Origin: a virus
DNA length: 53,657 bases
Direction: 5' to 3' (one strand)
Virus record (IMG/VR): IMGVR_UViG_3300036715_001099
Location: 1-53,657 of that record
This document shows, piece by piece, positions 1 to 53,657 of this stretch. The number at the start of each line of letters is the position of its first letter. The first letter of the stretch is position 1. The translations under genes were made by a program, and so were the position numbers. The notes below the pieces were generated by a model. That model searched no databases. It saw nothing but the letters and a program-made list of their open reading frames with translations, and was not told the DNA's origin.

Positions 1-101
1 AGCGCTAGGCGCCCGCCCGGGCTGCTGCGCCGCGGGCCGCCACCCTGGTATGGGTAGCGGCCCGATCTCGCTCTGGGGAGGCCCTGGCGGGCGCCTAGCG
101 C
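1..101. repeat. GC-rich inverted-repeat element E1 at the window edge
   Basis: A perfect 16-bp inverted repeat (2-17 with 86-101) encloses about 70 GC-rich bases. The interior GCTCTGGGGAGGCCC (70-84) is a weak relative of the dispersed core found at 11222, 24930 and 42957. If the two window ends join, the open reading frame starting at 53425 runs through this element to a TAG at 128-130. No RNA family was recognised. Confidence 0.6.
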
Positions 102-130
102 GGCGAATTGGCCTGGCCCGGGTGCGCTAG

Positions 131-238
131 CGGTAGCTCCGACAAAACAGCCGGGGTGCTGTGCGCTTAGGTTAGGAGGCCACGGCAGCTGGACGCCGCG
201 GTCTTCTGCCCTACCACCCACCATCCCAGGGGCCACCC
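131..238. other. Non-coding leader before the co-chaperonin gene
   Basis: No gene or convincing promoter is visible here. The last bases before the ATG at 239 contain a purine-rich CCAGGGG that can act as a ribosome binding site. Confidence 0.4.
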
Positions 239-598
239 ATGTCGCAGCATCCGAGCCGTGCCGTCCGCCGCGTTGTTCACATCAAGCCGCTCGACGAAGT
301 CGTGTCGACGATCATTATCATCCCTGACAGCGTCAAGAATCCGCCGAGTCGCGGACTTGTGCTGGCCACGGGATCCGACGTCGTGGGATTCAAGTCTGGT
401 GACGAGGTTCTGCTGCGCAAGTTGGAGGGTGAGTACGTCACCGTCCCGGGCCACCCGCGCTTCATCGCCATCGACTTCGATCACATCCTGGCCGTGGTCG
501 AGCCCAATGACATCGCGATCAGCACGGTTTCGGGCAAGACGCCGGAGTACACAGGGAAGGCGGACGAGACCGGGAAGTATGCTGAGGACGAGTCATGA
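239..598 (+). CDS. GroES-like co-chaperonin
   Basis: This 119-residue protein keeps the Cpn10/GroES plan. An N-terminal IKPLDEVVSTIIIIPDS strand matches the GroES PLHDRV region. It is followed by SRGLVLATGSD, FKSGDEVLLRKLEGEYV and a C-terminal ILAVVE like the GroES ending. The mobile-loop segment (about 33-40, VKNPPS) is shorter than in E. coli GroES. By analogy with T4 gp31, it could replace or adjust host GroES when the host GroEL folds phage proteins, perhaps the capsid protein; that role is inferred. A roughly 25-residue charged tail follows the domain. The stop overlaps the next start (ATGA). Confidence 0.72.
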   Translation: MSQHPSRAVRRVVHIKPLDEVVSTIIIIPDSVKNPPSRGLVLATGSDVVGFKSGDEVLLRKLEGEYVTVPGHPRFIAIDFDHILAVVEPNDIAISTVSGKTPEYTGKADETGKYAEDES

Positions 599-891
599 CG
601 TTCCTGGATTTCGTGGAGCAGATCAACCTCGCGCAGGCCAAGACGCCGATGGGCAAGAAGCCGCGAGTCTTCATCGTGTTCCCTGAGACGCTGCCCGGCA
701 AGTTCGCGCGCATTCAGTTTGAGGGGCCGGGCGGTACCGCGAACATCGAAGGCGACATCCTGGACAAGAAGTACATCGGCGGGAAGCCCGCTACAGCCTG
801 CGCATTCGACTGCGAAGAAGCCATGAAGGAGCTCGTTCGAGTTGGGCTGTGCGGCACTGAGGAGCCCTCGCTACTGCACAAGCTCTCATGA
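595..891 (+). CDS. Hypothetical protein, 98 aa
   Basis: The start overlaps the stop of the co-chaperonin gene by four bases and its own stop overlaps the next start, so translation is probably coupled. No family was recognised. The protein is a small soluble mixed alpha/beta type with no signal peptide or membrane segment. Its place just before the DNA-packaging genes is the only functional clue. Confidence 0.7.
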   Translation: MTFLDFVEQINLAQAKTPMGKKPRVFIVFPETLPGKFARIQFEGPGGTANIEGDILDKKYIGGKPATACAFDCEEAMKELVRVGLCGTEEPSLLHKLS

Positions 892-1040
892 CGCGCACGC
901 GGCTCACGTCCATAGTCTTCCGAATCCGCAGGGATAAACTCAAGGTGCTCAAGGCGCTTGCACAGGCCACGCGTATCCGGCAGAGCGAGTATTTACGCGA
1001 AGCGATCGAGGACCTTCTCAAGAAGTACGACGCGGACTGA
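888..1040 (+). CDS. Ribbon-helix-helix (CopG/Arc-like) DNA-binding protein, 50 aa
   Basis: A start ATG at 888 overlaps the previous stop as ATGA and opens a 50-codon frame. The product has a short beta strand (LTSIVFRIRRDKL) followed by two helices, KVLKALAQATRI and RQSEYLREAIEDLLKKY. This is the classic ribbon-helix-helix pattern of CopG/Arc/MetJ dimers, with the typical turn before SEYLREAI. It could be a local repressor or help terminase bind DNA. No operator was identified. Confidence 0.7.
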   Translation: MTRTRLTSIVFRIRRDKLKVLKALAQATRIRQSEYLREAIEDLLKKYDAD

Positions 1041-1140
1041 CCGAGTGGGCGCCCAAAGCGCTCGCCCGGCGTCCCTAAACCGACGTTCAGAGGGTGGAGT
1101 GCCAAGCCACTGCGTATAGGGCTCGCACTCTTCGTACAAC
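1041..1140. other. Short gap before the terminase genes
   Basis: About 100 bases separate the ribbon-helix-helix gene from the terminase small subunit. I see only a short GGGCG/CGCCC hairpin and no promoter with both hexamers. A packaging (cos or pac) site would be plausible here but no diagnostic sequence is visible. Confidence 0.3.
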
Positions 1141-1686
1141 ATGAAGAATCCGACTACCTCACCGACGTGCAAGGTGTGCAATCTTCCTGCCCAAGACCGG
1201 CACGATGTAGAGGTTGAGATCAACAAGGGGCTGTCGCTGTCGAAGGTCGCAGCCTTCATGCTGACCCGCGGATGTCATGCCACCCCGCGCGCAGTCAACA
1301 CTCACCGTCACAAACACATGGGCGTCACCGAGGCAGTCAAGGCGCTCATCGCCAAGAGCCAAGCATCTCAGGAGCTCGTCGCCACTGAGGTCGCCGCGCG
1401 GGTGGCTGACGCGTCCGGTCTGGACGAGGTGTTCAGCATTGCGCGCGAAGTAGCGTTGCAGCTGAAGCCGAAGATCCTATCGGGTTCGTTCTCGATGCAA
1501 GAGGCCATGATCTTCAAGTGGATGCTCGTGGAGATGCGCGAGGCTGTGGTGTCGAAGTCCGAGCTCGTCGACGGCAAGAGGCTGAACATCAGCGACACCG
1601 ACGGGTTATTCGGCTTCCTGGCGATTGGCCACACTCCCGGCTCGCGGCCCACGGAGGCGCGCACCGAGGACGACGATGGAGGCTGA
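1141..1686 (+). CDS. terS: Terminase small subunit (predicted)
   Basis: This 181-residue protein directly precedes the terminase large subunit and overlaps it by 11 bases, the usual place for the small subunit that recognises the packaging site. Residues 10-60 hold CKVCNLPAQDRHDVEVEIN, a GLSLSKVAAFM helix-turn-helix-like segment and AVNTHRHKH, suggesting a small zinc-binding DNA-recognition domain. A long helical middle (about 65-150) would mediate oligomerisation, and the end is acidic (EDDDGG). The assignment rests mainly on position and architecture. Confidence 0.68.
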   Translation: MKNPTTSPTCKVCNLPAQDRHDVEVEINKGLSLSKVAAFMLTRGCHATPRAVNTHRHKHMGVTEAVKALIAKSQASQELVATEVAARVADASGLDEVFSIAREVALQLKPKILSGSFSMQEAMIFKWMLVEMREAVVSKSELVDGKRLNISDTDGLFGFLAIGHTPGSRPTEARTEDDDGG

Positions 1687-3103
1687 TCACAGTGCGCTCA
1701 TGGCTCAACGCCTACTCCTACGCTGGCGCGACGACCCCGTTGCGTTTGCCAAGGAAGCGATGGGCATCAAGGCCATCTACGGACGTCAGGCCGAGATGCT
1801 GCGCGCAGTCGCAGGCAACGACCGGACCGCGGTGCGCTCGGGACACAAGGTCGGCAAGTCCACGAGCGCAGCTGTGCTCGCGTCGTGGTGGGTCGGCACG
1901 CGCAGGAAGGGCCGCGTCGTGATGACGAGCTCGGGCTTTCGCCAGGTGAAGGACATTCTGTGGCGCGAGCTACGACGCATCGTGCGCGAGGCACCACGCG
2001 GGCTCGGCGGCAAGATGTCGCTCGACCCGAGCAGCGGCTGGAAGTTCCGCGATGGGCGCGAAGTCATCGGACTGAGCGCGTCGGAGCCAGAGAAGATCGC
2101 CGGCTACTCGGGCGAAGAGATGCTGTTCATCCTCGACGAAGCATCGGGCATCAACGAGGAAATCTTCGAGGCTCTGGAAGGCAACCGCGCAGCTGACGGC
2201 ACGAAGATAGTGATGTTCAGCAACCCGACGCGTACGAGCGGAACGTTCTACGACGCGTTCAACACAAAGCAGAAGTTCTGGCACCGCATCCACATCAGCA
2301 GCAAGGAGTCTCCCAACGTCACCGGCGAGATGAAGATACCTGGCCTCGCCGGCCCTGGATGGCTCGCGGAGAAGCTCGAGGAGTGGGGCGCTACGAGCTC
2401 CATCTACCAAGTGCGCGTGGAGGGCAACTTCCCAACGCAGGGCTCCAACGCGGTCATCTCGCAGCACCACGTGGAGATGTCGCGCACGAAGCATGAGAGC
2501 AACGTGTTCAGCGGTCCGCTCTCCGTGGGTGTGGACGTTGCGCGCTTCGGCGACGACGAGTCCGTGATCCGCGGCAGACGCGGCAAGAAGGCGCTTCCCG
2601 CTGAGCACCTGGCGCACAACCGCACCGATGAGGTCGCGGACGCTGTGATTCAGTACGTGCGCAAGTGGAAGGGAGCCGAACTCGCCAAGCCGCGCGTCAA
2701 GGTTGACGTGATCGGCGTTGGTGGTGGCGTCGCGGACTACCTGAAGCGGCACTACTCCGGCGAGGTGGAGGTCGTGGAGGTCAACGTCAGCGAGGCCGCC
2801 ACAGCCACCGAGGGCATCGACAAGCACGGCGAGCGCAAGCCGACGTTCAGCAAGCTGCGCGATCAGCTGTGGTTTGCGATCGGTGACTGGCTGAAGGAAG
2901 GCGGAACATACGAAGCCGACGACAAGCTAGATCAGGAGCTCGTCGCCCCGACGTATGGCTTCGACGCGCAAGGTAGGCGGAAGGTGAGCAGCAAGGACGA
3001 GATGCGCAAGATCATCGGCCGCAGCCCTGACAGGGCCGACGCTCTCGGTCTGTGCGTCTACGAGCCGCCCGCGCCGGCGAGGGTCGTGGTGCTGTTCAGC
3101 TGA
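1676..3103 (+). CDS. terL: Terminase large subunit (packaging ATPase and nuclease)
   Basis: The start is placed at ATG 1676, preceded by GAGGA, giving 475 residues; an ATG at 1625 in the same frame would only add residues coded inside terS. Walker A is GHKVGKST (about 56-63), Walker B is FILDEA (151-156), and the coupling motif is MFSNPT (180-185). The C-terminal RNase H-like nuclease shows VGVDVARFGDD (284-294), DVIGVGGGVADYL and a late PDRADALGL carrying a metal-binding aspartate. The enzyme pumps DNA into the prohead through the portal and cuts it at headful or site. Confidence 0.95.
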   Translation: MEADHSALMAQRLLLRWRDDPVAFAKEAMGIKAIYGRQAEMLRAVAGNDRTAVRSGHKVGKSTSAAVLASWWVGTRRKGRVVMTSSGFRQVKDILWRELRRIVREAPRGLGGKMSLDPSSGWKFRDGREVIGLSASEPEKIAGYSGEEMLFILDEASGINEEIFEALEGNRAADGTKIVMFSNPTRTSGTFYDAFNTKQKFWHRIHISSKESPNVTGEMKIPGLAGPGWLAEKLEEWGATSSIYQVRVEGNFPTQGSNAVISQHHVEMSRTKHESNVFSGPLSVGVDVARFGDDESVIRGRRGKKALPAEHLAHNRTDEVADAVIQYVRKWKGAELAKPRVKVDVIGVGGGVADYLKRHYSGEVEVVEVNVSEAATATEGIDKHGERKPTFSKLRDQLWFAIGDWLKEGGTYEADDKLDQELVAPTYGFDAQGRRKVSSKDEMRKIIGRSPDRADALGLCVYEPPAPARVVVLFS

Positions 3104-3184
3104 CAAGACTGGCCGCTGCGTACCGACGGCCTGCGATCGCGCTCTGTGGCGCAATGCAAAGCGGATTGGCCGCCTCGGTGCGAT

Positions 3185-3258
3185 GGTGGGCTGGCGCAGC
3201 GCTGCACCAGACTAGGCGGACCCGAGAGGGGCCGCGGGGTTCGAATCCCCGCCCCACT
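3185..3258 (+). other. tRNA-like remnant: canonical T-arm with acceptor-like pairing
   Basis: GGTTCGAATCC (3238-3248) has the invariant T-loop with a perfect G/C stem (GCGGGG with CCCCGC). GGTGGG (3185-3190) can pair with CCCACT (3253-3258), giving a 12-bp acceptor plus T stack in 74 nt. A proper D-arm and anticodon arm cannot be drawn. Instead GCGG-A-CCC and GGG-G-CCGC form an uninterrupted hairpin. It is more likely a decayed tRNA, a tRNA-derived segment or a chance structure than a working tRNA. Confidence 0.35.
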
Positions 3259-3280
3259 GTTCACATGAAGGAGTGTCACC

Positions 3281-3844
3281 ATGTCGAAGCACGTGAAGCT
3301 GAATCGGAACTACAAGCTGCTCAACGCAGGCGAAAGCTGCGAGCTCTCGGACGCCGAGGCCGGAGTGCTGATCGCCAGCGGCGGGGCCACCGAATGCGCA
3401 GTCCCCGAGGGCAAGCCGCGTAGCCCCGACGCCCCCGCGGAGACTGAGACGGTTCCCCGCGCGGTCGCCGACCAGCTGGCCTCGGAGCTCAGCGAGATCC
3501 AGAAGGACCACGCTGAGCTCTTCGACGCGCACGAGCAGCTGAAGTCCGAGCACGCGCAGCTGACGGCCGAGGGCGTGGACGTGACGCTCGACCCCGCCAC
3601 CGACGCCGTCATGGTCGCGAAGGTCAAGCTCTTCAAGAAGGAGAACCTCAACGCCGAGCTCAAGGACGACGGCCCGACCGCGCTGAACTTCGGCGCCATG
3701 GCCGACGTCGAGGGGAGCAACAAGAACTGGAGCAAGTTCACGCCGACCATGAGCGTGAACATGACGGTCGACAATCCCGGCCCTGCGGCGAAGCTCGCCC
3801 AGGACGCCGAGTACTACGTCTTCTTCGTACCGGTCAAGAAGTAG
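3281..3844 (+). CDS. Hypothetical protein with NAGE-type N-terminal domain, 187 aa
   Basis: Residues 1-40 (HVKLNRNYKLLNAGE, then SDAEAGVLIASGGATE) resemble the N-terminus of the 95-aa protein at 11303, so the two share a small domain. A helical EL/HAELFDAHEQL coiled-coil-like segment (about 62-95) leads to a beta-rich C-terminal domain ending in YYVFFVPVKK, an ending seen in phage proteins of unknown function. A strong GAAGGAG precedes the ATG. It lies between terminase and portal; its role is unknown. Confidence 0.7.
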   Translation: MSKHVKLNRNYKLLNAGESCELSDAEAGVLIASGGATECAVPEGKPRSPDAPAETETVPRAVADQLASELSEIQKDHAELFDAHEQLKSEHAQLTAEGVDVTLDPATDAVMVAKVKLFKKENLNAELKDDGPTALNFGAMADVEGSNKNWSKFTPTMSVNMTVDNPGPAAKLAQDAEYYVFFVPVKK

Positions 3845-3880
3845 TTCACGGGCCCACGGGCCGAGCACTGAGGTCGCGAC

Positions 3881-6082
3881 ATGGCGGACAAGAACATCCT
3901 TCAGCGCGCGATTGAGTGGTTTCGTGGCGCTCCGCCTGACGTGTACGCGCCGAACTCGCTCGGGCCTGTGGGCCAGGCCATCACGGGAGCCCTGCCATAC
4001 GGACTCCCGCCCCAGCGCGGCTCGCGCGAACTTGCTATCGCAGGCAAGCGCGAGCCGTGGCTCTACGCAGTCACGGACAAGATTGGTCGTTCGCTGAGCG
4101 CGGTGCCCTGGCACTTGAGCGTCGCGCGTGACTCCTCGGGCAATGCTGATCCAATGCGTGCTCGGCAGTACAACCGCTTCCGCGCGCAGATCACGAACAC
4201 GTACGAACCGCAGGCTCGCAAGAAGTGGATGCGTGACCTGCGCCGCGAGATGGATCTCGAGCCCGTCTACGCGCACCCTTTGCTGGACCTCTTTGACAGG
4301 CCGAACCCGCTCCAGAGCGGCGTGCAGTTTCGCTCTCTGCTGGCGCGGCACATGGACCTCAGCGGCGAGATCTTCCTCGTGAAGGAGCGCAACGCTTTCG
4401 GGATGCCTGTGCAGCTGTGGCCCGTCCCGAACTTTTGGTGCCGACTGACGCCGTACTACGAGCGAAGTACCTTCATGTTCAGCTACGGCCTGTTCATGAA
4501 GGAACTCGCCGAGACCGAAGTGATATGGATGAAGCACCTGGATCTCGAGAATCCGTATGCTCGCGGCACGGGCGCAGGCTTCGCACTCGCCGACGTGATC
4601 GAGACGTTCAGCTACGCGCTCAAGACCGAGAAGGCGTTCTACTACAACAACGGCGTTCCGCCGATCATCGCCAGCATGGATGGCGCGAATGAGGATCAGG
4701 TCAAGGCCGTTCGCGAAGCCTGGGACCAGCGACACGGAGGCTACTGGAACGCGATGAAGGTGGCATGGGTCAACTTCAAGCTGACCATCGCGCAGCTGAC
4801 GCCCAAGTTCGCCGACTCGCAGATGCTCGAGCAGCAGAACCAGAAGCGCGACACTATCATCCAGATCTACGGCGTGCCGCCTGAGGTTCTCGGCATCGTG
4901 GAGCACAGCAACAAGGCTTCCGCGGTGACATCGAAAGGAATCTACGCTGAGCAGGTACTCGTCCCGCGGCTGGAGGACCAGCGCGAGATCTTCCAGATGC
5001 AACTCGTGCCCGAGTTCGACGACTCGCTGATCCTGGACTACACGTCGCCGATGCAAGACGATCGTGAACAAGACATCGAGACGCTGAGCAAGGTTCCGAA
5101 CGTTCTGAAGGTGAACGAGTGGCGCGGGCTCGGCGGCTTCGACCCTCACGACGACGACTCCGTGGGCGAAAAGATGTACGAGCTCCCTGCGACGGCAGTC
5201 GATCCCGCATCCGTGCAGCCGACCCCGACGTTCTCCGCTCCGAGAGCCCTGCGCGCTGCGCGTGGCGCTCGCTCGGAGGGCGACACAGGTGACCTGAGTA
5301 GCGAAGAGATCGAGCAGATGATTGCGGCGCTGGAGAAGGCCGGAAGCCTCGACGACCTGGCGAGCCTCACGGCCGACACGGTCAAGGACTTCGGCGACAC
5401 CTTCCTCAGTCAGGTGAAGGACTCCTACGCCGACGGCACGGTCCCCGACGCGATGAACATGAAGGACCCCAACGTCAAGGATTACATAGAGGACCAGGCC
5501 GGCGACCGTATCGCGGACATCGACGACACGACGAAGCAGAACCTGCGCGACTACTTGAAGAAGGCTGTTGAAGACGGCAAGAGCATCGACGAGATGATCG
5601 ACGATCTCGAGGCTGACGACAACCTGTCGTTCGGGGACTCGCGCTCGGAGGTCATCGCGCGGACCGAGGTGCTGAGCGCTTCGAACTTCGGTACGCTCGA
5701 GGGCTACCGACAGAGCGGCGTGGTCAGCAAGAAGGGCTGGATGGCCACGCCAGGGAGCGAGGGTAGCCGACCAAGCCACGAGGCGCTGGATGGCACGACC
5801 CTGGACCTGGACGACGAGTTCACGGACACGGCGACGGGCGCGACGGGCCAGCATCCGGGCGGCTTCGACGATCCGAGCAGTGACTGCAACTGCCGATGCT
5901 CGATCTATGCTGTGGTGGATGACCCTGAGACGAAGGCGCTGCGCGTTCACATGAAGCAAGACCATGCGGCGATCTTGGCGCAACGCGCTCCGCACGAGAA
6001 GAAAGTGCAAGCGGCGGCGAGGCGCGGGCTCCAACGCCAGCGCGACTTCGTGGTCCGCGCGCTGAGCAAGCTGTCCAAGTGA
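3881..6082 (+). CDS. Portal protein fused to a Mu gpF-like minor head domain
   Basis: At 733 residues this is clearly longer than a usual portal (400-550). Residues about 50-440 carry portal features: LDLFDRPNPLQSG, LSGEIFLVKERN, the VIWMKHLDLENPYARG segment, and GVPPEVLGIVEHSN with a dodecamer-type stem and crown region. After a linker (about 445-530), residues 560-690 match the MuF/gp7 family: RTEVLSASNFG, KKGWMATPG, HEALDG and an end with HPGGFDD and CNCRCS. The portal part forms the DNA entry ring; MuF domains are minor internal head components. The coding sequence is continuous, so this is a true fusion in the sequence as given. Confidence 0.9.
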   Translation: MADKNILQRAIEWFRGAPPDVYAPNSLGPVGQAITGALPYGLPPQRGSRELAIAGKREPWLYAVTDKIGRSLSAVPWHLSVARDSSGNADPMRARQYNRFRAQITNTYEPQARKKWMRDLRREMDLEPVYAHPLLDLFDRPNPLQSGVQFRSLLARHMDLSGEIFLVKERNAFGMPVQLWPVPNFWCRLTPYYERSTFMFSYGLFMKELAETEVIWMKHLDLENPYARGTGAGFALADVIETFSYALKTEKAFYYNNGVPPIIASMDGANEDQVKAVREAWDQRHGGYWNAMKVAWVNFKLTIAQLTPKFADSQMLEQQNQKRDTIIQIYGVPPEVLGIVEHSNKASAVTSKGIYAEQVLVPRLEDQREIFQMQLVPEFDDSLILDYTSPMQDDREQDIETLSKVPNVLKVNEWRGLGGFDPHDDDSVGEKMYELPATAVDPASVQPTPTFSAPRALRAARGARSEGDTGDLSSEEIEQMIAALEKAGSLDDLASLTADTVKDFGDTFLSQVKDSYADGTVPDAMNMKDPNVKDYIEDQAGDRIADIDDTTKQNLRDYLKKAVEDGKSIDEMIDDLEADDNLSFGDSRSEVIARTEVLSASNFGTLEGYRQSGVVSKKGWMATPGSEGSRPSHEALDGTTLDLDDEFTDTATGATGQHPGGFDDPSSDCNCRCSIYAVVDDPETKALRVHMKQDHAAILAQRAPHEKKVQAAARRGLQRQRDFVVRALSKLSK

Positions 6083-6088
6083 GGCAAC

Positions 6089-6289
6089 ATGAAAGTCACG
6101 AACGACGTGCGCGTGCAGCGGCAAGCGGAGAAGGACGGTCCGTGGATGGACGTCCTCTACTGTTCTGAGGTCCACGCGCAGAGTGCCACGCACGTCGGTC
6201 CTGACGGCGACGAGGTGTTGGTTGGCGTGGCGTTCCGTGTGATGGACCAGGCGACGTGGACCGAAGTTCCCATCGTGGAGGCATCTTGA
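6089..6289 (+). CDS. Hypothetical protein, 66 aa
   Basis: This small protein begins six bases after the portal stop with GAGGCAAC as ribosome binding site. It looks like a compact beta-sheet protein (VGVAFRVMDQATWTEVPIV) without membrane segments. No family was recognised. Its stop overlaps the TTG start of the next gene. Confidence 0.6.
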   Translation: MKVTNDVRVQRQAEKDGPWMDVLYCSEVHAQSATHVGPDGDEVLVGVAFRVMDQATWTEVPIVEAS

Positions 6290-6558
6290 AGATCACGTCC
6301 GAGTTGCAGGCGCAGCAGATGCGTCCCGACGGTTACTGGTTTGAGATCGCCAGCGCGATCGAGGTCGACGCCGAGGCGGGCCTGGCCACGCTCGCCGGCC
6401 CCACGGGCGCCGTCGCTCAGGCGGGCATTTACCGCGTCGTGGACGCCGCGACGGGCGAGGTGCTGGCCGCAACGAGCTTCACCGCGAATGTGAAGGCCCC
6501 GGAACCTGACCACGCAGTTTCGCCTCTCAGTGCAGGCACTACGGAGCCGACGAAGTGA
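6286..6558 (+). CDS. Hypothetical protein, 90 aa (TTG start)
   Basis: The start is set at TTG 6286. GGAGG ends five bases upstream and TTGA overlaps the previous stop; an in-frame ATG at 6256 has no ribosome binding site and lies inside the previous gene. The product begins KITSELQAQQM and has a beta-rich middle (FEIASAIEVDAEAGLATL, IYRVVDAATGEVLAATSF). It is similar in style to the preceding small protein. No function is assigned. Confidence 0.6.
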   Translation: MKITSELQAQQMRPDGYWFEIASAIEVDAEAGLATLAGPTGAVAQAGIYRVVDAATGEVLAATSFTANVKAPEPDHAVSPLSAGTTEPTK

Positions 6559-6830
6559 AGACGATTCCAACGCTCGAGGACGAAGTGATGCGACTCGCCG
6601 CGCTGAATTGGTGCGGGAAGCTCGAGGTGAAATGGGAGTCAGGTAATATTCGCAGCGCCAGGAAGACCAACCGGGGCTACGTACGACACGATCACCTCGG
6701 CGCTGCGGTCGTAGTACTCGAGGAGTTGAGCACCCTGCGCGGTGCTCGCTTCTTCGGCGACACAACCATCGAGTTCTTTGACGGGACCACGAGCATGACC
6801 GTGGTGACCGAGTCTGTCAGGGTGAAGTGA
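6555..6830 (+). CDS. Hypothetical protein, 91 aa (GTG start)
   Basis: A GTG start overlaps the previous stop as GTGA. The product has an N-terminal helix (TLEDEVMRLAALNWCGKL) and a beta-rich C-terminus (FFGDTTIEFFDGTTSMTVVTESV). No family was recognised. It is the third of three small genes between the portal and the protease. Confidence 0.58.
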   Translation: MKTIPTLEDEVMRLAALNWCGKLEVKWESGNIRSARKTNRGYVRHDHLGAAVVVLEELSTLRGARFFGDTTIEFFDGTTSMTVVTESVRVK

Positions 6831-6831
6831 C

Positions 6832-8337
6832 ATGAAGAACATCATCGTGTACGACCGAGAGCGCAAGGTGCCGCGCTACCTCAGCGACAAGGACTATCGC
6901 CGAGCGGACGCTGCGACTCGCTCCAGCGTGGGCGTGCGTCTCGGGTTGGGCTCTGTCGTGCGCAGCATGGAGAGCGACAAGCCTGGCACGCCGATCACCT
7001 TCATCTGCTCTACGGGCTCTGTCGACCGCTACGACAGCACCATCGCGGTCGACGGGTGGGACCTCAGCAACTTCGCGCGGAACGCGATCATGCCGTGGTG
7101 TCACAAGACCGAACAGCCTCCCATCGCGCGCTGGCAGAATTGGCGCACCGAGGACGACGCGCTCAAGATGGATGCCGTCTTCGTGCCGCTGGCATCGGAC
7201 CACGACTGGGCGAAGTTCGCGCTCATGATCGAGGAGATGTACCGCAAGCATCTGATGAACGCCGTGTCGGTGGGCTTCATCCCTGTGAAGTACGAGATCG
7301 CAACCGACCGCGACGACGGCGAGTCGTGGATGCCGCCGATTGACTACCTCGAGCAGGAATTGACCGAGTGTTCCGCGGTGCCCGTGCCAGGCCAGGCCGA
7401 AGCGTTGGCCGAAGGGCGCAGCGTCGCGGACCCGTTCCTCAAAGCGCGAGCCGCGGGTGTGGACATGAGCCCCATGATCCGGCACCTGGAGCGCACCATG
7501 GAGGAGCTCAACGGTTCCGGGCTGTGGGTGCGGCGTGACGTCGCCGAGCAGCTTCGTACTGAGCTCGGGGGCTCAAAGACCTACAGCATTCCGGCGCAGC
7601 CGGGAAAGGAGCAGACCGTGGAACGCAAGAAGGTGCGGCTGGTCGTGGAGTGCAACGTCGCTGACGTGGAGCGCATGTGCGCCGAGCTCAGCAAGAAGGC
7701 GCGCAACGGAGGCGGTGTGGTTCTTCGCGCCGAGCCCGTGGAAGAGGACGACGGCGGGGACGCGACGGAGGCCTTCAAGTCTATCGCCAAGGACTTCGGC
7801 AAGCACGTCGCCGCTCTGGGCGACGTGACCAAGTCGCTCGGCAAGGCGAGCGACGCGTTCGGCGGTCACGACATGGCCTTCGTGAAGCATGCCGAGGCCT
7901 TCGGTACGGTCGCGAAGAGCCTCGCCGCGTCGGTCGACGCGCTGAAGCCCAACGTCGACCCGAAGAGCACGGCCAACAAGACTGCGCCGACGGGCGAGGC
8001 GCGGGGCGGCGCGAGCCACAAGCTGAGCTCGGCGAACTCGGCGGACCACAAGCTCGCGATGACGTCGGCGCGCGGTGCGCTCGACGCGCTGACCCGGATC
8101 GAGTCGCGGCAGAACGGCAACGACGCGGCCGATGGCGAGACGGGGACTGACAAGTCCGGCGCCGACAAGACGACTGGCACCGACGCGTCGGAGACGAAGA
8201 CGGCGCCCACCCCGGTGACGCTGAGCGCCGAGGAGCAGAAGAAGGCCGCGCTGGAGGCGAAGGTGAAGGACCTCCAGCTGAAGCTCGACGCGGCCGAGCA
8301 GCGTGCCACTGGCAAGATCCCCCCGAAGCGCTCGTAG
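6832..8337 (+). CDS. Prohead protease fused to a scaffold-like C-terminal region
   Basis: The first 200 residues are an HK97-type prohead serine protease. GSVDRYDSTIAVDGWDLSNF is followed by PWCHKTEQPPIA with catalytic His about 91, then NAVSVGF with nucleophile Ser about 146, and the ELTECSAVPVPGQAEAL segment typical of the family. The remaining 300 residues are charged, Ala/Lys/Asp rich and helical, ending in a coiled coil (EEQKKAALEAKVKDLQLKLDAA). This is what an internal scaffold looks like. No separate scaffold gene lies before the capsid gene, so one product probably supplies both functions, the protease destroying the scaffold after assembly. Confidence 0.88.
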   Translation: MKNIIVYDRERKVPRYLSDKDYRRADAATRSSVGVRLGLGSVVRSMESDKPGTPITFICSTGSVDRYDSTIAVDGWDLSNFARNAIMPWCHKTEQPPIARWQNWRTEDDALKMDAVFVPLASDHDWAKFALMIEEMYRKHLMNAVSVGFIPVKYEIATDRDDGESWMPPIDYLEQELTECSAVPVPGQAEALAEGRSVADPFLKARAAGVDMSPMIRHLERTMEELNGSGLWVRRDVAEQLRTELGGSKTYSIPAQPGKEQTVERKKVRLVVECNVADVERMCAELSKKARNGGGVVLRAEPVEEDDGGDATEAFKSIAKDFGKHVAALGDVTKSLGKASDAFGGHDMAFVKHAEAFGTVAKSLAASVDALKPNVDPKSTANKTAPTGEARGGASHKLSSANSADHKLAMTSARGALDALTRIESRQNGNDAADGETGTDKSGADKTTGTDASETKTAPTPVTLSAEEQKKAALEAKVKDLQLKLDAAEQRATGKIPPKRS

Positions 8338-8414
8338 TCTGTAGTCCCACCGTCAACACAAACTGAATCACGCACGGTACGGGTCCAGCCCGATCCGCTT
8401 GCTAAGGAGAAAGC

Positions 8415-9674
8415 ATGGATCTCGAACTCGTGGTTTCCCAGATGGAGAAGCAGCTGGCCAACATCGACTCCCGACTGGCGCAGACGCCCGTCACCACGAA
8501 CGCCACGGACCTGGCCTCGCGGGCTGCGGCGGAGGCGCAGCGCGGCGAGGTCACGAGCGTTCACCGCGTCGCGGACGCCTTCGACATGTACGGAGGCAAA
8601 GGCTTGATGTTCGCCCGCGCCATGCGTGCCTCAGCCGCGCTGGTCAAGGCGCCCCACGGCACCGACCAGGCCGCGACCCTGCGCGCCTGGAAGCTGCCCG
8701 AGAACATGCTGGACCGGACCAACGAGCAGCGCGTCAACCGCGCCCTCTCGGAAGGCACGGGCGCAGCGGGCGGCACCATGGACCCCGATCGCTACGCGAC
8801 GGAGGTCATCGAGATCCTCCGCGCGAAGCTCGTCGTGCTGAAGGCGGGCATCCCCTCCATCCAGATGGAAGGGCAGTCGATGACCCTGCCGCGGCAGGCG
8901 ACTGACGTGACGGGCGCGTGGGTCGGCGAGCAGCAGGACGCGCCGGCGACCGGCCTGACCACCGACGCCGTCCAGCTGTCGCTCAAGAAGTACATGGCCA
9001 ACGTCCCGGTCTCCAACGACCTCCTCCGCGACGCCATCGTGGCCGCGGACGTGCTCGTGCGCGACTCGCTGATCGCCGTGGCCATGCTCGCCCTGGACCT
9101 CGCGATGCTGCGCGGCGCGGGGACGCAGTACACGCCGCGAGGCATCCGCAACGCGACGGTGAGCGGCAACATCTTCAGTTCGTCCGCAGGCTCGGGTGCC
9201 AACACGCTGACCACGGCGCTGAGCGACCTGGCGAAGCTGGGCTTCCTCATCGACAACGCCAACGTGCCGCAGGTCAAGCCCGCGCTGTTCTGCAACCCGC
9301 GCTACAAATGGGGCCTGTACCAGCTGCGCGACTCGGTCGGCCGCCCCTTCTTCGAGGACATGTTCGAGACGAAGATGCTCCAGGGCGTGCCGTACTACGA
9401 CACGACGCAGATCCCGAACACCCTGTCGGGCGGCGGCTCGGGCGGCTCGCAGGAGTCCGAAGTGTACCGCATCGAGGCGACGCAGTGGCTCATGGGCCTC
9501 GGCATGATGCCGACCATCGAGACCAGCCGAGAGGCGGCGTACCCGGACGCGAACTCGACGATGCAGTCGTCGTTCACCCGCGACGAGACGCTCATCCGCG
9601 TCGTGGTCCGCGCCGACCTCCAGCCGCGACACCCGCAGTCGGCCGCGGTCGCGATCGGCAACACCCTCCAGTAA
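8415..9674 (+). CDS. Major capsid protein, HK97 fold
   Basis: A 419-residue protein with AAGGAG placed ideally upstream. The N-terminal about 110 residues are helical (MEKQLANIDSRLAQ), as in the HK97 delta scaffold domain removed by the protease. From about 130 the HK97 pattern is clear: VLKAGIPSIQMEGQSMTLP, WVGEQQDAPATG, LKKYMANVPVSNDLLRDA, the spine helix LIAVAMLALDLAMLRGAG and YTPRGI. A late ALFCNPRYKWGLYQL and LIRVVVRADLQPRHPQS complete it. It forms the icosahedral shell. Whether it cross-links cannot be told from the sequence. Confidence 0.93.
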   Translation: MDLELVVSQMEKQLANIDSRLAQTPVTTNATDLASRAAAEAQRGEVTSVHRVADAFDMYGGKGLMFARAMRASAALVKAPHGTDQAATLRAWKLPENMLDRTNEQRVNRALSEGTGAAGGTMDPDRYATEVIEILRAKLVVLKAGIPSIQMEGQSMTLPRQATDVTGAWVGEQQDAPATGLTTDAVQLSLKKYMANVPVSNDLLRDAIVAADVLVRDSLIAVAMLALDLAMLRGAGTQYTPRGIRNATVSGNIFSSSAGSGANTLTTALSDLAKLGFLIDNANVPQVKPALFCNPRYKWGLYQLRDSVGRPFFEDMFETKMLQGVPYYDTTQIPNTLSGGGSGGSQESEVYRIEATQWLMGLGMMPTIETSREAAYPDANSTMQSSFTRDETLIRVVVRADLQPRHPQSAAVAIGNTLQ

Positions 9675-9682
9675 CGGAGGGA

Positions 9683-9720
9683 GGGCTCGGCGCTCCAGCC
9701 ACGCATGGAGCGCCGAGCCC
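9683..9720 (+). terminator. Strong hairpin after the capsid gene
   Basis: A perfect 15-bp stem (9683-9697 with 9706-9720) with an 8-nt loop lies nine bases after the capsid stop. Only a weak T run (TTGACATCTT) follows, so it may terminate partially or stabilise the capsid message. Confidence 0.75.
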
Positions 9721-9741
9721 TTGACATCTTCGCGGTTATGC

Positions 9742-9762
9742 GCTGGGGCGCGTGGCCCCAGC
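9742..9762 (+). other. Second hairpin in the capsid-decoration gap
   Basis: GCTGGGGC (9742-9749) pairs perfectly with GCCCCAGC (9755-9762) around a 5-nt loop. No T run follows. It may protect the 5' end of the next message. Confidence 0.45.
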
Positions 9763-9801
9763 CCCAGCCTTGTTGTGAACACCCTCTCAAGGAAGTGAAA
9801 G

Positions 9802-10266
9802 ATGGGCATCACGAACCCGAAGAACATCGGATCTCACATCCGCTGTGTTGCGGCACTCGTTCCGCAGGCGTTGGCCGCGACCGCGGCTGCGAACACGGCG
9901 AACTCCACCCCGGTTTACAACCGGCTCCCGGACAACTACCCGCTGAGCATGACGCTCCACCTGCGCATCGGAGCGGTGACCGGCGCACCGACGAGCTTCA
10001 ACGTCGTGGCGAAGGTCCAGGACTCGGCCGACGGTACGACGTTCGCGGACTACGTCCCGCCCCCGATCGCCGGCACGAAGCAGACTCTCGCGCCGCAGAC
10101 TGCGCTGAGCGTGGTCCAGACCGAGGTGGAGGTCGACGTGGACCTCAGCGGTGCGCGTCAGTACATCGCGCTCAACGTCAACCCGACCTTCGTGGGCGGC
10201 ACCTCGCCGACCATCCAGGCCGCTGCGGTCTTCGTCCTCGGTGGGCCGTCGGTCGAGCCGTTCTAG
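9802..10266 (+). CDS. Probable capsid decoration or head protein, 154 aa
   Basis: The protein is beta-rich with an N-terminal SHIRCVAALVPQALAATAAANTANST segment and repeated short strands (SMTLHLRIGAVTG, FNVVAKVQDSADG, IQAAAVFVLGG). Its place directly after the capsid gene, as its own unit between two hairpin terminators, is where head decoration proteins sit and suggests high expression. No specific family was recognised, so the role is inferred from position. AAGGAAGTG is the ribosome binding site. Confidence 0.55.
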   Translation: MGITNPKNIGSHIRCVAALVPQALAATAAANTANSTPVYNRLPDNYPLSMTLHLRIGAVTGAPTSFNVVAKVQDSADGTTFADYVPPPIAGTKQTLAPQTALSVVQTEVEVDVDLSGARQYIALNVNPTFVGGTSPTIQAAAVFVLGGPSVEPF

Positions 10267-10279
10267 TCTGACCGAAGTG

Positions 10280-10321
10280 TGGACGCAGCGCGACGAAACC
10301 GTACGCGGAGCGCTGCGTCCA
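10280..10321 (+). terminator. Hairpin terminator after the decoration gene
   Basis: A perfect 12-bp stem (10280-10291 with 10310-10321) encloses an 18-nt loop and is followed by TGTTGTACTT. It begins 13 bases after the stop codon. Confidence 0.7.
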
Positions 10322-10334
10322 TGTTGTACTTGAT

Positions 10335-10364
10335 GCGAGCTCAGGCTAACTGCCTAGAGCTCGC
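10335..10364 (+). terminator. Second hairpin, tandem terminator
   Basis: GCGAGCTC pairs with GAGCTCGC and an inner AGGC pairs with GCCT with one bulged base; TCTGTTGTG follows. With the previous hairpin it makes a tandem terminator. Confidence 0.6.
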
Positions 10365-10454
10365 TCTGTTGTGATCTGCCTCGCGCACGGGCTGAGCGCG
10401 ATAGCGGGAAGTACGCACGGCCCATTTGATGTTCACACCTGAAGGAGTTTCGTC

Positions 10455-10931
10455 ATGCCGTTCATCGTGCCGAAGGAAGAGCAGCAGACCACGAAGATCC
10501 TCGTGCAGTTCAAGCGCATCTGGCGCAACTTCTCCCCGGGTGACATCTCGTCCATCGAGCTCGCCGCGCGCGATGAGCTCGGCAACTTCTACAAGGAGCG
10601 CGACCGCGACGGGAAGCCCACCGAGCGCGACGCGAAGAAGATCGGCGACTTGCTGGTTCTGCAGATGGAGAACCCGAACCTGCGCACCGCGGTCAAGCTG
10701 ACGGCGGACCAGGCGCTGCACCACCTTGGCCCGAAGGCCATGCTCGAGAACGGCTACGAGCCGGACGAGATCAAGGCCGCGCTGGCGAAGGCCGACGAGA
10801 AGACCAAGGAGCTCCAGAAGACGTATGCGGCTGGCGAGGCGCAGCGCGAGATCCACGGGTGGGTGGAGCAGCCCAAGGTCACGATGACCCCGCACTCCAC
10901 GGGCCCGCTCCCGCTCCCGCTGAAGAAGTAG
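10455..10931 (+). CDS. Hypothetical structural-region protein, 158 aa
   Basis: The protein is highly charged and mostly helical, with a central KELQKTYAAGEAQ helix and a Pro-rich tail (GPLPLPLKK). The leader TGTTCACA plus GAAGGAG closely resembles the leader of the gene at 3281. It lies between two hairpin-rich gaps and so forms its own transcription unit. No family was recognised. Confidence 0.62.
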   Translation: MPFIVPKEEQQTTKILVQFKRIWRNFSPGDISSIELAARDELGNFYKERDRDGKPTERDAKKIGDLLVLQMENPNLRTAVKLTADQALHHLGPKAMLENGYEPDEIKAALAKADEKTKELQKTYAAGEAQREIHGWVEQPKVTMTPHSTGPLPLPLKK

Positions 10932-10946
10932 ATTCAACACGACTTA

Positions 10947-11046
10947 GCTGGACCGCTCATTAGAGCGACCGACGTACGAGAGCCCATCCAAGTCCTCATG
11001 GACTCCTTGCTCTAACGTCTTCGGTCACTCTCTTGAGCGGTCCAGC
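10947..11046 (+). ncRNA. Structured 100-nt element with crossing helices
   Basis: An outer 13-bp perfect stem (10947-10959 with 11034-11046) encloses TTAGAGC (10960-10966), which pairs with GCTCTAA (11009-11015). GACCGA (10967-10972) pairs with TCGGTC (11021-11026). A small AGTCC-TCAT-GGACT hairpin lies in the middle. The two inner pairings cross, so the fold is a pseudoknot or two alternative states. It sits 15 bases after a stop codon and may act as terminator, RNA-protecting element or an unrecognised non-coding RNA. Confidence 0.5.
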
Positions 11047-11054
11047 GTTTGGGT

Positions 11055-11120
11055 GGTGCGCCGGGGCCGGGTGGCGGAGTTCCCACTGGGGTGAACTCTG
11101 AGGATGGTCCCCGGCGCACC
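11055..11120 (+). terminator. Second long hairpin in the same gap
   Basis: GGTGCGCCGGGG (11055-11066) pairs perfectly with CCCCGGCGCACC (11109-11120). Inside, GAGTTC (11077-11082) pairs with GAACTC (11093-11098). No T run follows. Confidence 0.5.
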
Positions 11121-11194
11121 GCGTAGTTCTGGGTTGAAGGGTGTTTTAGCTGTGCGCGCCGCGCTGGGCGCTGGGCGCATTTGAAGGCCCACCC

Positions 11195-11300
11195 GCTACA
11201 TGGGCCTAGCCCCATGGCCTATAGCCCTCTGGCGGGGCAGCTAGGGGCCTTGCTTTGTGTGATTTGGCGCCTGGCACGGGCCACAACCGCGGGAGGCCTG
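11195..11300 (+). repeat. Dispersed GC-rich element E2
   Basis: The core TAGCCCTCTGGCGGGGC begins at 11222. The stretch 11222-11256 matches the reverse complement of 42940-42973 with two mismatches and one indel. The flanks can fold: GGCCTAGCCCC upstream partly pairs with GGGGCAGCTAGGGGCC. The element ends just before the ribosome binding site GGGAGG of the gene at 11303. Together with the two preceding structures, the 370-nt gap from 10932 holds no gene. Confidence 0.65.
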
Positions 11301-11302
11301 TC

Positions 11303-11590
11303 ATGGCGCATATTCGCTATCTTAAGGACCACGGGGCGTTCAACGCCGGAGAGACCGGCTCCATCGAAGAGAGCGAAGCCGCGAAGCTCGTGGCGCGGGG
11401 CGTTGTCGAGCTCCTCCCGCTGAAGCTCGCGGCTGCGCTGGCCATCAACCCGAGTAGCGAAGAGTTTGATGCCAAGAAGTTCCACGACGCGCACGCTGCG
11501 AACGACGCCGCGGCTGCGGCGACTGCGCGGATCACAGGTAAGACTTCCTACCCAAGTGTGAACGGCTACGACGTGGCCTCGGAGAAGTGA
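11303..11590 (+). CDS. Hypothetical protein with NAGE-type domain, 95 aa
   Basis: The start is ATG 11303 behind GGGAGG. Residues 1-37 (HIRYLKDHGAFNAGE, EESEAAKLVARGVVEL) are related to the N-terminus of the 187-aa protein at 3281. The C-terminus is a short acidic tail. Such small proteins often lie just before the first head-tail connector in phages of this layout. The function is unknown. Confidence 0.65.
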   Translation: MAHIRYLKDHGAFNAGETGSIEESEAAKLVARGVVELLPLKLAAALAINPSSEEFDAKKFHDAHAANDAAAAATARITGKTSYPSVNGYDVASEK

Positions 11591-11591
11591 C

Positions 11592-12545
11592 ATGGCTCTG
11601 AATGCCAACGCGCTGATCGATCTGCAGTCCGTGAAGGACGAGCTCGGATACACGGACACGACGTACGACGCGATGCTGACGGGCCGGATCAATCGCGTCA
11701 GCTCGGCGATCGAGCGGTACTGCAACAAGAACTTCTTGATCGGTTACGTCACGGAGACGGCGCCCGGCCCCATCGTACGCAGCCCGCGGCTTCAGCTGAA
11801 GCGTGATCCGGTGTGGGCCGTGCAGTCCATCACGCAAGACGCCCAAGTCCAGCCGACGATCGTGAATCCTACGGTCTATCAGCTGGAGAGTTCCCGAACC
11901 GGCTGGATCTACCGCGCTGCGCGCTGGGCGACTACGGCGATTCGCCGGCCCGACATCGTCCAGGACTTTCAGCCGAACACGGAGCAAGAGTCCACGCTGA
12001 TCAAGTACATCGGCGGATACATCACGACGAATATGGCGCAGACCGGCGCAGCATGGCCTGGCGCGACACAGACCGTGAAGGTCGGGACCATCTTGAAGGT
12101 TTTGCCGTCGGGATACCTGTCTCCGAATGAGCAGGTCTGGATGTCGTACATCACCCCCGACTCAGTCGGTACGGACTCCGGTGTTACGGGGTCCACGAGC
12201 CCGACGTGGCCGAGCCCCGCGACGGCTCCTCAACAGGCTGTGCTCGGAGCGCAGGGCATCATCCCAGGAGTGACTATCGTCGACGGAACCGTGACGTGGA
12301 TCTACATGGGGACCGCGGGATCGGTCGGCACCGGGCTCGCAGGAACCGCGGTCACACTGCCCGACGACATCGTCGGAGCGGCGCTGGATTGCATCGTGAG
12401 CAGCTGGGCTTCCCGCGGTCAGGACACGAACGTCAAGTCGGAGTCCATCTCGGGCATCGCGTCGGTCAGCTACGGCGACCGGAACCTGTTCCCGCCGACG
12501 GCTCAAGCCATCATCGATCGCTACCGGCGCTTTATTGTCGCTTGA
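11592..12545 (+). CDS. Head-tail connector (gp6-like adaptor) with an inserted domain
   Basis: The N-terminus (LIDLQSVKDELGYTDTTYDA, then INRVSSAIERYCNKNF) is the alpha-helical start of HK97 gp6 / SPP1 gp15 adaptors, which form a ring under the portal. The C-terminus DIVGAALDCIVSSWASRG to PTAQAIIDRYRRF fits the family's final helices. At 317 residues it is about three times the usual length. The excess (about 90-265) includes a strand-rich GSTSPTWPSPAT / TIVDGTVTWIYMG motif of a kind seen in tail fibres, so the insert may be exposed at the neck. Confidence 0.75.
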   Translation: MALNANALIDLQSVKDELGYTDTTYDAMLTGRINRVSSAIERYCNKNFLIGYVTETAPGPIVRSPRLQLKRDPVWAVQSITQDAQVQPTIVNPTVYQLESSRTGWIYRAARWATTAIRRPDIVQDFQPNTEQESTLIKYIGGYITTNMAQTGAAWPGATQTVKVGTILKVLPSGYLSPNEQVWMSYITPDSVGTDSGVTGSTSPTWPSPATAPQQAVLGAQGIIPGVTIVDGTVTWIYMGTAGSVGTGLAGTAVTLPDDIVGAALDCIVSSWASRGQDTNVKSESISGIASVSYGDRNLFPPTAQAIIDRYRRFIVA

Positions 12546-12553
12546 GGTGAGTC

Positions 12554-12877
12554 ATGAACTTCTCGCACAGGTTCAACATCACGTTCACGGTTCAGAGTCC
12601 CACGGGCTCAGGGACTGCGGGTTCTCCCGACCCCACATTCGGCGCGCAGCGCACGATCAAGGGCCGTAAAGACACTATGAACCGACGCGTGTTCACGGCG
12701 GATGGCGAGGCCTATATCCAGGGCGATGTCTTCGTCACGGACCAGCCGCTCGCTGAGGGCGACCGCTACTGGGATGTCGGTACGGACACGTCGAACAACA
12801 TGCTGAGCAAGAAGTTCTCGAGCGTACACAAGGGAGCGACCTTCGGGAACTACACGCTGTTCTATGGAGTGTTGTGA
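12554..12877 (+). CDS. Head closure / head-tail joining protein (predicted)
   Basis: A 107-residue all-beta protein (FNITFTVQSP, AYIQGDVFVTDQPLAEGDRYWDVG, TFGNYTLFYGVL) sits between the connector and an HK97 gp10-like gene, where SPP1 gp16-like head closure proteins lie. No family motif was decisive; the assignment is by fold impression and gene order. Confidence 0.55.
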   Translation: MNFSHRFNITFTVQSPTGSGTAGSPDPTFGAQRTIKGRKDTMNRRVFTADGEAYIQGDVFVTDQPLAEGDRYWDVGTDTSNNMLSKKFSSVHKGATFGNYTLFYGVL

Positions 12878-13356
12878 TGGGCGTCAAGGTCACAGGCGCG
12901 AAGGAGCTCCTGGCCAAACTCAAGCTCTTCAAGGACCGGGCGAAAGCCGCAGCCAGCGCAGCGCTCTACCAGCGCGCACTCCAGATCATCGCGCTCAGCG
13001 ACAGCATGGTTCCGGTTGATACCGGGCGCCTGCGCGCGAGTCACTTCGTTGGACTTCCCGATGACTCGGGCAAGTTGAAGATGGGTTACGGCGCGAACTA
13101 CGCGATGCCTGTGCATGAGCGACTTGACGTGAAGCACGAGCATGGGCAGGCGAAGTTCTTGGAGACCGCATTCGACAACTTCGCGTCGTCGAATGCGGCT
13201 TGGCTGCGCGAGAAGACGGTAGAGAATATCCGCAAGGGTATCGCGATCAAGTCTGGCGGTTTTCCAACGACGCCCGAGAGCGGAGACTTGACGGGCGCCC
13301 ATCACGAAGCACTCCGCATGAACCGCGCGCATGACCGGGCGCGAAGGAAGAAGTGA
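12877..13356 (+). CDS. HK97 gp10-like tail completion protein
   Basis: The ATG at 12877 is preferred over the GTG at 12874 because GGAG ends seven bases upstream. The product shows the family signature: an N-terminal helix (GAKELLAKLKLFKDRAK), then MVPVDTGRLRASH, GYGANYAMPVHERLDVKH, and QAKFLETAFDN, the buried helix preceding a charged C-terminal tail. HK97 gp10-like proteins sit at the head-tail joint and are needed to complete tails. Confidence 0.78.
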   Translation: MGVKVTGAKELLAKLKLFKDRAKAAASAALYQRALQIIALSDSMVPVDTGRLRASHFVGLPDDSGKLKMGYGANYAMPVHERLDVKHEHGQAKFLETAFDNFASSNAAWLREKTVENIRKGIAIKSGGFPTTPESGDLTGAHHEALRMNRAHDRARRKK

Positions 13357-13781
13357 TGGCAACCCTGTCTCCGGAAGTTGACATCGCAGCTGTACTCGTT
13401 GCCGCGACCACCGTCTTCAGCCCCGCGCTGGCCATGGACACCGACATCAAGTACGGCCCGCCCCGCGCGCCACTGAGCGCCGGAAACACTGCGCGAATCT
13501 GGATCATTCCGTATGGTGGTCAAGAGCCCGATCCTCTGATCAACGCCGCTGTGGACGGGAGCATCTACTACTCCAAAGTTCAGATCGTCGTGCGCGGCTT
13601 GGTCGAGGATTACATGGGCTCGCTGACGTTGGCGCGCAAGATCCGCGACGCGTTGCATACGAAGCATCCGAGCACGTACATCTCGCTCCGCGCGCTGAGC
13701 AGTGAGCCCATCTACCTCGGGATCGATGAGATCAACGAGCATCGCTGGACTATCAGCTTCGAAGCGATGTGGCGCGCGTAG
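13356..13781 (+). CDS. Tail terminator-like protein
   Basis: The start ATG overlaps the previous stop (TGATG). The 141 residues contain an IAAVLVAATT helix, then strands around YYSKVQIVVRG and DYMGSLTLARKIRDAL. The final strands LRALSSEPIYLGIDE and HRWTISFEAMWR complete the alpha/beta order of tail terminators (lambda gpU / minor capsid types). It would cap the tail tube at the head-proximal end. Confidence 0.65.
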   Translation: MATLSPEVDIAAVLVAATTVFSPALAMDTDIKYGPPRAPLSAGNTARIWIIPYGGQEPDPLINAAVDGSIYYSKVQIVVRGLVEDYMGSLTLARKIRDALHTKHPSTYISLRALSSEPIYLGIDEINEHRWTISFEAMWRA

Positions 13782-13806
13782 TTCACCCTAACCAGGAGAG
13801 CAGCAC

Positions 13807-14286
13807 ATGGCGAACCTTGAAGTTGGCTATTCAGGCAAGGTGGAAGTCGCGGACGACACGAACGGGTCCCTCGGGACTTGGGTCGCGCTCGGAGCAACGA
13901 GCGAGGGCGAGATCACGCCCAAGAACAACACCGCGGACGTGACGCAGGTCAACCAGGCGGGCTTCGAACAGCGCCTCCCGACGACGCAGGACGCGGACAT
14001 CAAGGCCAGCGTGTTCTTGCTGTCCGGCTCGGCGGACCCGGGGTACACGAAGTGCCTCACGTCGCTGAAGAACCGCGTGGAGATGTGGATCCGCGTCTGG
14101 CGTGACGCGACCACGTACAACCTCGCGCGGGTGTACTGCACTTCGGTCCCCAGCAAGATCGACCCGAAGAACCCGGTGAAGGTGGAGTTCAGCTTCGCGT
14201 TCAGCGGCAACCCGAACGGCTACACCATCAACAACCTGCTGACCGGCTCGCCGTACGCCGCGACCGTGATCCTCGGCATCGCGTAA
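13807..14286 (+). CDS. Major tail tube protein
   Basis: The 159-residue beta-rich protein begins LEVGYSGKVEVADD and contains GATSEGEITPKNN, GFEQRLPTTQDADIKASVF and the edge strand KVEFSFAFSGNPNG. This is in keeping with siphophage tube subunits, which stack as hexamers around the tape measure. It lies just after the tail terminator and is followed by a strong terminator, which fits a highly expressed protein. The next gene encodes a longer relative. Confidence 0.78.
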   Translation: MANLEVGYSGKVEVADDTNGSLGTWVALGATSEGEITPKNNTADVTQVNQAGFEQRLPTTQDADIKASVFLLSGSADPGYTKCLTSLKNRVEMWIRVWRDATTYNLARVYCTSVPSKIDPKNPVKVEFSFAFSGNPNGYTINNLLTGSPYAATVILGIA

Positions 14287-14301
14287 GTCTGTCGCACACC
14301 T

Positions 14302-14342
14302 GGCCCGTCCAACTCGCAAGGGTTGGACGGGCCTCTCTTTCT
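14302..14342 (+). terminator. Intrinsic terminator after the tail tube gene
   Basis: A 12-bp stem (14302-14313 with 14322-14333) is extended by a T-G and a C-G pair closing a GCAA tetraloop, and TCTCTTTCT follows. It overlaps the leader of the next gene. Confidence 0.85.
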
Positions 14343-14352
14343 GGAGTCGTAC

Positions 14353-15042
14353 ATGCCCGCCATCGTCGTAGGTTACGCAGGAAAGCTCTCGCTCGGTGGC
14401 GCTCCGGTCAACCCCGGCGCAGCTGAGGCAACGACCCAAGTCGGTGGAACCAAGGAGTACCAGATCACGAACGCTGTGCGCCGGGTCTTGGACCCGAACA
14501 CTGCGATCGTGATCAAGGACGGCGTGAGTACGGTCTCGCCGGCGAACTACACTATCAACCTGATGAAGGGAAGCGTGACCTTCGTCAGCACGTATACGGT
14601 CGGCGGAGCCGTCACGTTCGCATCCGGGTACAAGTACATCCCGCGCGCAGCCATCGCGAAGGTCAGCAACTTCGAGGGCGCGCCTGTTCTGAACACCGCG
14701 GACGCGACGATGATCGGCGCGAACAATCCGAATGGCTACGAGCAGCGACTCCCGACGACGCTGGACTTTAGTGGTAGCTTCACTATCTTCAACTTCCTGG
14801 CCGACCAGTCGCTCCAGACGTACGTGACCAACAAGACGCCGATGCTCCTCGAGCTCGACTTCGATGGCACGGGCTCGGGCGTGACGCGCGCTTGGGTCAT
14901 CATCACCGCGTGCAATAGCAACATCAAGCCGAAGGAGCTCAACAACGCGGAGTGTTCGTTCACGCTCTACGATCAGTCGCTCGCGGCCAACGCGCTCAAC
15001 GGCACCATCTGCAACGCCGCGTTTGACTTCGTCGTCACGTAA
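14353..15042 (+). CDS. Second tail tube-like protein, 229 aa
   Basis: The start is ATG 14353 behind CTGGAG; an upstream in-frame ATG at 14323 falls inside the terminator. The protein shares GYEQRLPTTLDFSGSFTIF with the preceding tube protein's GFEQRLPTTQD segment, and both begin with a VGYAGK / VGYSGK strand. It carries an extra about 70-residue beta region (residues 45-110). It may be a minor tube component, a tube-tip adaptor, or an alternative subunit. The relation points to a tandem duplication. Confidence 0.68.
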   Translation: MPAIVVGYAGKLSLGGAPVNPGAAEATTQVGGTKEYQITNAVRRVLDPNTAIVIKDGVSTVSPANYTINLMKGSVTFVSTYTVGGAVTFASGYKYIPRAAIAKVSNFEGAPVLNTADATMIGANNPNGYEQRLPTTLDFSGSFTIFNFLADQSLQTYVTNKTPMLLELDFDGTGSGVTRAWVIITACNSNIKPKELNNAECSFTLYDQSLAANALNGTICNAAFDFVVT

Positions 15043-15092
15043 GCGCACAACCTTCCACCCGGCGCGACAGCGCCACCACTGAGGAGCAGTAC

Positions 15093-15665
15093 ATGGCAGA
15101 CCCCAAGAAGGACGATCTCCGTACGGCAGCGATCAAGGGCGACATCCGCTTCGACACGTTCGAGCACAACGGGCAGGTCTTCGGCGTTCGGCAGATGACG
15201 CCGCGCATCCAGCAGAAGCTGCTCAAGCACAAGGACGACCCGTCGGGCCGGACCGCGCAGCTGGCCATCGAGATCGTGTGCGCCGTCGCGCTCATGCTCG
15301 ACCCCGAGGGCAAGCCGCTCGTCGACGAGATCAAGACCCCGGTCATGCAGGCCGTCATCGGCGACGACGGGAAGCCCGTCACCGAGCCCATGCTCGGCAC
15401 CCGCGGCGAGCCCATCATCAGCGTCGAGGGCAAGGCCCTCATGCAGGCCGTGATGAAGCAGAAGGTGGACGCCGACGGTCAGCCGGTGTTCGACGTGACC
15501 ACGAAGGCGAAGTACATGCTCGGCGACAAGCTGTTTGACGACACGTACTTCGAGACCTTCATGGACCAGGGCAGCGACGAGGACAGCTTCCTCTACAAGG
15601 TCGCGATGACCGCGCAGCGGGTCAACGACCGCGGCGACGCGAAGGCCCGCGCAAAAAAGTCCTAA
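15093..15665 (+). CDS. Tail assembly chaperone (gpG-like)
   Basis: A 190-residue acidic and helical protein encoded between tube and tape measure. Features include VRQMTPRIQQKLLKH near the start and an ILVCAV-like hydrophobic core around residue 60, as in lambda gpG-type chaperones that wrap the tape measure during tail assembly. The penultimate codons contain the slippery heptamer A-AAA-AAG (15653-15659), three codons before the TAA stop. A -1 shift extends the protein (next entry). Confidence 0.82.
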   Translation: MADPKKDDLRTAAIKGDIRFDTFEHNGQVFGVRQMTPRIQQKLLKHKDDPSGRTAQLAIEIVCAVALMLDPEGKPLVDEIKTPVMQAVIGDDGKPVTEPMLGTRGEPIISVEGKALMQAVMKQKVDADGQPVFDVTTKAKYMLGDKLFDDTYFETFMDQGSDEDSFLYKVAMTAQRVNDRGDAKARAKKS

Positions 15666-15850
15666 GCGATCCGGGAACGCAGCTTCGGTTCTGGATCGCT
15701 GAGAAGTTTGGGCTGTTCCCCTGGGATACGCGGCTCTGGGCCATAACCATGGACCAGGAAGAAGAAGTCCAAGAGTGGTTCCGGCTCCGCAACCAGTGGG
15801 ACGCCGAAGCCTACGAAGCCGCGAAGCGCAAGGCCAAACTCAAAGGGTGA
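15093..15850 (+). CDS. Tail assembly chaperone frameshift product (gpGT-like)
   Basis: A programmed -1 ribosomal frameshift at A-AAA-AAG (15653-15659) joins the chaperone to a 63-codon frame ending at TGA 15850, for 252 residues in all. The extension reads VLSDPGTQLRFWIAEKFGLF, has several conserved aromatic residues and ends in basic EAAKRKAKLKG. This is the pattern of the T domain that contacts the tape and tube. No independent start with a ribosome binding site is visible for the extension. Shifting at this heptamer is well known from E. coli dnaX and lambda-type G/GT genes. Confidence 0.8.
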
Positions 15851-15854
15851 TACC

Positions 15855-18800
15855 ATGTCGGCTGAGACGGATCTGCTTACAGTTTCGATGTCGGCCGATG
15901 CGGCTCCGCTGACCGCGGGTCTCTCTGCAGCAGAGCAGGCATGTGCGAAGGCGTTGGAGTCCACTGATCGTCTCAGTACGGCGCTCGACGCGCTGACTGA
16001 GGAGATGGCCGCGAACCGTGAAGCTGCGGACTCCGCTGGGGAAGCACACTCTGCGAGCGCCAGTGCCATCGGCATGGCGACTCAGGCTTGGGGCCTGGCG
16101 CTCGCAGCTGTGGAGAAGGTCGTTGGCGCACTCGTGGAGTTCGGCGACCAGGCCATCGAGTCCGCGCAGGCCATGGACCCCGGGGCTGCGATCAGGTGGT
16201 CGTCGTCTGTGGACGGGCTGCGCAGCGCGTGGGCCACGCTCACGGGAACGCTTGCCAAGCAAGTGATGCCCGCTATCGAAGCTGTGATGGACGAGTTCAC
16301 GAAGCTGTTTCAGACGCTGGCAAAGTACGACTGGAAGGCCATCTTCGCAGAGCTCTTCCACATCATCGACAGCATCGTTCCGTACGTCAAGACCATCGGT
16401 ACGGGCATCCTAGACGCGCTGACATGGCCGTTCCGCACGGCTATCAGCATGATCGAAGAGCAGATGGCCACGGCCATGACGATGCTCGGCGACATCATGA
16501 ATAAGTTCGCGGGGACTGGGCTCGGTAAGCGCCTCGGCCTCGACGCGCACATTGGCGACGCGCTGGCCGAGACGGGCCGAGACATGACGGCGCAGGCTGC
16601 GAAGATCAAGGGCAGCTTCGCCGGCCTGGCCAGCGAGGTCGGTAACGGTATCAAGGTTGGGCTCACCGCAGCGGTAGATGCTGTGGCGGGCGGAGGTTCG
16701 ATCAAGCGTCTGCAGGATGCCATGACCGTGAAGTCCTCGGGTCCGGGCAATGCGGACGGGCAAGTCGCCGTGACCAAGCGGATGATCGACATGGAGGCCA
16801 CGGCCTTCGGCATCCGTATGGCCCACGAGAAGGAGATCTTCGACCTTCAGACCGTGGCTGATCAACATCACATCGCGCAGATTCGGCAGGAGGTTGCCGA
16901 GAAGAAACAGGCTGCGCTCGCGGAGTACTCGGAGGCGAAGAACCGCGTCGGGAAGGCCGAGACCAAGCTGACCGAGGACCAGGGCAAGAACGCCGACATG
17001 GCCACGATCGCGGCCGACCAGAAGGCGCTCAACGATGCGATGGCCGACATGGGCGTCAAGGGCGCCAACGCGGTCAAGCTGATGAGCGACGCTGTGTCGG
17101 ACGAGGCTCGTGCGTCTGGCGTGTTGAAGGCGCAGGCTGAGGACACGAAGCTCGCCTACACCGAAGCCCGCGCGATGGCGGACAAGGCAGCAGAGGCAGC
17201 TGCGGCAGGGAGCCATAAGGGCGCGCTGGACGTCCGAGCGAGCGAAGCGAAGCAAGCCGCGGACATGCTCGAGGGACAGTATAAGCAACAGGCCGCGGAG
17301 GCCTGGACCGCGCAGGGCGCGGAAGCCAAGCTCAAGACGCAGACTGCGCACGAAGTCGCGCAGATTGGTAAGGACGCCACCGAGCTCCAAGCCAAGCGGC
17401 TCGAGGACGCTGCGAAGGTCGCTGCCAAGATCGCAGAGGAGATCAAGAAGAATCACGAGAGCGCACTCAAGGGCGCGGTCACGGGCTCGGCTGGCATCGT
17501 CATGGGCGGCGTGGAGGCAGCCGCTAAGACGGGCGACCCGATGGCCGCCCTGCTCGACGTCGTGATCGGCATCGTCGCAAAGAGCAAGGGCTTCACTGAT
17601 CTGATGGGCGCGGTCAACAAGCTGCTCGACGATGTTGGCGGGGCGCTCGGGCAGCTGTTCGAAGGGCTGACGCCCATCATCCAGATGACCGAGACCCTCA
17701 TCGCGCCGCTACTCAACGCGCTGGGCTCGGTGCTCGAGCAGGTTGGCGGGGCGCTCGTCGCCATCCTTCAGCCAATCATGATGGCACTCAACCCGCTGAT
17801 CATGTCGCTGTCCGACCTGCTCGTGGCGCTTGGCCCGCTGATCCCGCTGACCGTGCAGTTCGCCATGCTCGTCTCCGGCGAAGGGCCTGCGCTGGACATT
17901 GCGGCCGAGGCGCTGAAGCTCCTGTCGCCGGCGATCGAGCTTCTTGCGAAGGGCATCAAGCTCGTGGTCGATGCCATCGCCGGAGTCTGGAACTGGATCG
18001 TCGACGAGATCGCCAGTGTGTTCAAGGCGCTCGAGGGCATCCCGCTTGTGGGAGGTATCGCCAAGGACGCCGCGACTGACATCGAAGCGATGAAGGTGCA
18101 GGTCAACGCGGTAACGCCTGCCGCTGAAGGTGCCGCCGCTGCGCTCACGCAGTTGCAGGGAGCGGGTACGGACATCACGAGCGCGTTCGGCGTCATGCGA
18201 AACGTTCTCGCAGACGCCAACGCGCGCAACTTGGCGAGCACCGAAGTCAGTGCGTACAACGGGCTCGGTCAACACGACGCGGGAAGCGGTGACTTGTTCA
18301 ACGTAGCATTCGCCAAGGGCATGAACGATCAGGTGCTCGAGCCGCTCATCTCTACGATGAACACGGTTCAAGCCAACCTTTCGGGCGCGCAGTCCAACGA
18401 TTCCTCGGCCATTGCTAAGGTCGCGATGGACGACGCCACCATCCGCGCGCTGCGGACGGCCATCGGACAGACCAGCGATCCCGCTGTGGTGGCTGCGCTG
18501 CAGAAACAGCTGACGTCGACCGAAGCGTCCGAGGTCCTCGATCTGGACGCGCAACGCCTGGCCGACGCACAGCTGGCCGTCCAGCAGGATCAGCTTACTG
18601 TGGCGAAGGACGCGCTCCAGATGCAGATCCTTCAGCTGGAGTACGACGAGGCGGGCCGCGAGGGAAACTCGGCCGCACAGGCCAGCCTCCTCGACGCGAT
18701 GATCGCGCTTGGTGACGACCAGACCGCGGCACTCACCGCGAAGTCCACGGACCTGGACGCCGTCCAGCAAGCGATGGTCCAGCAAGCGAAGGACCAGGCC

Positions 18801-19199
18801 GCGGCCAGCATCTCCTCCAACGGCGCAACCAACGCAAACACGAAGGCGACCAAGGACAACACCCAAGCCCTGACGAACATGGTCTCGGGATTCAATACTG
18901 CGCGCTACACGTACAACGCGCAGGTGGACAGTGCGCGAGACGGGGCCGGCGAGACCGACGCGCAGCCTTGGAAGCATCCCGTGGACATGTCCAGCGTCAC
19001 GGATGAGATCAAGAAGCATCTCCAGATGGTGGCGCAGTCCGGAGGCGGTTCCGGAATGCACATTCATGGCGACGTGAAGGTGGAGGTGGACTCGCGGGAT
19101 CCGGGTACGTTCGCAGACCGGGTCGAGGCCGCAATGCGACTCAAGACGTTCAGGAAGCGCGGGCTCAATACGCCTGGCACTTCTGGAGAGTTCCCCTAA
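15855..19199 (+). CDS. Tape measure protein
   Basis: At 1114 residues this is the longest gene and follows the chaperones directly. It is Ala-rich and almost wholly helical, with an N-terminal TDLLTVSMSADAAPL, long coiled coils (about 300-540), and a hydrophobic region about 548-720 with GIVAKSKGFTDLMGAVNKL and IQPIMMALNPLIMSL-type segments. That region is suited to pass through the membrane on infection. By the usual 0.15 nm per residue the tail would be roughly 165 nm (inference). No peptidase or lysozyme domain was recognised. Confidence 0.9.
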   Translation: MSAETDLLTVSMSADAAPLTAGLSAAEQACAKALESTDRLSTALDALTEEMAANREAADSAGEAHSASASAIGMATQAWGLALAAVEKVVGALVEFGDQAIESAQAMDPGAAIRWSSSVDGLRSAWATLTGTLAKQVMPAIEAVMDEFTKLFQTLAKYDWKAIFAELFHIIDSIVPYVKTIGTGILDALTWPFRTAISMIEEQMATAMTMLGDIMNKFAGTGLGKRLGLDAHIGDALAETGRDMTAQAAKIKGSFAGLASEVGNGIKVGLTAAVDAVAGGGSIKRLQDAMTVKSSGPGNADGQVAVTKRMIDMEATAFGIRMAHEKEIFDLQTVADQHHIAQIRQEVAEKKQAALAEYSEAKNRVGKAETKLTEDQGKNADMATIAADQKALNDAMADMGVKGANAVKLMSDAVSDEARASGVLKAQAEDTKLAYTEARAMADKAAEAAAAGSHKGALDVRASEAKQAADMLEGQYKQQAAEAWTAQGAEAKLKTQTAHEVAQIGKDATELQAKRLEDAAKVAAKIAEEIKKNHESALKGAVTGSAGIVMGGVEAAAKTGDPMAALLDVVIGIVAKSKGFTDLMGAVNKLLDDVGGALGQLFEGLTPIIQMTETLIAPLLNALGSVLEQVGGALVAILQPIMMALNPLIMSLSDLLVALGPLIPLTVQFAMLVSGEGPALDIAAEALKLLSPAIELLAKGIKLVVDAIAGVWNWIVDEIASVFKALEGIPLVGGIAKDAATDIEAMKVQVNAVTPAAEGAAAALTQLQGAGTDITSAFGVMRNVLADANARNLASTEVSAYNGLGQHDAGSGDLFNVAFAKGMNDQVLEPLISTMNTVQANLSGAQSNDSSAIAKVAMDDATIRALRTAIGQTSDPAVVAALQKQLTSTEASEVLDLDAQRLADAQLAVQQDQLTVAKDALQMQILQLEYDEAGREGNSAAQASLLDAMIALGDDQTAALTAKSTDLDAVQQAMVQQAKDQAAASISSNGATNANTKATKDNTQALTNMVSGFNTARYTYNAQVDSARDGAGETDAQPWKHPVDMSSVTDEIKKHLQMVAQSGGGSGMHIHGDVKVEVDSRDPGTFADRVEAAMRLKTFRKRGLNTPGTSGEFP

Positions 19200-20032
19200 T
19201 GCCAGCACTCGCGCTCAACGGCATCACCATCCCCATCGCTCGGGATGGCATCACGGTCGCAACCGACCTCGTGGGATCTGGCCCCGACCGTGCGCAGGAC
19301 GGCTCCACGCGCTTCAACTACCAATCGCTCCGGCGACGATGGCAGTTCAAGACGGAGCGGATGCCGTTGATCGACGCCTCCTTCCTGGCCGCTATCATCG
19401 CGGGCCAGGGGGAGCGTTGGGCGTTCGATACGGACATGTACGGCGACAAGGGTCAGGGGCCGAGCGTCGCGCCTGGCACACCCACAGGCTCGTCGCTCGC
19501 TGCGGGGAAGTACGGCAACGCGCTCACTTTCACAGCTGCTACGGGCAACGCCGCAATATTCCCGACGCCGCCTGCGCCCGATGGATGGACTGTCTCGCTC
19601 TGGTATCAGCAGTCGGCGGGCGGGTTTGATCACTACTTCGTAACGGCGCTCGGCGATGTCGGCTCGGGCGGCGTCGCGACCGTGTGGAAGAACAACGTGG
19701 CGCAGAGCTCGTTCATTCCGTTCTTCATGACGTACGCAGCCGCGACGGGCATCTCGCTCAAGAGTCAGGCCGTCATCGCCAACTTCGACGATCTGGTCTT
19801 CATTCCTGCGCAGCTGACCACGGTCTCCGCAGCGATCCGCACTCAGCTTTACACATGGCTCACGACCAACGCCTGGAGCACTCCGTACCCGCGTCTCAGC
19901 GCGTCAGGCGACTTCCACACGGTCACGGTCCAGGCGGTAGGCAAGGTTGGGGACATGACCAACGCGATGTCCGTAGTCAACGGTACGTTTCAGGACAACG
20001 CACGGAAGCTCGACTTCGAGCTCTGGGAGTAG
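19199..20032 (+). CDS. Distal tail protein with LamG/ConA-like region (predicted)
   Basis: The start overlaps the tape measure stop (TAATG). The N-terminal half (LNGITIPIARDGI, RRRWQFKTERM) resembles a distal tail beta-sheet domain. The middle (GKYGNALTFTAATGNAAI, then DGWTVSLWYQQ) has the LamG/concanavalin-like signature of sugar-binding folds. The C-terminal portion returns to tail-type strands ending in DNARKLDFELWE. Position after the tape measure supports a tail-tip role, with the LamG part possibly touching surface glycans. Confidence 0.62.
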   Translation: MPALALNGITIPIARDGITVATDLVGSGPDRAQDGSTRFNYQSLRRRWQFKTERMPLIDASFLAAIIAGQGERWAFDTDMYGDKGQGPSVAPGTPTGSSLAAGKYGNALTFTAATGNAAIFPTPPAPDGWTVSLWYQQSAGGFDHYFVTALGDVGSGGVATVWKNNVAQSSFIPFFMTYAAATGISLKSQAVIANFDDLVFIPAQLTTVSAAIRTQLYTWLTTNAWSTPYPRLSASGDFHTVTVQAVGKVGDMTNAMSVVNGTFQDNARKLDFELWE

Positions 20033-20035
20033 ACA

Positions 20036-22441
20036 ATGCGCGCAGACCGCAACGCTCAGCACCTTGAGTTCTTTACCAACCAGAGCCAAGCGGTCTTCAT
20101 CCGCGTAGACATCCAGGAGCAAGTCTCAGGAATCTGGCGGGACATCACGCTGCGCAGCGGCTACAACATGCTGAGCGGCGCGAAGTTCTCCATGAACGTG
20201 GACCAGCCTGGGATGACGCTGGATCTCTCGATCAAGCGCGAGATCTTCCAGCTGTCGATGGCACCACTCATCACGAAGAGCAAGATCAACGCCGTGTCTG
20301 GCTCGTACAGTGCGCTCGTCCGCCCGAATGCCAACGTGCGAGCCTACGTTCAAGTTCGCGCGTCGGGCCAGGGCCCTGTCACTACGGGCCACGTGGACGG
20401 CGACGGCCTGGCAGGCGCATGGATCTGGATCTTTGACGGGCAGATCGACTCGCCTGACTCGGGCGCTGATCCGATGCAAGTGTCTTGCTCCGACTTGATC
20501 TCCAGGTTGCAGCGGACGTGGATCAAGACCGAGCGCGTCTACGGAGTGTGGCAGGCGAGCACCCGCGTCCTCAGCGGCACGGTCGTCGTTCCATCGCCGC
20601 AGTCCAGTATCACGCCGAACAACCTGGACGCTCCGACCGGCCCGTGGTGGCAGGCGCAGAGCACGTTCACGACCGGGACAACGGAGCCAACGTGGCTACT
20701 CACACCCATCGTGGGCACGTCCACGGTGACCGACGGCGCTGGCAACGTCTGGAAGTGCATCAGCACGAACGTCGCCGATGTCGCTGGCACCGAGCTCGGC
20801 GTCCACATGCAACAGATCCTCGACGACAACATGGGCGTCGGCGCCTGGGCACTCACCACCGTCGGCTCTACGTTCCAGTCGATCAACCCATATAAGCTCA
20901 CAGGGATGTCCGTCTGGCAGGCGCTCCAGAACGTGGCGGACATCATCGGGTGGGTGGTGCGGTACGTATGGGACAACGGGAGCTCGACGTTCAAGCTCAA
21001 GTTCTTCGACCCGGTACGCACAGGCGGCTCGAGCGTTCAGTCGTTTCAGTCGTTTCAATACAACGACATCACGACGTTCAAGCAAGACATCAGTACAGTC
21101 CGCAACGACATCGACGTTCGCTACTTCAACAGCGTTGCGAACGTCGATGCCAGTGGCAATCCAATCGCGAGTACGGTGAACGTCCAGGACGCGACGAGTA
21201 TCGCAGCCAACGGCGACCTCTACGCAGCCATCGCCGAGGGTGCGGCCACAGGCATCAACGACGCGACCACAGCTGCGCGCCTGGCCAACGCTGCGCTGAC
21301 GGACTTGGCGCAGGTGCCGATCCAGACGCAGATAGAGGTGAACTTCCTGTGGTGGCTTGAGCTCAACGACCTTGTCACGCTGGTCCCCAACGGGCTCCAG
21401 TTTGACAGCGCCACGCTCCCGACCACGAACTGGAACGTACTCGCTGTTTACGGCATCGAGCTCACCTGCAGTACGGACGGCAGCGCAGATACGATGATCA
21501 GTCTGCGCAGCGCGCCGTGCTCGGGCGTCTACCGCTGGCACGACAAGCTCGCCGGCGGAGGTCGCAACGGTGGATCGGTCAAGACACTGACTCCCCACGG
21601 GGTGTCGAACATCGTGGCGAACTCCGCCCTCCGCGGGGCCCGCATCAGCTACACTATCCCCAGCGCACGGTTGGGCACCTACCGGCACACCGAGCTACAC
21701 GTCAGCTCCTCGTCAGGCTTTACCCCGGCCTCCGCCACGCTGCGAGGCACAGGCACAGGCGGCTACTTCCTGCTCGGCGACCTGACTCCCGGCATCACCT
21801 ACTACTACAGGCTGCTGCACAAGGACGCGCGGGACAACGCTGGCGTAGCGAGCGCAGAGCGCAGCTTCGTCGCCGGCCAGGTGCAGACCACGGACATTGC
21901 CAACAGTGCGGTGCTGCCCACGCAACTCAGCACCCCCCTGCGCACGTTCGCGCGCATGGTGATGCCAGTGGGCCCGGAGCTCACGTACCCTGGCAACGAC
22001 ATCGCGATCACCTGGAAGACAACGGCCGACATCGATCCCGCCGCAGGCTTCCAGTCCGACCACCAGAACTGGAAGAACATCATCAGCGACGGGTGGTTCC
22101 GCGTCCGCGTGCACATGCACTGGACGACGAACGTGGTGCCTGGAGATCGTCTCCAGCTTTACATCGTCAAGGCCACGGGCGCCACGGTCACGGCGTACTA
22201 CGGGTCAGGCGTTGCGCTCGCCAATACAGACCGCGCAGGCGCAGACGTGATGTTCCTACTGTTCGAGGAAATCATCTTCATCGCGAAGAATGACCAGATC
22301 CGTATCCACGCGTCGCTCACTGGTTCGACCACGCTTGGCGCTCTCACAACGCGCGTCATGAAGGGTCCGGTCGTCGCTGCTACGCTCGCCGGCTCCACGA
22401 CGGGTTGCTGGTGGGAGATCGAGCGGTTGCCGTACATCTAA
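20036..22441 (+). CDS. Tail tip / hub protein with fibronectin-like repeats
   Basis: An 801-residue protein whose first about 500 residues (FFTNQSQAVFIRVDIQ, WIFDGQID, MQVSCSDLISRLQRTW, WLELNDLVTLVPNG) look like a tail-associated hub. An inserted WW-flanked motif TTEPTWLLTP ... TDGAGNVWKC resembles the insert in the connector at 11592. A fibronectin-III-like domain (ARISYTIPSARLGTYRHTEL, LTPGITYYYRLLHKDARDNA) follows, then a jelly-roll-like C-terminus (about 640-801). It is a candidate adhesion or host-specificity protein. Confidence 0.68.
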   Translation: MRADRNAQHLEFFTNQSQAVFIRVDIQEQVSGIWRDITLRSGYNMLSGAKFSMNVDQPGMTLDLSIKREIFQLSMAPLITKSKINAVSGSYSALVRPNANVRAYVQVRASGQGPVTTGHVDGDGLAGAWIWIFDGQIDSPDSGADPMQVSCSDLISRLQRTWIKTERVYGVWQASTRVLSGTVVVPSPQSSITPNNLDAPTGPWWQAQSTFTTGTTEPTWLLTPIVGTSTVTDGAGNVWKCISTNVADVAGTELGVHMQQILDDNMGVGAWALTTVGSTFQSINPYKLTGMSVWQALQNVADIIGWVVRYVWDNGSSTFKLKFFDPVRTGGSSVQSFQSFQYNDITTFKQDISTVRNDIDVRYFNSVANVDASGNPIASTVNVQDATSIAANGDLYAAIAEGAATGINDATTAARLANAALTDLAQVPIQTQIEVNFLWWLELNDLVTLVPNGLQFDSATLPTTNWNVLAVYGIELTCSTDGSADTMISLRSAPCSGVYRWHDKLAGGGRNGGSVKTLTPHGVSNIVANSALRGARISYTIPSARLGTYRHTELHVSSSSGFTPASATLRGTGTGGYFLLGDLTPGITYYYRLLHKDARDNAGVASAERSFVAGQVQTTDIANSAVLPTQLSTPLRTFARMVMPVGPELTYPGNDIAITWKTTADIDPAAGFQSDHQNWKNIISDGWFRVRVHMHWTTNVVPGDRLQLYIVKATGATVTAYYGSGVALANTDRAGADVMFLLFEEIIFIAKNDQIRIHASLTGSTTLGALTTRVMKGPVVAATLAGSTTGCWWEIERLPYI

Positions 22442-22450
22442 GGAGCGTCT

Positions 22451-22906
22451 ATGTCAGTCATCGACGTCATCGCGCAGAACGGCATCACAGTCGTCGCGCC
22501 TGCGGCGAAGCAACTGTTCTACATCGCGTCGCCAGGTCAGGCCGCTGTCGCTGCAGGATCCACGTTGCGCGGAGCTCTTCAGGACGTGGCCACCCTCTCA
22601 GCGTTCACGAACTCGTGGGTCAACTTCGGAGGAGGCGGGCCCACCTACGAGTTCGCTGCTTACTGGCTCAACTCGTTCGGCGAAGTGTGCCTTCAGGGCA
22701 GCATCAAGGCCGGGACCATGAGCGCGTCCGCGTTCACGCTCCCGGCTGGGCTGCGCCCCGCGAAGAATCATCAGTACGCAGTCGCGAGCTACAACGGAAC
22801 CTCAAACATCTACGGGATGGTGGAAGTCACAGCCGCAGGTCTGGTCGTGCCCACAGTCGGCGCGAATAACCTCATCTCGTTGGATGGCATCAGGTTCACG
22901 ATCTAG
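22451..22906 (+). CDS. Tail fibre / receptor-binding C-terminal type protein
   Basis: The 151-residue protein has GEVCLQGSIKAGTMSASAF and TLPAGLRPAKNH, a motif series common in the receptor-binding tips of siphophage fibres. It is followed by a beta-strand ladder ending LISLDGIRFTI. Size and position right after the tip protein suggest a separate adsorption subunit. The trimer prediction is an inference. Confidence 0.65.
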   Translation: MSVIDVIAQNGITVVAPAAKQLFYIASPGQAAVAAGSTLRGALQDVATLSAFTNSWVNFGGGGPTYEFAAYWLNSFGEVCLQGSIKAGTMSASAFTLPAGLRPAKNHQYAVASYNGTSNIYGMVEVTAAGLVVPTVGANNLISLDGIRFTI

Positions 22907-22944
22907 TGGAGAGTACTCTCACAACGCAGCGCAAGGAGCATCGC

Positions 22945-23337
22945 ATGTCAACCGAAGAGCACCCTCCTGCAGCAGAAGCTCAGCACCACGAAAGGGAGGC
23001 GCTTGAGCTTCCTGAGCGCGGAGTGCCCGCATGGCTCGCCATCATGGGCGTCGCAGTAGGCATCTTCATCTCCGCATCTGGGGCAGTCGGGAGTTACGCG
23101 ATCATGTCCTGGCGCGTCAACGACACGGACAAGAAGCTGGAAGTGCAGGCGAAGCAGATCGAAGACCTGCGCGAGAAGCAAGCGAGCCAAGCGGTCTTGA
23201 TGGGAGAAGTCAAGATCGAGATGACCAACATCGGTAAGAACGTAGAGGGCCTGGATCGCAGGCAGAGTGAGACAAACGCTCTCCTGCGGGAAGTCATCGC
23301 GCACCTCCCGAGCATCGACCACAGCCACACCCACTGA
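22945..23337 (+). CDS. Single-pass membrane protein with coiled coil (lysis region)
   Basis: The ATG at 22945 behind AAGGAG is chosen over a GTG at 22906 with no binding site. A hydrophilic N-terminus is followed by one membrane span (AWLAIMGVAVGIFISASGAV, about 38-60) and a long coiled coil (LEVQAKQIEDLREKQASQAV) ending in a His-rich tail (DHSHTH). This architecture fits a holin-associated or spanin-like lysis protein. It directly precedes the holin candidate. Confidence 0.55.
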   Translation: MSTEEHPPAAEAQHHEREALELPERGVPAWLAIMGVAVGIFISASGAVGSYAIMSWRVNDTDKKLEVQAKQIEDLREKQASQAVLMGEVKIEMTNIGKNVEGLDRRQSETNALLREVIAHLPSIDHSHTH

Positions 23338-23395
23338 TTCCCGCTCGCCACTCGCGAACGGCTACGTAGCATCCACCCGAAGGAGCACCACCACC

Positions 23396-23986
23396 ATGAA
23401 GCGAATCCTCTTGCGGTCCTTGCTGTTCACAACTGCCCCGCTCGTCGCGACCGCCGAGCCCTCCACCCTCACCTACGACATCGAGCGCCTGGCGCATGCG
23501 CAGAGCACCAGCGGTACGGCGGGCGGGGTGGCCACGCCCGCCGCGCCCGCCGCCGCCTCGAGCTCTGGCGGGGCTGTGCAGTCCCCTCCGACGGCACCCG
23601 CGGCCCCGTCCAGCGGGGGCTTCGGCGCCATGCTCTTGGGACTCCTGTCCTCCAGCTGGGAGTACGTCCTGACCTTGCTGCTCAGTATTCCGGTCATCGC
23701 GACCTTGCTGACTGCGCAGCGCAAGAAGCTCATCGCCGACGCGACCTTCCATGCGTTCTGGGCTGTGGAGGACGCGGTCTCGGACGCGGACATCAAAAGC
23801 CCGATCGTCGACAAGGCAGGCGCGGGCTTGAAGATCGCCAATCAGTACATGCTGGACCACGGGTGGCGGGGGCTGAAGCCCGGCGAGGTGGACGCGACGA
23901 AGACCGTGTTCAAGTCGATGAACGCACAGCTGGACGCGCAGACCAAGGGCAGCGACTCCCCTTCCTCGGCTCCGAGCCCCAAGTAA
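23396..23986 (+). CDS. Holin-like membrane protein
   Basis: The start is ATG 23396 with AAGGAG. Residues 1-22 (KRILLRSLLFTTAPLVATAE) look like a cleavable signal peptide. An Ala/Pro/Ser linker leads to one membrane span (SWEYVLTLLLSIPVIATLL, about 100-120). The cytosolic helix region ATFHAFWAVEDAVSDADIKS and the AGAGLKIANQYMLDHGWRG segment recall the LL-H superfamily holins. Lysis timing is its likely role, releasing the endolysin encoded downstream. Confidence 0.6.
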   Translation: MKRILLRSLLFTTAPLVATAEPSTLTYDIERLAHAQSTSGTAGGVATPAAPAAASSSGGAVQSPPTAPAAPSSGGFGAMLLGLLSSSWEYVLTLLLSIPVIATLLTAQRKKLIADATFHAFWAVEDAVSDADIKSPIVDKAGAGLKIANQYMLDHGWRGLKPGEVDATKTVFKSMNAQLDAQTKGSDSPSSAPSPK

Positions 23987-24015
23987 CCGGGCTTCAGGTT
24001 CGGAGCAGCATCTTC

Positions 24016-24204
24016 GTGGAGCACGACGGACTCGGCGATATGTTCAGCGCGCCGATCAGCCGCGCAGGTGCGCGCGTCGAGCTCCAGAAGCCCATCGTCG
24101 GCGGGCTGTTCAGCTTCGCAGCCGGCGAAGCCGCGATGTCTAAGCAGCCCGCGGGTTGGACTCCGGACTTGCGCGTGAGCGCAGGGCTGGGCTTCAACTT
24201 CTGA
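24016..24204 (+). CDS. Short possible outer-membrane-like protein, 62 aa
   Basis: A GTG at 24016 preceded by GGAG (ten bases away) opens a frame whose product ends PDLRVSAGLGFNF, a terminal Phe beta strand typical of outer-membrane barrels. An ATG at 24040 would give 54 residues. The segment could also be a remnant of a longer protein whose front overlapped the holin gene in another frame. The sequence is non-random (repeated strand pattern), but whether it is made is uncertain. Confidence 0.35.
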   Translation: MEHDGLGDMFSAPISRAGARVELQKPIVGGLFSFAAGEAAMSKQPAGWTPDLRVSAGLGFNF

Positions 24205-24210
24205 GCACAA

Positions 24211-24250
24211 CGCCCGACCATCCGCAAGGGTGGTCGGGCGATTTTCGTTT
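24211..24250 (+). terminator. Intrinsic terminator before the endolysin
   Basis: A 10-bp stem (24211-24220 with 24231-24240) extends through T-G and C-G pairs to a GCAA tetraloop and is followed by ATTTTCGTTTTC. It shares the tetraloop design of the terminator at 14302. Confidence 0.9.
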
Positions 24251-24266
24251 TCAACTGGAGTCCCAA

Positions 24267-24875
24267 ATGCAAGTGGAATTTTCGCAATTGCAGAAGATCG
24301 CTCCTCGTGCTACGCTCGAGAGTTTCGTCGGACTCAACGAGGCCATGGCGGAGTTCGGCATCGACACGCCGCTGCGTGCAGCCATGTTCCTCGGGCAGCT
24401 GTCCGAGGAGTGCATTGAATTCACCACCTTCCGCGAGATCTGGGGCCCCTCGAAGGACCAGCTTCGGTACGAGCGGCCCATGCTGGCCGATGGCTCACTC
24501 GCACCGAAAGTCAATCCGCTTACCACGAAGGTCCCGACGTGGCAAGTCCTGGGAAACTGGCGGCGAGGCGACGGGAAGCTGTTCATGGGACGGGGCGGCA
24601 TCCAGCTGACCGGAGGCGGGAACTATGAGGAGTGTGGCACGGAGCTCAAGCTGGCGCTGCACGAGCAGCCATGGCTCGCCGAGCTCGCCGAGAACCGCTA
24701 CCGGGTGAGCGGCTGGTACTGGAGAAAACACAAGCTGAACGCGCCCTCCGACGAAGGCGACGTGCGGCGTGCAACGCTGCTGATCAATGGGCCCGGCCTG
24801 TATGGCCTGGCGCAGCGGGAGGCTTACTACACCCGGGCGCTTGCCGCTCTCGGGGCTGTGGCGGCCTGCAGCTAG
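24267..24875 (+). CDS. Endolysin, GH19 chitinase-like
   Basis: The start is ATG 24267 with CTGGAG; upstream in-frame codons lie in the terminator. The 202-residue protein has the GH19 pattern: LNEAMAEFGIDTPLRAAMFL, LSEECIEFTTFREIW with candidate acid residues Glu47/Glu48, GRGGIQLTGGGNY, and the family's final WYWRKHKLNAPSDEGD region with LLINGPGLYGLAQREAYY. It would cleave the peptidoglycan sugar backbone after holin action. No signal peptide is present, in keeping with holin-dependent release. The stop falls at the edge of the repeat element E3. Confidence 0.85.
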   Translation: MQVEFSQLQKIAPRATLESFVGLNEAMAEFGIDTPLRAAMFLGQLSEECIEFTTFREIWGPSKDQLRYERPMLADGSLAPKVNPLTTKVPTWQVLGNWRRGDGKLFMGRGGIQLTGGGNYEECGTELKLALHEQPWLAELAENRYRVSGWYWRKHKLNAPSDEGDVRRATLLINGPGLYGLAQREAYYTRALAALGAVAACS

Positions 24876-24990
24876 GCGCCAGAGCCCGCGGCCTGTGCAG
24901 GCTATGCCACGGGCCGGGCCGCCTGCCGTTAGCCCTCTGGCGGGGCGTATAGGACGCCGAACTGGGCCTCGCCGGCCCGGGGCGCGCTCA
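24865..24990 (+). repeat. Dispersed GC-rich element E3
   Basis: The core TAGCCCTCTGGCGGGGC lies at 24930-24946 and is preceded by GGGCCGGGCCGCCTGCCGT, closely matching the upstream flank of the copy read from the minus strand at 42957-42990. The segment overlaps the last codons of the endolysin gene. No gene is present between 24876 and 25075. Confidence 0.62.
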
Positions 24991-25006
24991 TAGACCCACA
25001 AACGCA

Positions 25007-25045
25007 GCGGGCCCGGCTCCTTTTCAGGAACCGGGCCCGCTTTTC
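25007..25045. terminator. Bidirectional terminator between the two arms
   Basis: GCGGGCCCGG (25007-25016) pairs with CCGGGCCCGC (25031-25040), followed by TTTTC on the + strand. It separates the convergent late (+) and early (-) blocks and probably stops transcription in both directions. Confidence 0.85.
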
Positions 25046-25075
25046 GTCGTTGAAGCTCAGTCCACCAACCGCTGG

Positions 25076-25474
25076 CTACTTCGCCTCGGTCAGCTTGACG
25101 AATCCGTGCTTCTCGTCCCATCGCAAGTCGGCCATCCGCCCGCCCGCGGCGAGCAGCTGCTCGACCGTCTGCCCGTCATTCGTGTAGAGGGCGAAGCGCG
25201 CCTGGCCGTGCTCGGTGCGCTTGGGGTTCTCGGTCGCGAGAACCTCGATGGTCGACGAGAGCAGCGCGGCCTTCTTCAGCTGGCCTTCGGTCGGCGCCTT
25301 CGGCTCCTTCGGGGTCTCCACCTCGCCCTCGGTGGGGGTCGCGGCGGCGGGGGCGACCTTCGCCGGCTTCGCGGGCTTCGCGGGCTTCGCGGCGGGCGCA
25401 GCGGCGGGCGCAGCGGCGGGCGCAGCGGCGGGCGCAGCGACTGGGGCGGTCTTCGGGGCAGTCTTCGGGGCCAT
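25076..25474 (-). CDS. Early protein with Ala-Pro linker and ADLRWD module, 132 aa
   Basis: The N-terminal about 50 residues are low-complexity Ala/Pro/Lys, built partly from a 12-bp tandem repeat. A short helix (QLKKAALLSSTIEVLATENP) leads to the C-terminal module KRTEHGQARFALY, QTVEQLLAAGGRMADLRWDEKHG, shared with five other early proteins of this phage. The gene has its own promoter at 25543-25571 and ends just before the bidirectional terminator. The function is unknown; the linker suggests a tethered domain. Confidence 0.78.
   Translation of the reverse strand: MAPKTAPKTAPVAAPAAAPAAAPAAAPAAKPAKPAKPAKVAPAAATPTEGEVETPKEPKAPTEGQLKKAALLSSTIEVLATENPKRTEHGQARFALYTNDGQTVEQLLAAGGRMADLRWDEKHGFVKLTEAK
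25389..25436. repeat. Four tandem 12-bp repeats within the early gene
   Basis: Four perfect copies of GCGGCGGGCGCA encode the Ala/Pro-rich linker in reverse. Replication slippage could change their number between isolates. Confidence 0.85.
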
Positions 25475-25542
25475 GATGTTGCTCCTGGGGATTCCAGCGT
25501 TTGCTGGTTGGATGCGCCGAGCACCATTGCTCGGTGTGAGGA

Positions 25543-25571
25543 TGTATAGCGTGGGCTACGTAGGAGTGCAA
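25543..25571 (-). promoter_or_regulatory. Early promoter a
   Basis: Minus strand TTGCAC (25566-25571), 17-nt spacer, TATACA (25543-25548). The transcript start would be near 25536, followed by a CCGAGCA-ATGG-TGCTCGG hairpin in the leader of the 132-aa gene. Confidence 0.7.
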
Positions 25572-25607
25572 GTTCTTTCGTACTTATTTTGCCAAGTGCC
25601 TGAATTT

Positions 25608-25835
25608 TCAGGTCTTTTTCTGAGCCTCCTCGTGCTCGTCATACAGGTACAGCCGGGCCACAGTGCGATTCCCAAGCTTCAGCCAGGCCGCGCTGACCTC
25701 CTTGCCTGTGGGCGCAGCGGCGACGAGCAGCCCCAGGAATGCCTTGATGGCTGTGCGGTCGTTCGGCTCCATCATGGTGGAGGGCCGCGGCTGCTTACCG
25801 CCCGGCCCGAGGAAGAGGTACGTGTACTCCTTCAC
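25608..25835 (-). CDS. Hypothetical early protein, 75 aa (GTG start)
   Basis: The GTG start overlaps the stop of the upstream gene as GTGA. The protein is soluble, starting EYTYLFLGPGGKQPR, with a hydrophobic helix (IKAFLGLLVAAAP) and a C-terminal acidic/basic helix (EHEEAQKKT). No family was recognised. It is the last gene of the unit driven by promoter b. Confidence 0.6.
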   Translation of the reverse strand: MKEYTYLFLGPGGKQPRPSTMMEPNDRTAIKAFLGLLVAAAPTGKEVSAAWLKLGNRTVARLYLYDEHEEAQKKT

Positions 25836-26095
25836 GACTCAAACTCCTTGCCGCAAAAGCACGCCTGCGCCGAGATGGGATTCAACTCGGTGCAACCGCC
25901 GCACACCTTCGCCAGCTGGTAGCCTCCGGGCGTGGCGCAGTCCGCCCCGGGCACCGCATTCTCGCCCTCTCCGCGGAAGAGCTTCCGGGCCAGCTGGCCC
26001 GCCCCGTCCACGGCCCGAACGAGCAGTGCGTGTTCCTTGGTCAAGGTCTTCAGCGCCTGGCGCATGGTGCTCGGTCCACGATTTCGCTTTGCCAT
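25832..26095 (-). CDS. Zinc-ribbon early protein, 87 aa
   Basis: Helical N-terminus (MRQALKTLTKEHALLVRAVD, LARKLFRGE) followed by a C-terminal CxxC ... CxC pair (VCGGCTELNPISAQACFCG) that should bind zinc. CAAGGAG lies upstream of the ATG. It may bind DNA or a host protein, but no family was recognised. Confidence 0.68.
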   Translation of the reverse strand: MAKRNRGPSTMRQALKTLTKEHALLVRAVDGAGQLARKLFRGEGENAVPGADCATPGGYQLAKVCGGCTELNPISAQACFCGKEFES

Positions 26096-26110
26096 GGTCT
26101 GCTCCTTGTG

Positions 26111-26290
26111 CTACGATGAAGGGTTGTCGCGGAGATGTTGTGCGGCCATCTTCTCCACGCGCTGCGCCTGCTCTTCTTGCGGACCACGTTGGCCCGGCTC
26201 TGCGCGCCATGCCGCGGCGCAGCGCAGAAGGTACGCGTGATGCTCCCGTCGGTTCCGCAGGTTGTTGTCCGCTCCAAGAAACTTCCTCAC
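26111..26290 (-). CDS. Small basic helical protein, 59 aa (GTG start)
   Basis: A GTG at 26290 follows a strong GGGAGG by about five bases. The product starts MRKFLGADNNLRNRREHHAY and continues in a continuous helix (LLRCAAAWRAE, EEQAQRVEKMAAQHLRDN) rich in Arg, Gln and Glu. It is too short for a usual gene-length cut-off, but the binding site and amphipathic helix support it. No function is assigned. Confidence 0.55.
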   Translation of the reverse strand: MRKFLGADNNLRNRREHHAYLLRCAAAWRAEPGQRGPQEEQAQRVEKMAAQHLRDNPSS

Positions 26291-26351
26291 GTGTACCTCC
26301 CAGGTACCGCGCCGACCCTACACGGGCCGGGCGCAGCGTGCAACCATGAAC

Positions 26352-26468
26352 CTAACTGCGAGCCGTGGCGTCGAACGCCTTGCGCGACTGGCGCTTCGCC
26401 ATCGGCCGCGCGCAGCGGGTGCAAGCGTTCAACCGAACCGAAGCGTGCTTCCCAGCTGCGCTGTTCAT
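26352..26468 (-). CDS. Possible leaderless 38-aa ORF
   Basis: The ATG at 26468 lies six bases after the -10 of promoter b, where the transcript start should be, so any message would start with AUG. The product (MNSAAGKHASVRLNACTRC and a basic tail) has a CxxC pair. No ribosome binding site exists; it may be an artefact of the promoter sequence. Confidence 0.25.
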   Translation of the reverse strand: MNSAAGKHASVRLNACTRCARPMAKRQSRKAFDATARS

Positions 26469-26474
26469 GCGAGA

Positions 26475-26503
26475 AGAGTAACCCGGGGCTTCGCAGGTTG
26501 CAA
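26475..26503 (-). promoter_or_regulatory. Early promoter b inside a terminator hairpin
   Basis: TTGCAA (26498-26503), 17-nt spacer, TACTCT (26475-26480). CCCGGGGCTT (26482-26491) and AAGCCCCGGG (26502-26511) form a hairpin that should end the upstream 118-aa gene's transcript. The hairpin covers the promoter spacer and -35 edge. Confidence 0.75.
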
Positions 26504-26522
26504 GCCCCGGGATGACGATTTC

Positions 26523-26879
26523 TTACTTCTTGTAGATGTAGCCCACCATCAGGTCCTTCTGCACACCCGTCATCAGCCACACCGCGGCCATGGCGCCCTC
26601 CGGCATCCCAATCTCGCGGCGGGCGTAGACCCACACGCTACTCACGCCGACGATGCGCCCGTCGAAGTACCGAGGACGCTGGCCGTAGCTCCAGCCCGTG
26701 GTCACCACACGCAGCGGGTTCTCGCGGTCCCGGGCATGCTTCTCGTACTGCCGACCGTCCATGTCGCGCATGAAGGCGGCGAGGTACGTGCCATTCAGGC
26801 CGAGCAGGTAGGCCTCCTTCCCAGCGATCATCTTCAGCTCGTACTGCGCCTTCTTGTTGGACGTGGTGGCCGGGGCCAT
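26523..26879 (-). CDS. Hypothetical early protein, 118 aa
   Basis: The start is ATG 26879 (MAPATTSNKKAQYELKM), the first after the promoter. The protein is mixed alpha/beta (AYLLGLNGTYLAAFMRDMDG, GRIVGVSSVWVYARREIGM) without membrane span or recognised motif. It has its own promoter and a terminator hairpin downstream that overlaps promoter b. Confidence 0.68.
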   Translation of the reverse strand: MAPATTSNKKAQYELKMIAGKEAYLLGLNGTYLAAFMRDMDGRQYEKHARDRENPLRVVTTGWSYGQRPRYFDGRIVGVSSVWVYARREIGMPEGAMAAVWLMTGVQKDLMVGYIYKK

Positions 26880-26910
26880 GTGCGACTCCTGTGTTGCGCG
26901 GTGTGAAAGA

Positions 26911-26939
26911 AGAGTAGCAAAGATCGTCGCGCTGCGCAA
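26911..26939 (-). promoter_or_regulatory. Early promoter c
   Basis: TTGCGC (26934-26939), 17-nt spacer, TACTCT (26911-26916), then the conserved TCTTTCAC. The -35 lies in the loop and arm of the terminator hairpin at 26924-26954. Confidence 0.75.
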
Positions 26940-26954
26940 GTAGCAGCGCGACGA
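26924..26954 (-). terminator. Hairpin terminator of the 73-aa gene, overlapping promoter c
   Basis: A perfect 12-bp stem (26924-26935 with 26943-26954) with a 7-nt loop lies 18 bases after the stop of the upstream gene. Confidence 0.75.
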
Positions 26955-26971
26955 ATGTTGTAAAGCCGACG

Positions 26972-27193
26972 CTACCACCCGAAGAAGCTGAGCGTGTCGC
27001 ACTTCGCCTGTATGCGGCGGAGTAGCTTGGGGCTGACCACGCCGCCCGTCACGCGGAGCACGCCCTCGGTCTGGTTGCACCACGCGGTCTCCTGACCGCT
27101 GCGCGTAACGCTCAGGCTGTACGCATTCTCGCGCTCCACCACAACCACCCCGCCCGCGTCGCGCAGGGTGAACGACTTGGGCGGGGTGTTCAT
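26972..27193 (-). CDS. Hypothetical early protein, 73 aa
   Basis: The start lies one base after the preceding gene's stop, so the two are probably translated together from promoter d. The protein reads FTLRDAGGVVVVEREN and LSVTRSGQE, beta-rich, with a basic C-terminal helix (SPKLLRRIQAKCDTL). No family was recognised. Confidence 0.62.
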   Translation of the reverse strand: MNTPPKSFTLRDAGGVVVVERENAYSLSVTRSGQETAWCNQTEGVLRVTGGVVSPKLLRRIQAKCDTLSFFGW

Positions 27194-27194
27194 G

Positions 27195-27398
27195 CTAGGC
27201 CACCTTCACGGCGAGCGTAGTGCCGCAGGTGTGGTTCCGCATCTCTAGGCTGTAGGCCTCGGGCTCCTCCGCGTCGGTGGGGTCCGCAGGCACGTCCCAG
27301 GTCTTCGGGTCGGGTAGCTGCGCCCATTCGGCCGCGGTGATCGCCACGCCGCACTTCGTGCAACGTTTGGGAAACTCGCCGGCCACTGGGGTCTTCAT
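27195..27398 (-). CDS. Zinc-binding early protein, 67 aa
   Basis: The start ATG 27398 follows AAGGAG. A CTKC pair near residue 14 and a late HTCG (residue about 58) can bind one zinc ion. The middle is acidic (PADPTDAEEPEAY). No family was recognised; small zinc proteins of this kind often modulate host factors, which here is only a guess. Confidence 0.65.
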   Translation of the reverse strand: MKTPVAGEFPKRCTKCGVAITAAEWAQLPDPKTWDVPADPTDAEEPEAYSLEMRNHTCGTTLAVKVA

Positions 27399-27437
27399 GC
27401 TGGGCTCCTTGCTGCGCGGCACCATTGCCGTGAGAGA

Positions 27438-27466
27438 AGAGTAGCAACCCTTCTCCCGCGGCGCAA
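27438..27466 (-). promoter_or_regulatory. Early promoter d
   Basis: TTGCGC (27461-27466), 17-nt spacer, TACTCT (27438-27443). The leader carries the GGCA-ATGG-TGCC hairpin also found after promoters m and n. Confidence 0.75.
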
Positions 27467-27475
27467 CAACATTCG

Positions 27476-27733
27476 TCACACCTGCTCGCCGTTGGCATCG
27501 CGCGCCGTGACGTGGTGGGTGTGGCCACACCCGCGGCACTCAGCCAGGAGGTCTTCGCTGCCACCACCGACCAGCCGACCGTCTTCGGTCATGTTGGCGT
27601 GGCAGGACTCACAGAGGAACTTGCCGCCCATGCCCTGGAGGCGGATGGTGCCCTGCCGCGCAGGGGCCAGCTGGAGGGTGACGTTGCCGTCGCAGGAGGT
27701 AAGCTTGGCGGCCTTCAGGGAGATGGTGGGCAT
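27476..27733 (-). CDS. Zinc-ribbon early protein, 85 aa
   Basis: Two knuckles, CESCHANM (about 41-48) and CRGCGHTH (about 66-73), form a zinc ribbon behind a beta-rich N-terminus (MPTISLKAAKLTSCDGNVTL). The gene has its own promoter at 27788-27816. It could be a transcription or host-interaction factor; no family was recognised. Confidence 0.68.
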   Translation of the reverse strand: MPTISLKAAKLTSCDGNVTLQLAPARQGTIRLQGMGGKFLCESCHANMTEDGRLVGGGSEDLLAECRGCGHTHHVTARDANGEQV

Positions 27734-27787
27734 GTGCGGCTCCGCGGCGCTTGGTTAGTGGGAGAGTGTTGCGCGCCTTGTGAAAGA

Positions 27788-27816
27788 AGAGTAGCGCGGG
27801 CTCACGGGGAACGCAA
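27788..27816 (-). promoter_or_regulatory. Early promoter e
   Basis: TTGCGT (27811-27816), 17-nt spacer, TACTCT (27788-27793), followed by the conserved TCTTTCAC and a GGCGC...GCGCC leader stem. Confidence 0.75.
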
Positions 27817-27835
27817 GTGCTTTGTGACGAATGTT

Positions 27836-27873
27836 GTAAACTCGGCGCAGGCCCCGCGCTGCGCCGAGTTTAC
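27836..27873 (-). terminator. Terminator of the 215-aa early gene
   Basis: A perfect 15-bp stem (27836-27850 with 27859-27873), starting GTAAACTC, lies eight bases after the stop. The terminator at 29269 has the same stem design. Confidence 0.85.
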
Positions 27874-27880
27874 GAGTGGG

Positions 27881-28528
27881 CTACTTCCCCAGAATCACGA
27901 TGCCCTTGCTGACATCCCAGCGCAGGTCGGCCATGGTGCCGCCGAGCGCCAGGAACTCCGCGACCGTAGTCGCTTTGTTGTAGTACGCATCGAACCGGGC
28001 CGCCGAGGCGCCACGCTTCGTGACCCCGGGCTTGAAGGTGAGCGACTGCGCGGGGTTCATGGCCATCGGGTTCTTTCGGCCCATTCGGACCACGTCGGCC
28101 ACATCGCCGACGAGCTTGGCCACGGGGTCCACGGTAGGCCCCGGCTTCGGCGTCGTCACCTCGGGCTCCACAGGCAGCGCAGCGGGCGGAGGCGACTTCA
28201 CGTGGGGCGCCATGGCCACCTCGGCGGGCCGCGGGGTGACCAGCGGGCTCGCGGCCTGTGCGGCCTGCTTCATCTCAAACTCCTTCTGGCCCGCGTTCTC
28301 GGTGGCGATGTGCAGCTGCTCCAACGCGCCGAGCAGCTTCTCCCGCGGGATGCTGGGGTCGGCCTTCTGCGCCTGGAGCCCGTGGCCCTTCGCCAGGCCG
28401 ACGAGGCGCTTGTGGTCCAGGTGAAGCTGCGGCATGGTGTACGCGGCCCACAGTTCGCGCGCCTTGATGACATGCGCCGGGGCAGACGTGGTGGGCTTGA
28501 CTGCGGACTTCGGGGACTTGGTTGCCAT
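27881..28528 (-). CDS. Early protein with ADLRWD module, 215 aa
   Basis: The start is ATG 28528 (MATKSPKSAVK). Residues about 25-90 are helical (ARELWAAYTMPQLHLDHKRL, IPREKLLGALEQLHIATEN). A Pro-rich linker leads to a C-terminal module, TKRGASAARFDAYY ... TTVAEFLALGGTMADLRWD. The helical domain may be the effector and the module a common recognition part (inference). It has its own promoter and terminator. Confidence 0.72.
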   Translation of the reverse strand: MATKSPKSAVKPTTSAPAHVIKARELWAAYTMPQLHLDHKRLVGLAKGHGLQAQKADPSIPREKLLGALEQLHIATENAGQKEFEMKQAAQAASPLVTPRPAEVAMAPHVKSPPPAALPVEPEVTTPKPGPTVDPVAKLVGDVADVVRMGRKNPMAMNPAQSLTFKPGVTKRGASAARFDAYYNKATTVAEFLALGGTMADLRWDVSKGIVILGK

Positions 28529-28582
28529 GGTGAAGCTCCGGGTTCGACGTGGTTGCTGCGTTGACTGCGCCCTACAAGAGGA

Positions 28583-28611
28583 AGAGTAACCCGGGGCTCG
28601 CAGGATTGCAA
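28583..28611 (-). promoter_or_regulatory. Early promoter f
   Basis: TTGCAA (28606-28611), 17-nt spacer, TACTCT (28583-28588). An imperfect hairpin (CCGGGACT with AGCCCCGG) overlaps the spacer, as in promoter b. Confidence 0.75.
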
Positions 28612-28640
28612 GTCCCGGTTGTACGATTTGTGACGATTTG

Positions 28641-29165
28641 TTACGGAACGAGCTTGAAGATGCCGTGGGCCAGATCCCAGCGGAGGTCGGCGCGCGTGCC
28701 GCCGAGGGCGAGGAACTCGCCAACCGTGGTCGCGCCGCTGTAGGCTTCGAACCGAGCCGCGCAGGCGCCACGCTTGCCCATCCCGTCCACGGCCTGAATC
28801 TTCGTGTCCGGGGCCAGCTGCGCGGCCTTCGCCTTCGCCGGCTTCGCAGCCTGCGCGACCGTGGTCGGCGCCTGGCCCATGCGCTCGTCGAAGTAGGCCG
28901 CGGCCTGCGCGTTCGTGGCGTTGTCAGTGGAAATCTCGCAGGTCTGCCACACGCTCTTCGCGGTCTGCCCGTTGGCCTTGCGCCCGCGGCCGATGCCCGG
29001 CTCCTCATTGACCGCCTCCGCCCCGACCAGCCCTGCGGCGTCCAGCTTACCGAGCGCGTTGCGCGCGGCCGAGGCGCTGATGCCGAAGTGCTCGGCGACG
29101 TCCGTGGTGTGGACGGCGAACTCGGCGAAGACGTAGAGGTAGATGGACTTCAGGTCGGTGGTCAT
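28641..29165 (-). CDS. Winged-helix protein with ADLRWD module, 174 aa
   Basis: Residues 5-70 form a winged helix: SIYLYVFAEFAVHTTDVAEH, FGISASAARNALGKLDAAGL, and a basic wing PGIGRGRKANG. This MarR/ArsR-like domain should bind DNA. After an Ala/Lys linker, the C-terminus has the module (GKRGACAARFEAYS, GGTRADLRWDLAHG). The pairing of a DNA-binding domain with the module hints that the module has a partner near DNA. A candidate early regulator. Confidence 0.75.
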   Translation of the reverse strand: MTTDLKSIYLYVFAEFAVHTTDVAEHFGISASAARNALGKLDAAGLVGAEAVNEEPGIGRGRKANGQTAKSVWQTCEISTDNATNAQAAAYFDERMGQAPTTVAQAAKPAKAKAAQLAPDTKIQAVDGMGKRGACAARFEAYSGATTVGEFLALGGTRADLRWDLAHGIFKLVP

Positions 29166-29209
29166 TTGCGGCTCCAGGCGGCGAGGTTGTTTGTTGCGCC
29201 GTTGAAAGA

Positions 29210-29238
29210 AGAGTAGCGCAGGTGTTCCGGTAATGCAA
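29210..29238 (-). promoter_or_regulatory. Early promoter g
   Basis: TTGCAT (29233-29238), 17-nt spacer, TACTCT (29210-29215), TCTTTCAA after it, and a CGGCG...CGCCG leader stem. Confidence 0.75.
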
Positions 29239-29268
29239 GCGACTATCTTCGGGTTCGTGACGATTTCT

Positions 29269-29306
29269 GTAAACTCCGCGCAGCGGGCAGGCTGCGCGGA
29301 GTTTAC
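29269..29306 (-). terminator. Terminator of the 89-aa early gene
   Basis: A perfect 15-bp stem (29269-29283 with 29292-29306) starting GTAAACTC, eight bases after the stop; nearly the same as the hairpin at 27836. Confidence 0.85.
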
Positions 29307-29313
29307 GAGTGGC

Positions 29314-29583
29314 CTACTTGGAGACGACCGCGTAGCCGTGCGCGAGGTCCCAGCGCAGGTCGGCCATCTTCCCGCCGAGCAGGATGAACTCGGCGACCGA
29401 GGTGGCTGCGCTGTACTTCGCGAAGCGGGCGAAAGACGACGTGCCAGGCCGCTTCGGGTTTTCAGTGACGAAGCGCAGCCCCGTGACCGTGGTGTCGGTG
29501 CTGACCACCTTGCGCATGTCCCGGAGAACGGCGACGTCGGCGTACTTCGGGGAGGTGGCGTTCTTCAGGACGTTGGCGGACAT
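29314..29583 (-). CDS. Early protein with ADLRWD module, 89 aa
   Basis: The start is ATG 29583 (MSANVLKNATSPK). A short N-terminal region with DVAVLRDMRKVVSTD leads to the module: NPKRPGTSSFARFAKYS, SVAEFILLGGKMADLRWDLA. It is close to a minimal example of the shared domain. It has its own promoter and terminator. Confidence 0.75.
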   Translation of the reverse strand: MSANVLKNATSPKYADVAVLRDMRKVVSTDTTVTGLRFVTENPKRPGTSSFARFAKYSAATSVAEFILLGGKMADLRWDLAHGYAVVSK

Positions 29584-29630
29584 GTGAGGCTCCAGGTGTT
29601 GCGTGAGGCGCGGGATGCGCCGTTGAAAGA

Positions 29631-29659
29631 AGAGTAGCAAGGTTCTTCAGGCGTTGCAA
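29631..29659 (-). promoter_or_regulatory. Early promoter h
   Basis: TTGCAA (29654-29659), 17-nt spacer, TACTCT (29631-29636). The leader has a GGCGC-ATCCC-GCGCC stem. Confidence 0.75.
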
Positions 29660-29677
29660 GTACCTTCTTCGTTTTAT

Positions 29678-29896
29678 TTACTTGACCACGGTGACGAACC
29701 CGTGAGCGAAGTCCCAGCGGAGGTCCGCAGCGGTGCCGCCGAGGAGGAACATCTCCGCGATGCAAGTAGCAGCGCAGTAGCGAGCGAACCGGGCCGCCGA
29801 GGCGCCACGCTTGCTGACGCCAGCCTTGAAAGCAATCTTCGTGACCTTCGTGCTGTTCGACTTGACGGTACGGAGATCGCGGATCGAGCGGGCCAT
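29678..29896 (-). CDS. Minimal ADLRWD-module early protein, 72 aa
   Basis: The start is ATG 29896 behind CTGGAG. Nearly the whole protein is the module (SKRGASAARFARYC, CIAEMFLLGGTAADLRWDFA), with only about 25 residues before it. The frame stays open upstream through a GTG near 29980, so a longer form from promoter j is possible. Confidence 0.72.
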   Translation of the reverse strand: MARSIRDLRTVKSNSTKVTKIAFKAGVSKRGASAARFARYCAATCIAEMFLLGGTAADLRWDFAHGFVTVVK

Positions 29897-29938
29897 GGTA
29901 GACTCCAGGTTCAGCGGGTTGACTGCGTTTGTGAGAGA

Positions 29939-29967
29939 AGAGTAACAGACTTCTTTGAGCGCTGCAA
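29939..29967 (-). promoter_or_regulatory. Early promoter i
   Basis: TTGCAG (29962-29967), 17-nt spacer, TACTCT (29939-29944), followed by TCTCTCAC. Confidence 0.7.
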
Positions 29968-30027
29968 CTTCTTTCTTCACTTTGTTTCGCGGCTTGCTGC
30001 GCACCGCACCGCGTCCCAACAAGAGAG

Positions 30028-30056
30028 AGGATAGTACCATCCTCTAAGGAACGCAA
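30028..30056 (-). promoter_or_regulatory. Early promoter j (tandem or orphan)
   Basis: TTGCGT (30051-30056), 17-nt spacer, TATCCT (30028-30033). No separate gene lies between it and promoter i, so it is either a second promoter for the 72-aa gene or the trace of a lost gene. Confidence 0.6.
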
Positions 30057-30079
30057 GCCCCTCGATGACGATTTCTGAA

Positions 30080-30117
30080 GAAAGTTCCCAAGTGCCTGGA
30101 ATCACTTGGGAACTTTC
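30080..30117 (-). terminator. Terminator of the 257-aa early gene
   Basis: A perfect 15-bp stem (30080-30094 with 30103-30117) lies eight bases after the stop codon at 30126. Confidence 0.85.
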
Positions 30118-30125
30118 GAAGGCCG

Positions 30126-30899
30126 CTACTCGCAGCGTGCCGCGTGGATGCTGGGCTGAATCGCGACGAAGGGCCGCGGGGCGCTGCACAGGCCGGCGAT
30201 GTCGTCCTCCATGGCCTGTGCAGCGTAGTCCAGCGCGTTCCAGGGAGCCTGCGCCACAGCCTCGAGGCGCTCCTTGGCGCACCGTGCGCAGCCGCAGAAG
30301 CGGCTCTGCCCGCCGACGCACAGAGCGTCCTGCTCTTCCTTCGGCATCTCACGGCCACAGTCTACGCAGGCGTTGTTCAGGTAGCTACAGCCGCCAAGCT
30401 GCGCGCAGCGCGAAGGGTCCGTGGCGCTCGGCACGTCGTCGGCCAGCTGGAGTGGCGCCTGCTCGTACTCCGGGCGCGTGGTGGTCACGCCAGGCGCGTA
30501 CTCCGGCTCCACCACGGCGATGGGCTGGCCGCAGGTGTGGCAGTCCGCCGAGCCGCCGAAGATGTGGCCGTCGCGCTTGCACTCGGCCGCGCGGTCCGCC
30601 AGGTACTCGCCACGGTATGCGTTCACGCCCTGCGCAAGCGCCGCGTTGAAGATGTGGCTGGCCAGGTACTCCGCCGCCTCGGTCAGTTCCGCGTTGTTGC
30701 GCGGGGTCCGCACGTTCACCACGATGCCCTCGGCGCGGGCCATGGTCACAGCCGCCTTGTAGCGGTCCATCCGGCCCTCCACAGTGTGCCTGTAGTCCCG
30801 CTCCGACGTGAAGGTGGTCTCGTAGCCAGTCTGGAACCCGTAGTCCTTGCAGGCGAAGAGGGCGTAGTGGAAGGCGTCCTGAATCTTGCTGGCGTCCAT
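30126..30899 (-). CDS. Cysteine-rich early protein, 257 aa
   Basis: The start is ATG 30899 (MDASKIQDAFHYALFACKD). The N-terminal half resembles the 103-aa protein at 31723: GIVVNVRTPRN against GIYALRPPQ, AEYLASHIFN against ASWLAATIFL, GVNAYRGE against GWNAYTGA. The C-terminal half holds CHTCGQ, CVDCGRE and FCGCARC, a cluster of zinc-binding knuckles. It thus looks like the short paralogue with an added zinc region. The function is unknown. Confidence 0.7.
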   Translation of the reverse strand: MDASKIQDAFHYALFACKDYGFQTGYETTFTSERDYRHTVEGRMDRYKAAVTMARAEGIVVNVRTPRNNAELTEAAEYLASHIFNAALAQGVNAYRGEYLADRAAECKRDGHIFGGSADCHTCGQPIAVVEPEYAPGVTTTRPEYEQAPLQLADDVPSATDPSRCAQLGGCSYLNNACVDCGREMPKEEQDALCVGGQSRFCGCARCAKERLEAVAQAPWNALDYAAQAMEDDIAGLCSAPRPFVAIQPSIHAARCE

Positions 30900-30950
30900 G
30901 GTGTGACTCCGGTTCGGCGTTGGCCGCGCCCTGTTGCGCGGTGTGAAGGA

Positions 30951-30979
30951 AGAGTAACCCGGGGCTCGCGGGATTGCAA
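30951..30979 (-). promoter_or_regulatory. Early promoter k
   Basis: TTGCAA (30974-30979), 17-nt spacer, TACTCT (30951-30956). GGGGCT and AGCCCC flank the -35/spacer as a hairpin. Confidence 0.75.
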
Positions 30980-30998
30980 GCCCCTTCTTCAAGTTTCT

Positions 30999-31250
30999 TC
31001 AAGCTTCTTCGCGGGGCATCCGGGTCCCGCAGCTGTGGCGCCCCACGTACATCTCGGAGCCGTCGGCGTACTCGTAGCAGGTGTCATCCCCGTCCGGGCT
31101 GGCAAACGCCTTCCCAGCGCGCATGTCGGCTTCGCCCTGCGCGGCGGCCATGTCCCGCACCTCCCGCTTCCGCTTACCAGCCACGATTCGTGCCACAGCC
31201 ATCGCGTACTCCGCCTGCGTGCCCTGGAATGCCGTCGGATCGTAACCCAT
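30999..31250 (-). CDS. Hypothetical early protein, 83 aa
   Basis: The start is ATG 31250 (MGYDPTAFQGTQAEYAMAV), with GGAGTT upstream. A basic segment (ARIVAGKRKREVRDM) is followed by an acidic one (SPDGDDTCYEYADGSE) and a C-terminal HSCGTRMPREEA. The two Cys and His residues may bind metal. No family was recognised. Confidence 0.65.
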   Translation of the reverse strand: MGYDPTAFQGTQAEYAMAVARIVAGKRKREVRDMAAAQGEADMRAGKAFASPDGDDTCYEYADGSEMYVGRHSCGTRMPREEA

Positions 31251-31290
31251 GTTCAACTCCTTGCTGCGCGGAATTGCGCGGTGTGAAAGA

Positions 31291-31319
31291 AGAGTAACCC
31301 AGGGCTCGCGGGATTGCAA
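31291..31319 (-). promoter_or_regulatory. Early promoter l
   Basis: TTGCAA (31314-31319), 17-nt spacer, TACTCT (31291-31296). CCCGGGGCT and AGCCCTGGG form a hairpin around the -35 and spacer that doubles as a terminator for the 87-aa gene. Confidence 0.75.
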
Positions 31320-31338
31320 GCCCCGGGTCACAATTATT

Positions 31339-31602
31339 TTAGAAGTGCTTATCGAACTCCGCCAGGGCCATCGCCTCGGTGTACGCGGGGCCGCGGTAGC
31401 CGGACTGGAAGGCCTCGGCGGGACCAACGTTGTGCCAGTAGACCCCGTCCGCGCAGCCGACCATGTTGGCCTTGATGAGATGCCTGGCCAGGGCCTCAAC
31501 CTCGGGGACCGTGACGCCCACGGCCTGCGCCAGTTCGTTCATGTTGGGGTCCATGTTGTGGAAGATGAACAGGAAGGCGGTCTTTATCTTGTTGCGATCC
31601 AT
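31339..31602 (-). CDS. Possible winged-helix early protein, 87 aa
   Basis: The start is ATG 31602 (MDRNKIKTAFLFIF). MNELAQAVGVTVPEVEALARH followed by LIKANMVGCADGVYW resembles a helix-turn-helix and wing, so DNA binding is possible. Its first residues resemble those of the proteins at 30126 and 31723. The C-terminus is aromatic and acidic. Confidence 0.65.
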   Translation of the reverse strand: MDRNKIKTAFLFIFHNMDPNMNELAQAVGVTVPEVEALARHLIKANMVGCADGVYWHNVGPAEAFQSGYRGPAYTEAMALAEFDKHF

Positions 31603-31641
31603 TTTCGGCTCCTTGTTGCGCGGCACCATTGCCGTGAAAGA

Positions 31642-31669
31642 AGAGTAGCACAGCGCTCGGCGATTGCAA
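31642..31669 (-). promoter_or_regulatory. Early promoter m
   Basis: TTGCAA (31664-31669), 16-nt spacer, TACTCT (31642-31647); the only one of the 15 with a 16-nt spacer. The GGCA-ATGG-TGCC leader hairpin follows. Confidence 0.75.
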
Positions 31670-31690
31670 GCCCCTTCTTCAAAATAAAAG

Positions 31691-31716
31691 CGGGGCCAGC
31701 TGCGCGGCTGGCCCCG
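31691..31716 (-). terminator. Intrinsic terminator of the 103-aa early gene
   Basis: CGGGGCCAGC (31691-31700) pairs with GCTGGCCCCG (31707-31716); on the minus strand CTTTTATTTT follows. This is the most canonical terminator of the early region. Confidence 0.9.
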
Positions 31717-31722
31717 TGGTGC

Positions 31723-32034
31723 TCAGCCCGGATAGCTGGCATCCCAGGGCGCGCCCGTGTAGGCGTTCCACCCTTCGGCTTGGCCGCACAGGAAGATGGT
31801 GGCTGCGAGCCAGCTGGCGTAGCGATCCCACGCGGGCCCTGTGGCGCACTGTGGCGGGCGCAGCGCGTAGATACCCACCACAGCCGCGCAGTTCACGGCA
31901 CGCTGCGCGTAGTCGACCTGTTCGCTGATGCTTTGCGCACAGTCGTTGGTCGATTCGTGACCGTAGCGCATCCCGCCATCTTGCATGGCAGCGATCGCCA
32001 AATGGTAGGCCCGCTGCAATGTATCCTTATTCAT
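31723..32034 (-). CDS. Early protein, paralogue of the 257-aa protein's N-terminal half, 103 aa
   Basis: The start is ATG 32034 (MNKDTLQRAYHLAIAAMQD). Shared features with the protein at 30126 are the AYHLAIAAMQDGGM / AFHYALFACKDYGF start, the GI..RxP segment and the IF...G.NAY.G end. The protein is helical and soluble. The function is unknown. Confidence 0.68.
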   Translation of the reverse strand: MNKDTLQRAYHLAIAAMQDGGMRYGHESTNDCAQSISEQVDYAQRAVNCAAVVGIYALRPPQCATGPAWDRYASWLAATIFLCGQAEGWNAYTGAPWDASYPG

Positions 32035-32073
32035 TTGCGTCTCCTTACTGCGCGGCACCATTGCCGTGAAAGA

Positions 32074-32102
32074 AGAGTAGCACTGGCTCCCACCGAACGC
32101 AA
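32074..32102 (-). promoter_or_regulatory. Early promoter n
   Basis: TTGCGT (32097-32102), 17-nt spacer, TACTCT (32074-32079), conserved TCTTTCAC and the GGCA-ATGG-TGCC hairpin. Confidence 0.75.
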
Positions 32103-32110
32103 GCCCCTCA

Positions 32111-32779
32111 TCACAAAAACTTCACGTAACCCTTTTTCATGTCCCATGCAAGATCCGCACTCGTACCGCCCCGGGCGTGGTACTCCGCGACCGTTGGGGC
32201 GCCCATGTAGCCGGCGAACCGGGCCGCCGAGGCGCCACGCTTCGGGTTCGCCTGTACGAGCCACTCCAAGCGCCGCACGTCGGCCAGAGCGTGCGCAGCC
32301 ACACCTGCGGCGACCTTGACCCCAGACAGCTTGGTAACGACGAGCTCGTTCGGCAGGCCCATCCGCCTGCAAGAAGAGTGCGCCCGGCGCTCGCCCGGCA
32401 CAAACCGCTTGAAGTAGAAGACATGATCGCACGCGGGGCATACACCCTTGAAGCCTGTGGTGGGCGGGGGAATGACCGCGTCGGCTTCGCTGAAGTACCG
32501 CTCGGGCTTGCACCCGAGCGACACGGCCCACCTCTGCCAGAGCGGCCCGTGGCCTGCGGCGTAGCCTGCGATCGCGTGGGCGATCTCGTGGAGGATGGTG
32601 TCTAGCACAGCGGGCCGCTCGTTGGCTTCGGTCAACTCCACTGACAGGCAGATCTCCATGGCCTCATACTTGCACATCCCGAAGGACTTGGAGCTACGCA
32701 CGAAGCTGAACACCCATCGGGCGTCCAGGTAGCGGGACATCTCATGGCGGGCCAGTTGCGCAGCTTCGATCAGGTTCAT
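32111..32779 (-). CDS. SprT-like metalloprotease fused to an ADLRWD module, 222 aa
   Basis: The start is ATG 32779. HEIAH (64-68) with a later GHGPLW (His about 77) is the zinc metalloprotease signature of SprT/Spartan-like peptidases. Two Cys pairs (CPACDHV at 114 and a Cys near 137) form the zinc ribbon common in the family. The C-terminus carries the shared module (NPKRGASAARFAGYM, GGTSADLAWDMKKGY). Eukaryotic Spartan cuts DNA-protein cross-links; here a role in removing protein from DNA is inferred. It is driven by promoter o. Confidence 0.8.
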   Translation of the reverse strand: MNLIEAAQLARHEMSRYLDARWVFSFVRSSKSFGMCKYEAMEICLSVELTEANERPAVLDTILHEIAHAIAGYAAGHGPLWQRWAVSLGCKPERYFSEADAVIPPPTTGFKGVCPACDHVFYFKRFVPGERRAHSSCRRMGLPNELVVTKLSGVKVAAGVAAHALADVRRLEWLVQANPKRGASAARFAGYMGAPTVAEYHARGGTSADLAWDMKKGYVKFL

Positions 32780-32804
32780 GTGGTGTTCTCCTAGCGAGAA
32801 GGCA

Positions 32805-32833
32805 GGTGTAGCAGAGCTCGCGCCCCAACGCAA
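32805..32833 (-). promoter_or_regulatory. Early promoter o (weaker -10)
   Basis: TTGCGT (32828-32833), 17-nt spacer, TACACC (32805-32810). The spacing fits the other early promoters but the -10 is the most divergent. Confidence 0.55.
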
Positions 32834-32875
32834 GCGGCCCGATGACGATTTCTCGCCAACGGGCCGCGGGTGGAT

Positions 32876-32995
32876 GGTCGGTTCTCAAGCGTACCACAGA
32901 TCGCTCGAGCGGTGTAAGAAATCTTCGAGCGTCGGCGGGGCGGTCAAGGTCGGTTCTCAAGCGTACCACAGATCGCTCGAGCGGTGTAAGAAATC
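32876..32995. repeat. 48-bp perfect direct repeat with palindromic core
   Basis: 32876-32923 and 32948-32995 are identical over 48 bp, separated by 24 bp (72-bp period). Each copy contains the 10-bp palindrome CGCTCGAGCG followed by GTGTAAGAAATC. Candidate roles are a regulator binding site or replication-origin repeats. The region 32834-33210 holds no gene. Confidence 0.85.
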
Positions 32996-32996
32996 A

Positions 32997-33034
32997 GCGC
33001 AGCCGACGCTCTCGGTGCTTTGCGTCGGCTGCGC
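32997..33034. terminator. Strong hairpin in the 32.8-33.2 kb gap
   Basis: A perfect 13-bp stem (32997-33009 with 33022-33034) and a 12-nt loop. It probably limits transcription between the helicase gene and the SprT-like gene. Confidence 0.6.
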
Positions 33035-33059
33035 CGGACTTTGCGCCCCGTTTGACAGC

Positions 33060-33210
33060 CAAACCGCGCCAGGCGCAGCCGCTTGGCTTTACAGCGTAGA
33101 AAGCCCCTTGTGGCTACCCGCGCCCATGTGCTAGCCCGCCGTCGCTCTGGCGGGGCGCCTGGCGCTCCGATTTTGCTTGCCAAGCGCCCCGCAGCGTGCC
33201 AACGGCTCGG
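33060..33210. repeat. GC-rich element E4
   Basis: The interior GCTCTGGCGGGGC (33143-33155) matches the core of E2 and E3 over 13 bases. GCGCCAGGCGC near 33065 pairs with GCGCCTGGCGC near 33155, and GCTTGGC near 33079 pairs with GCCAAGC near 33178. These pairs cross, as in the 10947 element. It lies directly after the helicase stop, in the opposite orientation to the gene. Confidence 0.5.
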
Positions 33211-34632
33211 CTAGCGGTGTCGCGTGGCCAGGTCGCCCTTCAGAGCGTCCAGCAGCGCGGTTTGGCGCTTGCCCTTGGACTTGAGCGCGCCGAGCACGGC
33301 CTGGTCGATGGTATTCTTCGCGACGATGCGCGTGACCACCACCCGCTCCTTCTGACCCTGCCGCCAGATGCGCCGGTTGAACTGCTCGTAGAGCTCGAGG
33401 TCCCACGTCAGCCCGTACCAGATCACCGCGGCCCCGACCTCTTGCATGTTCAGGCCATGCGCCACGCTCGCCGGCTGTGCAAGCAAGATGGGAAGCTCGC
33501 CACGGTTCCACTTGAGCTCGATATCACGCTGCTGCGCCGTGGTGGTCCCGCCTCCCAGGTGCGGTACCGGCCCGTCGCAGTACGGCGCGAGCGCCACCTT
33601 CAGCCGCTCCATGTCATGCTGAAACTCGTACGCGATGAAGGCGGGCTTGCCGCTGAGCTCCTCGATCAGCGAGATGAGCGCTTCGGTCTTCGCATCGTGC
33701 AGGTGCTCCGACTTGCGCTTCTTCTTGCCGACAGTGACTTCGTCGTCGCCCATCAGGTAGAGCCCTCCGTTAGCAATCTGCCTGCACTTGCCAGCGGCGG
33801 ACGCGGTGTTCGGTGCGACGACTGCCTCGTCACGAATCTGCGTCACCAGGAGCTCCTCCATCTCGTCGTACACCTTGCGCGCCTTCTCGGGAAGCTCGAC
33901 GGTGATGGTGTTCTCAATCAGCGGCGGGAGCTCGAGGTAGTCGGCGCCCGACATGCGAAGTACGTACGGCCTGATCGCCTCGGTGATGGCCTCCTCGGCC
34001 CCCGCGCGCAGCGTCCACGTGAAGCCACCGAAGCCGGTCTGGTCGAAGTATTTCATCCGGTAGTGACTGATGAACTTTCCGAGCGACTTCCCGAGGTCCA
34101 CGATGTACATCTGTCCGAAGAGGTCCATCATCCCGTTGGGCGATGGCGTTCCAGTCAGGATGTAGCGACGCTTGAACTTCGGAAGTACCGGGCGCAGCGC
34201 CTTGAACCGCTTGGTCGTGGTGTGCTTGAAGCGCGTGCTCTCGTCGACGATGAGCATGTCCCACCAGAATCGCTTCTTCTTCGGCAGCTTCTTCATCGCC
34301 GCGAAGAGCCACTCCAGACCCTCCGGGTTGATGACGCTGATGTCGTGCGGCTCGAGGAGCAGAGCATCCTTCTTCGGACCGTGCAACACCGACACTCGCA
34401 GGTCGGCGAAGTTGTCCCATTTCTCGCGCTCGTTGGGCCACGCGCTGTGAGCCACGCGCAGCGGCGCGATCACAAGTACGCGCTCGACCAGCTTCTGCCG
34501 GCGAAGTAGGTTGGCGATGGAGTAGCTGATACTCGTCTTCCCCAACCCGGGATCGAGGAACAGCCCGCCGAAGGACTGCGCGACGCCGAACTTGATGGCC
34601 TTCTTCTGGTAGTCGTGTGGTGTGTACTTCAT
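33211..34632 (-). CDS. SF2 (SNF2-like) DNA helicase
   Basis: At 473 residues it has the SNF2-like order: Walker A FLDPGLGKTS (25-34), RVLVIAPLRV (51-60), DMLIVDES (125-132), LTGTPSPN (159-166) and the C-terminal RecA lobe with WDLELYEQFNRRIWRQGQKE, the helicase motif VI region. Such helicases accompany family A polymerases in many siphophages and probably help replication or recombination. The next gene upstream is the VRR nuclease; they overlap by four bases. Confidence 0.9.
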   Translation of the reverse strand: MKYTPHDYQKKAIKFGVAQSFGGLFLDPGLGKTSISYSIANLLRRQKLVERVLVIAPLRVAHSAWPNEREKWDNFADLRVSVLHGPKKDALLLEPHDISVINPEGLEWLFAAMKKLPKKKRFWWDMLIVDESTRFKHTTTKRFKALRPVLPKFKRRYILTGTPSPNGMMDLFGQMYIVDLGKSLGKFISHYRMKYFDQTGFGGFTWTLRAGAEEAITEAIRPYVLRMSGADYLELPPLIENTITVELPEKARKVYDEMEELLVTQIRDEAVVAPNTASAAGKCRQIANGGLYLMGDDEVTVGKKKRKSEHLHDAKTEALISLIEELSGKPAFIAYEFQHDMERLKVALAPYCDGPVPHLGGGTTTAQQRDIELKWNRGELPILLAQPASVAHGLNMQEVGAAVIWYGLTWDLELYEQFNRRIWRQGQKERVVVTRIVAKNTIDQAVLGALKSKGKRQTALLDALKGDLATRHR

Positions 34633-34925
34633 GTGACCTCCGGGGCTTCGAGGAAGGTGTCGATGAGTGACTTGCCTGCGGCGATGTCGTCGATGACGAA
34701 GACGGGGAAGCCCTTCTCCATCATCTGCTGATGGAACGCCGCTTGCTGTGGTGTCGCCGCTCCGCCCGGCTTCTTGAACTCGATGAACAACGTGCGACCC
34801 GCGAAGAGGAACATGCGGTCAGGCCATCCGCGAGCACCGAGCCCATTCATCTTGCGAATGAGGCAGCCGCGCTTCTTCGCATGTGCCACCACTGACTCCT
34901 CGATGGTCTTCTCTAGTAGCGGCAC
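34629..34925 (-). CDS. VRR-NUC domain nuclease, 98 aa
   Basis: The GTG at 34925 with AAGGGTGG is chosen; a longer upstream frame overlaps the neighbouring nuclease in another frame. The protein shows VVAHAKKRGCLIRKMNGLGA then GWPDRMFLF with Asp36, and LFIEFKKPGG with Glu49 and Lys51, which is the PD-(D/E)XK core of the VRR-NUC family. VRR-NUC proteins act on branched DNA. It lies between the helicase and a Cas4-like nuclease. Confidence 0.85.
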   Translation of the reverse strand: MPLLEKTIEESVVAHAKKRGCLIRKMNGLGARGWPDRMFLFAGRTLFIEFKKPGGAATPQQAAFHQQMMEKGFPVFVIDDIAAGKSLIDTFLEAPEVT

Positions 34926-35614
34926 GGGCCACCCTTGCTCTTGCTGTACGGGCACCACCGACAGGACATACTCGGCTTCGCCATGAAGATCGTGTCGCTC
35001 AGCATCGGCTTGACCCGCTTCTCCCAATTCTTCATCAGCGCAGGGAGCATGTCGCGGGTGACCACGCCCTCCGGACGGCGTACCGGCTCCGGCCCGTGGT
35101 CGGTGAAAATCAGCTGGCCTGTGGCGCGCTCCAGCTGCGGCTGCTTCAATAGCGCGACCACGCCGTAGATGTTCAGCTGGTCGTCGTATTCACCGTCGGG
35201 CTTGTACTTCCCCGTCTTCCAGTCCGTGATCCATGCCTCGTTCTCGTCGACCTCGATCACGTCCATCTTCACGCGCAGCCATGCGTCCTTCGCGAACCAA
35301 TCCACTGGGCGCCATTTCACATCGAACGCGAGCTCTTGCTCCACGTAGACGTTCCCGCCCGGGTACTGCGCGCGGAGTTCGTCGAGCTTCGGCCGTACAG
35401 CGACGAGATCCTTGTGCAGCGCACGCGTTCCGCCGACGATGTACTGCTCGGCCGCGCTGTGGATCGCGATGCCGCGGGTCATCGCCGGCCCACCCGGGTC
35501 GGGCAGCTTGTCAATCTCCTTGTACTTCGTCTTCGCGGGGCACTGTTCGTAATTCCCCAGTCGGCTGATTGACCACGCCGTCAGGGTCTTGGCTTTGGTT
35601 GTCTTGAACGTCAT
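34913..35614 (-). CDS. Cas4/RecB-like Fe-S exonuclease (PD-(D/E)XK)
   Basis: The start is ATG 35614 with GAGGAGG. WSISRLGNYEQCP opens the family, His52 and Glu56 lie in IHSAAEQY, the core is KMDVIEVDEN then TDWKTGK (Asp131, Lys133). Four cysteines (25, 218, 221, 231) match an iron-sulphur cluster as in AddB/Cas4. A phage exonuclease for recombination or end processing is likely. No CRISPR array is present, so this is not a CRISPR gene. Confidence 0.88.
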   Translation of the reverse strand: MTFKTTKAKTLTAWSISRLGNYEQCPAKTKYKEIDKLPDPGGPAMTRGIAIHSAAEQYIVGGTRALHKDLVAVRPKLDELRAQYPGGNVYVEQELAFDVKWRPVDWFAKDAWLRVKMDVIEVDENEAWITDWKTGKYKPDGEYDDQLNIYGVVALLKQPQLERATGQLIFTDHGPEPVRRPEGVVTRDMLPALMKNWEKRVKPMLSDTIFMAKPSMSCRWCPYSKSKGGPCRY

Positions 35615-35615
35615 G

Positions 35616-37475
35616 TCAGGCCTCCTCATACTTCGTGAGCTCGCCCCAGTTGGGACCAGCCTTCCCGTCGCTGATCATAGGGACACTCATCTCAATCGAC
35701 GACATCACGTCGTTGAGGATGGTCATCTCCTTTCGCAGCGCCATCTTCGGTGCCGACGCGTTGATCTCGTCGTGTACCGTGACCATGAAGCGCGACTCCT
35801 TCTTGACCGCGTCGTAGCGGATGACCGCCTCCTTCGTGCAGTCTGCAGCGCTGCCCTGGACCAAGTAGTTCAGCAGCTTGTAGTCGAAGTGCAGCCACCT
35901 CCCCTGATGGAGTACGGGCGGCTCGCAGAAGTAGAGACGCCCGCCCCACGTCCGGAGCGGCTGATTGTTGCGCGCACGCTCCTTGATGTCGCGCTCCATC
36001 TGACGCAGGTCGGGGATCGCAGCCTTCTGCGCTGCGCGCAGCTTGCGCGCAGTCTCCACGTCCACGCCCGTTCCCGCGGCCAGCTTCCCGACGCCCATCC
36101 CGTAGAGCATCCCGAAGTTCAGGATCTTGACGGGGCGACGCTGCAACGACTGGCCCGTGACGCGCTCGATCTCGCCTTGGACGAAGATGTGGAAGTCCAT
36201 GCGTGGGTTCGTGCGATAGGCCGCACACATCTTACCGTCCTCGAAGTGAGCGAAGATTCGGAACTCTTGCTGATTGTAGTCGCGGTGCATGAAGACACCA
36301 CCCTTGTCGGGGATGATGTACTTGCGCACAAGCGGGAGCTCGGGAATGCCGAGGAAGGCGGGGTGGATGTACCCGTCGCCCTTGTCCATGAAATCCTTGC
36401 TGATGTTCATGAACCTCGAGCAGCTGAGGCGCCCGGTACGAGTGCCCTTGCTGGCGTTCGCGCCATGTCCCTCCTGCGCCTGACGCACTTGGTTCCACGA
36501 CGTGAAAATGGATCCGGTCGCTTGCGCCTGCGCGAGCCACGGCTCCATTGACATCTTGAGCACGGTGATCAGCCGGTTGCGGTAGCCCAACGCAGCCGCG
36601 ACCTGAGGGTCGAGGATCTTGTCGATGGTGAGGTTCTTCTTTGCCACCGACTTCTTCCCCGACTTCGGCGTCATCACCCAGTCAGTGACGAGTTCGTTGG
36701 CGTCCAGCGCAGCCGCGACCTCCGCGTCCGCGTCGAAGTTGATGGAGTCGTTGCCGAGCCGCTTGCGGAGCCAGTCCTCCGACGCCCCGAGTGACTTCTG
36801 GTAGACGGTCACGTCGCGGGCCAGGCGGTCCACGTCGACGAGCATCCCCTCGCGCTCGTTGCGATACAGGATGGGCATCAGCCGGAGCTCGCGCTCGTAC
36901 GCCGTACGCATCCCCTCGTCGAGCGTCGGGTAGATCAACTCGTAGAGCTTCCACGTACGGAGCACGTCGCCGTTCGCGTAGTCCCCGACCAGCTTGCCCG
37001 GTGCCTTACAGATGAAGGCGCCCGCGTCCTTCTGCTTGAGCGTCTTGATGAAGCCATGCGCGAGCAGCCATTGCTTGACCGCGTCCTGCTCTTCAGGCGG
37101 CATCCCAAGCAACGCGTCGGCGCTCGGCTTCAAGCTCAGCGACATTGCGTGTGGATTGTGCAGGAACAGCAGGAACATCGTGTCGTCGTACTCGTCGTGA
37201 TTCAACATGCGCAGGCCCCAATGCTCATGGGCCACCGACTGATCGAACTTCGCGTTGTGGAAGATGACCAGGTACTTCCCGCCCCACACCGCGGTCAGCG
37301 CGCGACGCGCTTGGCTCTCGGTGCAATTATTCTCGACGGGGTGCCCGAAGGCCCAGTACTTGGACTCACCGGAGTCCGGGAACATGATGCTCACGCCGAC
37401 GGGCTTGGGCGCAGCGTTCTTCGTGTCGTCGATGGCCTCGGTCTCAAAGTCCACGACAACAATTCTCTTCGACAT
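35616..37475 (-). CDS. polA: DNA polymerase I, family A with 3'-5' exonuclease
   Basis: The N-terminal exonuclease has DFETE (Asp9, Glu11), LVIFHNAKFDQ and YANGDVLRTW. The polymerase domain shows motif A DYNQQEFRIF (Asp399), motif B RRPVKILNFGMLYGM (447-460) and motif C VTVHDEIN (566-572), with all catalytic residues present. Motif B has Phe454 where T7 polymerase has Tyr, so it would discriminate against dideoxynucleotides (inference). At 619 residues it is the typical phage size with no 5' nuclease. It is the replicative polymerase. Confidence 0.95.
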   Translation of the reverse strand: MSKRIVVVDFETEAIDDTKNAAPKPVGVSIMFPDSGESKYWAFGHPVENNCTESQARRALTAVWGGKYLVIFHNAKFDQSVAHEHWGLRMLNHDEYDDTMFLLFLHNPHAMSLSLKPSADALLGMPPEEQDAVKQWLLAHGFIKTLKQKDAGAFICKAPGKLVGDYANGDVLRTWKLYELIYPTLDEGMRTAYERELRLMPILYRNEREGMLVDVDRLARDVTVYQKSLGASEDWLRKRLGNDSINFDADAEVAAALDANELVTDWVMTPKSGKKSVAKKNLTIDKILDPQVAAALGYRNRLITVLKMSMEPWLAQAQATGSIFTSWNQVRQAQEGHGANASKGTRTGRLSCSRFMNISKDFMDKGDGYIHPAFLGIPELPLVRKYIIPDKGGVFMHRDYNQQEFRIFAHFEDGKMCAAYRTNPRMDFHIFVQGEIERVTGQSLQRRPVKILNFGMLYGMGVGKLAAGTGVDVETARKLRAAQKAAIPDLRQMERDIKERARNNQPLRTWGGRLYFCEPPVLHQGRWLHFDYKLLNYLVQGSAADCTKEAVIRYDAVKKESRFMVTVHDEINASAPKMALRKEMTILNDVMSSIEMSVPMISDGKAGPNWGELTKYEEA

Positions 37476-37518
37476 TGGCTACTCCTGTGAGGGTGAGGCG
37501 CCTACTCCACACCACAAA

Positions 37519-37546
37519 GCCCCACGAGCCGAGTAGCTCGTGGGGC
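37519..37546 (-). terminator. Terminator between the SSB-like gene and the polymerase
   Basis: GCCCCACGAGC (37519-37529) pairs perfectly with GCTCGTGGGGC (37536-37546); TTTGTGG follows on the minus strand. It lies 20 bases after the SSB-like stop and may split the replication operon. Confidence 0.8.
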
Positions 37547-37565
37547 AAGTGCTAGGGAGCGAGGT

Positions 37566-38477
37566 CTAGAACTTCCGCGGCGTGACCTTCTTCGCCGGCT
37601 TCGCCTCGTCGGACTCCGGATTGAACTTCCCGTAGGGGAAGGTGATCTCCTCCTTCACCGACTCCAGCCGCGCCAGGATGGGCACGATGAACTCCTGCCC
37701 CAGCGACTCCACGACCCGGAAGTTCATCTTGAACTGCGTCTTCGCGTCCGGGGTCAGACTGATCTCCGTGATGACGCCGAACGGCGGGCGCTTGAGCGTG
37801 GAGGCGACGCCCTTCACGTAGTGCGCCCACGGCTTGACAGAGGTGACCGAGACCTTCGCGTAGAAGATCTCGGCGTCGGGGACACCCTCCGGCGTCAGGC
37901 CGTTGGCGCTGATGATGGCCAGGCGCCGGATGTTCTTGCACGCCTTGCCCTTCCCGGTGTCCGCCGTGCCCCACTCATTCTGAGGGCACCCGCTGCACTC
38001 CGCCGCTTGCTTGTCGCCGGCGTCCTCGTGCGGTGCCATGCCGTCCTCGACGTGACCGAAGGCGTAGCAGTTCGGCGAGGCGGGGGCGTCGGCGTCGAAC
38101 TTGCCCTTGTAGAAGACGTTCTCGTAGACGTGGTCGAGGATGATGACGAGGATCTTGTTGCCCTCGACGGGCTGACCGCCCACGGACAGGATGCCGCCCC
38201 GGGTGCCGATGAACTGGCCCGAAGGGGTCTGCTCGCGGTCACTGGTCTCCTGCGCGTACTTCGCGAGCTCCTCCTCCCAATTCATCATGGCCGTGGACTG
38301 CGCAGGCGCGGCCTTGACGGGCAGGGTGGGCTTCGCAGCGGGCTTTGCGACGACGGGCTTGGCCGCTGGAGCGACGGGCGCAGCGGGTGCGGCCTGCGCC
38401 GGGGCCGCGGGCTTCGTGGCCTGTGCGGCGGGCGTGGTGGCTTTGACGACGGGCTTCTTGATGGGCAGAACTGCCAT
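37566..38477 (-). CDS. Single-stranded DNA-binding-like protein, 303 aa
   Basis: The start is ATG 38477 (MAVLPIKKP). A Lys/Ala/Pro linker of about 65 residues precedes a conserved domain: FIGTRGGILSVGGQ, ILVIILDHVYENVFYKG, then ECSGCPQNEWGTADTGKG and KACKNIRRLAII. A strongly acidic-to-basic C-terminus follows. Proteins with this domain occur beside family A polymerases in many phages and are often called ssDNA-binding; direct evidence here is lacking. Cysteines near the middle may bind zinc. Confidence 0.6.
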   Translation of the reverse strand: MAVLPIKKPVVKATTPAAQATKPAAPAQAAPAAPVAPAAKPVVAKPAAKPTLPVKAAPAQSTAMMNWEEELAKYAQETSDREQTPSGQFIGTRGGILSVGGQPVEGNKILVIILDHVYENVFYKGKFDADAPASPNCYAFGHVEDGMAPHEDAGDKQAAECSGCPQNEWGTADTGKGKACKNIRRLAIISANGLTPEGVPDAEIFYAKVSVTSVKPWAHYVKGVASTLKRPPFGVITEISLTPDAKTQFKMNFRVVESLGQEFIVPILARLESVKEEITFPYGKFNPESDEAKPAKKVTPRKF

Positions 38478-38525
38478 GGTGAGACTCCGTTGTGTTGCGT
38501 TGAGAGGCTGCACTGCGAGGGTTGG

Positions 38526-38927
38526 TTACCGCTTGGTCAAGCTGAGGGACAGCACCTGGAACGGCTCCACGCCGGGGATCGCTTTGCCAGCCTCGAGGCG
38601 CTCCCGGTAGGCGCCGTCGGACACCCGCTTCTGCAGGAGGTCAAAGGACTTGGTCTTCTTGATGTACTCGTAGAACTTGTCCCAGTCCTTGACCGTGGCG
38701 ACGGTCTTACGCTGGAGGCTCGCCGTGGCGATGGTACCCTTCGCGCCTTCGATGGAGTCCTTACTGAAGGAGTTGATGATGTGCTCCTTGAGCGCGTGCT
38801 CCTCGTGCTCCACCTCGGTCACTTGCTGTGCAATCGCGTGTCGCTTCTCGCGCAGCTTGTACGCCTTGTCCACGCACGCCCCGATGGTCTTCGGGAAGAT
38901 GTAGACCTTCTCCTCTTTTTCGGCCAT
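38526..38927 (-). CDS. Conserved phage protein, 133 aa
   Basis: The N-terminal half is a coiled coil (AYKLREKRHAIAQQVTEVEH). The C-terminal half has ATASLQRKTVATVKDWDKFY, then YIKKTKSFDLLQKRVSD and GVEPFQVLSLSLTKR, a pattern I have seen in phage replication neighbourhoods without a known function. It is next to the SSB-like gene, suggesting a replication accessory role. Confidence 0.6.
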   Translation of the reverse strand: MAEKEEKVYIFPKTIGACVDKAYKLREKRHAIAQQVTEVEHEEHALKEHIINSFSKDSIEGAKGTIATASLQRKTVATVKDWDKFYEYIKKTKSFDLLQKRVSDGAYRERLEAGKAIPGVEPFQVLSLSLTKR

Positions 38928-39008
38928 GCTGTACTCCGTGTTTTAGGATTTCGGTTTTCGTTCTCAGCGGGTGGCGCGTCCACCCATGTCGGCGCTCTAC
39001 CTCCGGTT

Positions 39009-39389
39009 CTACTTCTTGACCTCGGGGACCTTGCTGCCGACCTCGGCCTCAATCAGCAGCAAGTAGCGACGCAGGTCGCGGATGTCGTCCATGATGCCCT
39101 CGGCCCGCTTGTCGCCCTCCACAGCCCTGAAGATGTTGTAGTCGTACTTCCCGACGGCGAGTTCGAGTCGGTCCCATTTCCGCGCAGCCATCATGAAGGC
39201 GCCCACACCACCACGCTTCTTCCACGACGTGCCGTAGTTCATGTGAGATGCGGCCAGGCTGTTCGCATCTGCGAGCGCAGCGTCCAGCACCGCGTTCGCC
39301 GGAAACCCGTCAGCCTGTGCAGTGCGCAGAATGGGCGGCGTCCCACTCACCACGAAGTCCGTACCACCCGGCGTCTTCTCGTCAGACAT
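39009..39389 (-). CDS. Conserved phage protein, 126 aa
   Basis: HMNYGTSWKKRGGVGAFMMA then RKWDRLELAVGKYDYNIF and DDIRDLRRYLLLIEAEV form a strongly patterned helical protein common in phage genomes and of unknown function. It overlaps the next gene by eight bases. Confidence 0.62.
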   Translation of the reverse strand: MSDEKTPGGTDFVVSGTPPILRTAQADGFPANAVLDAALADANSLAASHMNYGTSWKKRGGVGAFMMAARKWDRLELAVGKYDYNIFRAVEGDKRAEGIMDDIRDLRRYLLLIEAEVGSKVPEVKK

Positions 39390-39939
39390 CGTCGAAGCTC
39401 TCAGTCAGGGCCTGCGTGAAGTACGACACACCAGGGAGGCCCGTCTCGGTGGCGTAAGTGAGGGCGTTCTTGAACACGCTCTCCAAGTGCTTCGTGCGGT
39501 TGCCCATCTCGCGCTCGTGAAGACAGTTGAATGCCAGGTCCAGCGCGTCGCTCGCCTTCACCACCCTCTGCTCGAGCGGAGTGAGGTGCGTATAGATCAG
39601 GAACTTCTCGTCGAAGCGCGCCTCAAGCAGTGTGACCGCATTGCGCACAGACTCGCTGTACCGCTTGACCGGCGCAGGGATGTCGCCCGTCACGAGCTCG
39701 GCGGCATCGTGGTAGAGCAGCGCCAGCATCACGCTCAGCATATTCACAGCGGCCGAGCCCAGCGTCTCGCAGAAGTGGACGCCGAGGATCAGCGATCCGT
39801 AGACGTGCTGAGCATCCGTATGGTGGTTCAGCGTGGGAATGGCGTGCATTCGCTTGACCCGCCCGCTGCGGTAGAGGGTCTGGATTCGCTGGTACTGCGT
39901 AGGCTTGAACTCGGGGTCCAGCAGTCGAATCTCGCTCAT
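39382..39939 (-). CDS. HD-domain 5'-nucleotidase (YfbR-like)
   Basis: RVKRMHAIPTLNHHTDAQHV (27-46) with LLYHDAAELVTGDIPAPVKR (74-93) is the H...HD...D pattern of HD phosphohydrolases like YfbR, which act on dNMPs. In the modification cluster it could remove unwanted dCMP or dAMP (inference). The downstream gene is the conserved 126-aa protein. Confidence 0.82.
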   Translation of the reverse strand: MSEIRLLDPEFKPTQYQRIQTLYRSGRVKRMHAIPTLNHHTDAQHVYGSLILGVHFCETLGSAAVNMLSVMLALLYHDAAELVTGDIPAPVKRYSESVRNAVTLLEARFDEKFLIYTHLTPLEQRVVKASDALDLAFNCLHEREMGNRTKHLESVFKNALTYATETGLPGVSYFTQALTESFDDV

Positions 39940-39963
39940 GGTCGTGGTCCTCGGTGAGTGTGC

Positions 39964-41013
39964 TTACTTTGCTTCCGGGTGCGCCTTCAGCCACAGCTGG
40001 CCCGCCCGGCTCCAGTCGCTGGCGTGGCACTCCTCGAGGAATCCCTCGTCCCTGTGCAGCCACGCATTCCACATCGGGATTGCGACCTCCTGCCACCACG
40101 CCGTCTCGTAGTGATCGACGGTCTGGGACCTCGGGCCGTGCTCATCGAAGTCTTCGAAGAAGCTGGCCAGGTCGTCGTCCCATCCCGTGTCGCCGGCGCA
40201 CATCGGCGTCGCAGCCACGCCACCCTTCGCGTAGAGGTCATCGCTGACCGGGTCGCCGTGGTCGAGCTCTCCGCTGACGCGCGCCCACACCTTCGAAGAC
40301 CCGCCTTCGGTGTAGACGTGGAACGAGTCGCTGATCTGAATCATCTGGCCTACCTCCACGCCGAGCTTCCCGGCGATGTACTCCTGGAGCATGGAGAAGT
40401 GGACTGCGTTCGCGCCGTACGCACCCCAGACCATGTCGTTGGAGCGACAGCAGATGGTCATGCGCAGCGCCCCGTCGCGCAGCTTGAAGTAGAGGATGGA
40501 GTTGCACGGGATGTCCTTGCTGTCGATCCCGCCAACCTGCCTCACCACCCCATCGGGGTCCTGCGCGCCGAACGTCCGCAGGTCGTGCCGCGTGTCCCAC
40601 ATGGCGATCACGCCGCGACGCGTGTTCTTGTCACGCTTGATGACCTCCACCACGGCCTGAATCTGGTCGATGCCGAAGGCCGTGCGCCACCGCCATCCAT
40701 AGGCGCCTTGCATCAGCCATCCGTTGTCACTGAAACTCGCCATGTGCTTCACGATGGTCGCAGGGAACCGAACGTCGTTCCGGCCCGCCAGCATCCAGAG
40801 CGCTTCGAACAGGTGAAAGAACGGGTTGGCGTCGCGCACCGCGCTGAACAGGACGCGCTCAGTGGGCCTGTCGTAGGTGGTGATAACCGGGGCGGGCCAC
40901 TCCAAGACCTTCGTGCCGCGTGCCGCGATGGCGAACGACTGACGCGCGAAGATGTGAAGGAGCTCAGCCCCACGCTGAAACGCCCCGTTGACGTTGCGAA
41001 TGTTGATCTCCAT
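39964..41013 (-). CDS. Thymidylate-synthase homologue, likely pyrimidine hydroxymethylase or ThyA-like
   Basis: The TS fold is clear: FFHLFEALWMLAGRND (65-80), GAYGWRWR (103-110), RRGVIAMWD (132-140), DIPCNSILYF with the Cys170 nucleophile, RSNDMVWGAYGANAVHFS with Arg190 and Asn202, and ISDSFHVY. Canonical TS has PPCH and FNIA where this has PCNS and GANA, so it is divergent. Neighbours for base modification make a dUMP (or dCMP) hydroxymethyltransferase plausible; Asn202 rather than Asp favours the dUMP substrate by analogy. It lies right downstream of the TAGT-like glycosyltransferase. Confidence 0.8.
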   Translation of the reverse strand: MEINIRNVNGAFQRGAELLHIFARQSFAIAARGTKVLEWPAPVITTYDRPTERVLFSAVRDANPFFHLFEALWMLAGRNDVRFPATIVKHMASFSDNGWLMQGAYGWRWRTAFGIDQIQAVVEVIKRDKNTRRGVIAMWDTRHDLRTFGAQDPDGVVRQVGGIDSKDIPCNSILYFKLRDGALRMTICCRSNDMVWGAYGANAVHFSMLQEYIAGKLGVEVGQMIQISDSFHVYTEGGSSKVWARVSGELDHGDPVSDDLYAKGGVAATPMCAGDTGWDDDLASFFEDFDEHGPRSQTVDHYETAWWQEVAIPMWNAWLHRDEGFLEECHASDWSRAGQLWLKAHPEAK

Positions 41014-41017
41014 GGGT

Positions 41018-41869
41018 CTAGACCTTTCCCTTGACTGCCGTCTTCAGTGACTTCTGGCGCAGCGCCTCGGCCTCCGCAGCGGCCTTGACCCTCGCGTTGT
41101 GCCCGACCGCGTTGCGCCACGAGATGACAACGTCCTGCCGTGTGGCGCCCTCCATGCCTTCCCAGGCGGGCTTCTCCACGACCTTGACGTACTCGCTGTG
41201 GAGCTCCTTCAAGCGCAGCGCGCTGGCGTTGTGGCGCTCGAGCGTCCGCCAGGTGGAACAGCCTCCGGTCGCGTTGCTCGTGCCCATCGTGCAGCGCCAC
41301 TCCAGGCTGACCCGGTTATTGAATCCGGCCTTCATCAGTTGGAGCGTCATGTGAAAGTCCTCCATGCACCACCACGACTCAGGCCCGAGAATGAAGCTCG
41401 CCTTGTTGGCGAACACGACCGGGACGTTGTAGGCGAGGCAGTACATCATCCGCCCGGACATGTGGCTCTGCGTAACCGGGGCTGCGTAGGCCAGCTGTCG
41501 CACGCCCCATCCGCAGTGAGGCACCTCGTCCAGCGTGGTCTCGATCCACTGGAGCGCCTCCATCACCTCTGCCGGCGAGCAGTCGGTGATCTTTCCGTCG
41601 TCTCGCCGGCGCTGAACGTGCCGCATGTCGTCATCCATCATGACGACCTTGTCCCAACCATTCTTCTTCGCGGTGTCGAGGACAAACTGCCTCACAGCGG
41701 AGATACCCATCTTGTCGCAGACCAGCACCGAGCGACCGAGCGCCAGGTGCGCAGGAGCCTCCTCCTTCGTGCAGACGATGGATGTGACGGCGCGCGCAGC
41801 GGGCGGAAGCGCGTTCCAGGTGTGTTGCTTGTTGACACGGTTCAGCGTGGGAATGAAGATACGCAGCAT
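41018..41869 (-). CDS. TAGT-like glycosyltransferase (GT-A fold), DNA modification candidate
   Basis: The N-terminus MLRIFIPTLNRVNKQHT starts a GT-A fold. VVMMDDDMRHVQRR (76-89) is a DDD nucleotide-sugar/metal site, and WWCMEDFHMTLQLMKAG (about 166-182) contains a candidate catalytic acid. The order resembles TET-associated glycosyltransferases (TAGT), known to glycosylate hydroxymethylated bases in phage DNA. Neither the sugar nor the acceptor can be read from the sequence, and I saw no TET/JBP oxygenase in this window. Confidence 0.68.
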   Translation of the reverse strand: MLRIFIPTLNRVNKQHTWNALPPAARAVTSIVCTKEEAPAHLALGRSVLVCDKMGISAVRQFVLDTAKKNGWDKVVMMDDDMRHVQRRRDDGKITDCSPAEVMEALQWIETTLDEVPHCGWGVRQLAYAAPVTQSHMSGRMMYCLAYNVPVVFANKASFILGPESWWCMEDFHMTLQLMKAGFNNRVSLEWRCTMGTSNATGGCSTWRTLERHNASALRLKELHSEYVKVVEKPAWEGMEGATRQDVVISWRNAVGHNARVKAAAEAEALRQKSLKTAVKGKV

Positions 41870-41878
41870 GGTCGCTCC

Positions 41879-42754
41879 TTACTTCTTGGGCTTCGGGTGA
41901 TGATACGTGGAACGTGGACGGCCTTGACCGAGCCTGACTCGCTCGTACTTGTCGAACTCACAAAGGCAGAACTGAACGTCGTGGGCGGAGAGCGGCTTGA
42001 TACCCGTGCCAATGAGTTCAGCATTCACAGCACCCTGCACAGCCATCAACTCGGCGACCCAGAAGGCCTCCTTGCCGCCTCCGTAGTGCAGGTCCCGCTC
42101 CTGTAGGCGGTTGATACCGCGCCGAGCGCCCGGCCCTACAGGACTCCAGGTCAGCGCGTCGTCCGCGTCCTTGCCGAAGCGCGTCAGGAGCACGTCCTGT
42201 AGAACCTCCTTGCTCATGAATCCGCTCCCGCCGAAGCCAGGTACAGTCTTCAGCACGTCGTACGCCGCTTCCCAGCTGCGCCGCATCTTTAGCGCGGACA
42301 TCACCATCGGGGCGCGCTTCCACATGCTGCCGATGAAGTCACAGACCACAACTTCTTTCGGCTCAGTCCGGCCACAGTTCGTGATGACGTAGGCACCTGT
42401 GAAGACCCGAGCCCCCGCGCCGAGCCGAGCCCGCGCAGTCTGGATGACGCTCTTCGCGACGTCGTCGTTCCAGTCATTGAGCCAGCCCAGATGCTCCATG
42501 AATTCGAAGGTGCCAAAGTACCTGGCGATCGTGCAGTTGAGCAGCGTCACTTCGGGCTTCGTCTTCGCGTTGATGTTCTTGTCGTAGATCGCCTTGAACC
42601 GCTTCGTGGCCGCGTCGTCCTCTCGGTGAACGTTCGTGAACTTGTACTTGTGGAGAATGGGGTCCTTGGTCCACGGGGACGGGAGCCCGGCTGCGCGCTT
42701 GACGCGTATGGACTCGCGCTCCCGGATGTAGCCTGCGAAGGCTTCGGTGTTCAC
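41879..42754 (-). CDS. 5-hmdU-DNA-kinase helical / aGPT-pyrophosphorylase-like protein
   Basis: The 291 residues show the family's signature: YIRERESIRVKRAAG (9-23), LPSPWTKDPILHKYKF (24-39), TNVHREDDAATKRF (40-53), a helical core, VPGFGGSGFMSKEVLQD and LSAHDVQFCLCEFDKYER. This helical domain occurs in phage 5-hydroxymethyl-dU kinases and in alpha-glutamyl/putrescinyl-thymine pyrophosphorylases that hypermodify thymine. There is no P-loop kinase domain attached, so it matches the stand-alone type. The start overlaps the deaminase stop by four bases. Confidence 0.72.
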   Translation of the reverse strand: MNTEAFAGYIRERESIRVKRAAGLPSPWTKDPILHKYKFTNVHREDDAATKRFKAIYDKNINAKTKPEVTLLNCTIARYFGTFEFMEHLGWLNDWNDDVAKSVIQTARARLGAGARVFTGAYVITNCGRTEPKEVVVCDFIGSMWKRAPMVMSALKMRRSWEAAYDVLKTVPGFGGSGFMSKEVLQDVLLTRFGKDADDALTWSPVGPGARRGINRLQERDLHYGGGKEAFWVAELMAVQGAVNAELIGTGIKPLSAHDVQFCLCEFDKYERVRLGQGRPRSTYHHPKPKK

Positions 42755-43620
42755 AGGAGCTCCATGGCGTCAACGGTGAAGTGTCCATCGACACAGGTCG
42801 GGCAGCGCGTGCGCAGCGGCGGAAGCTCTTCGTAGACGGTGCCGGGGAGTTGCACACCGTAGATCAGCGGTCGGATGTCTGCGGCCGACACTGGCCATGT
42901 CACGAGCCCAGTGCAGCGCCAGCACATGCCGCGCGCCGTAAAGCAGGCCCCTAGCTGCCCCGCTGGAGGGCTAACGGTGCCGGGCCCGGCCTGTGGGGTG
43001 GGTGCCGTTGGCGCCCTTGCCTGCGGCTGTGCTGCGAAGTCGCGCTTACGCACAGGCTCCTCAAGTAGCTTGGGAATCTTGTACGCGAACATCTCGTCGA
43101 GCGCCGCGTTGCGCGCGGTGAAGTAGCTCGGGACATCCGACTCGAGCCGCACCATCTCAACCCCGGCGATCTTCGCAAGCCACCCGACCACCTTGGACTC
43201 CCGTGGCTCACGGCTCGGGTACGTGTCGAGCTCGTACACGACGCGCTTGATTCCACTTGCCAGCACCACGTTCTTCATGCAAGGCGCGCACGGGATATGA
43301 GTGCAGACCAGCGACGCGGTACTCAGGTCAACACCTGCGCGCAGCGCCTTGCGAACAGCATTCACCTCAGCGTGAATGACGAGCTCATACTTCGTGAGCT
43401 TGTTCTCGGTTGTCTCGCGCTGATTCCAGGTCTCCTCAGCGTCCGGCACGCCGACAGGGAACCCGTTGTACCCGATGAACAACCCGCCGCTGACCGGGTC
43501 GTAGATGCAAGCGCCGACCTTCGTGCTCGGGTCCTTGCTGCGCGACTCCGCCCACAGCTTGCACACCGCGAGAATCGCTTCTTCAGTGCTCAGCTTCGAC
43601 TTCAGGATGTTCGGTTGCAT
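42751..43620 (-). CDS. dCMP deaminase-like protein with C-terminal zinc-ribbon extension
   Basis: The start is ATG 43620. The deaminase domain has HAEVNAV (83-89) and CAPCMKNV (111-118), plus the TKVGACIYDPVSG and GYNGFPVGVPD segments of DCTD-type enzymes. It would make dUMP for the TS homologue. Residues about 200-230 (rich in Pro, Ala and Gly) are encoded by a copy of the dispersed repeat E5. The final 60 residues carry CWRC and CPTC, a zinc ribbon not normal in dCMP deaminase. The repeat therefore forms the linker between two domains. Confidence 0.88.
   Translation of the reverse strand: MQPNILKSKLSTEEAILAVCKLWAESRSKDPSTKVGACIYDPVSGGLFIGYNGFPVGVPDAEETWNQRETTENKLTKYELVIHAEVNAVRKALRAGVDLSTASLVCTHIPCAPCMKNVVLASGIKRVVYELDTYPSREPRESKVVGWLAKIAGVEMVRLESDVPSYFTARNAALDEMFAYKIPKLLEEPVRKRDFAAQPQARAPTAPTPQAGPGTVSPPAGQLGACFTARGMCWRCTGLVTWPVSAADIRPLIYGVQLPGTVYEELPPLRTRCPTCVDGHFTVDAMELL
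42930..43020 (-). repeat. Dispersed GC-rich element E5 within the deaminase gene
   Basis: On the minus strand TAGCCCTCCAGCGGGGC is followed by AGCTAGGGGCCTGCTTT (42940-42973). This matches the intergenic copy at 11222-11256 with two mismatches and one indel. It is read as protein here, in frame, encoding a Pro/Gly/Ala-rich linker. Confidence 0.75.
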
Positions 43621-43916
43621 CACGTTCCTTTCGCCTTGACAATCTGCCATGGCTTGAGCGCGGGCTTCGGCGGCTCGGGTGGTGGGATCTTCGCGGTCAG
43701 CTCTTTGCGCAGCGCCTCCATCTCCTCGTTGTGCGTGGCCTGCGCTTCGGCCAGGTGCTCCATCATCGCGGTCCAGGTTCCGAGTGCCACGCTCACGGTC
43801 CCCTTCTTCGCATCTTTGGCCATGCGGCCCATCGTGGTGATGGACTGCTCCAGCGTTCGCCGCACTGGCCCCTCTGTGCTCGGCAGTCGCCCGCCGCACG
43901 TCGTGCAACGCTTCAT
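43620..43916 (-). CDS. Hypothetical zinc-knuckle protein, 98 aa
   Basis: The protein begins KRCTTCGGRLP with a CxxC pair, continues in a long helix (SVALGTWTAMMEHLAEAQAT) and ends with a Pro/Lys-rich tail (PPPEPPKPALKPWQIV). Its stop abuts the deaminase start. No family was recognised. Confidence 0.62.
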   Translation of the reverse strand: MKRCTTCGGRLPSTEGPVRRTLEQSITTMGRMAKDAKKGTVSVALGTWTAMMEHLAEAQATHNEEMEALRKELTAKIPPPEPPKPALKPWQIVKAKGT

Positions 43917-44278
43917 CGCCGCTCCTTGTTGTGGTTGAATCCGGTGCCGACCTCAACGCGCGGACCGCTGATGACTCCAGATCCCAGCCCGTACGACGTA
44001 CGCCACACTAGCCACCCGCGGCTGAACATGGGGTTCGTCACGCGCCAGTCTTCGGCGAGGTACTCCAGTCGGCTGATGCTACCGCCCACAGCCTGGATGC
44101 GCTCGTAGACACGCCGCTGCGCGAGCGACATCGAGTAAGTCTTCTTCGACTTGCGCTCGGCGCGCTCAGCGAGGTTGTGCTGTTGAGACTTCGGGAATTT
44201 GGCGAGGTACTCGCGAACGAGTTCACGGACCGTCGAGCCAATGGCGTTCTGCAGATTCGACTTCGTTTTCGATTGCAT
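43913..44278 (-). CDS. Hypothetical basic protein, 121 aa
   Basis: The start is ATG 44278 with GAGAGGACT. The protein is strongly basic in its first 60 residues (REYLAKFPKSQQHNL, ERAERKSKKTYSMSLAQRR) with a helical pattern and a loose AVGGSISRLEYLAEDWR segment that could be a helix-turn-helix. DNA or RNA binding is likely but unproven. It is the first gene of the unit behind the promoter at 44341. Confidence 0.6.
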   Translation of the reverse strand: MQSKTKSNLQNAIGSTVRELVREYLAKFPKSQQHNLAERAERKSKKTYSMSLAQRRVYERIQAVGGSISRLEYLAEDWRVTNPMFSRGWLVWRTSYGLGSGVISGPRVEVGTGFNHNKERR

Positions 44279-44340
44279 GTAGTCCTCTCTACGTTGGCAG
44301 CGCAAGCGCCGCATGACCTACGAAACATCAACTGCGCCCG

Positions 44341-44369
44341 ACACTACCCGGCCCCCGCTCCGAGTACAA
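44341..44369 (-). promoter_or_regulatory. Middle promoter before the modification cluster
   Basis: Minus strand TTGTAC (44364-44369), 17-nt spacer, TAGTGT (44341-44346), with an AT-rich tract (44371-44391) upstream. It shares the spacing and GC-rich spacer of the early promoters but has different hexamers. Confidence 0.5.
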
Positions 44370-44402
44370 GCATCTAATTACACTATAATATGCGGATATG
44401 AA

Positions 44403-45401
44403 TCAGGACGCCACGCCTGGCAGGACACACTCACGTGGATTCTTGTCGGGCCTGAACATCTTGAAACGCGGGTGCCTGAAGCGACCGCTGGGCTCGCGCT
44501 CGTTGGCCTCGATTTCGATCACGTGACCGATGTACTTGGCTCCGCCGTCCACGCGCTTGGGTCGCCCGTTGTGCGTCACGGTTCGCGGACTGAGTTCGGC
44601 CCGCATGCTGTCTGTCATGCCGCTGACCGATGCTACCTCCACGAGCTCGCCCGTCGCGTCGTACTGGCCGCATGTGATGGCGCCGATCCACCCGTTGGCC
44701 TTGTATTTCGTGATGGACTTCAGCCCGTCCACCTTCTCGCTCAGCGCAGCGGGCTCCTCGTAGCCCATGATGACCACGTCCTCGGTGAGCTCGTGCTTCA
44801 CCTTGGCCCAACGGTTCTTCTCCGCGTAGAGCGAGTCAACGTGCTTGAAGATGACGCCCTCGCCGCCCGCCTCCCACACCATGTTCAGGAATGTGAACTT
44901 CTCATCGCGTCGCACGATGGCCTGCTTCACGTACTTGTTGTTCCACTCCGAGAGCACGTCCACGAGCATGGCGCGTCGCTCGTCAAGCGGCTTGCTGCGC
45001 ACGTCCTCACCCATGTGAAACAGGATGTCGAACGCTCGGTACTCGAGGAACCCGTTCTTCGCCTGAAGCTGCGCCGCACGCGCTGGCAGCGAGCCCATGA
45101 CGCTCGTGACCGCGTTGCTCCGTGCGCCCTCACGCGGGCTGATGATCTCGCCATCCAGGACGCACCCGATGAGCGACTCCACCGGCTCGTTCATCTGCGG
45201 CAGGTTGTCCGTCTTCTCCACGAGCAGACCGTCCACGTCGCTGACTCGCCGGCCCGTGAACCGGGTGCCCTCAGGGCAGAACTGTGCGATGCGCCTGTCC
45301 CCGTCGTACTTGAGCTCCGCTGTCCACTTCGGGTCCTCGTACATCTCCTCCTTGAATTTGCCTCGGGCTGGGGTGGGGTGAAGCTGCTGAAAGACGTACA
45401 T
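44403..45401 (-). CDS. ATP-dependent DNA ligase
   Basis: AELKYDGDRR contains the adenylation lysine (Lys31 of KYDG). RAFDILFHMGEDV, GGEGVIFKH and WAKVKHELTEDVVIMGYE cover motifs III, IV and V, and the C-terminus has the OB-fold domain. At 332 residues it is a compact phage ligase that seals nicks during replication. Confidence 0.9.
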   Translation of the reverse strand: MYVFQQLHPTPARGKFKEEMYEDPKWTAELKYDGDRRIAQFCPEGTRFTGRRVSDVDGLLVEKTDNLPQMNEPVESLIGCVLDGEIISPREGARSNAVTSVMGSLPARAAQLQAKNGFLEYRAFDILFHMGEDVRSKPLDERRAMLVDVLSEWNNKYVKQAIVRRDEKFTFLNMVWEAGGEGVIFKHVDSLYAEKNRWAKVKHELTEDVVIMGYEEPAALSEKVDGLKSITKYKANGWIGAITCGQYDATGELVEVASVSGMTDSMRAELSPRTVTHNGRPKRVDGGAKYIGHVIEIEANEREPSGRFRHPRFKMFRPDKNPRECVLPGVAS

Positions 45402-45428
45402 GATCGCTCCGGGTGGTTGAGTTGCGAG

Positions 45429-45707
45429 CTAGAAGCTGACCTTGCCCTCGGCGTTGAGGTAGACCAGCTGCCACTCGCGACGACCGACGCGCTCGTACGT
45501 CCTGCCAGCCGTCGTGACGATCCAGTGATGGCTCCGATCGCGGTGCGCCATGTGCTCAGCCGCGCGCAGCGTCACGCCATGGTTCTCGCTGCTCGGGTCG
45601 ATGTGGGCCGCGCGCTTCTCAGGCAGCCGGTAGACCTCATCGCCATCACGGGTGATCCGGCTGAGTTGCGTACTGCACTGAGTGATTCCCCTGTACTTCT
45701 CAGACAT
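45429..45707 (-). CDS. Hypothetical protein, 92 aa
   Basis: The start is ATG 45707 (MSEKYRGITQCSTQL). Beta-rich segments (HHWIVTTAGRTYERVG, EWQLVYLNAEGKVSF) and a basic middle are visible. No family was recognised. It lies between primase-helicase and ligase. Confidence 0.6.
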   Translation of the reverse strand: MSEKYRGITQCSTQLSRITRDGDEVYRLPEKRAAHIDPSSENHGVTLRAAEHMAHRDRSHHWIVTTAGRTYERVGRREWQLVYLNAEGKVSF

Positions 45708-45720
45708 AGTGTGCTCCTGG

Positions 45721-47751
45721 TTAGAACTTCTTTGCCTTCGGGCCGAAGTACGTATCCCAATGCGCGGCCAGTGCATTGGGAAGTTCACTCGTCCACCTGT
45801 TGGCGTCTCGCACAGCGTACAGACGCTGAAGCCCTCCGCCCAACGTACGGACTGGGATGCCATCATTCACCTGGCGAAAGCCTGCGCGCTTGAGCTCGCG
45901 GGCCAGACCGTTCGTGGTGACCTTCGTCTCACTCTCCGGGTCGTAGGCTTGCTGAAGCTGCGCCGCGCTGAATAGCGCGCACTCCTCTGAGGCCTGCGTT
46001 CCCAGCTGCCTGAGCATGTTGTCGGGCTCCTCGCGCAGTGCCATGCACCACGCGCCGATGTCGCTCTTGTTGTCTCGGATCATCGCACTCTTGGAGTTCG
46101 TACTCGGGGCCGGGGCCTTCGGGTCGAAGCCATCCAAGTCCAGCGTCAGCAGATGGTGGAATAGCGCGCTCGCTCCGCCGCTGCGCCTCCATTTGTCAAA
46201 CGCCTTGTACTTCTCGAGTTCCGCCGGCTCACCTTGCACTTCGTGGACGAAGAAGCGTCGGTCGCTGTCCTCGAGGAAGAACGCGTCCGGATGGTTGGAC
46301 GTGAACAGGTAGTTGATGCGATCCTCGATGGTATAGCTCGGCAGGTACTTGATATTCACGCGGAGTTGCTGCTGCGTGATCATCCCCTTCAGCATGTCCG
46401 CTTGATCGCGTCGGTCGTTGCCCGTGATCTCGTCGCCCACCACGAACTGACGATTCTCAGCCCAATCGTTGAATCCACCCTTCAAGTCCTTGTCGCGGAG
46501 CTCCACCGCGTTTGTCCCGTAGATCTGCATCATGCTGTGTCCCACGAGTGTCTTCCCAGTACCCTGCGCCACGCCCCAGATTGCAGCGGCGGTGAACATC
46601 TTGACGCCCGGGTGTTGCAGCGGGTATGCGAGCCATTGCTCAAACCAGATACGCCCGTCCGGCGACTCCTCATGCTGAAAGAGGAAGTCGAGCAGCCAAG
46701 TCCACGGCTCCACGTCCCCTTCCTTGGGCTCGCAGCCCCACCCGCGCCACTGATTCCAGCAATTGTCCACGATGGCGTCCTTGCCCGGCTCGTAGACCAC
46801 GCGCTCCAGTTCGAAGCGCCGCTCCCACTCCATCCATCGCGGGGCCAGCGGCTTCTTGACTGTGACCTGCGTCTTCTTCGTGACCTGCGTCTCCAGGTAG
46901 TGCCGATTGGAGTACACATGCTCCTTGAAGGCGCCTGGCATCATCTTCTGACCGGACACCCGCGTGATCACCATGCCAGGGTCCCGCACGTACACTACTT
47001 CCTCGTTCAAGCCCCACAGCGCCTCGGCCTCGAGGAACAGTGGCGCCGTCGCCAGGAGCTCCTCCAACGCAGTCGCGCCTCGTGCCATGAGGAAGTCATC
47101 CAGCCCTTGCTTCCCACCATCCTCGCGCGCTGGTAGGCTGGCAATCACCGGCATCGCGCCCCGCGCCGTGAGTTCCTGCGCTAGCTGACGCTGCGCTCGC
47201 ACAACGTTGGGATTCGTGGCCGCGTCGCTGTCGAACACGATCACCACGCGCCGACCATTCCAGTCAGTCTGTTTCAAGACCGGGAGCATGTCCAGTCCGC
47301 GCTTGGAGCTCCGCCACACATCCACGCCACCGAGCCCCATGCACGGGAGACCGACTGCGCAGGCGCTCGCCGCTTTGAACTCGCCCTCGGTGATGTAGAG
47401 TGTCATCGCGGGATCGTCCATGAGCTCCTGCCATGTACCCTCGAACATCGGCGGGAGGTACACATCGTTCAGCGTCTTCGGAGGCTGTGCGTATCGCTGC
47501 GGCTTCTTCGCGACGCCGGCGAAACCAGGGAGGTCCTCCAGGTAGCGAATTCGGTAGAATCCGGTGAGGTCGCCGCTTGGGGCAAAGTACGGTATGCGGA
47601 TCGAGCCAGCACGTATGAAGCTCGGATTGAGCTTGGCGGTCTCGTCGCTTGTAAGAACGTCTAACTTCAGCATCGCGGCTTGCCCATCCTCCAGGCCAGA
47701 GGACTCCCATTTCTTCTTCGCAGCGGCTTGAAGCTCCAATCTCGTCATCAT
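45721..47751 (-). CDS. Primase-helicase (TOPRIM plus SF3/D5-type ATPase)
   Basis: The N-terminal part has the TOPRIM-like LYITEGEFKAASA (118-130) and VIVFDSDAATN (170-180). The SF3/D5 helicase has Walker A GVAQGTGKT (393-401), Walker B FVVGDEITG (436-444) and a sensor NYLFTSNHPDAF (about 480). At 676 residues it combines priming and unwinding for the replication fork. The first codons are ATG-ATG. Confidence 0.88.
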   Translation of the reverse strand: MMTRLELQAAAKKKWESSGLEDGQAAMLKLDVLTSDETAKLNPSFIRAGSIRIPYFAPSGDLTGFYRIRYLEDLPGFAGVAKKPQRYAQPPKTLNDVYLPPMFEGTWQELMDDPAMTLYITEGEFKAASACAVGLPCMGLGGVDVWRSSKRGLDMLPVLKQTDWNGRRVVIVFDSDAATNPNVVRAQRQLAQELTARGAMPVIASLPAREDGGKQGLDDFLMARGATALEELLATAPLFLEAEALWGLNEEVVYVRDPGMVITRVSGQKMMPGAFKEHVYSNRHYLETQVTKKTQVTVKKPLAPRWMEWERRFELERVVYEPGKDAIVDNCWNQWRGWGCEPKEGDVEPWTWLLDFLFQHEESPDGRIWFEQWLAYPLQHPGVKMFTAAAIWGVAQGTGKTLVGHSMMQIYGTNAVELRDKDLKGGFNDWAENRQFVVGDEITGNDRRDQADMLKGMITQQQLRVNIKYLPSYTIEDRINYLFTSNHPDAFFLEDSDRRFFVHEVQGEPAELEKYKAFDKWRRSGGASALFHHLLTLDLDGFDPKAPAPSTNSKSAMIRDNKSDIGAWCMALREEPDNMLRQLGTQASEECALFSAAQLQQAYDPESETKVTTNGLARELKRAGFRQVNDGIPVRTLGGGLQRLYAVRDANRWTSELPNALAAHWDTYFGPKAKKF

Positions 47752-47777
47752 GACTTTGGGTCTCGTCAGCTAGGTAC

Positions 47778-47809
47778 GCAGGCCGGGCCAACGTAGCGGC
47801 CCGGCCTGC
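47778..47809 (-). terminator. Strong hairpin before the primase-helicase gene
   Basis: GCAGGCCGGGCC (47778-47789) pairs with GGCCCGGCCTGC (47798-47809), with an 8-nt loop. It lies 18 bases after the stop of the 87-aa gene and would limit read-through into the primase gene. Confidence 0.75.
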
Positions 47810-47826
47810 CAGTGTAAACGTCGCGG

Positions 47827-48090
47827 CTAGTTGTGGAGCCTACGCCACTCGGTTAACCACAGATCGCCAGGATAGACCGTGATCCCGTTCGTCTCGCACC
47901 ACTCGTTCGTCGCATGCTGCGCCGCGCCCGGCTTCCCGTACGTCACGATCGCATCGGGGTTCGTGCCAAACAGGTCAAGCGGCGCTTTCACATGCACAGC
48001 GTGAAGTAGCTTGGGATCCGCGTCACGTACGAACTCGTCGAAGCCGCGCTTGTTTGCGATCACGTAGATCGTCTTGATCTGAACGCTCAT
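47827..48090 (-). CDS. Hypothetical protein, 87 aa
   Basis: The start is ATG 48090 overlapping the previous stop (ATGA). It reads QIKTIYVIANKRGFDEFVRD ... AIVTYGKPGAAQHATNEWCE with a Rossmann-like alternating pattern. No family was recognised. Confidence 0.62.
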   Translation of the reverse strand: MSVQIKTIYVIANKRGFDEFVRDADPKLLHAVHVKAPLDLFGTNPDAIVTYGKPGAAQHATNEWCETNGITVYPGDLWLTEWRRLHN

Positions 48091-48221
48091 CCGATCCACC
48101 ACCTTTTGAACGCGATGTCCAGCACTCGGGACTCCCTCTGGCGTTGCTTGCGCAGCGCCCACGCATTCCACCCAAGGAGCCCCACCACGAGTCCAAGGAT
48201 GGCGCAGGACGCGACGGTCAC
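48087..48221 (-). CDS. Small membrane protein, 44 aa (GTG start)
   Basis: A GTG at 48221 overlaps the previous stop as GTGA and the stop overlaps the next start as ATGA, so it sits in a tightly coupled series. One membrane span (ASCAILGLVVGLLGWNAWAL) is followed by a strongly basic tail (RKQRQRESRVLDIAFKRWW). The function is unknown; superinfection or host membrane effects are possible. Confidence 0.62.
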   Translation of the reverse strand: MTVASCAILGLVVGLLGWNAWALRKQRQRESRVLDIAFKRWWIG

Positions 48222-48502
48222 AGCGGCACCGACGCGGGCCAGGGGATACGCTGGCCATGTGGGTCGCAGACCGGCTTGTCGTCTGTGGTCTCGAGCCACA
48301 CCCTCACTCGCGTGGTGCCCGTCGGGCATGGGCTGCGTTCCACGTCCACTAGCGGTTTGACCATACGCAGTTTCTTCAAAAGCCCCACCATCACCGAGAA
48401 CTCGCCGGCTCGCGGTGTGCGCCCCGGGCTCTTGTTGAATCGCTCCGCCATCTCCACGACGAGGTCGGCTTCCTGCGGCGTCAGTTCGAACTTGATCTTC
48501 AC
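48218..48502 (-). CDS. Hypothetical protein, 94 aa
   Basis: Helical N-terminus (LTPQEADLVVEMAERFNKS) and a basic middle (MVGLLKKLRMVKP). Beta strands follow (TRVRVWLETTDDK). No family was recognised. Confidence 0.62.
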   Translation of the reverse strand: MKIKFELTPQEADLVVEMAERFNKSPGRTPRAGEFSVMVGLLKKLRMVKPLVDVERSPCPTGTTRVRVWLETTDDKPVCDPHGQRIPWPASVPL

Positions 48503-48511
48503 GTGTCCTCC

Positions 48512-48898
48512 TTAGCGGTTGGTCAGGCTGCTCTTGAATCCCGGCAGAAAGCGCACACCCACCGAGCACTCGATCATCGGACGCCAGGTCAGGCCGCAGT
48601 ATTGACAAGAATGCGTGTGGTGAGGGTGCGTGGCCCACCGACCTTCGTCAATATGAAGCTCCCCGCACTTCTCGCAGCAGAGCCGCGCAGCTATCGGCTT
48701 GGCGGTCTTCTTGTCGGGCTTCGATGGAGCAGTCACACAGCCTTCGGAGCACCCGATGGCCGTGATCGGCGTACTGCACTTGGAACACATCGCCGGGCCG
48801 GGCTCCCCGGATTTGGGCTTGTGAACCGAGTTGGCGCATCCACAACCCGTCGGGGTGATTGGCTTCAGGCAATCGGGGCAGTTGTACGTCGTGGTCAT
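48512..48898 (-). CDS. Multi-zinc-ribbon protein, 128 aa
   Basis: The start is ATG 48898. CPDCLKPITPTGCGC, CSKCSTPITAIGC, CCEKC and CQYCGL make three to four zinc knuckles. The repeated PIT..GC pattern shows internal duplication of one knuckle. It probably binds nucleic acid or a host factor; no family was recognised. Confidence 0.7.
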   Translation of the reverse strand: MTTTYNCPDCLKPITPTGCGCANSVHKPKSGEPGPAMCSKCSTPITAIGCSEGCVTAPSKPDKKTAKPIAARLCCEKCGELHIDEGRWATHPHHTHSCQYCGLTWRPMIECSVGVRFLPGFKSSLTNR

Positions 48899-49167
48899 GG
48901 CGTCTCCTGTGCAACCTTCTTGTGTCGTTTGCGGCCGATCTCGTTGACGTGCTTCGGACAGTACCGCTTCGCGTCGGTGCCGTCCGCGGTAGCCCGGAAG
49001 TAACACTGATGCTCAGCAACAAGATCATCAGCAGCGACCGTGAATTCACACCGCACCTCCGGCCCCTTCTTGGGCTCCTGAAACACCTTCGTGAACGACA
49101 TTCCGAGCGGGTTGCTCGCTGCTCTAGGTACTTTCGGGTACATACTGCGCACGCCTCGGTTCGCCAT
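48895..49167 (-). CDS. Hypothetical protein, 90 aa
   Basis: The start overlaps the upstream DpdA-like stop and the stop overlaps the next start. The N-terminus is basic (MANRGVRSMYPKVPRAASNP) and a later CEFTVAADDLVAEHQCYFRA leads to YCPKHVNEIGRKRHKK, with Cys/His residues suited to metal. No family was recognised. Confidence 0.6.
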   Translation of the reverse strand: MANRGVRSMYPKVPRAASNPLGMSFTKVFQEPKKGPEVRCEFTVAADDLVAEHQCYFRATADGTDAKRYCPKHVNEIGRKRHKKVAQETP

Positions 49168-49970
49168 CAGGCAAGCTCCTTACACTGTTCGAATAACTTT
49201 TCACGCCAACGCATAGCGAACGTTCTGCAGTTCTGACAAGCCGAGTGCGTACACCCTGGAAGCGGCCCCTCCCTGCGCCCCGCTAGACTCCACGCCAATG
49301 AGTCGGCGCTGTGCAGCAGTCCGGTCACCTTGGCGAGCCCTTGGGTCTTCACGCCGAACCCGTGCAACTTCAACCCGTGCGCGTGTAGTCGCTTCACGAT
49401 CCCTGCTATCTCGTCGGTCGCCTGGCGCCTGCACACAGATCCCAGTCCTACTATTGGCTCCTTTCGTAGGTCCACTCCAGCGCGCAGATACATCTGGATA
49501 TGAGCGAAGTAGTCGTCATTCTCCCAACCTTGCAACACCGGAGTCCACTGAATCTCAGGGGCCATACGGCGCAGGTCCATGAGTGACTGAACAGTTAGCT
49601 TCTGATGCTCCGTCGTAGTCTTCCCGGTCTTCGCTCGAATCACTGGCTCGCACATCCAGTCCTGGATTGCAGCCCAGTCCATTCCACCTATCTGCTTCGC
49701 CCATCTACGAACCTCTTCAACGTAAGCGGCTGCGCTCACCGCACCCCAGTCGCCATTCATGGAAAGCTCGGAAAATCCCCCCGAGTCAAGCGACCACCGA
49801 GTAACACTCTTCGGCCACCATTTCTGTTGAGTAAGCCTGCGCCGTGAGACGAAGAGCGGAACGTTCACCTTGGTCAGCCAGTCTGGAAGATGGGTGCCAA
49901 GGTAGAACAACGTCTTGACCGCGGGCGCGCTCGGACGTGGTTGCCTCGGGTAGCGCAGCGGCAGGCTCAT
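49167..49970 (-). CDS. dpdA: DpdA-like 7-deazaguanine DNA insertion enzyme (TGT fold)
   Basis: The start is ATG 49970, overlapping the previous stop as ATGA. The 267-residue protein matches the phage DpdA family: SRRRLTQQKWW, WSLDSGGFSELS (59-70), AAIQDWMCEP, PVLQGWENDDY, VGLGSVCRRQ (174-183), LKLHGFGVKT and SADSLAWS, with a C-terminal C-H-C-C zinc site (240-248). The Asp in LDSGGF is the TGT catalytic-type residue. DpdA exchanges guanine for a 7-deazaguanine in DNA, protecting against restriction. No queuosine-precursor genes were seen, so the host would have to supply the base. Confidence 0.82.
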   Translation of the reverse strand: MSLPLRYPRQPRPSAPAVKTLFYLGTHLPDWLTKVNVPLFVSRRRLTQQKWWPKSVTRWSLDSGGFSELSMNGDWGAVSAAAYVEEVRRWAKQIGGMDWAAIQDWMCEPVIRAKTGKTTTEHQKLTVQSLMDLRRMAPEIQWTPVLQGWENDDYFAHIQMYLRAGVDLRKEPIVGLGSVCRRQATDEIAGIVKRLHAHGLKLHGFGVKTQGLAKVTGLLHSADSLAWSLAGRREGPLPGCTHSACQNCRTFAMRWREKLFEQCKELA

Positions 49971-50197
49971 GCGGCCCAACCTAATCCAACGCCGCATGAC
50001 CAGCAAATTCGATAGGAGCCCTCAGCACCACGCGCTTCGTCGTACCGAATGCGGTGACCCTCTTCGCTGCACTCCTTCAGAATTCGCTTGCGCTCCTCCA
50101 TCAGAATTCTCAGCTTGTTGTCGATGGCGCTGAGTCCGCTCTTTCTGGAGAACTCCGAAGGTGTGGGGTGTGGGGCGTGCGTCGACCACGCCCCCAT
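49967..50197 (-). CDS. Hypothetical protein, 76 aa
   Basis: The start ATG 50197 is preceded by GAGGAAG. A long helix (LSAIDNKLRILMEERKRIL) leads to a C-terminal CWSC pair with SYRICWSCGVGLGW. No family was recognised. It is coupled to the DpdA-like gene. Confidence 0.62.
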   Translation of the reverse strand: MGAWSTHAPHPTPSEFSRKSGLSAIDNKLRILMEERKRILKECSEEGHRIRYDEARGAEGSYRICWSCGVGLGWAA

Positions 50198-50217
50198 CGC
50201 CGGCTTCCTCGATGAGC

Positions 50218-50688
50218 TTAGTCACTGTGATCCTCGCAGTTCTCCGTTCCGGGCACCACGGGCTGACCACATCGTCGGCGGAATACGGTGTCGTAGCGAG
50301 TCATCTGGCAGCCCTCCCGCTGCGCACGCGCCGAGCCCTCATCGACCAGCTTCTGGTTCGCCGCACGCTGCGCAACCTGCCACTCCTTGACCACCTCGCT
50401 CAGTTCGTATCGGAAGTGCGCCTCGATGAAGTCTGCGACCTCGTTCATCTCGCGCTCGCTCATGTCCATGCTCTCGCCGCAGAGGTCCGCGGCGTCCAAG
50501 ATGGCGTACTCGAGCGACTCTCTGCGCCACCTCTTGAGGAGCTCCTCAATGGGGCCTGTGTACTCCATCAAGTCGCTTGCGACTTCGGCCGGAGTGTGGT
50601 CCAGAACTTCAGGGTCGCCGTTGTTGTACTTCTCGACGATCTGTGCAAGCGCCACCTTCTTCATCGCTGCCAGTTCGGCGGGCGTCAT
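50218..50688 (-). CDS. Hypothetical protein, 156 aa
   Basis: The start is ATG 50688 (MTPAELAAMKKVALAQ), overlapping the previous stop. The protein is helical and acidic, with a C-terminal CQMTRYDTVFRRRCGQ and CEDH that may bind zinc. No family was recognised. Confidence 0.6.
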   Translation of the reverse strand: MTPAELAAMKKVALAQIVEKYNNGDPEVLDHTPAEVASDLMEYTGPIEELLKRWRRESLEYAILDAADLCGESMDMSEREMNEVADFIEAHFRYELSEVVKEWQVAQRAANQKLVDEGSARAQREGCQMTRYDTVFRRRCGQPVVPGTENCEDHSD

Positions 50689-50939
50689 CGCGGCCACCAC
50701 TCGTTCAGGTCGATGTAGTCCGTGCGCGCCCCGTCATCGCTCACGGGCACCGCGCCCACAGGCCACACAACCTCCTCGGTACGAGCGATCACGCGGTACT
50801 TCCTGTGACTGTCCGCCAGCTGGAACAGCGCGCACTTGTCAAGAGCCTCGGTCGGCCCGCTGAAGTTGTCGTGCTGAGTATCCAGCCACCTGCCCACCCG
50901 CACCGAGAACAGCTGCACAACGAAGACGATCTGGTTCAT
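50685..50939 (-). CDS. Hypothetical protein, 84 aa
   Basis: Short beta-rich protein (MNQIVFVVQLFSVRVGRWLD, YRVIARTEEVVWPVGAVPV) with an acidic end (DLNEWWPR). It overlaps both neighbours by four bases. No family was recognised. Confidence 0.6.
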   Translation of the reverse strand: MNQIVFVVQLFSVRVGRWLDTQHDNFSGPTEALDKCALFQLADSHRKYRVIARTEEVVWPVGAVPVSDDGARTDYIDLNEWWPR

Positions 50940-51136
50940 GACTTCTCCGGCTTGGCATCCGTCTTCAGCACGCGGTCGGCGCGCTCGAGCAGCTGGAGCT
51001 TCCAGCCGGGCGGCAGGCTGCTGAGCTTCCTGGCGTACCGCTCTTCGGCCTCGGTGCGGTCCAGGAAGGACGACCAGTCGTTCCAGACGGACGTTCCGCC
51101 GGGCATGATCTGCAGGACGAACAGTTTCTTCAGCAT
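50936..51136 (-). CDS. Hypothetical protein, 66 aa
   Basis: The start is set at ATG 51136 (MLKKLFVLQIM); the in-frame upstream start at 51157 would overlap the previous gene. The middle is SFLDRTEAEERYARK and the end LLERADRVLKTDAKPEKS. The pattern resembles the protein at 51141 (KEFMDKRVAVDEFRAM), suggesting paralogy. Confidence 0.55.
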   Translation of the reverse strand: MLKKLFVLQIMPGGTSVWNDWSSFLDRTEAEERYARKLSSLPPGWKLQLLERADRVLKTDAKPEKS

Positions 51137-51140
51137 GGCT

Positions 51141-51362
51141 TCACTTCTCCGGTACATCGAGGATGACTTCTTCCTGCTTACGCTCTACGAGGCGGTACTG
51201 AACCGCACCGATCAGGCCGTTGCAGCGGATGCTCTTACTCATCGCGCGGAACTCGTCGACCGCGACGCGCTTGTCCATGAACTCCTTGCTGTCCCTCCAC
51301 TTGTTGGGCGGGCCGATGGCGAGCCTGTGCTGTACGACGTACGTAATCACTTGACCTTCCAC
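51141..51362 (-). CDS. Hypothetical protein, 73 aa
   Basis: The protein has a strand (GQVITYVVQHRLAI), a helix (KEFMDKRVAVDEFRAMSKSI) and strands (GLIGAVQYRLVERKQEEV). The same order appears in the protein at 50936. No function is assigned. Confidence 0.58.
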   Translation of the reverse strand: MEGQVITYVVQHRLAIGPPNKWRDSKEFMDKRVAVDEFRAMSKSIRCNGLIGAVQYRLVERKQEEVILDVPEK

Positions 51363-51607
51363 TTCACGTAGAGATGCAAGCTGATGTCGGGCCCGGCGGA
51401 GCGCTGCACATACGGAGACAGCGGATCCACCTTGCTCAGTACCGGGCGCCGGATGTCCAACTCCATGTCCTCGATCTCTCCGTGCTCCGGGCTCAGGTTG
51501 TGCGTGGTGCCGTCGTCCATCGTCATGATTACAATCATGGACCTGACCTTGCTCGGCTTCAGGTTGTCCGTGGTCAGCTTGATATCCACTTCGTCCTTCG
51601 TGCTCAT
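51347..51607 (-). CDS. Hypothetical protein, 86 aa
   Basis: Beta-rich protein (VDIKLTTDNLKPSKVRSMIV, SLHLYVKWKVK) with an acidic middle. Its end overlaps the next start by 16 bases. No family was recognised. Confidence 0.58.
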   Translation of the reverse strand: MSTKDEVDIKLTTDNLKPSKVRSMIVIMTMDDGTTHNLSPEHGEIEDMELDIRRPVLSKVDPLSPYVQRSAGPDISLHLYVKWKVK

Positions 51608-52044
51608 GGATTCACCTTCTTAGCCCGCGGGTCAGCGGGCGGGTTCGGGTAGATCAGCGGTAGAGCAGGGTCAACGGTCCAATCGTATTGCTTGTAGAAC
51701 TCGGGTTCCTTGCGTAGCAGGAGCGCCTTGTGCATGTCGTGAAACTCGTCGCCTCCGAACCACGGAGGCATCGCCGTAGTGCCATCCTTGCGCTGATCGG
51801 GGACTTCCATGTTGTTCACGTAGCCCCGGCGCTTCCACTCCCAGATGACCTCGCGCATGTAGATGCACAGAGCGTTGTCGTAGTGAGTCCACATCTTCGT
51901 TGCCGGGTGGTTCACCCATCCCGCCGTGACCCCGCGCAGGCCGTTGATGATCTGCAGGCACTCCAGGCGCTGCTTACCGAGCCGACGCATATCCAGGCAG
52001 CTTGCGCTCTGCACGAAACTCGGGTAGGGGAGAAAGGTCTGCAT
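51604..52044 (-). CDS. Pyrimidine-dimer-glycosylase-like (MSMEG_6728 family) protein
   Basis: The start is ATG 52044. MQTFLPYPSFVQSASCLDMR, RRLGKQRLECLQIINGL, GWVNHPATKMW and WTHYDNALCIYMREVIWEWK match the MSMEG_6728 / pyrimidine dimer DNA glycosylase-like family. The family is linked to T4 endonuclease V, but I did not see its catalytic N-terminal threonine, so glycosylase activity is not assured. It may repair DNA or act on modified bases. Confidence 0.75.
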   Translation of the reverse strand: MQTFLPYPSFVQSASCLDMRRLGKQRLECLQIINGLRGVTAGWVNHPATKMWTHYDNALCIYMREVIWEWKRRGYVNNMEVPDQRKDGTTAMPPWFGGDEFHDMHKALLLRKEPEFYKQYDWTVDPALPLIYPNPPADPRAKKVNP

Positions 52045-52048
52045 CGCG

Positions 52049-52498
52049 CTACTCCTTCTCTGGCTTGGCTGCAAGAGGAATCTTCTTGACGACAGGTCTG
52101 GGGCCGATCGTGGTCTGCGGCTTCGGAACAGGGAAGTCGGTGTGACCCCGTGCAGCTGCGATCTGGCTTACATCACTCGGACGCCCGCGCAGTTTGCCAA
52201 CCGCGGGATCGTCCAGTCGCTCGCGAACCTCCTGCGCAGTGGCCGTCTCCAGCGAAATGCTGATGAGGGCGCGCAGCACATTCCCGCTCGAACTGAACAT
52301 CTTCACGACGCGCTCAGTGGCGCGAACCTTGTTGGCGAGCGGAGATATCTGCGCGAAAATGCCCGACGGGAGCACGCGGTTGAGCGCCGCTTGCGCCTGA
52401 TCAAGCTCCTTGAGAGCGCCTGCGTAGCACTCTGCACGCAGCTTTTCAATGTGAGCAAGCTGTTGGATATCCACGGAAACCTGTAAGATACTCCCCAT
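52049..52498 (-). CDS. Hypothetical protein, 149 aa
   Basis: The first gene of the leftward arm. Helical N-terminus (QQLAHIEKLRAECYAGALKE), a central ATERVVKMFSSSGNVLRALI and a basic, Pro-rich tail (RPVVKKIPLAAKPEKE). No family was recognised. It is a candidate regulator or terminase-like accessory from its position beside the divergent promoter. Confidence 0.62.
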   Translation of the reverse strand: MGSILQVSVDIQQLAHIEKLRAECYAGALKELDQAQAALNRVLPSGIFAQISPLANKVRATERVVKMFSSSGNVLRALISISLETATAQEVRERLDDPAVGKLRGRPSDVSQIAAARGHTDFPVPKPQTTIGPRPVVKKIPLAAKPEKE

Positions 52499-52533
52499 TA
52501 ATCACCTCAAAACAGCGGGTTTGACTGCCCGCA

Positions 52534-52562
52534 CCCTAGCCCCACGCGGCTTAATTGTGCAA
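52534..52562 (-). promoter_or_regulatory. Leftward promoter candidate for the right arm
   Basis: TTGCAC (52557-52562), the same -35 as promoter a, with a poor -10 (CTAGGG at 17 nt or TAGGGT at 18 nt). It lies in the AT-rich intergenic region, 36 bases before the first leftward gene. Confidence 0.4.
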
Positions 52563-52593
52563 CTTAAGTATAATTGTTTGGGTCTTGGGCTAA

Positions 52594-52805
52594 GTTTTGA
52601 GCGCGCGGCCCCGCATTGTGTAACTGAGCTCAAAACTCTCGGCACCACGTAACCCCGCGTTTTGGCTGGGGAAATTACGGTTCGCAGCACAGAGGACTGA
52701 GTGTTACGTTACACATTTGCTTATCCTTGGTTCTGAAAAAGTGTTAAATATAGTAGTAGTATAGTAAGGGAAAACCAATAGGGGTTTGGGCCTGCACTGT
52801 GTAAC
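52594..52805. promoter_or_regulatory. Repeated GTGTAAC operator-like motifs
   Basis: GCAYTGTGTAACTG occurs at 52614-52627 and 52794-52807, and GTGTTACGTTACAC, a near-palindrome of the same half-site, at 52701-52714. The first copy lies in the loop of a GTTTTGAGC/GCTCAAAAC inverted repeat. These are candidates for a repressor or activator acting on the divergent promoters. The gap 52499-52834 holds no gene. Confidence 0.5.
52727..52754 (+). promoter_or_regulatory. Rightward promoter candidate for the regulator genes
   Basis: TTGGTT (52727-52732), 16-nt spacer, TATAGT (52749-52754), the best rightward match in the AT-rich region. It would drive the genes at 52847 and 53425. Confidence 0.55.
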
Positions 52806-52846
52806 TGTAACAAGTCTTCAAAATAGTCTGCGCTGTGCAAGTTTAC

Positions 52847-53428
52847 ATGGAGGTTGCGCTCGAGTATGTTGTCCCTATTCAATGTCTTCGCGCGAGGAGT
52901 TGTGTTGTGCGGATTAGCGGCCTGGAAGCTGGAGATGAGCTCGACCTGCGCTGGTTCTTTGGGGAGCGCGACACGTCACTGGGGATGCGGAGCAATTACG
53001 GGTCGCTCGTGGACAGGTTGTCCGGACTGAGCTCGGGGACCAACCTCGAATTCAGCATGAGCGAGCAGGTGTTCAAGGCCGCCACCCGTGCTCGGCTGGT
53101 ATCGAAGGCGTTGCGGGCCATCCCCGAGCAGCAAGCGCGCATTCTTTGCGATGCCTACGGCCCGATCGTTGAGACTCAGCTTTACCCGTCATTCAGTCTG
53201 CTCGCGGACATCGTATGTCAGCTGCTCTCCGTTCGCGCAGCGCACCGCGCGGCAAGGAGCAAGGACCCCGTCGCCAGGTGGCTCGCGAGCCAGACACGCT
53301 TGACTGTCCCCTCCGCCCGGGACGTAGTGTATCACGCGACCCGCGAAGCTACGCAGCTGCTGACCGAAGCGGCGCTCGCGTACGCACAAGCGCGCACGGG
53401 CCGACACCTGACGCCGGAGGGGCGATGA
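52847..53428 (+). CDS. Putative regulator, 193 aa
   Basis: An ATG at 52847 (a GTG at 52835 in the same frame adds four residues; neither has a clear binding site) opens a soluble helical protein. SKALRAIPEQQARILCDAYG (about 84-103) resembles sigma-70 region 4 or late-gene regulator helices. Features such as ELDLRWFFGERDTSLGMRSN mark a possible DNA-binding front. It lies first in the rightward unit opposite the early arm. A late-transcription regulator is a guess from place and helix pattern. Confidence 0.5.
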   Translation: MEVALEYVVPIQCLRARSCVVRISGLEAGDELDLRWFFGERDTSLGMRSNYGSLVDRLSGLSSGTNLEFSMSEQVFKAATRARLVSKALRAIPEQQARILCDAYGPIVETQLYPSFSLLADIVCQLLSVRAAHRAARSKDPVARWLASQTRLTVPSARDVVYHATREATQLLTEAALAYAQARTGRHLTPEGR

Positions 53429-53657
53429 AGCTGAAGACTGAGCAACCCACGCTGTTCCAGACGATGTATTCCGTGACAGAGCTCGCGATGCTTGCTGGGG
53501 TCTCGCGCTACCGCATGGGCCGATTCCTAGCTGCCAACGGCCTTCGCCCGTATCTCAGCGGAAAGGGCCGGCGAGTGGTGCTACTCGCGCAGATCAAGAA
53601 AGTCATGCCTGAACTGTGGGAGTCCATCGAGGAGCGCGCATTCCTGCGTAAAACAGT
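53425..53657 (+). CDS. MerR/excisionase-type helix-turn-helix protein (partial, runs off the window)
   Basis: The ATG overlaps the previous stop as ATGA. The readable 77 residues contain MYSVTELAMLAGVSRYRMGR then FLAANGLRPYLSGKGRR and a following basic segment, a winged helix of the MerR/excisionase kind. The frame is open at the window end. If the ends join, it continues for about 43 more codons through element E1 to a stop at 128-130. Confidence 0.68.
   Translation, partial: MKLKTEQPTLFQTMYSVTELAMLAGVSRYRMGRFLAANGLRPYLSGKGRRVVLLAQIKKVMPELWESIEERAFLRKT

Follow-up and report, generated by a model that had tools for sequence, protein, structure and literature searches.

The DNA analysed here (the window, 53,657 nt) is IMG/VR record IMGVR_UViG_3300036715_001099, a linear contig with open ends. 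Four adjoining open reading frames encode a dCMP deaminase, a protein of the HMUDK_hel (aGPT-PPlase1) family, a TAGT-family glycosyltransferase and a thymidylate-synthase (TS) homologue (Table 1). All four are real, intact and packed like an operon: the HMUDK_hel gene overlaps the deaminase stop by 4 nt and is separated by 9 nt from the TAGT gene, which in turn lies 4 nt from the TS homologue. The matches to PF00383, PF18723, PF20691 and PF00303 all lie well above the curated Pfam cut-off of the respective family, and reversed ORFs, used as a control, gave no match at E ≤ 1e-3 to the profiles built in the analysis; the four family assignments are far beyond chance. An initial annotation had named these families and proposed a pyrimidine hypermodification cluster. 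The coordinates, Pfam and PHROGs bear out the former, with the HMM searches placing the proteins in the expected families and not in unrelated ones, and the families and layout together support the latter.

Table 1. Genes of the cluster, in the order of transcription, with their profile or protein matches
Predicted product	Position	Strand	Length (aa)	Pfam match (E)	PHROG or other match (E)
dCMP deaminase	42751..43620	-	289	PF00383 (7e-16)	phrog_174 (6e-32)
HMUDK_hel / aGPT-PPlase1 protein	41879..42754	-	291, GTG start	PF18723 (4.3e-35)	phrog_2396 (5e-45)
TAGT-family glycosyltransferase	41018..41869	-	283	PF20691 (1.4e-16)	phrog_842 (6e-37)
TS homologue	39964..41013	-	349	PF00303 (1.4e-14)	phrog_5131 (7e-95)
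HD-domain YfbR-like 5'-nucleotidase	39382..39939	-	185	PF12917 (3e-19)	phrog_7076, dATP triphosphohydrolase (6e-15)
Small conserved protein, YGxSWKKRGG motif	39009..39389	-	126		45% to Pam3 protein 54

The deaminase, 36% identical to M6 gp65 over its core and with an additional C-terminal CxxC...CxxC stretch, is predicted to be the source of dUMP. Downstream of the four genes the cluster is extended by the HD nucleotidase, which is part of this module in relatives as well (55 of 68 representative loci with an Asn-type TS homologue, as defined below, versus none of 13 with an Asp-type one) and is predicted to bias the dNTP pool. The small protein that follows has no match in Pfam and is a probable member of the module; the related Pam3 protein carries the annotation 'nucleotide modification'. 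A fusion of TS and SWKKRGG parts was rejected as a firm linkage, the small protein matching the C-terminus of the LuckyBarnes TS homologue only over a short stretch (E 0.002). The phage of the window also carries DpdA, which was present in none of 48 HMUDK_hel-bearing records and was set aside as separate from the module.

The TS homologue bears on the question of which pyrimidine is modified. It has the catalytic Cys170, an Arg190-Ser-Asn-Asp193 stretch and Asn202 at the column of ThyA Asn177. Its PCNS motif (Cys170-Asn171), which the initial annotation had taken as a divergence of this phage from PPCH, is present as described but characterises the M6-like hydroxymethylase clade as a whole, which retains the dUMP-type Asn. 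The protein groups with M6 gp58, and the DNA of M6 carries a 5-hmdU derivative (PMC6449724). The TS homologue is therefore best described as a predicted dUMP 5-hydroxymethylase of the M6 gp58 type, and since the dUMP-type Asn is kept, 5-hmdU and not 5-hmdC is the predicted substrate of the glycosyltransferase; the pyrimidine of the initial annotation is thereby narrowed to uracil.

TS-superfamily genes are common in phages. This, together with a hydroxymethylase activity that is a prediction, would accommodate an ordinary metabolic role, with dTMP as the product of the TS homologue and something other than DNA as the substrate of the glycosyltransferase. Such a role is scarcely probable, as the protein carries PCN where true thymidylate synthases carry PCH, its closest solved relative is the CMP hydroxymethylase MilA, and TAGT genes co-segregate with HMUDK_hel and TS genes in a conserved order beside replication genes in unrelated phages. 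A T-even-style pathway, in which the TS homologue would hydroxymethylate dCMP and the resulting 5-hmdC would be glucosylated by TAGT, agrees with the T-even beta-glucosyl-HMC-alpha-glucosyltransferases that are included in phrog_842 and with the announcement of the LuckyBarnes homologue as a dCMP-hydroxymethylase (PMC6588365). We nevertheless regard it as highly improbable: the specificity column holds Asn, whereas the dCMP/CMP-type enzymes of TAGT loci and MilA hold Asp, the protein groups with M6 gp58, and the cluster is headed by a dCMP deaminase gene.

The same residue separates the loci at large. Asn202 and PCN are found in essentially all HMUDK_hel-bearing loci, while TAGT loci devoid of HMUDK_hel have Asp at this column. 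After dereplication at 70% TS identity, TAGT loci comprised 41 with HMUDK_hel and Asn, none with HMUDK_hel and Asp, two with Asn and 12 with Asp in which HMUDK_hel was missing (Fisher p 2e-10). Within TAGT loci HMUDK_hel thus accompanies only the Asn-type TS homologue, and a search of the whole records recovered no HMUDK_hel in 26 TAGT records that lacked it at the locus. The exceptions are the two Asn-type TAGT loci without HMUDK_hel, one of them a complete 40-kb record (ctUhy936), and one HMUDK_hel locus with a dCMP-type TS homologue (L011).

The TAGT protein scores 61.5 bits against PF20691, for which the curated cut-off is 27.5. An acidic DxD-like motif (D79-D80-D81) is invariant in six aligned members, as is a GGC at residues 202-204, and the best PHROG is annotated as beta-glucosyl-HMC-alpha-glucosyltransferase. 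On this basis, the enzyme is predicted to glycosylate 5-hmdU in DNA. When used as a single query it had no match in IMG/VR; an alignment-based scan found relatives where the single protein had not. Fusions of HMUDK_hel with TAGT were sought among the loci and none was found.

The absence of a visible P-loop kinase and of a TET/JBP oxygenase, remarked upon in the initial annotation, was confirmed: neither the 5-hmdU DNA kinase (PF18748) nor the Tet_JBP dioxygenase (PF12851) matched any part of the record at E ≤ 1. The amino acid:DNA transferase ADDT (PF18724) is likewise missing from the record, and no M6-type rSAM, PLP or FAD homologues were found in the window. Of the sugar- or amine-decorated pyrimidine predicted earlier, the sugar probably stands, whereas the amine is not supported. 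These absences apply to this record, and a further gene such as a kinase may lie beyond either end. An amine pathway of the M6 type, with TAGT as a side branch and a kinase that is encoded beyond the contig ends or comes from the host, would take account of the linear and possibly incomplete record, of the name of HMUDK_hel, which derives from the kinase, and of a locus that carries both kinase and TAGT (L168). It is very unlikely all the same, because ADDT and the M6-type tailoring enzymes are lacking, the kinase directly adjoins HMUDK_hel in M6, Pam3 and SN1, and none was detected in 38 whole records with HMUDK_hel and TAGT, many of them 50-90 kb long, in a search that did detect it in M6, Pam3, TM26 and L017.

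About 70 IMG/VR loci combine HMUDK_hel, TAGT and TS genes, as do the isolated phages LuckyBarnes and Hasitha. Among 119 viral loci with HMUDK_hel and TS genes, the accompanying effector was TAGT in 70, one of three GT-B-like families in 41 (GT-B a in 25, GT-B b in 10, X15 in six), the kinase in six and TAGT plus kinase in one, with none in the remaining locus. Exactly one of the five effectors was thus present in 117 of the 119, a count that partly reflects construction and sampling, as the profiles of GT-B a, GT-B b and X15 derive from genes that sit between HMUDK_hel and TS at these very loci and as the sample consists of the window's nearest relatives; the near-exclusivity of the effectors does not stem from this. 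No TAGT gene was found in 29 other HMUDK_hel records with other effectors or none. The GT-B a profile weakly matches Glycos_transf_1 (7e-5), GT-B b matches GT-B a profile to profile (E 3e-6), and among the matches of a low-confidence X15 model are GT-B transferases, one of them T4 alpha-glucosyltransferase with HMU-DNA (4e-4). Effector genes lie on the same strand as HMUDK_hel and TS throughout, and effector changes are repeated across the HMUDK_hel tree. Such a distribution points to a mix-and-match arrangement by which phages would disguise their DNA.

The HMUDK_hel protein is an all-helical homologue of M6 gp55 (31% identity over the full length). In Foldseek searches its AlphaFold model (pLDDT 96.2) matches models of viral HMUDK_hel proteins (1e-12) and the SP10 5-hmdU DNA kinase (5e-9). 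Against the PDB no match reached 0.001, the best being QNG1/DUF2419 (E 0.08) and MjOgg (E 0.96), and sequence searches of solved structures returned no relatives of either HMUDK_hel or TAGT. The segment VPGFGGSGFMSKEVLQD resembles a helix-hairpin-helix as judged by eye, and a fold like that of HhH-GPD DNA glycosylases is weakly suggested by the model.

We consider it rather probable that the cluster is a 5-hmdU glycosylation cassette in which HMUDK_hel acts as the DNA-presenting partner of the transferase. In the pathway that we infer, where every catalytic activity is a prediction, as are the nature of the sugar, how far thymine is replaced and the presentation of DNA by HMUDK_hel, the deaminase would convert dCMP to dUMP and the TS homologue would convert dUMP to 5-hydroxymethyl-dUMP, to be phosphorylated and incorporated opposite A in place of thymine, while the HD nucleotidase would lower the competing pool of thymidine nucleotides. 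After replication, TAGT would transfer a sugar onto the 5-hydroxymethyl group to give a base-J-like glycosyl-5-hmdU, a product for which the sequence evidence is moderately good. HMUDK_hel, not a kinase here, would bind DNA and present 5-hmdU to TAGT; its relative beside the M6-type kinase would play the same presenting role. A need for such a helper is plausible for uracil but not for cytosine, as T4 beta-GT glucosylated 5hmU:G or single strands only and not 5hmU:A duplexes (PMC4111573).

The protein could instead have a catalytic activity of its own, with 5-hmdU or glycosyl-5-hmdU as substrate, in which case the final base would bear a further group or HMUDK_hel and TAGT would act at different sites. 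R13, N41, R44, D47, C265, E266 and K269 are invariant in 69 sequences and resemble an active site, and the predicted fold also matches a model of an amino acid:DNA transferase (E 8e-4). A scan of bacterial genomes found cellular HMUDK_hel genes with TS and without a recognised effector (L186-L189, L201) as well as a solitary one (L182); these are consistent with an activity of its own, and the solitary genes argue against a role as partner of a transferase. We still hold this alternative to be unlikely, because a protein that is paired almost exclusively with either a kinase or a member of one of several glycosyltransferase families is more easily read as a shared partner than as the source of a fixed second chemistry.

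A wider proposal can be made, albeit tentatively and with some doubt: HMUDK_hel may be a general 5-hmdU-presenting module of phage DNA hypermodification and not part of a kinase, with unrelated effectors swapped many times, be it the P-loop kinase or a glycosyltransferase from one of two or more families, perhaps as many as four. Its help would be required where 5-hmdU pairs with A, though not where 5-hmdC pairs with G, and its presence would predict that uracil is the modified pyrimidine. Base-J-like glycosyl-5-hmdU would in that case be present in hundreds of phages, and the phage of the window, with DpdA, would have both T and G modified. Annotation would be misled by the family name '5-hmdU DNA kinase, helical domain', while the modified pyrimidine could be predicted from HMUDK_hel and from the Asn or Asp of the TS homologue; a large group of phages with glycosylated 5-hmdU would be indicated. 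LuckyBarnes (Brevibacterium iodinum) and Hasitha (Microbacterium foliorum) are isolates on common laboratory hosts in which the prediction is directly testable, and new 5-hmdU DNA glycosyltransferases would be useful for labelling 5hmU.

The initial annotation had not recognised the combination as described, but it is neither unique nor wholly undescribed. A TS, an aG/PT-PPlase1, a 5'-deoxynucleotidase and a beta-glucosyl-HMC-alpha-glucosyltransferase, which seem to be the same four functions grouped close to the DNA polymerase in a single region, were noted in pelagiphages in 2022 (PMC9599517); the passages in which these genes of uncultivated marine podoviruses are mentioned do not deal with effector exclusivity, TS specificity or a role for HMUDK_hel. 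What looks new from the sequence comparisons is the pattern, with HMUDK_hel near-exclusively paired with one effector and, among TAGT loci, tied to the Asn-type TS homologue. LuckyBarnes (gp41-gp38) and Hasitha (gp54-gp46) share the TS homologue, TAGT and HMUDK_hel, with no kinase found, but have two TAGT genes apiece; in LuckyBarnes, HMUDK_hel is only about 27% identical to that of the window and the TS homologue is C-terminally extended. The clusters of the M6/ViI type (Yuavirus M6, Sphaerotilus SN1, Pseudanabaena Pam3) have in common with the window a dUMP-type TS homologue, HMUDK_hel, the HD nucleotidase, the dCMP deaminase and the order HMUDK_hel-TS-HD near the DNA polymerase, in M6 and Pam3 with the kinase included, whereas the window lacks the 5-hmdU kinase, ADDT, rSAM, PLP and Nmad5 genes and has TAGT between HMUDK_hel and TS. 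T-even glucosylation shares the TAGT family, which occurs in T6 (PMC13390438), and a pyrimidine hydroxymethylated before replication with the sugar added later; the hydroxymethylase is of the cytosine type there and of the uracil type in the window, which has Asn202 in place of the Asp seen in MilA and the 12 representative TAGT loci lacking HMUDK_hel, and which carries HMUDK_hel. Phage systems with TET/JBP and TAGT, as well as kinetoplastid base J, likewise combine a hydroxymethyl pyrimidine with a glycosyltransferase, and the predicted product is base-J-like; in the window, which has no TET/JBP, the hydroxymethyl group is predicted to be made on the nucleotide and not on DNA.

The initial annotation's cluster of four pyrimidine-modification genes is real: genes for a dCMP deaminase, HMUDK_hel (PF18723), the glycosyltransferase TAGT (PF20691) and a thymidylate-synthase (TS) homologue lie together, separated by one 4-nt overlap and then gaps of 9 and 4 nt, and all four proteins match strongly in both Pfam and PHROGs. 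The adjoining HD nucleotidase gene is part of the same module in relatives. The window, a single linear virus record from IMG/VR (53,657 bases), has its terminase, portal, head and tail genes on one strand (plus) and its replication genes on the other (minus). Judged from sequence, the cluster would be an M6-like predicted 5-hmdU pathway with a glycosyltransferase in place of the kinase branch.

Features of the window discussed in the text
Feature	Position	Strand	Evidence or remark
About 50-nt repeated element (GTGAAAGAAGAGTAACCC...TGCAAG)	26447-32116		about eight or more copies, among small minus-strand genes
Two identical 48-nt copies	32876-32995		72 nt start to start
HD/YfbR-like nucleotidase	39382-39939		Pfam; next gene downstream of TS
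dCMP deaminase, HMUDK_hel, TAGT, TS homologue, in that order	39964-43620	-	Pfam and PHROGs
DpdA	49167-50006	-	PF23859, 2.7e-82
Pyrimidine dimer DNA glycosylase family protein	51604-52074	-	PF03013, 2.6e-23

The reported lack of a TET/JBP oxygenase or kinase holds for the whole record, in which profile searches found no Tet_JBP, no 5-hmdU kinase (PF18748) and no amino acid:DNA transferase (PF18724). Because the ends of the record are open, the kinase was also sought in relatives: PF18748 matched none of 38 whole IMG/VR records with HMUDK_hel and TAGT, nor Brevibacterium phage LuckyBarnes, and in the same comparison detected the kinase in M6, Pam3, RHph_TM26 and L017, its sensitivity being limited in that it missed weak kinases in three fetched loci (L032, L070, L168) detected by a profile built here. 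The latter profile places a kinase in only one HMUDK_hel-TAGT locus, L168.

Effectors, the modifying-enzyme genes beside HMUDK_hel and TS, were grouped by clustering the genes located between those two, in loci from alignment-based IMG/VR scans (best 80 of at least 577 for HMUDK_hel; 79 for TAGT). In this sample, which is biased towards the window's relatives, 119 viral loci with HMUDK_hel and TS carry TAGT only (70), a GT-B-like family here called GT-B a (25), a second family GT-B b (10), a third family X15 (6), kinase only (6), TAGT with kinase (1) or none (1), the GT-B and X15 profiles being derived from the same loci in which effectors were counted. Among the best 80 of at least 577 HMUDK_hel loci, those with TS have TAGT only in 33, GT-B a in 25, GT-B b in 10, X15 in 6, kinase only in 2, TAGT with kinase in 0 and none in 1. 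GT-B a weakly matches Glycos_transf_1 (7e-5) and is related to GT-B b (profile E 3e-6); the low-confidence X15 model (pLDDT 63) has GT-B glycosyltransferases as top structural matches, including T4 alpha-glucosyltransferase bound to HMU-containing DNA. A search that detects the window's TAGT found none in 29 whole records carrying HMUDK_hel with other effectors or none. By a quick method, the HMUDK_hel tree requires at least 21 effector changes, with unlike effectors in close relatives (L082/L058, L077/L055; L039 and L049 within a GT-B clade). Contigs from bacteria and MAGs, a smaller sample, likewise carry TAGT (3), GT-B a (3) or the kinase (6) next to HMUDK_hel and TS, and five of their HMUDK_hel-TS loci have no recognised effector. 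These distributions suggest that HMUDK_hel pairs near-exclusively with one of several effectors, which is among the most interesting parts of the finding beyond the window itself.

Many loci, mostly those with TAGT, have a radical SAM/SPASM gene (PF04055, PF13186) between HMUDK_hel and TS, as at L010:1196-2152 and in 27 more. Additional tailoring of the sugar is suggested by FkbM methyltransferases in 18 loci and by an epimerase resembling GalE in L028, L039 and L049.

The confident, all-helical AlphaFold model of the window's HMUDK_hel (pLDDT 96.2) matches viral HMUDK_hel models and the 637-residue SP10 5-hmdU DNA kinase; its match to a model of an amino acid:DNA transferase is weaker. Because PDB matches were non-significant (best QNG1/DUF2419, E 0.08; archaeal 8-oxoguanine DNA glycosylase, E about 1) and the helix-hairpin-helix likeness of VPGFGGSGFMSKEVLQD was judged by eye only, it is from gene context that we infer that HMUDK_hel engages DNA and presents the base. 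This fits the published behaviour of T4 beta-glucosyltransferase, which accepts 5hmU when it is single-stranded or paired with G but leaves a 5hmU:A duplex unglucosylated (PMC4111573). Two observations count against base presentation and leave room for an activity of HMUDK_hel itself: cellular copies that are solitary or lack an effector, and its set of invariant polar residues. Hyphomicrobiaceae chromosomes pair HMUDK_hel with TS and no effector (L188, L189, L201; in L188 also with a SWKRRGG-motif protein), and a Sphingomonadaceae copy (L182) stands alone near a transposase-like gene; these cellular genes possibly serve host modification or defence. The closest HMUDK_hel relative (48%; L008:9977-12388) adjoins a ThyX-type gene (PF02511), perhaps an alternative hydroxymethylase, with no ThyA-type TS there and no TAGT by Pfam in the 75-kb record.

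The residue at the ThyA Asn177 column distinguishes uracil-type from cytosine-type enzymes, as established for ThyA and dCMP hydroxymethylase. Besides catalytic Cys170 and the RSND motif, the window's TS homologue retains Asn at this column (Asn202); in MilA, a CMP hydroxymethylase and its closest relative of solved structure, the residue is Asp. In the fetched loci, a TS with Cys-Asn and Asn accompanies HMUDK_hel, and TAGT loci without HMUDK_hel have Cys-Thr and Asp. After thinning at 70% TS identity, 41 TAGT loci with HMUDK_hel are Asn-type and none Asp-type; without it, 2 are Asn-type and 12 Asp-type (Fisher p 2e-10). With the same thinning, the HD gene occurs in 55 of 68 loci of Asn type and in 0 of 13 of Asp type. 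HMUDK_hel was absent from all 26 whole records of TAGT loci lacking it locally. Exceptions are Asn-type TS without HMUDK_hel (L004/ctUhy936, L116) and HMUDK_hel with Asp-type TS (L011). HMUDK_hel appears near-restricted to uracil-type clusters, also among the most interesting parts beyond the window. A separate TAGT group, which lacks both HMUDK_hel and HD and has the gene order TS (Asp type)-deaminase-TAGT (L131-L136, L138, L141, L143-L145, L148, L151-L157, L159-L161, L163, L164, L166, L169), is predicted to comprise 5-hmdC systems.

DpdA inserts 7-deazaguanines into DNA, and in the window phage G as well as T may be modified; neither QueC nor QueD was found in the record, and DpdA was found in 0 of 48 other HMUDK_hel-type records searched. 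The region of the roughly 50-nt elements, possibly repeated promoters or leaders, also holds partly paralogous gene segments (123 nt, four copies).

The combination, which the initial annotation did not recognise as described, is already on record: PMC9599517 notes pelagiphage clusters with TS, aG/PT-PPlase1, 5'-deoxynucleotidase and beta-glucosyl-HMC-alpha-glucosyltransferase, apparently the same functions. Neither effector exclusivity nor the uracil/cytosine split was found stated in the accessible literature, a scope outside which Iyer 2013, Lee 2018 and Lee 2022 fall. Among isolated phages, LuckyBarnes has consecutive genes for TS (gp41), two TAGT (gp40, gp39) and an HMUDK_hel homologue (gp38), and Microbacterium phage Hasitha has HMUDK_hel (gp54), TS (gp50) and two TAGT (gp47, gp46). 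When LuckyBarnes was announced, its enzyme was predicted to be a dCMP hydroxymethylase (PMC6588365); the Asn found here at its specificity column suggests dUMP as the substrate instead. Pseudomonas phage M6 has the order ADDT (gp51), PLP enzyme, radical SAM, kinase (gp54), HMUDK_hel (gp55), Nmad5, TS (gp58) and HD (gp59), with DNA polymerase and dCMP deaminase genes further along, and the clusters of Pam3 and SN1 resemble it. The window's proteins share 31%, 38% and 33% identity with gp55, gp58 and gp59, respectively, and in the window, unlike in M6, a TAGT gene occupies the place between HMUDK_hel and TS.
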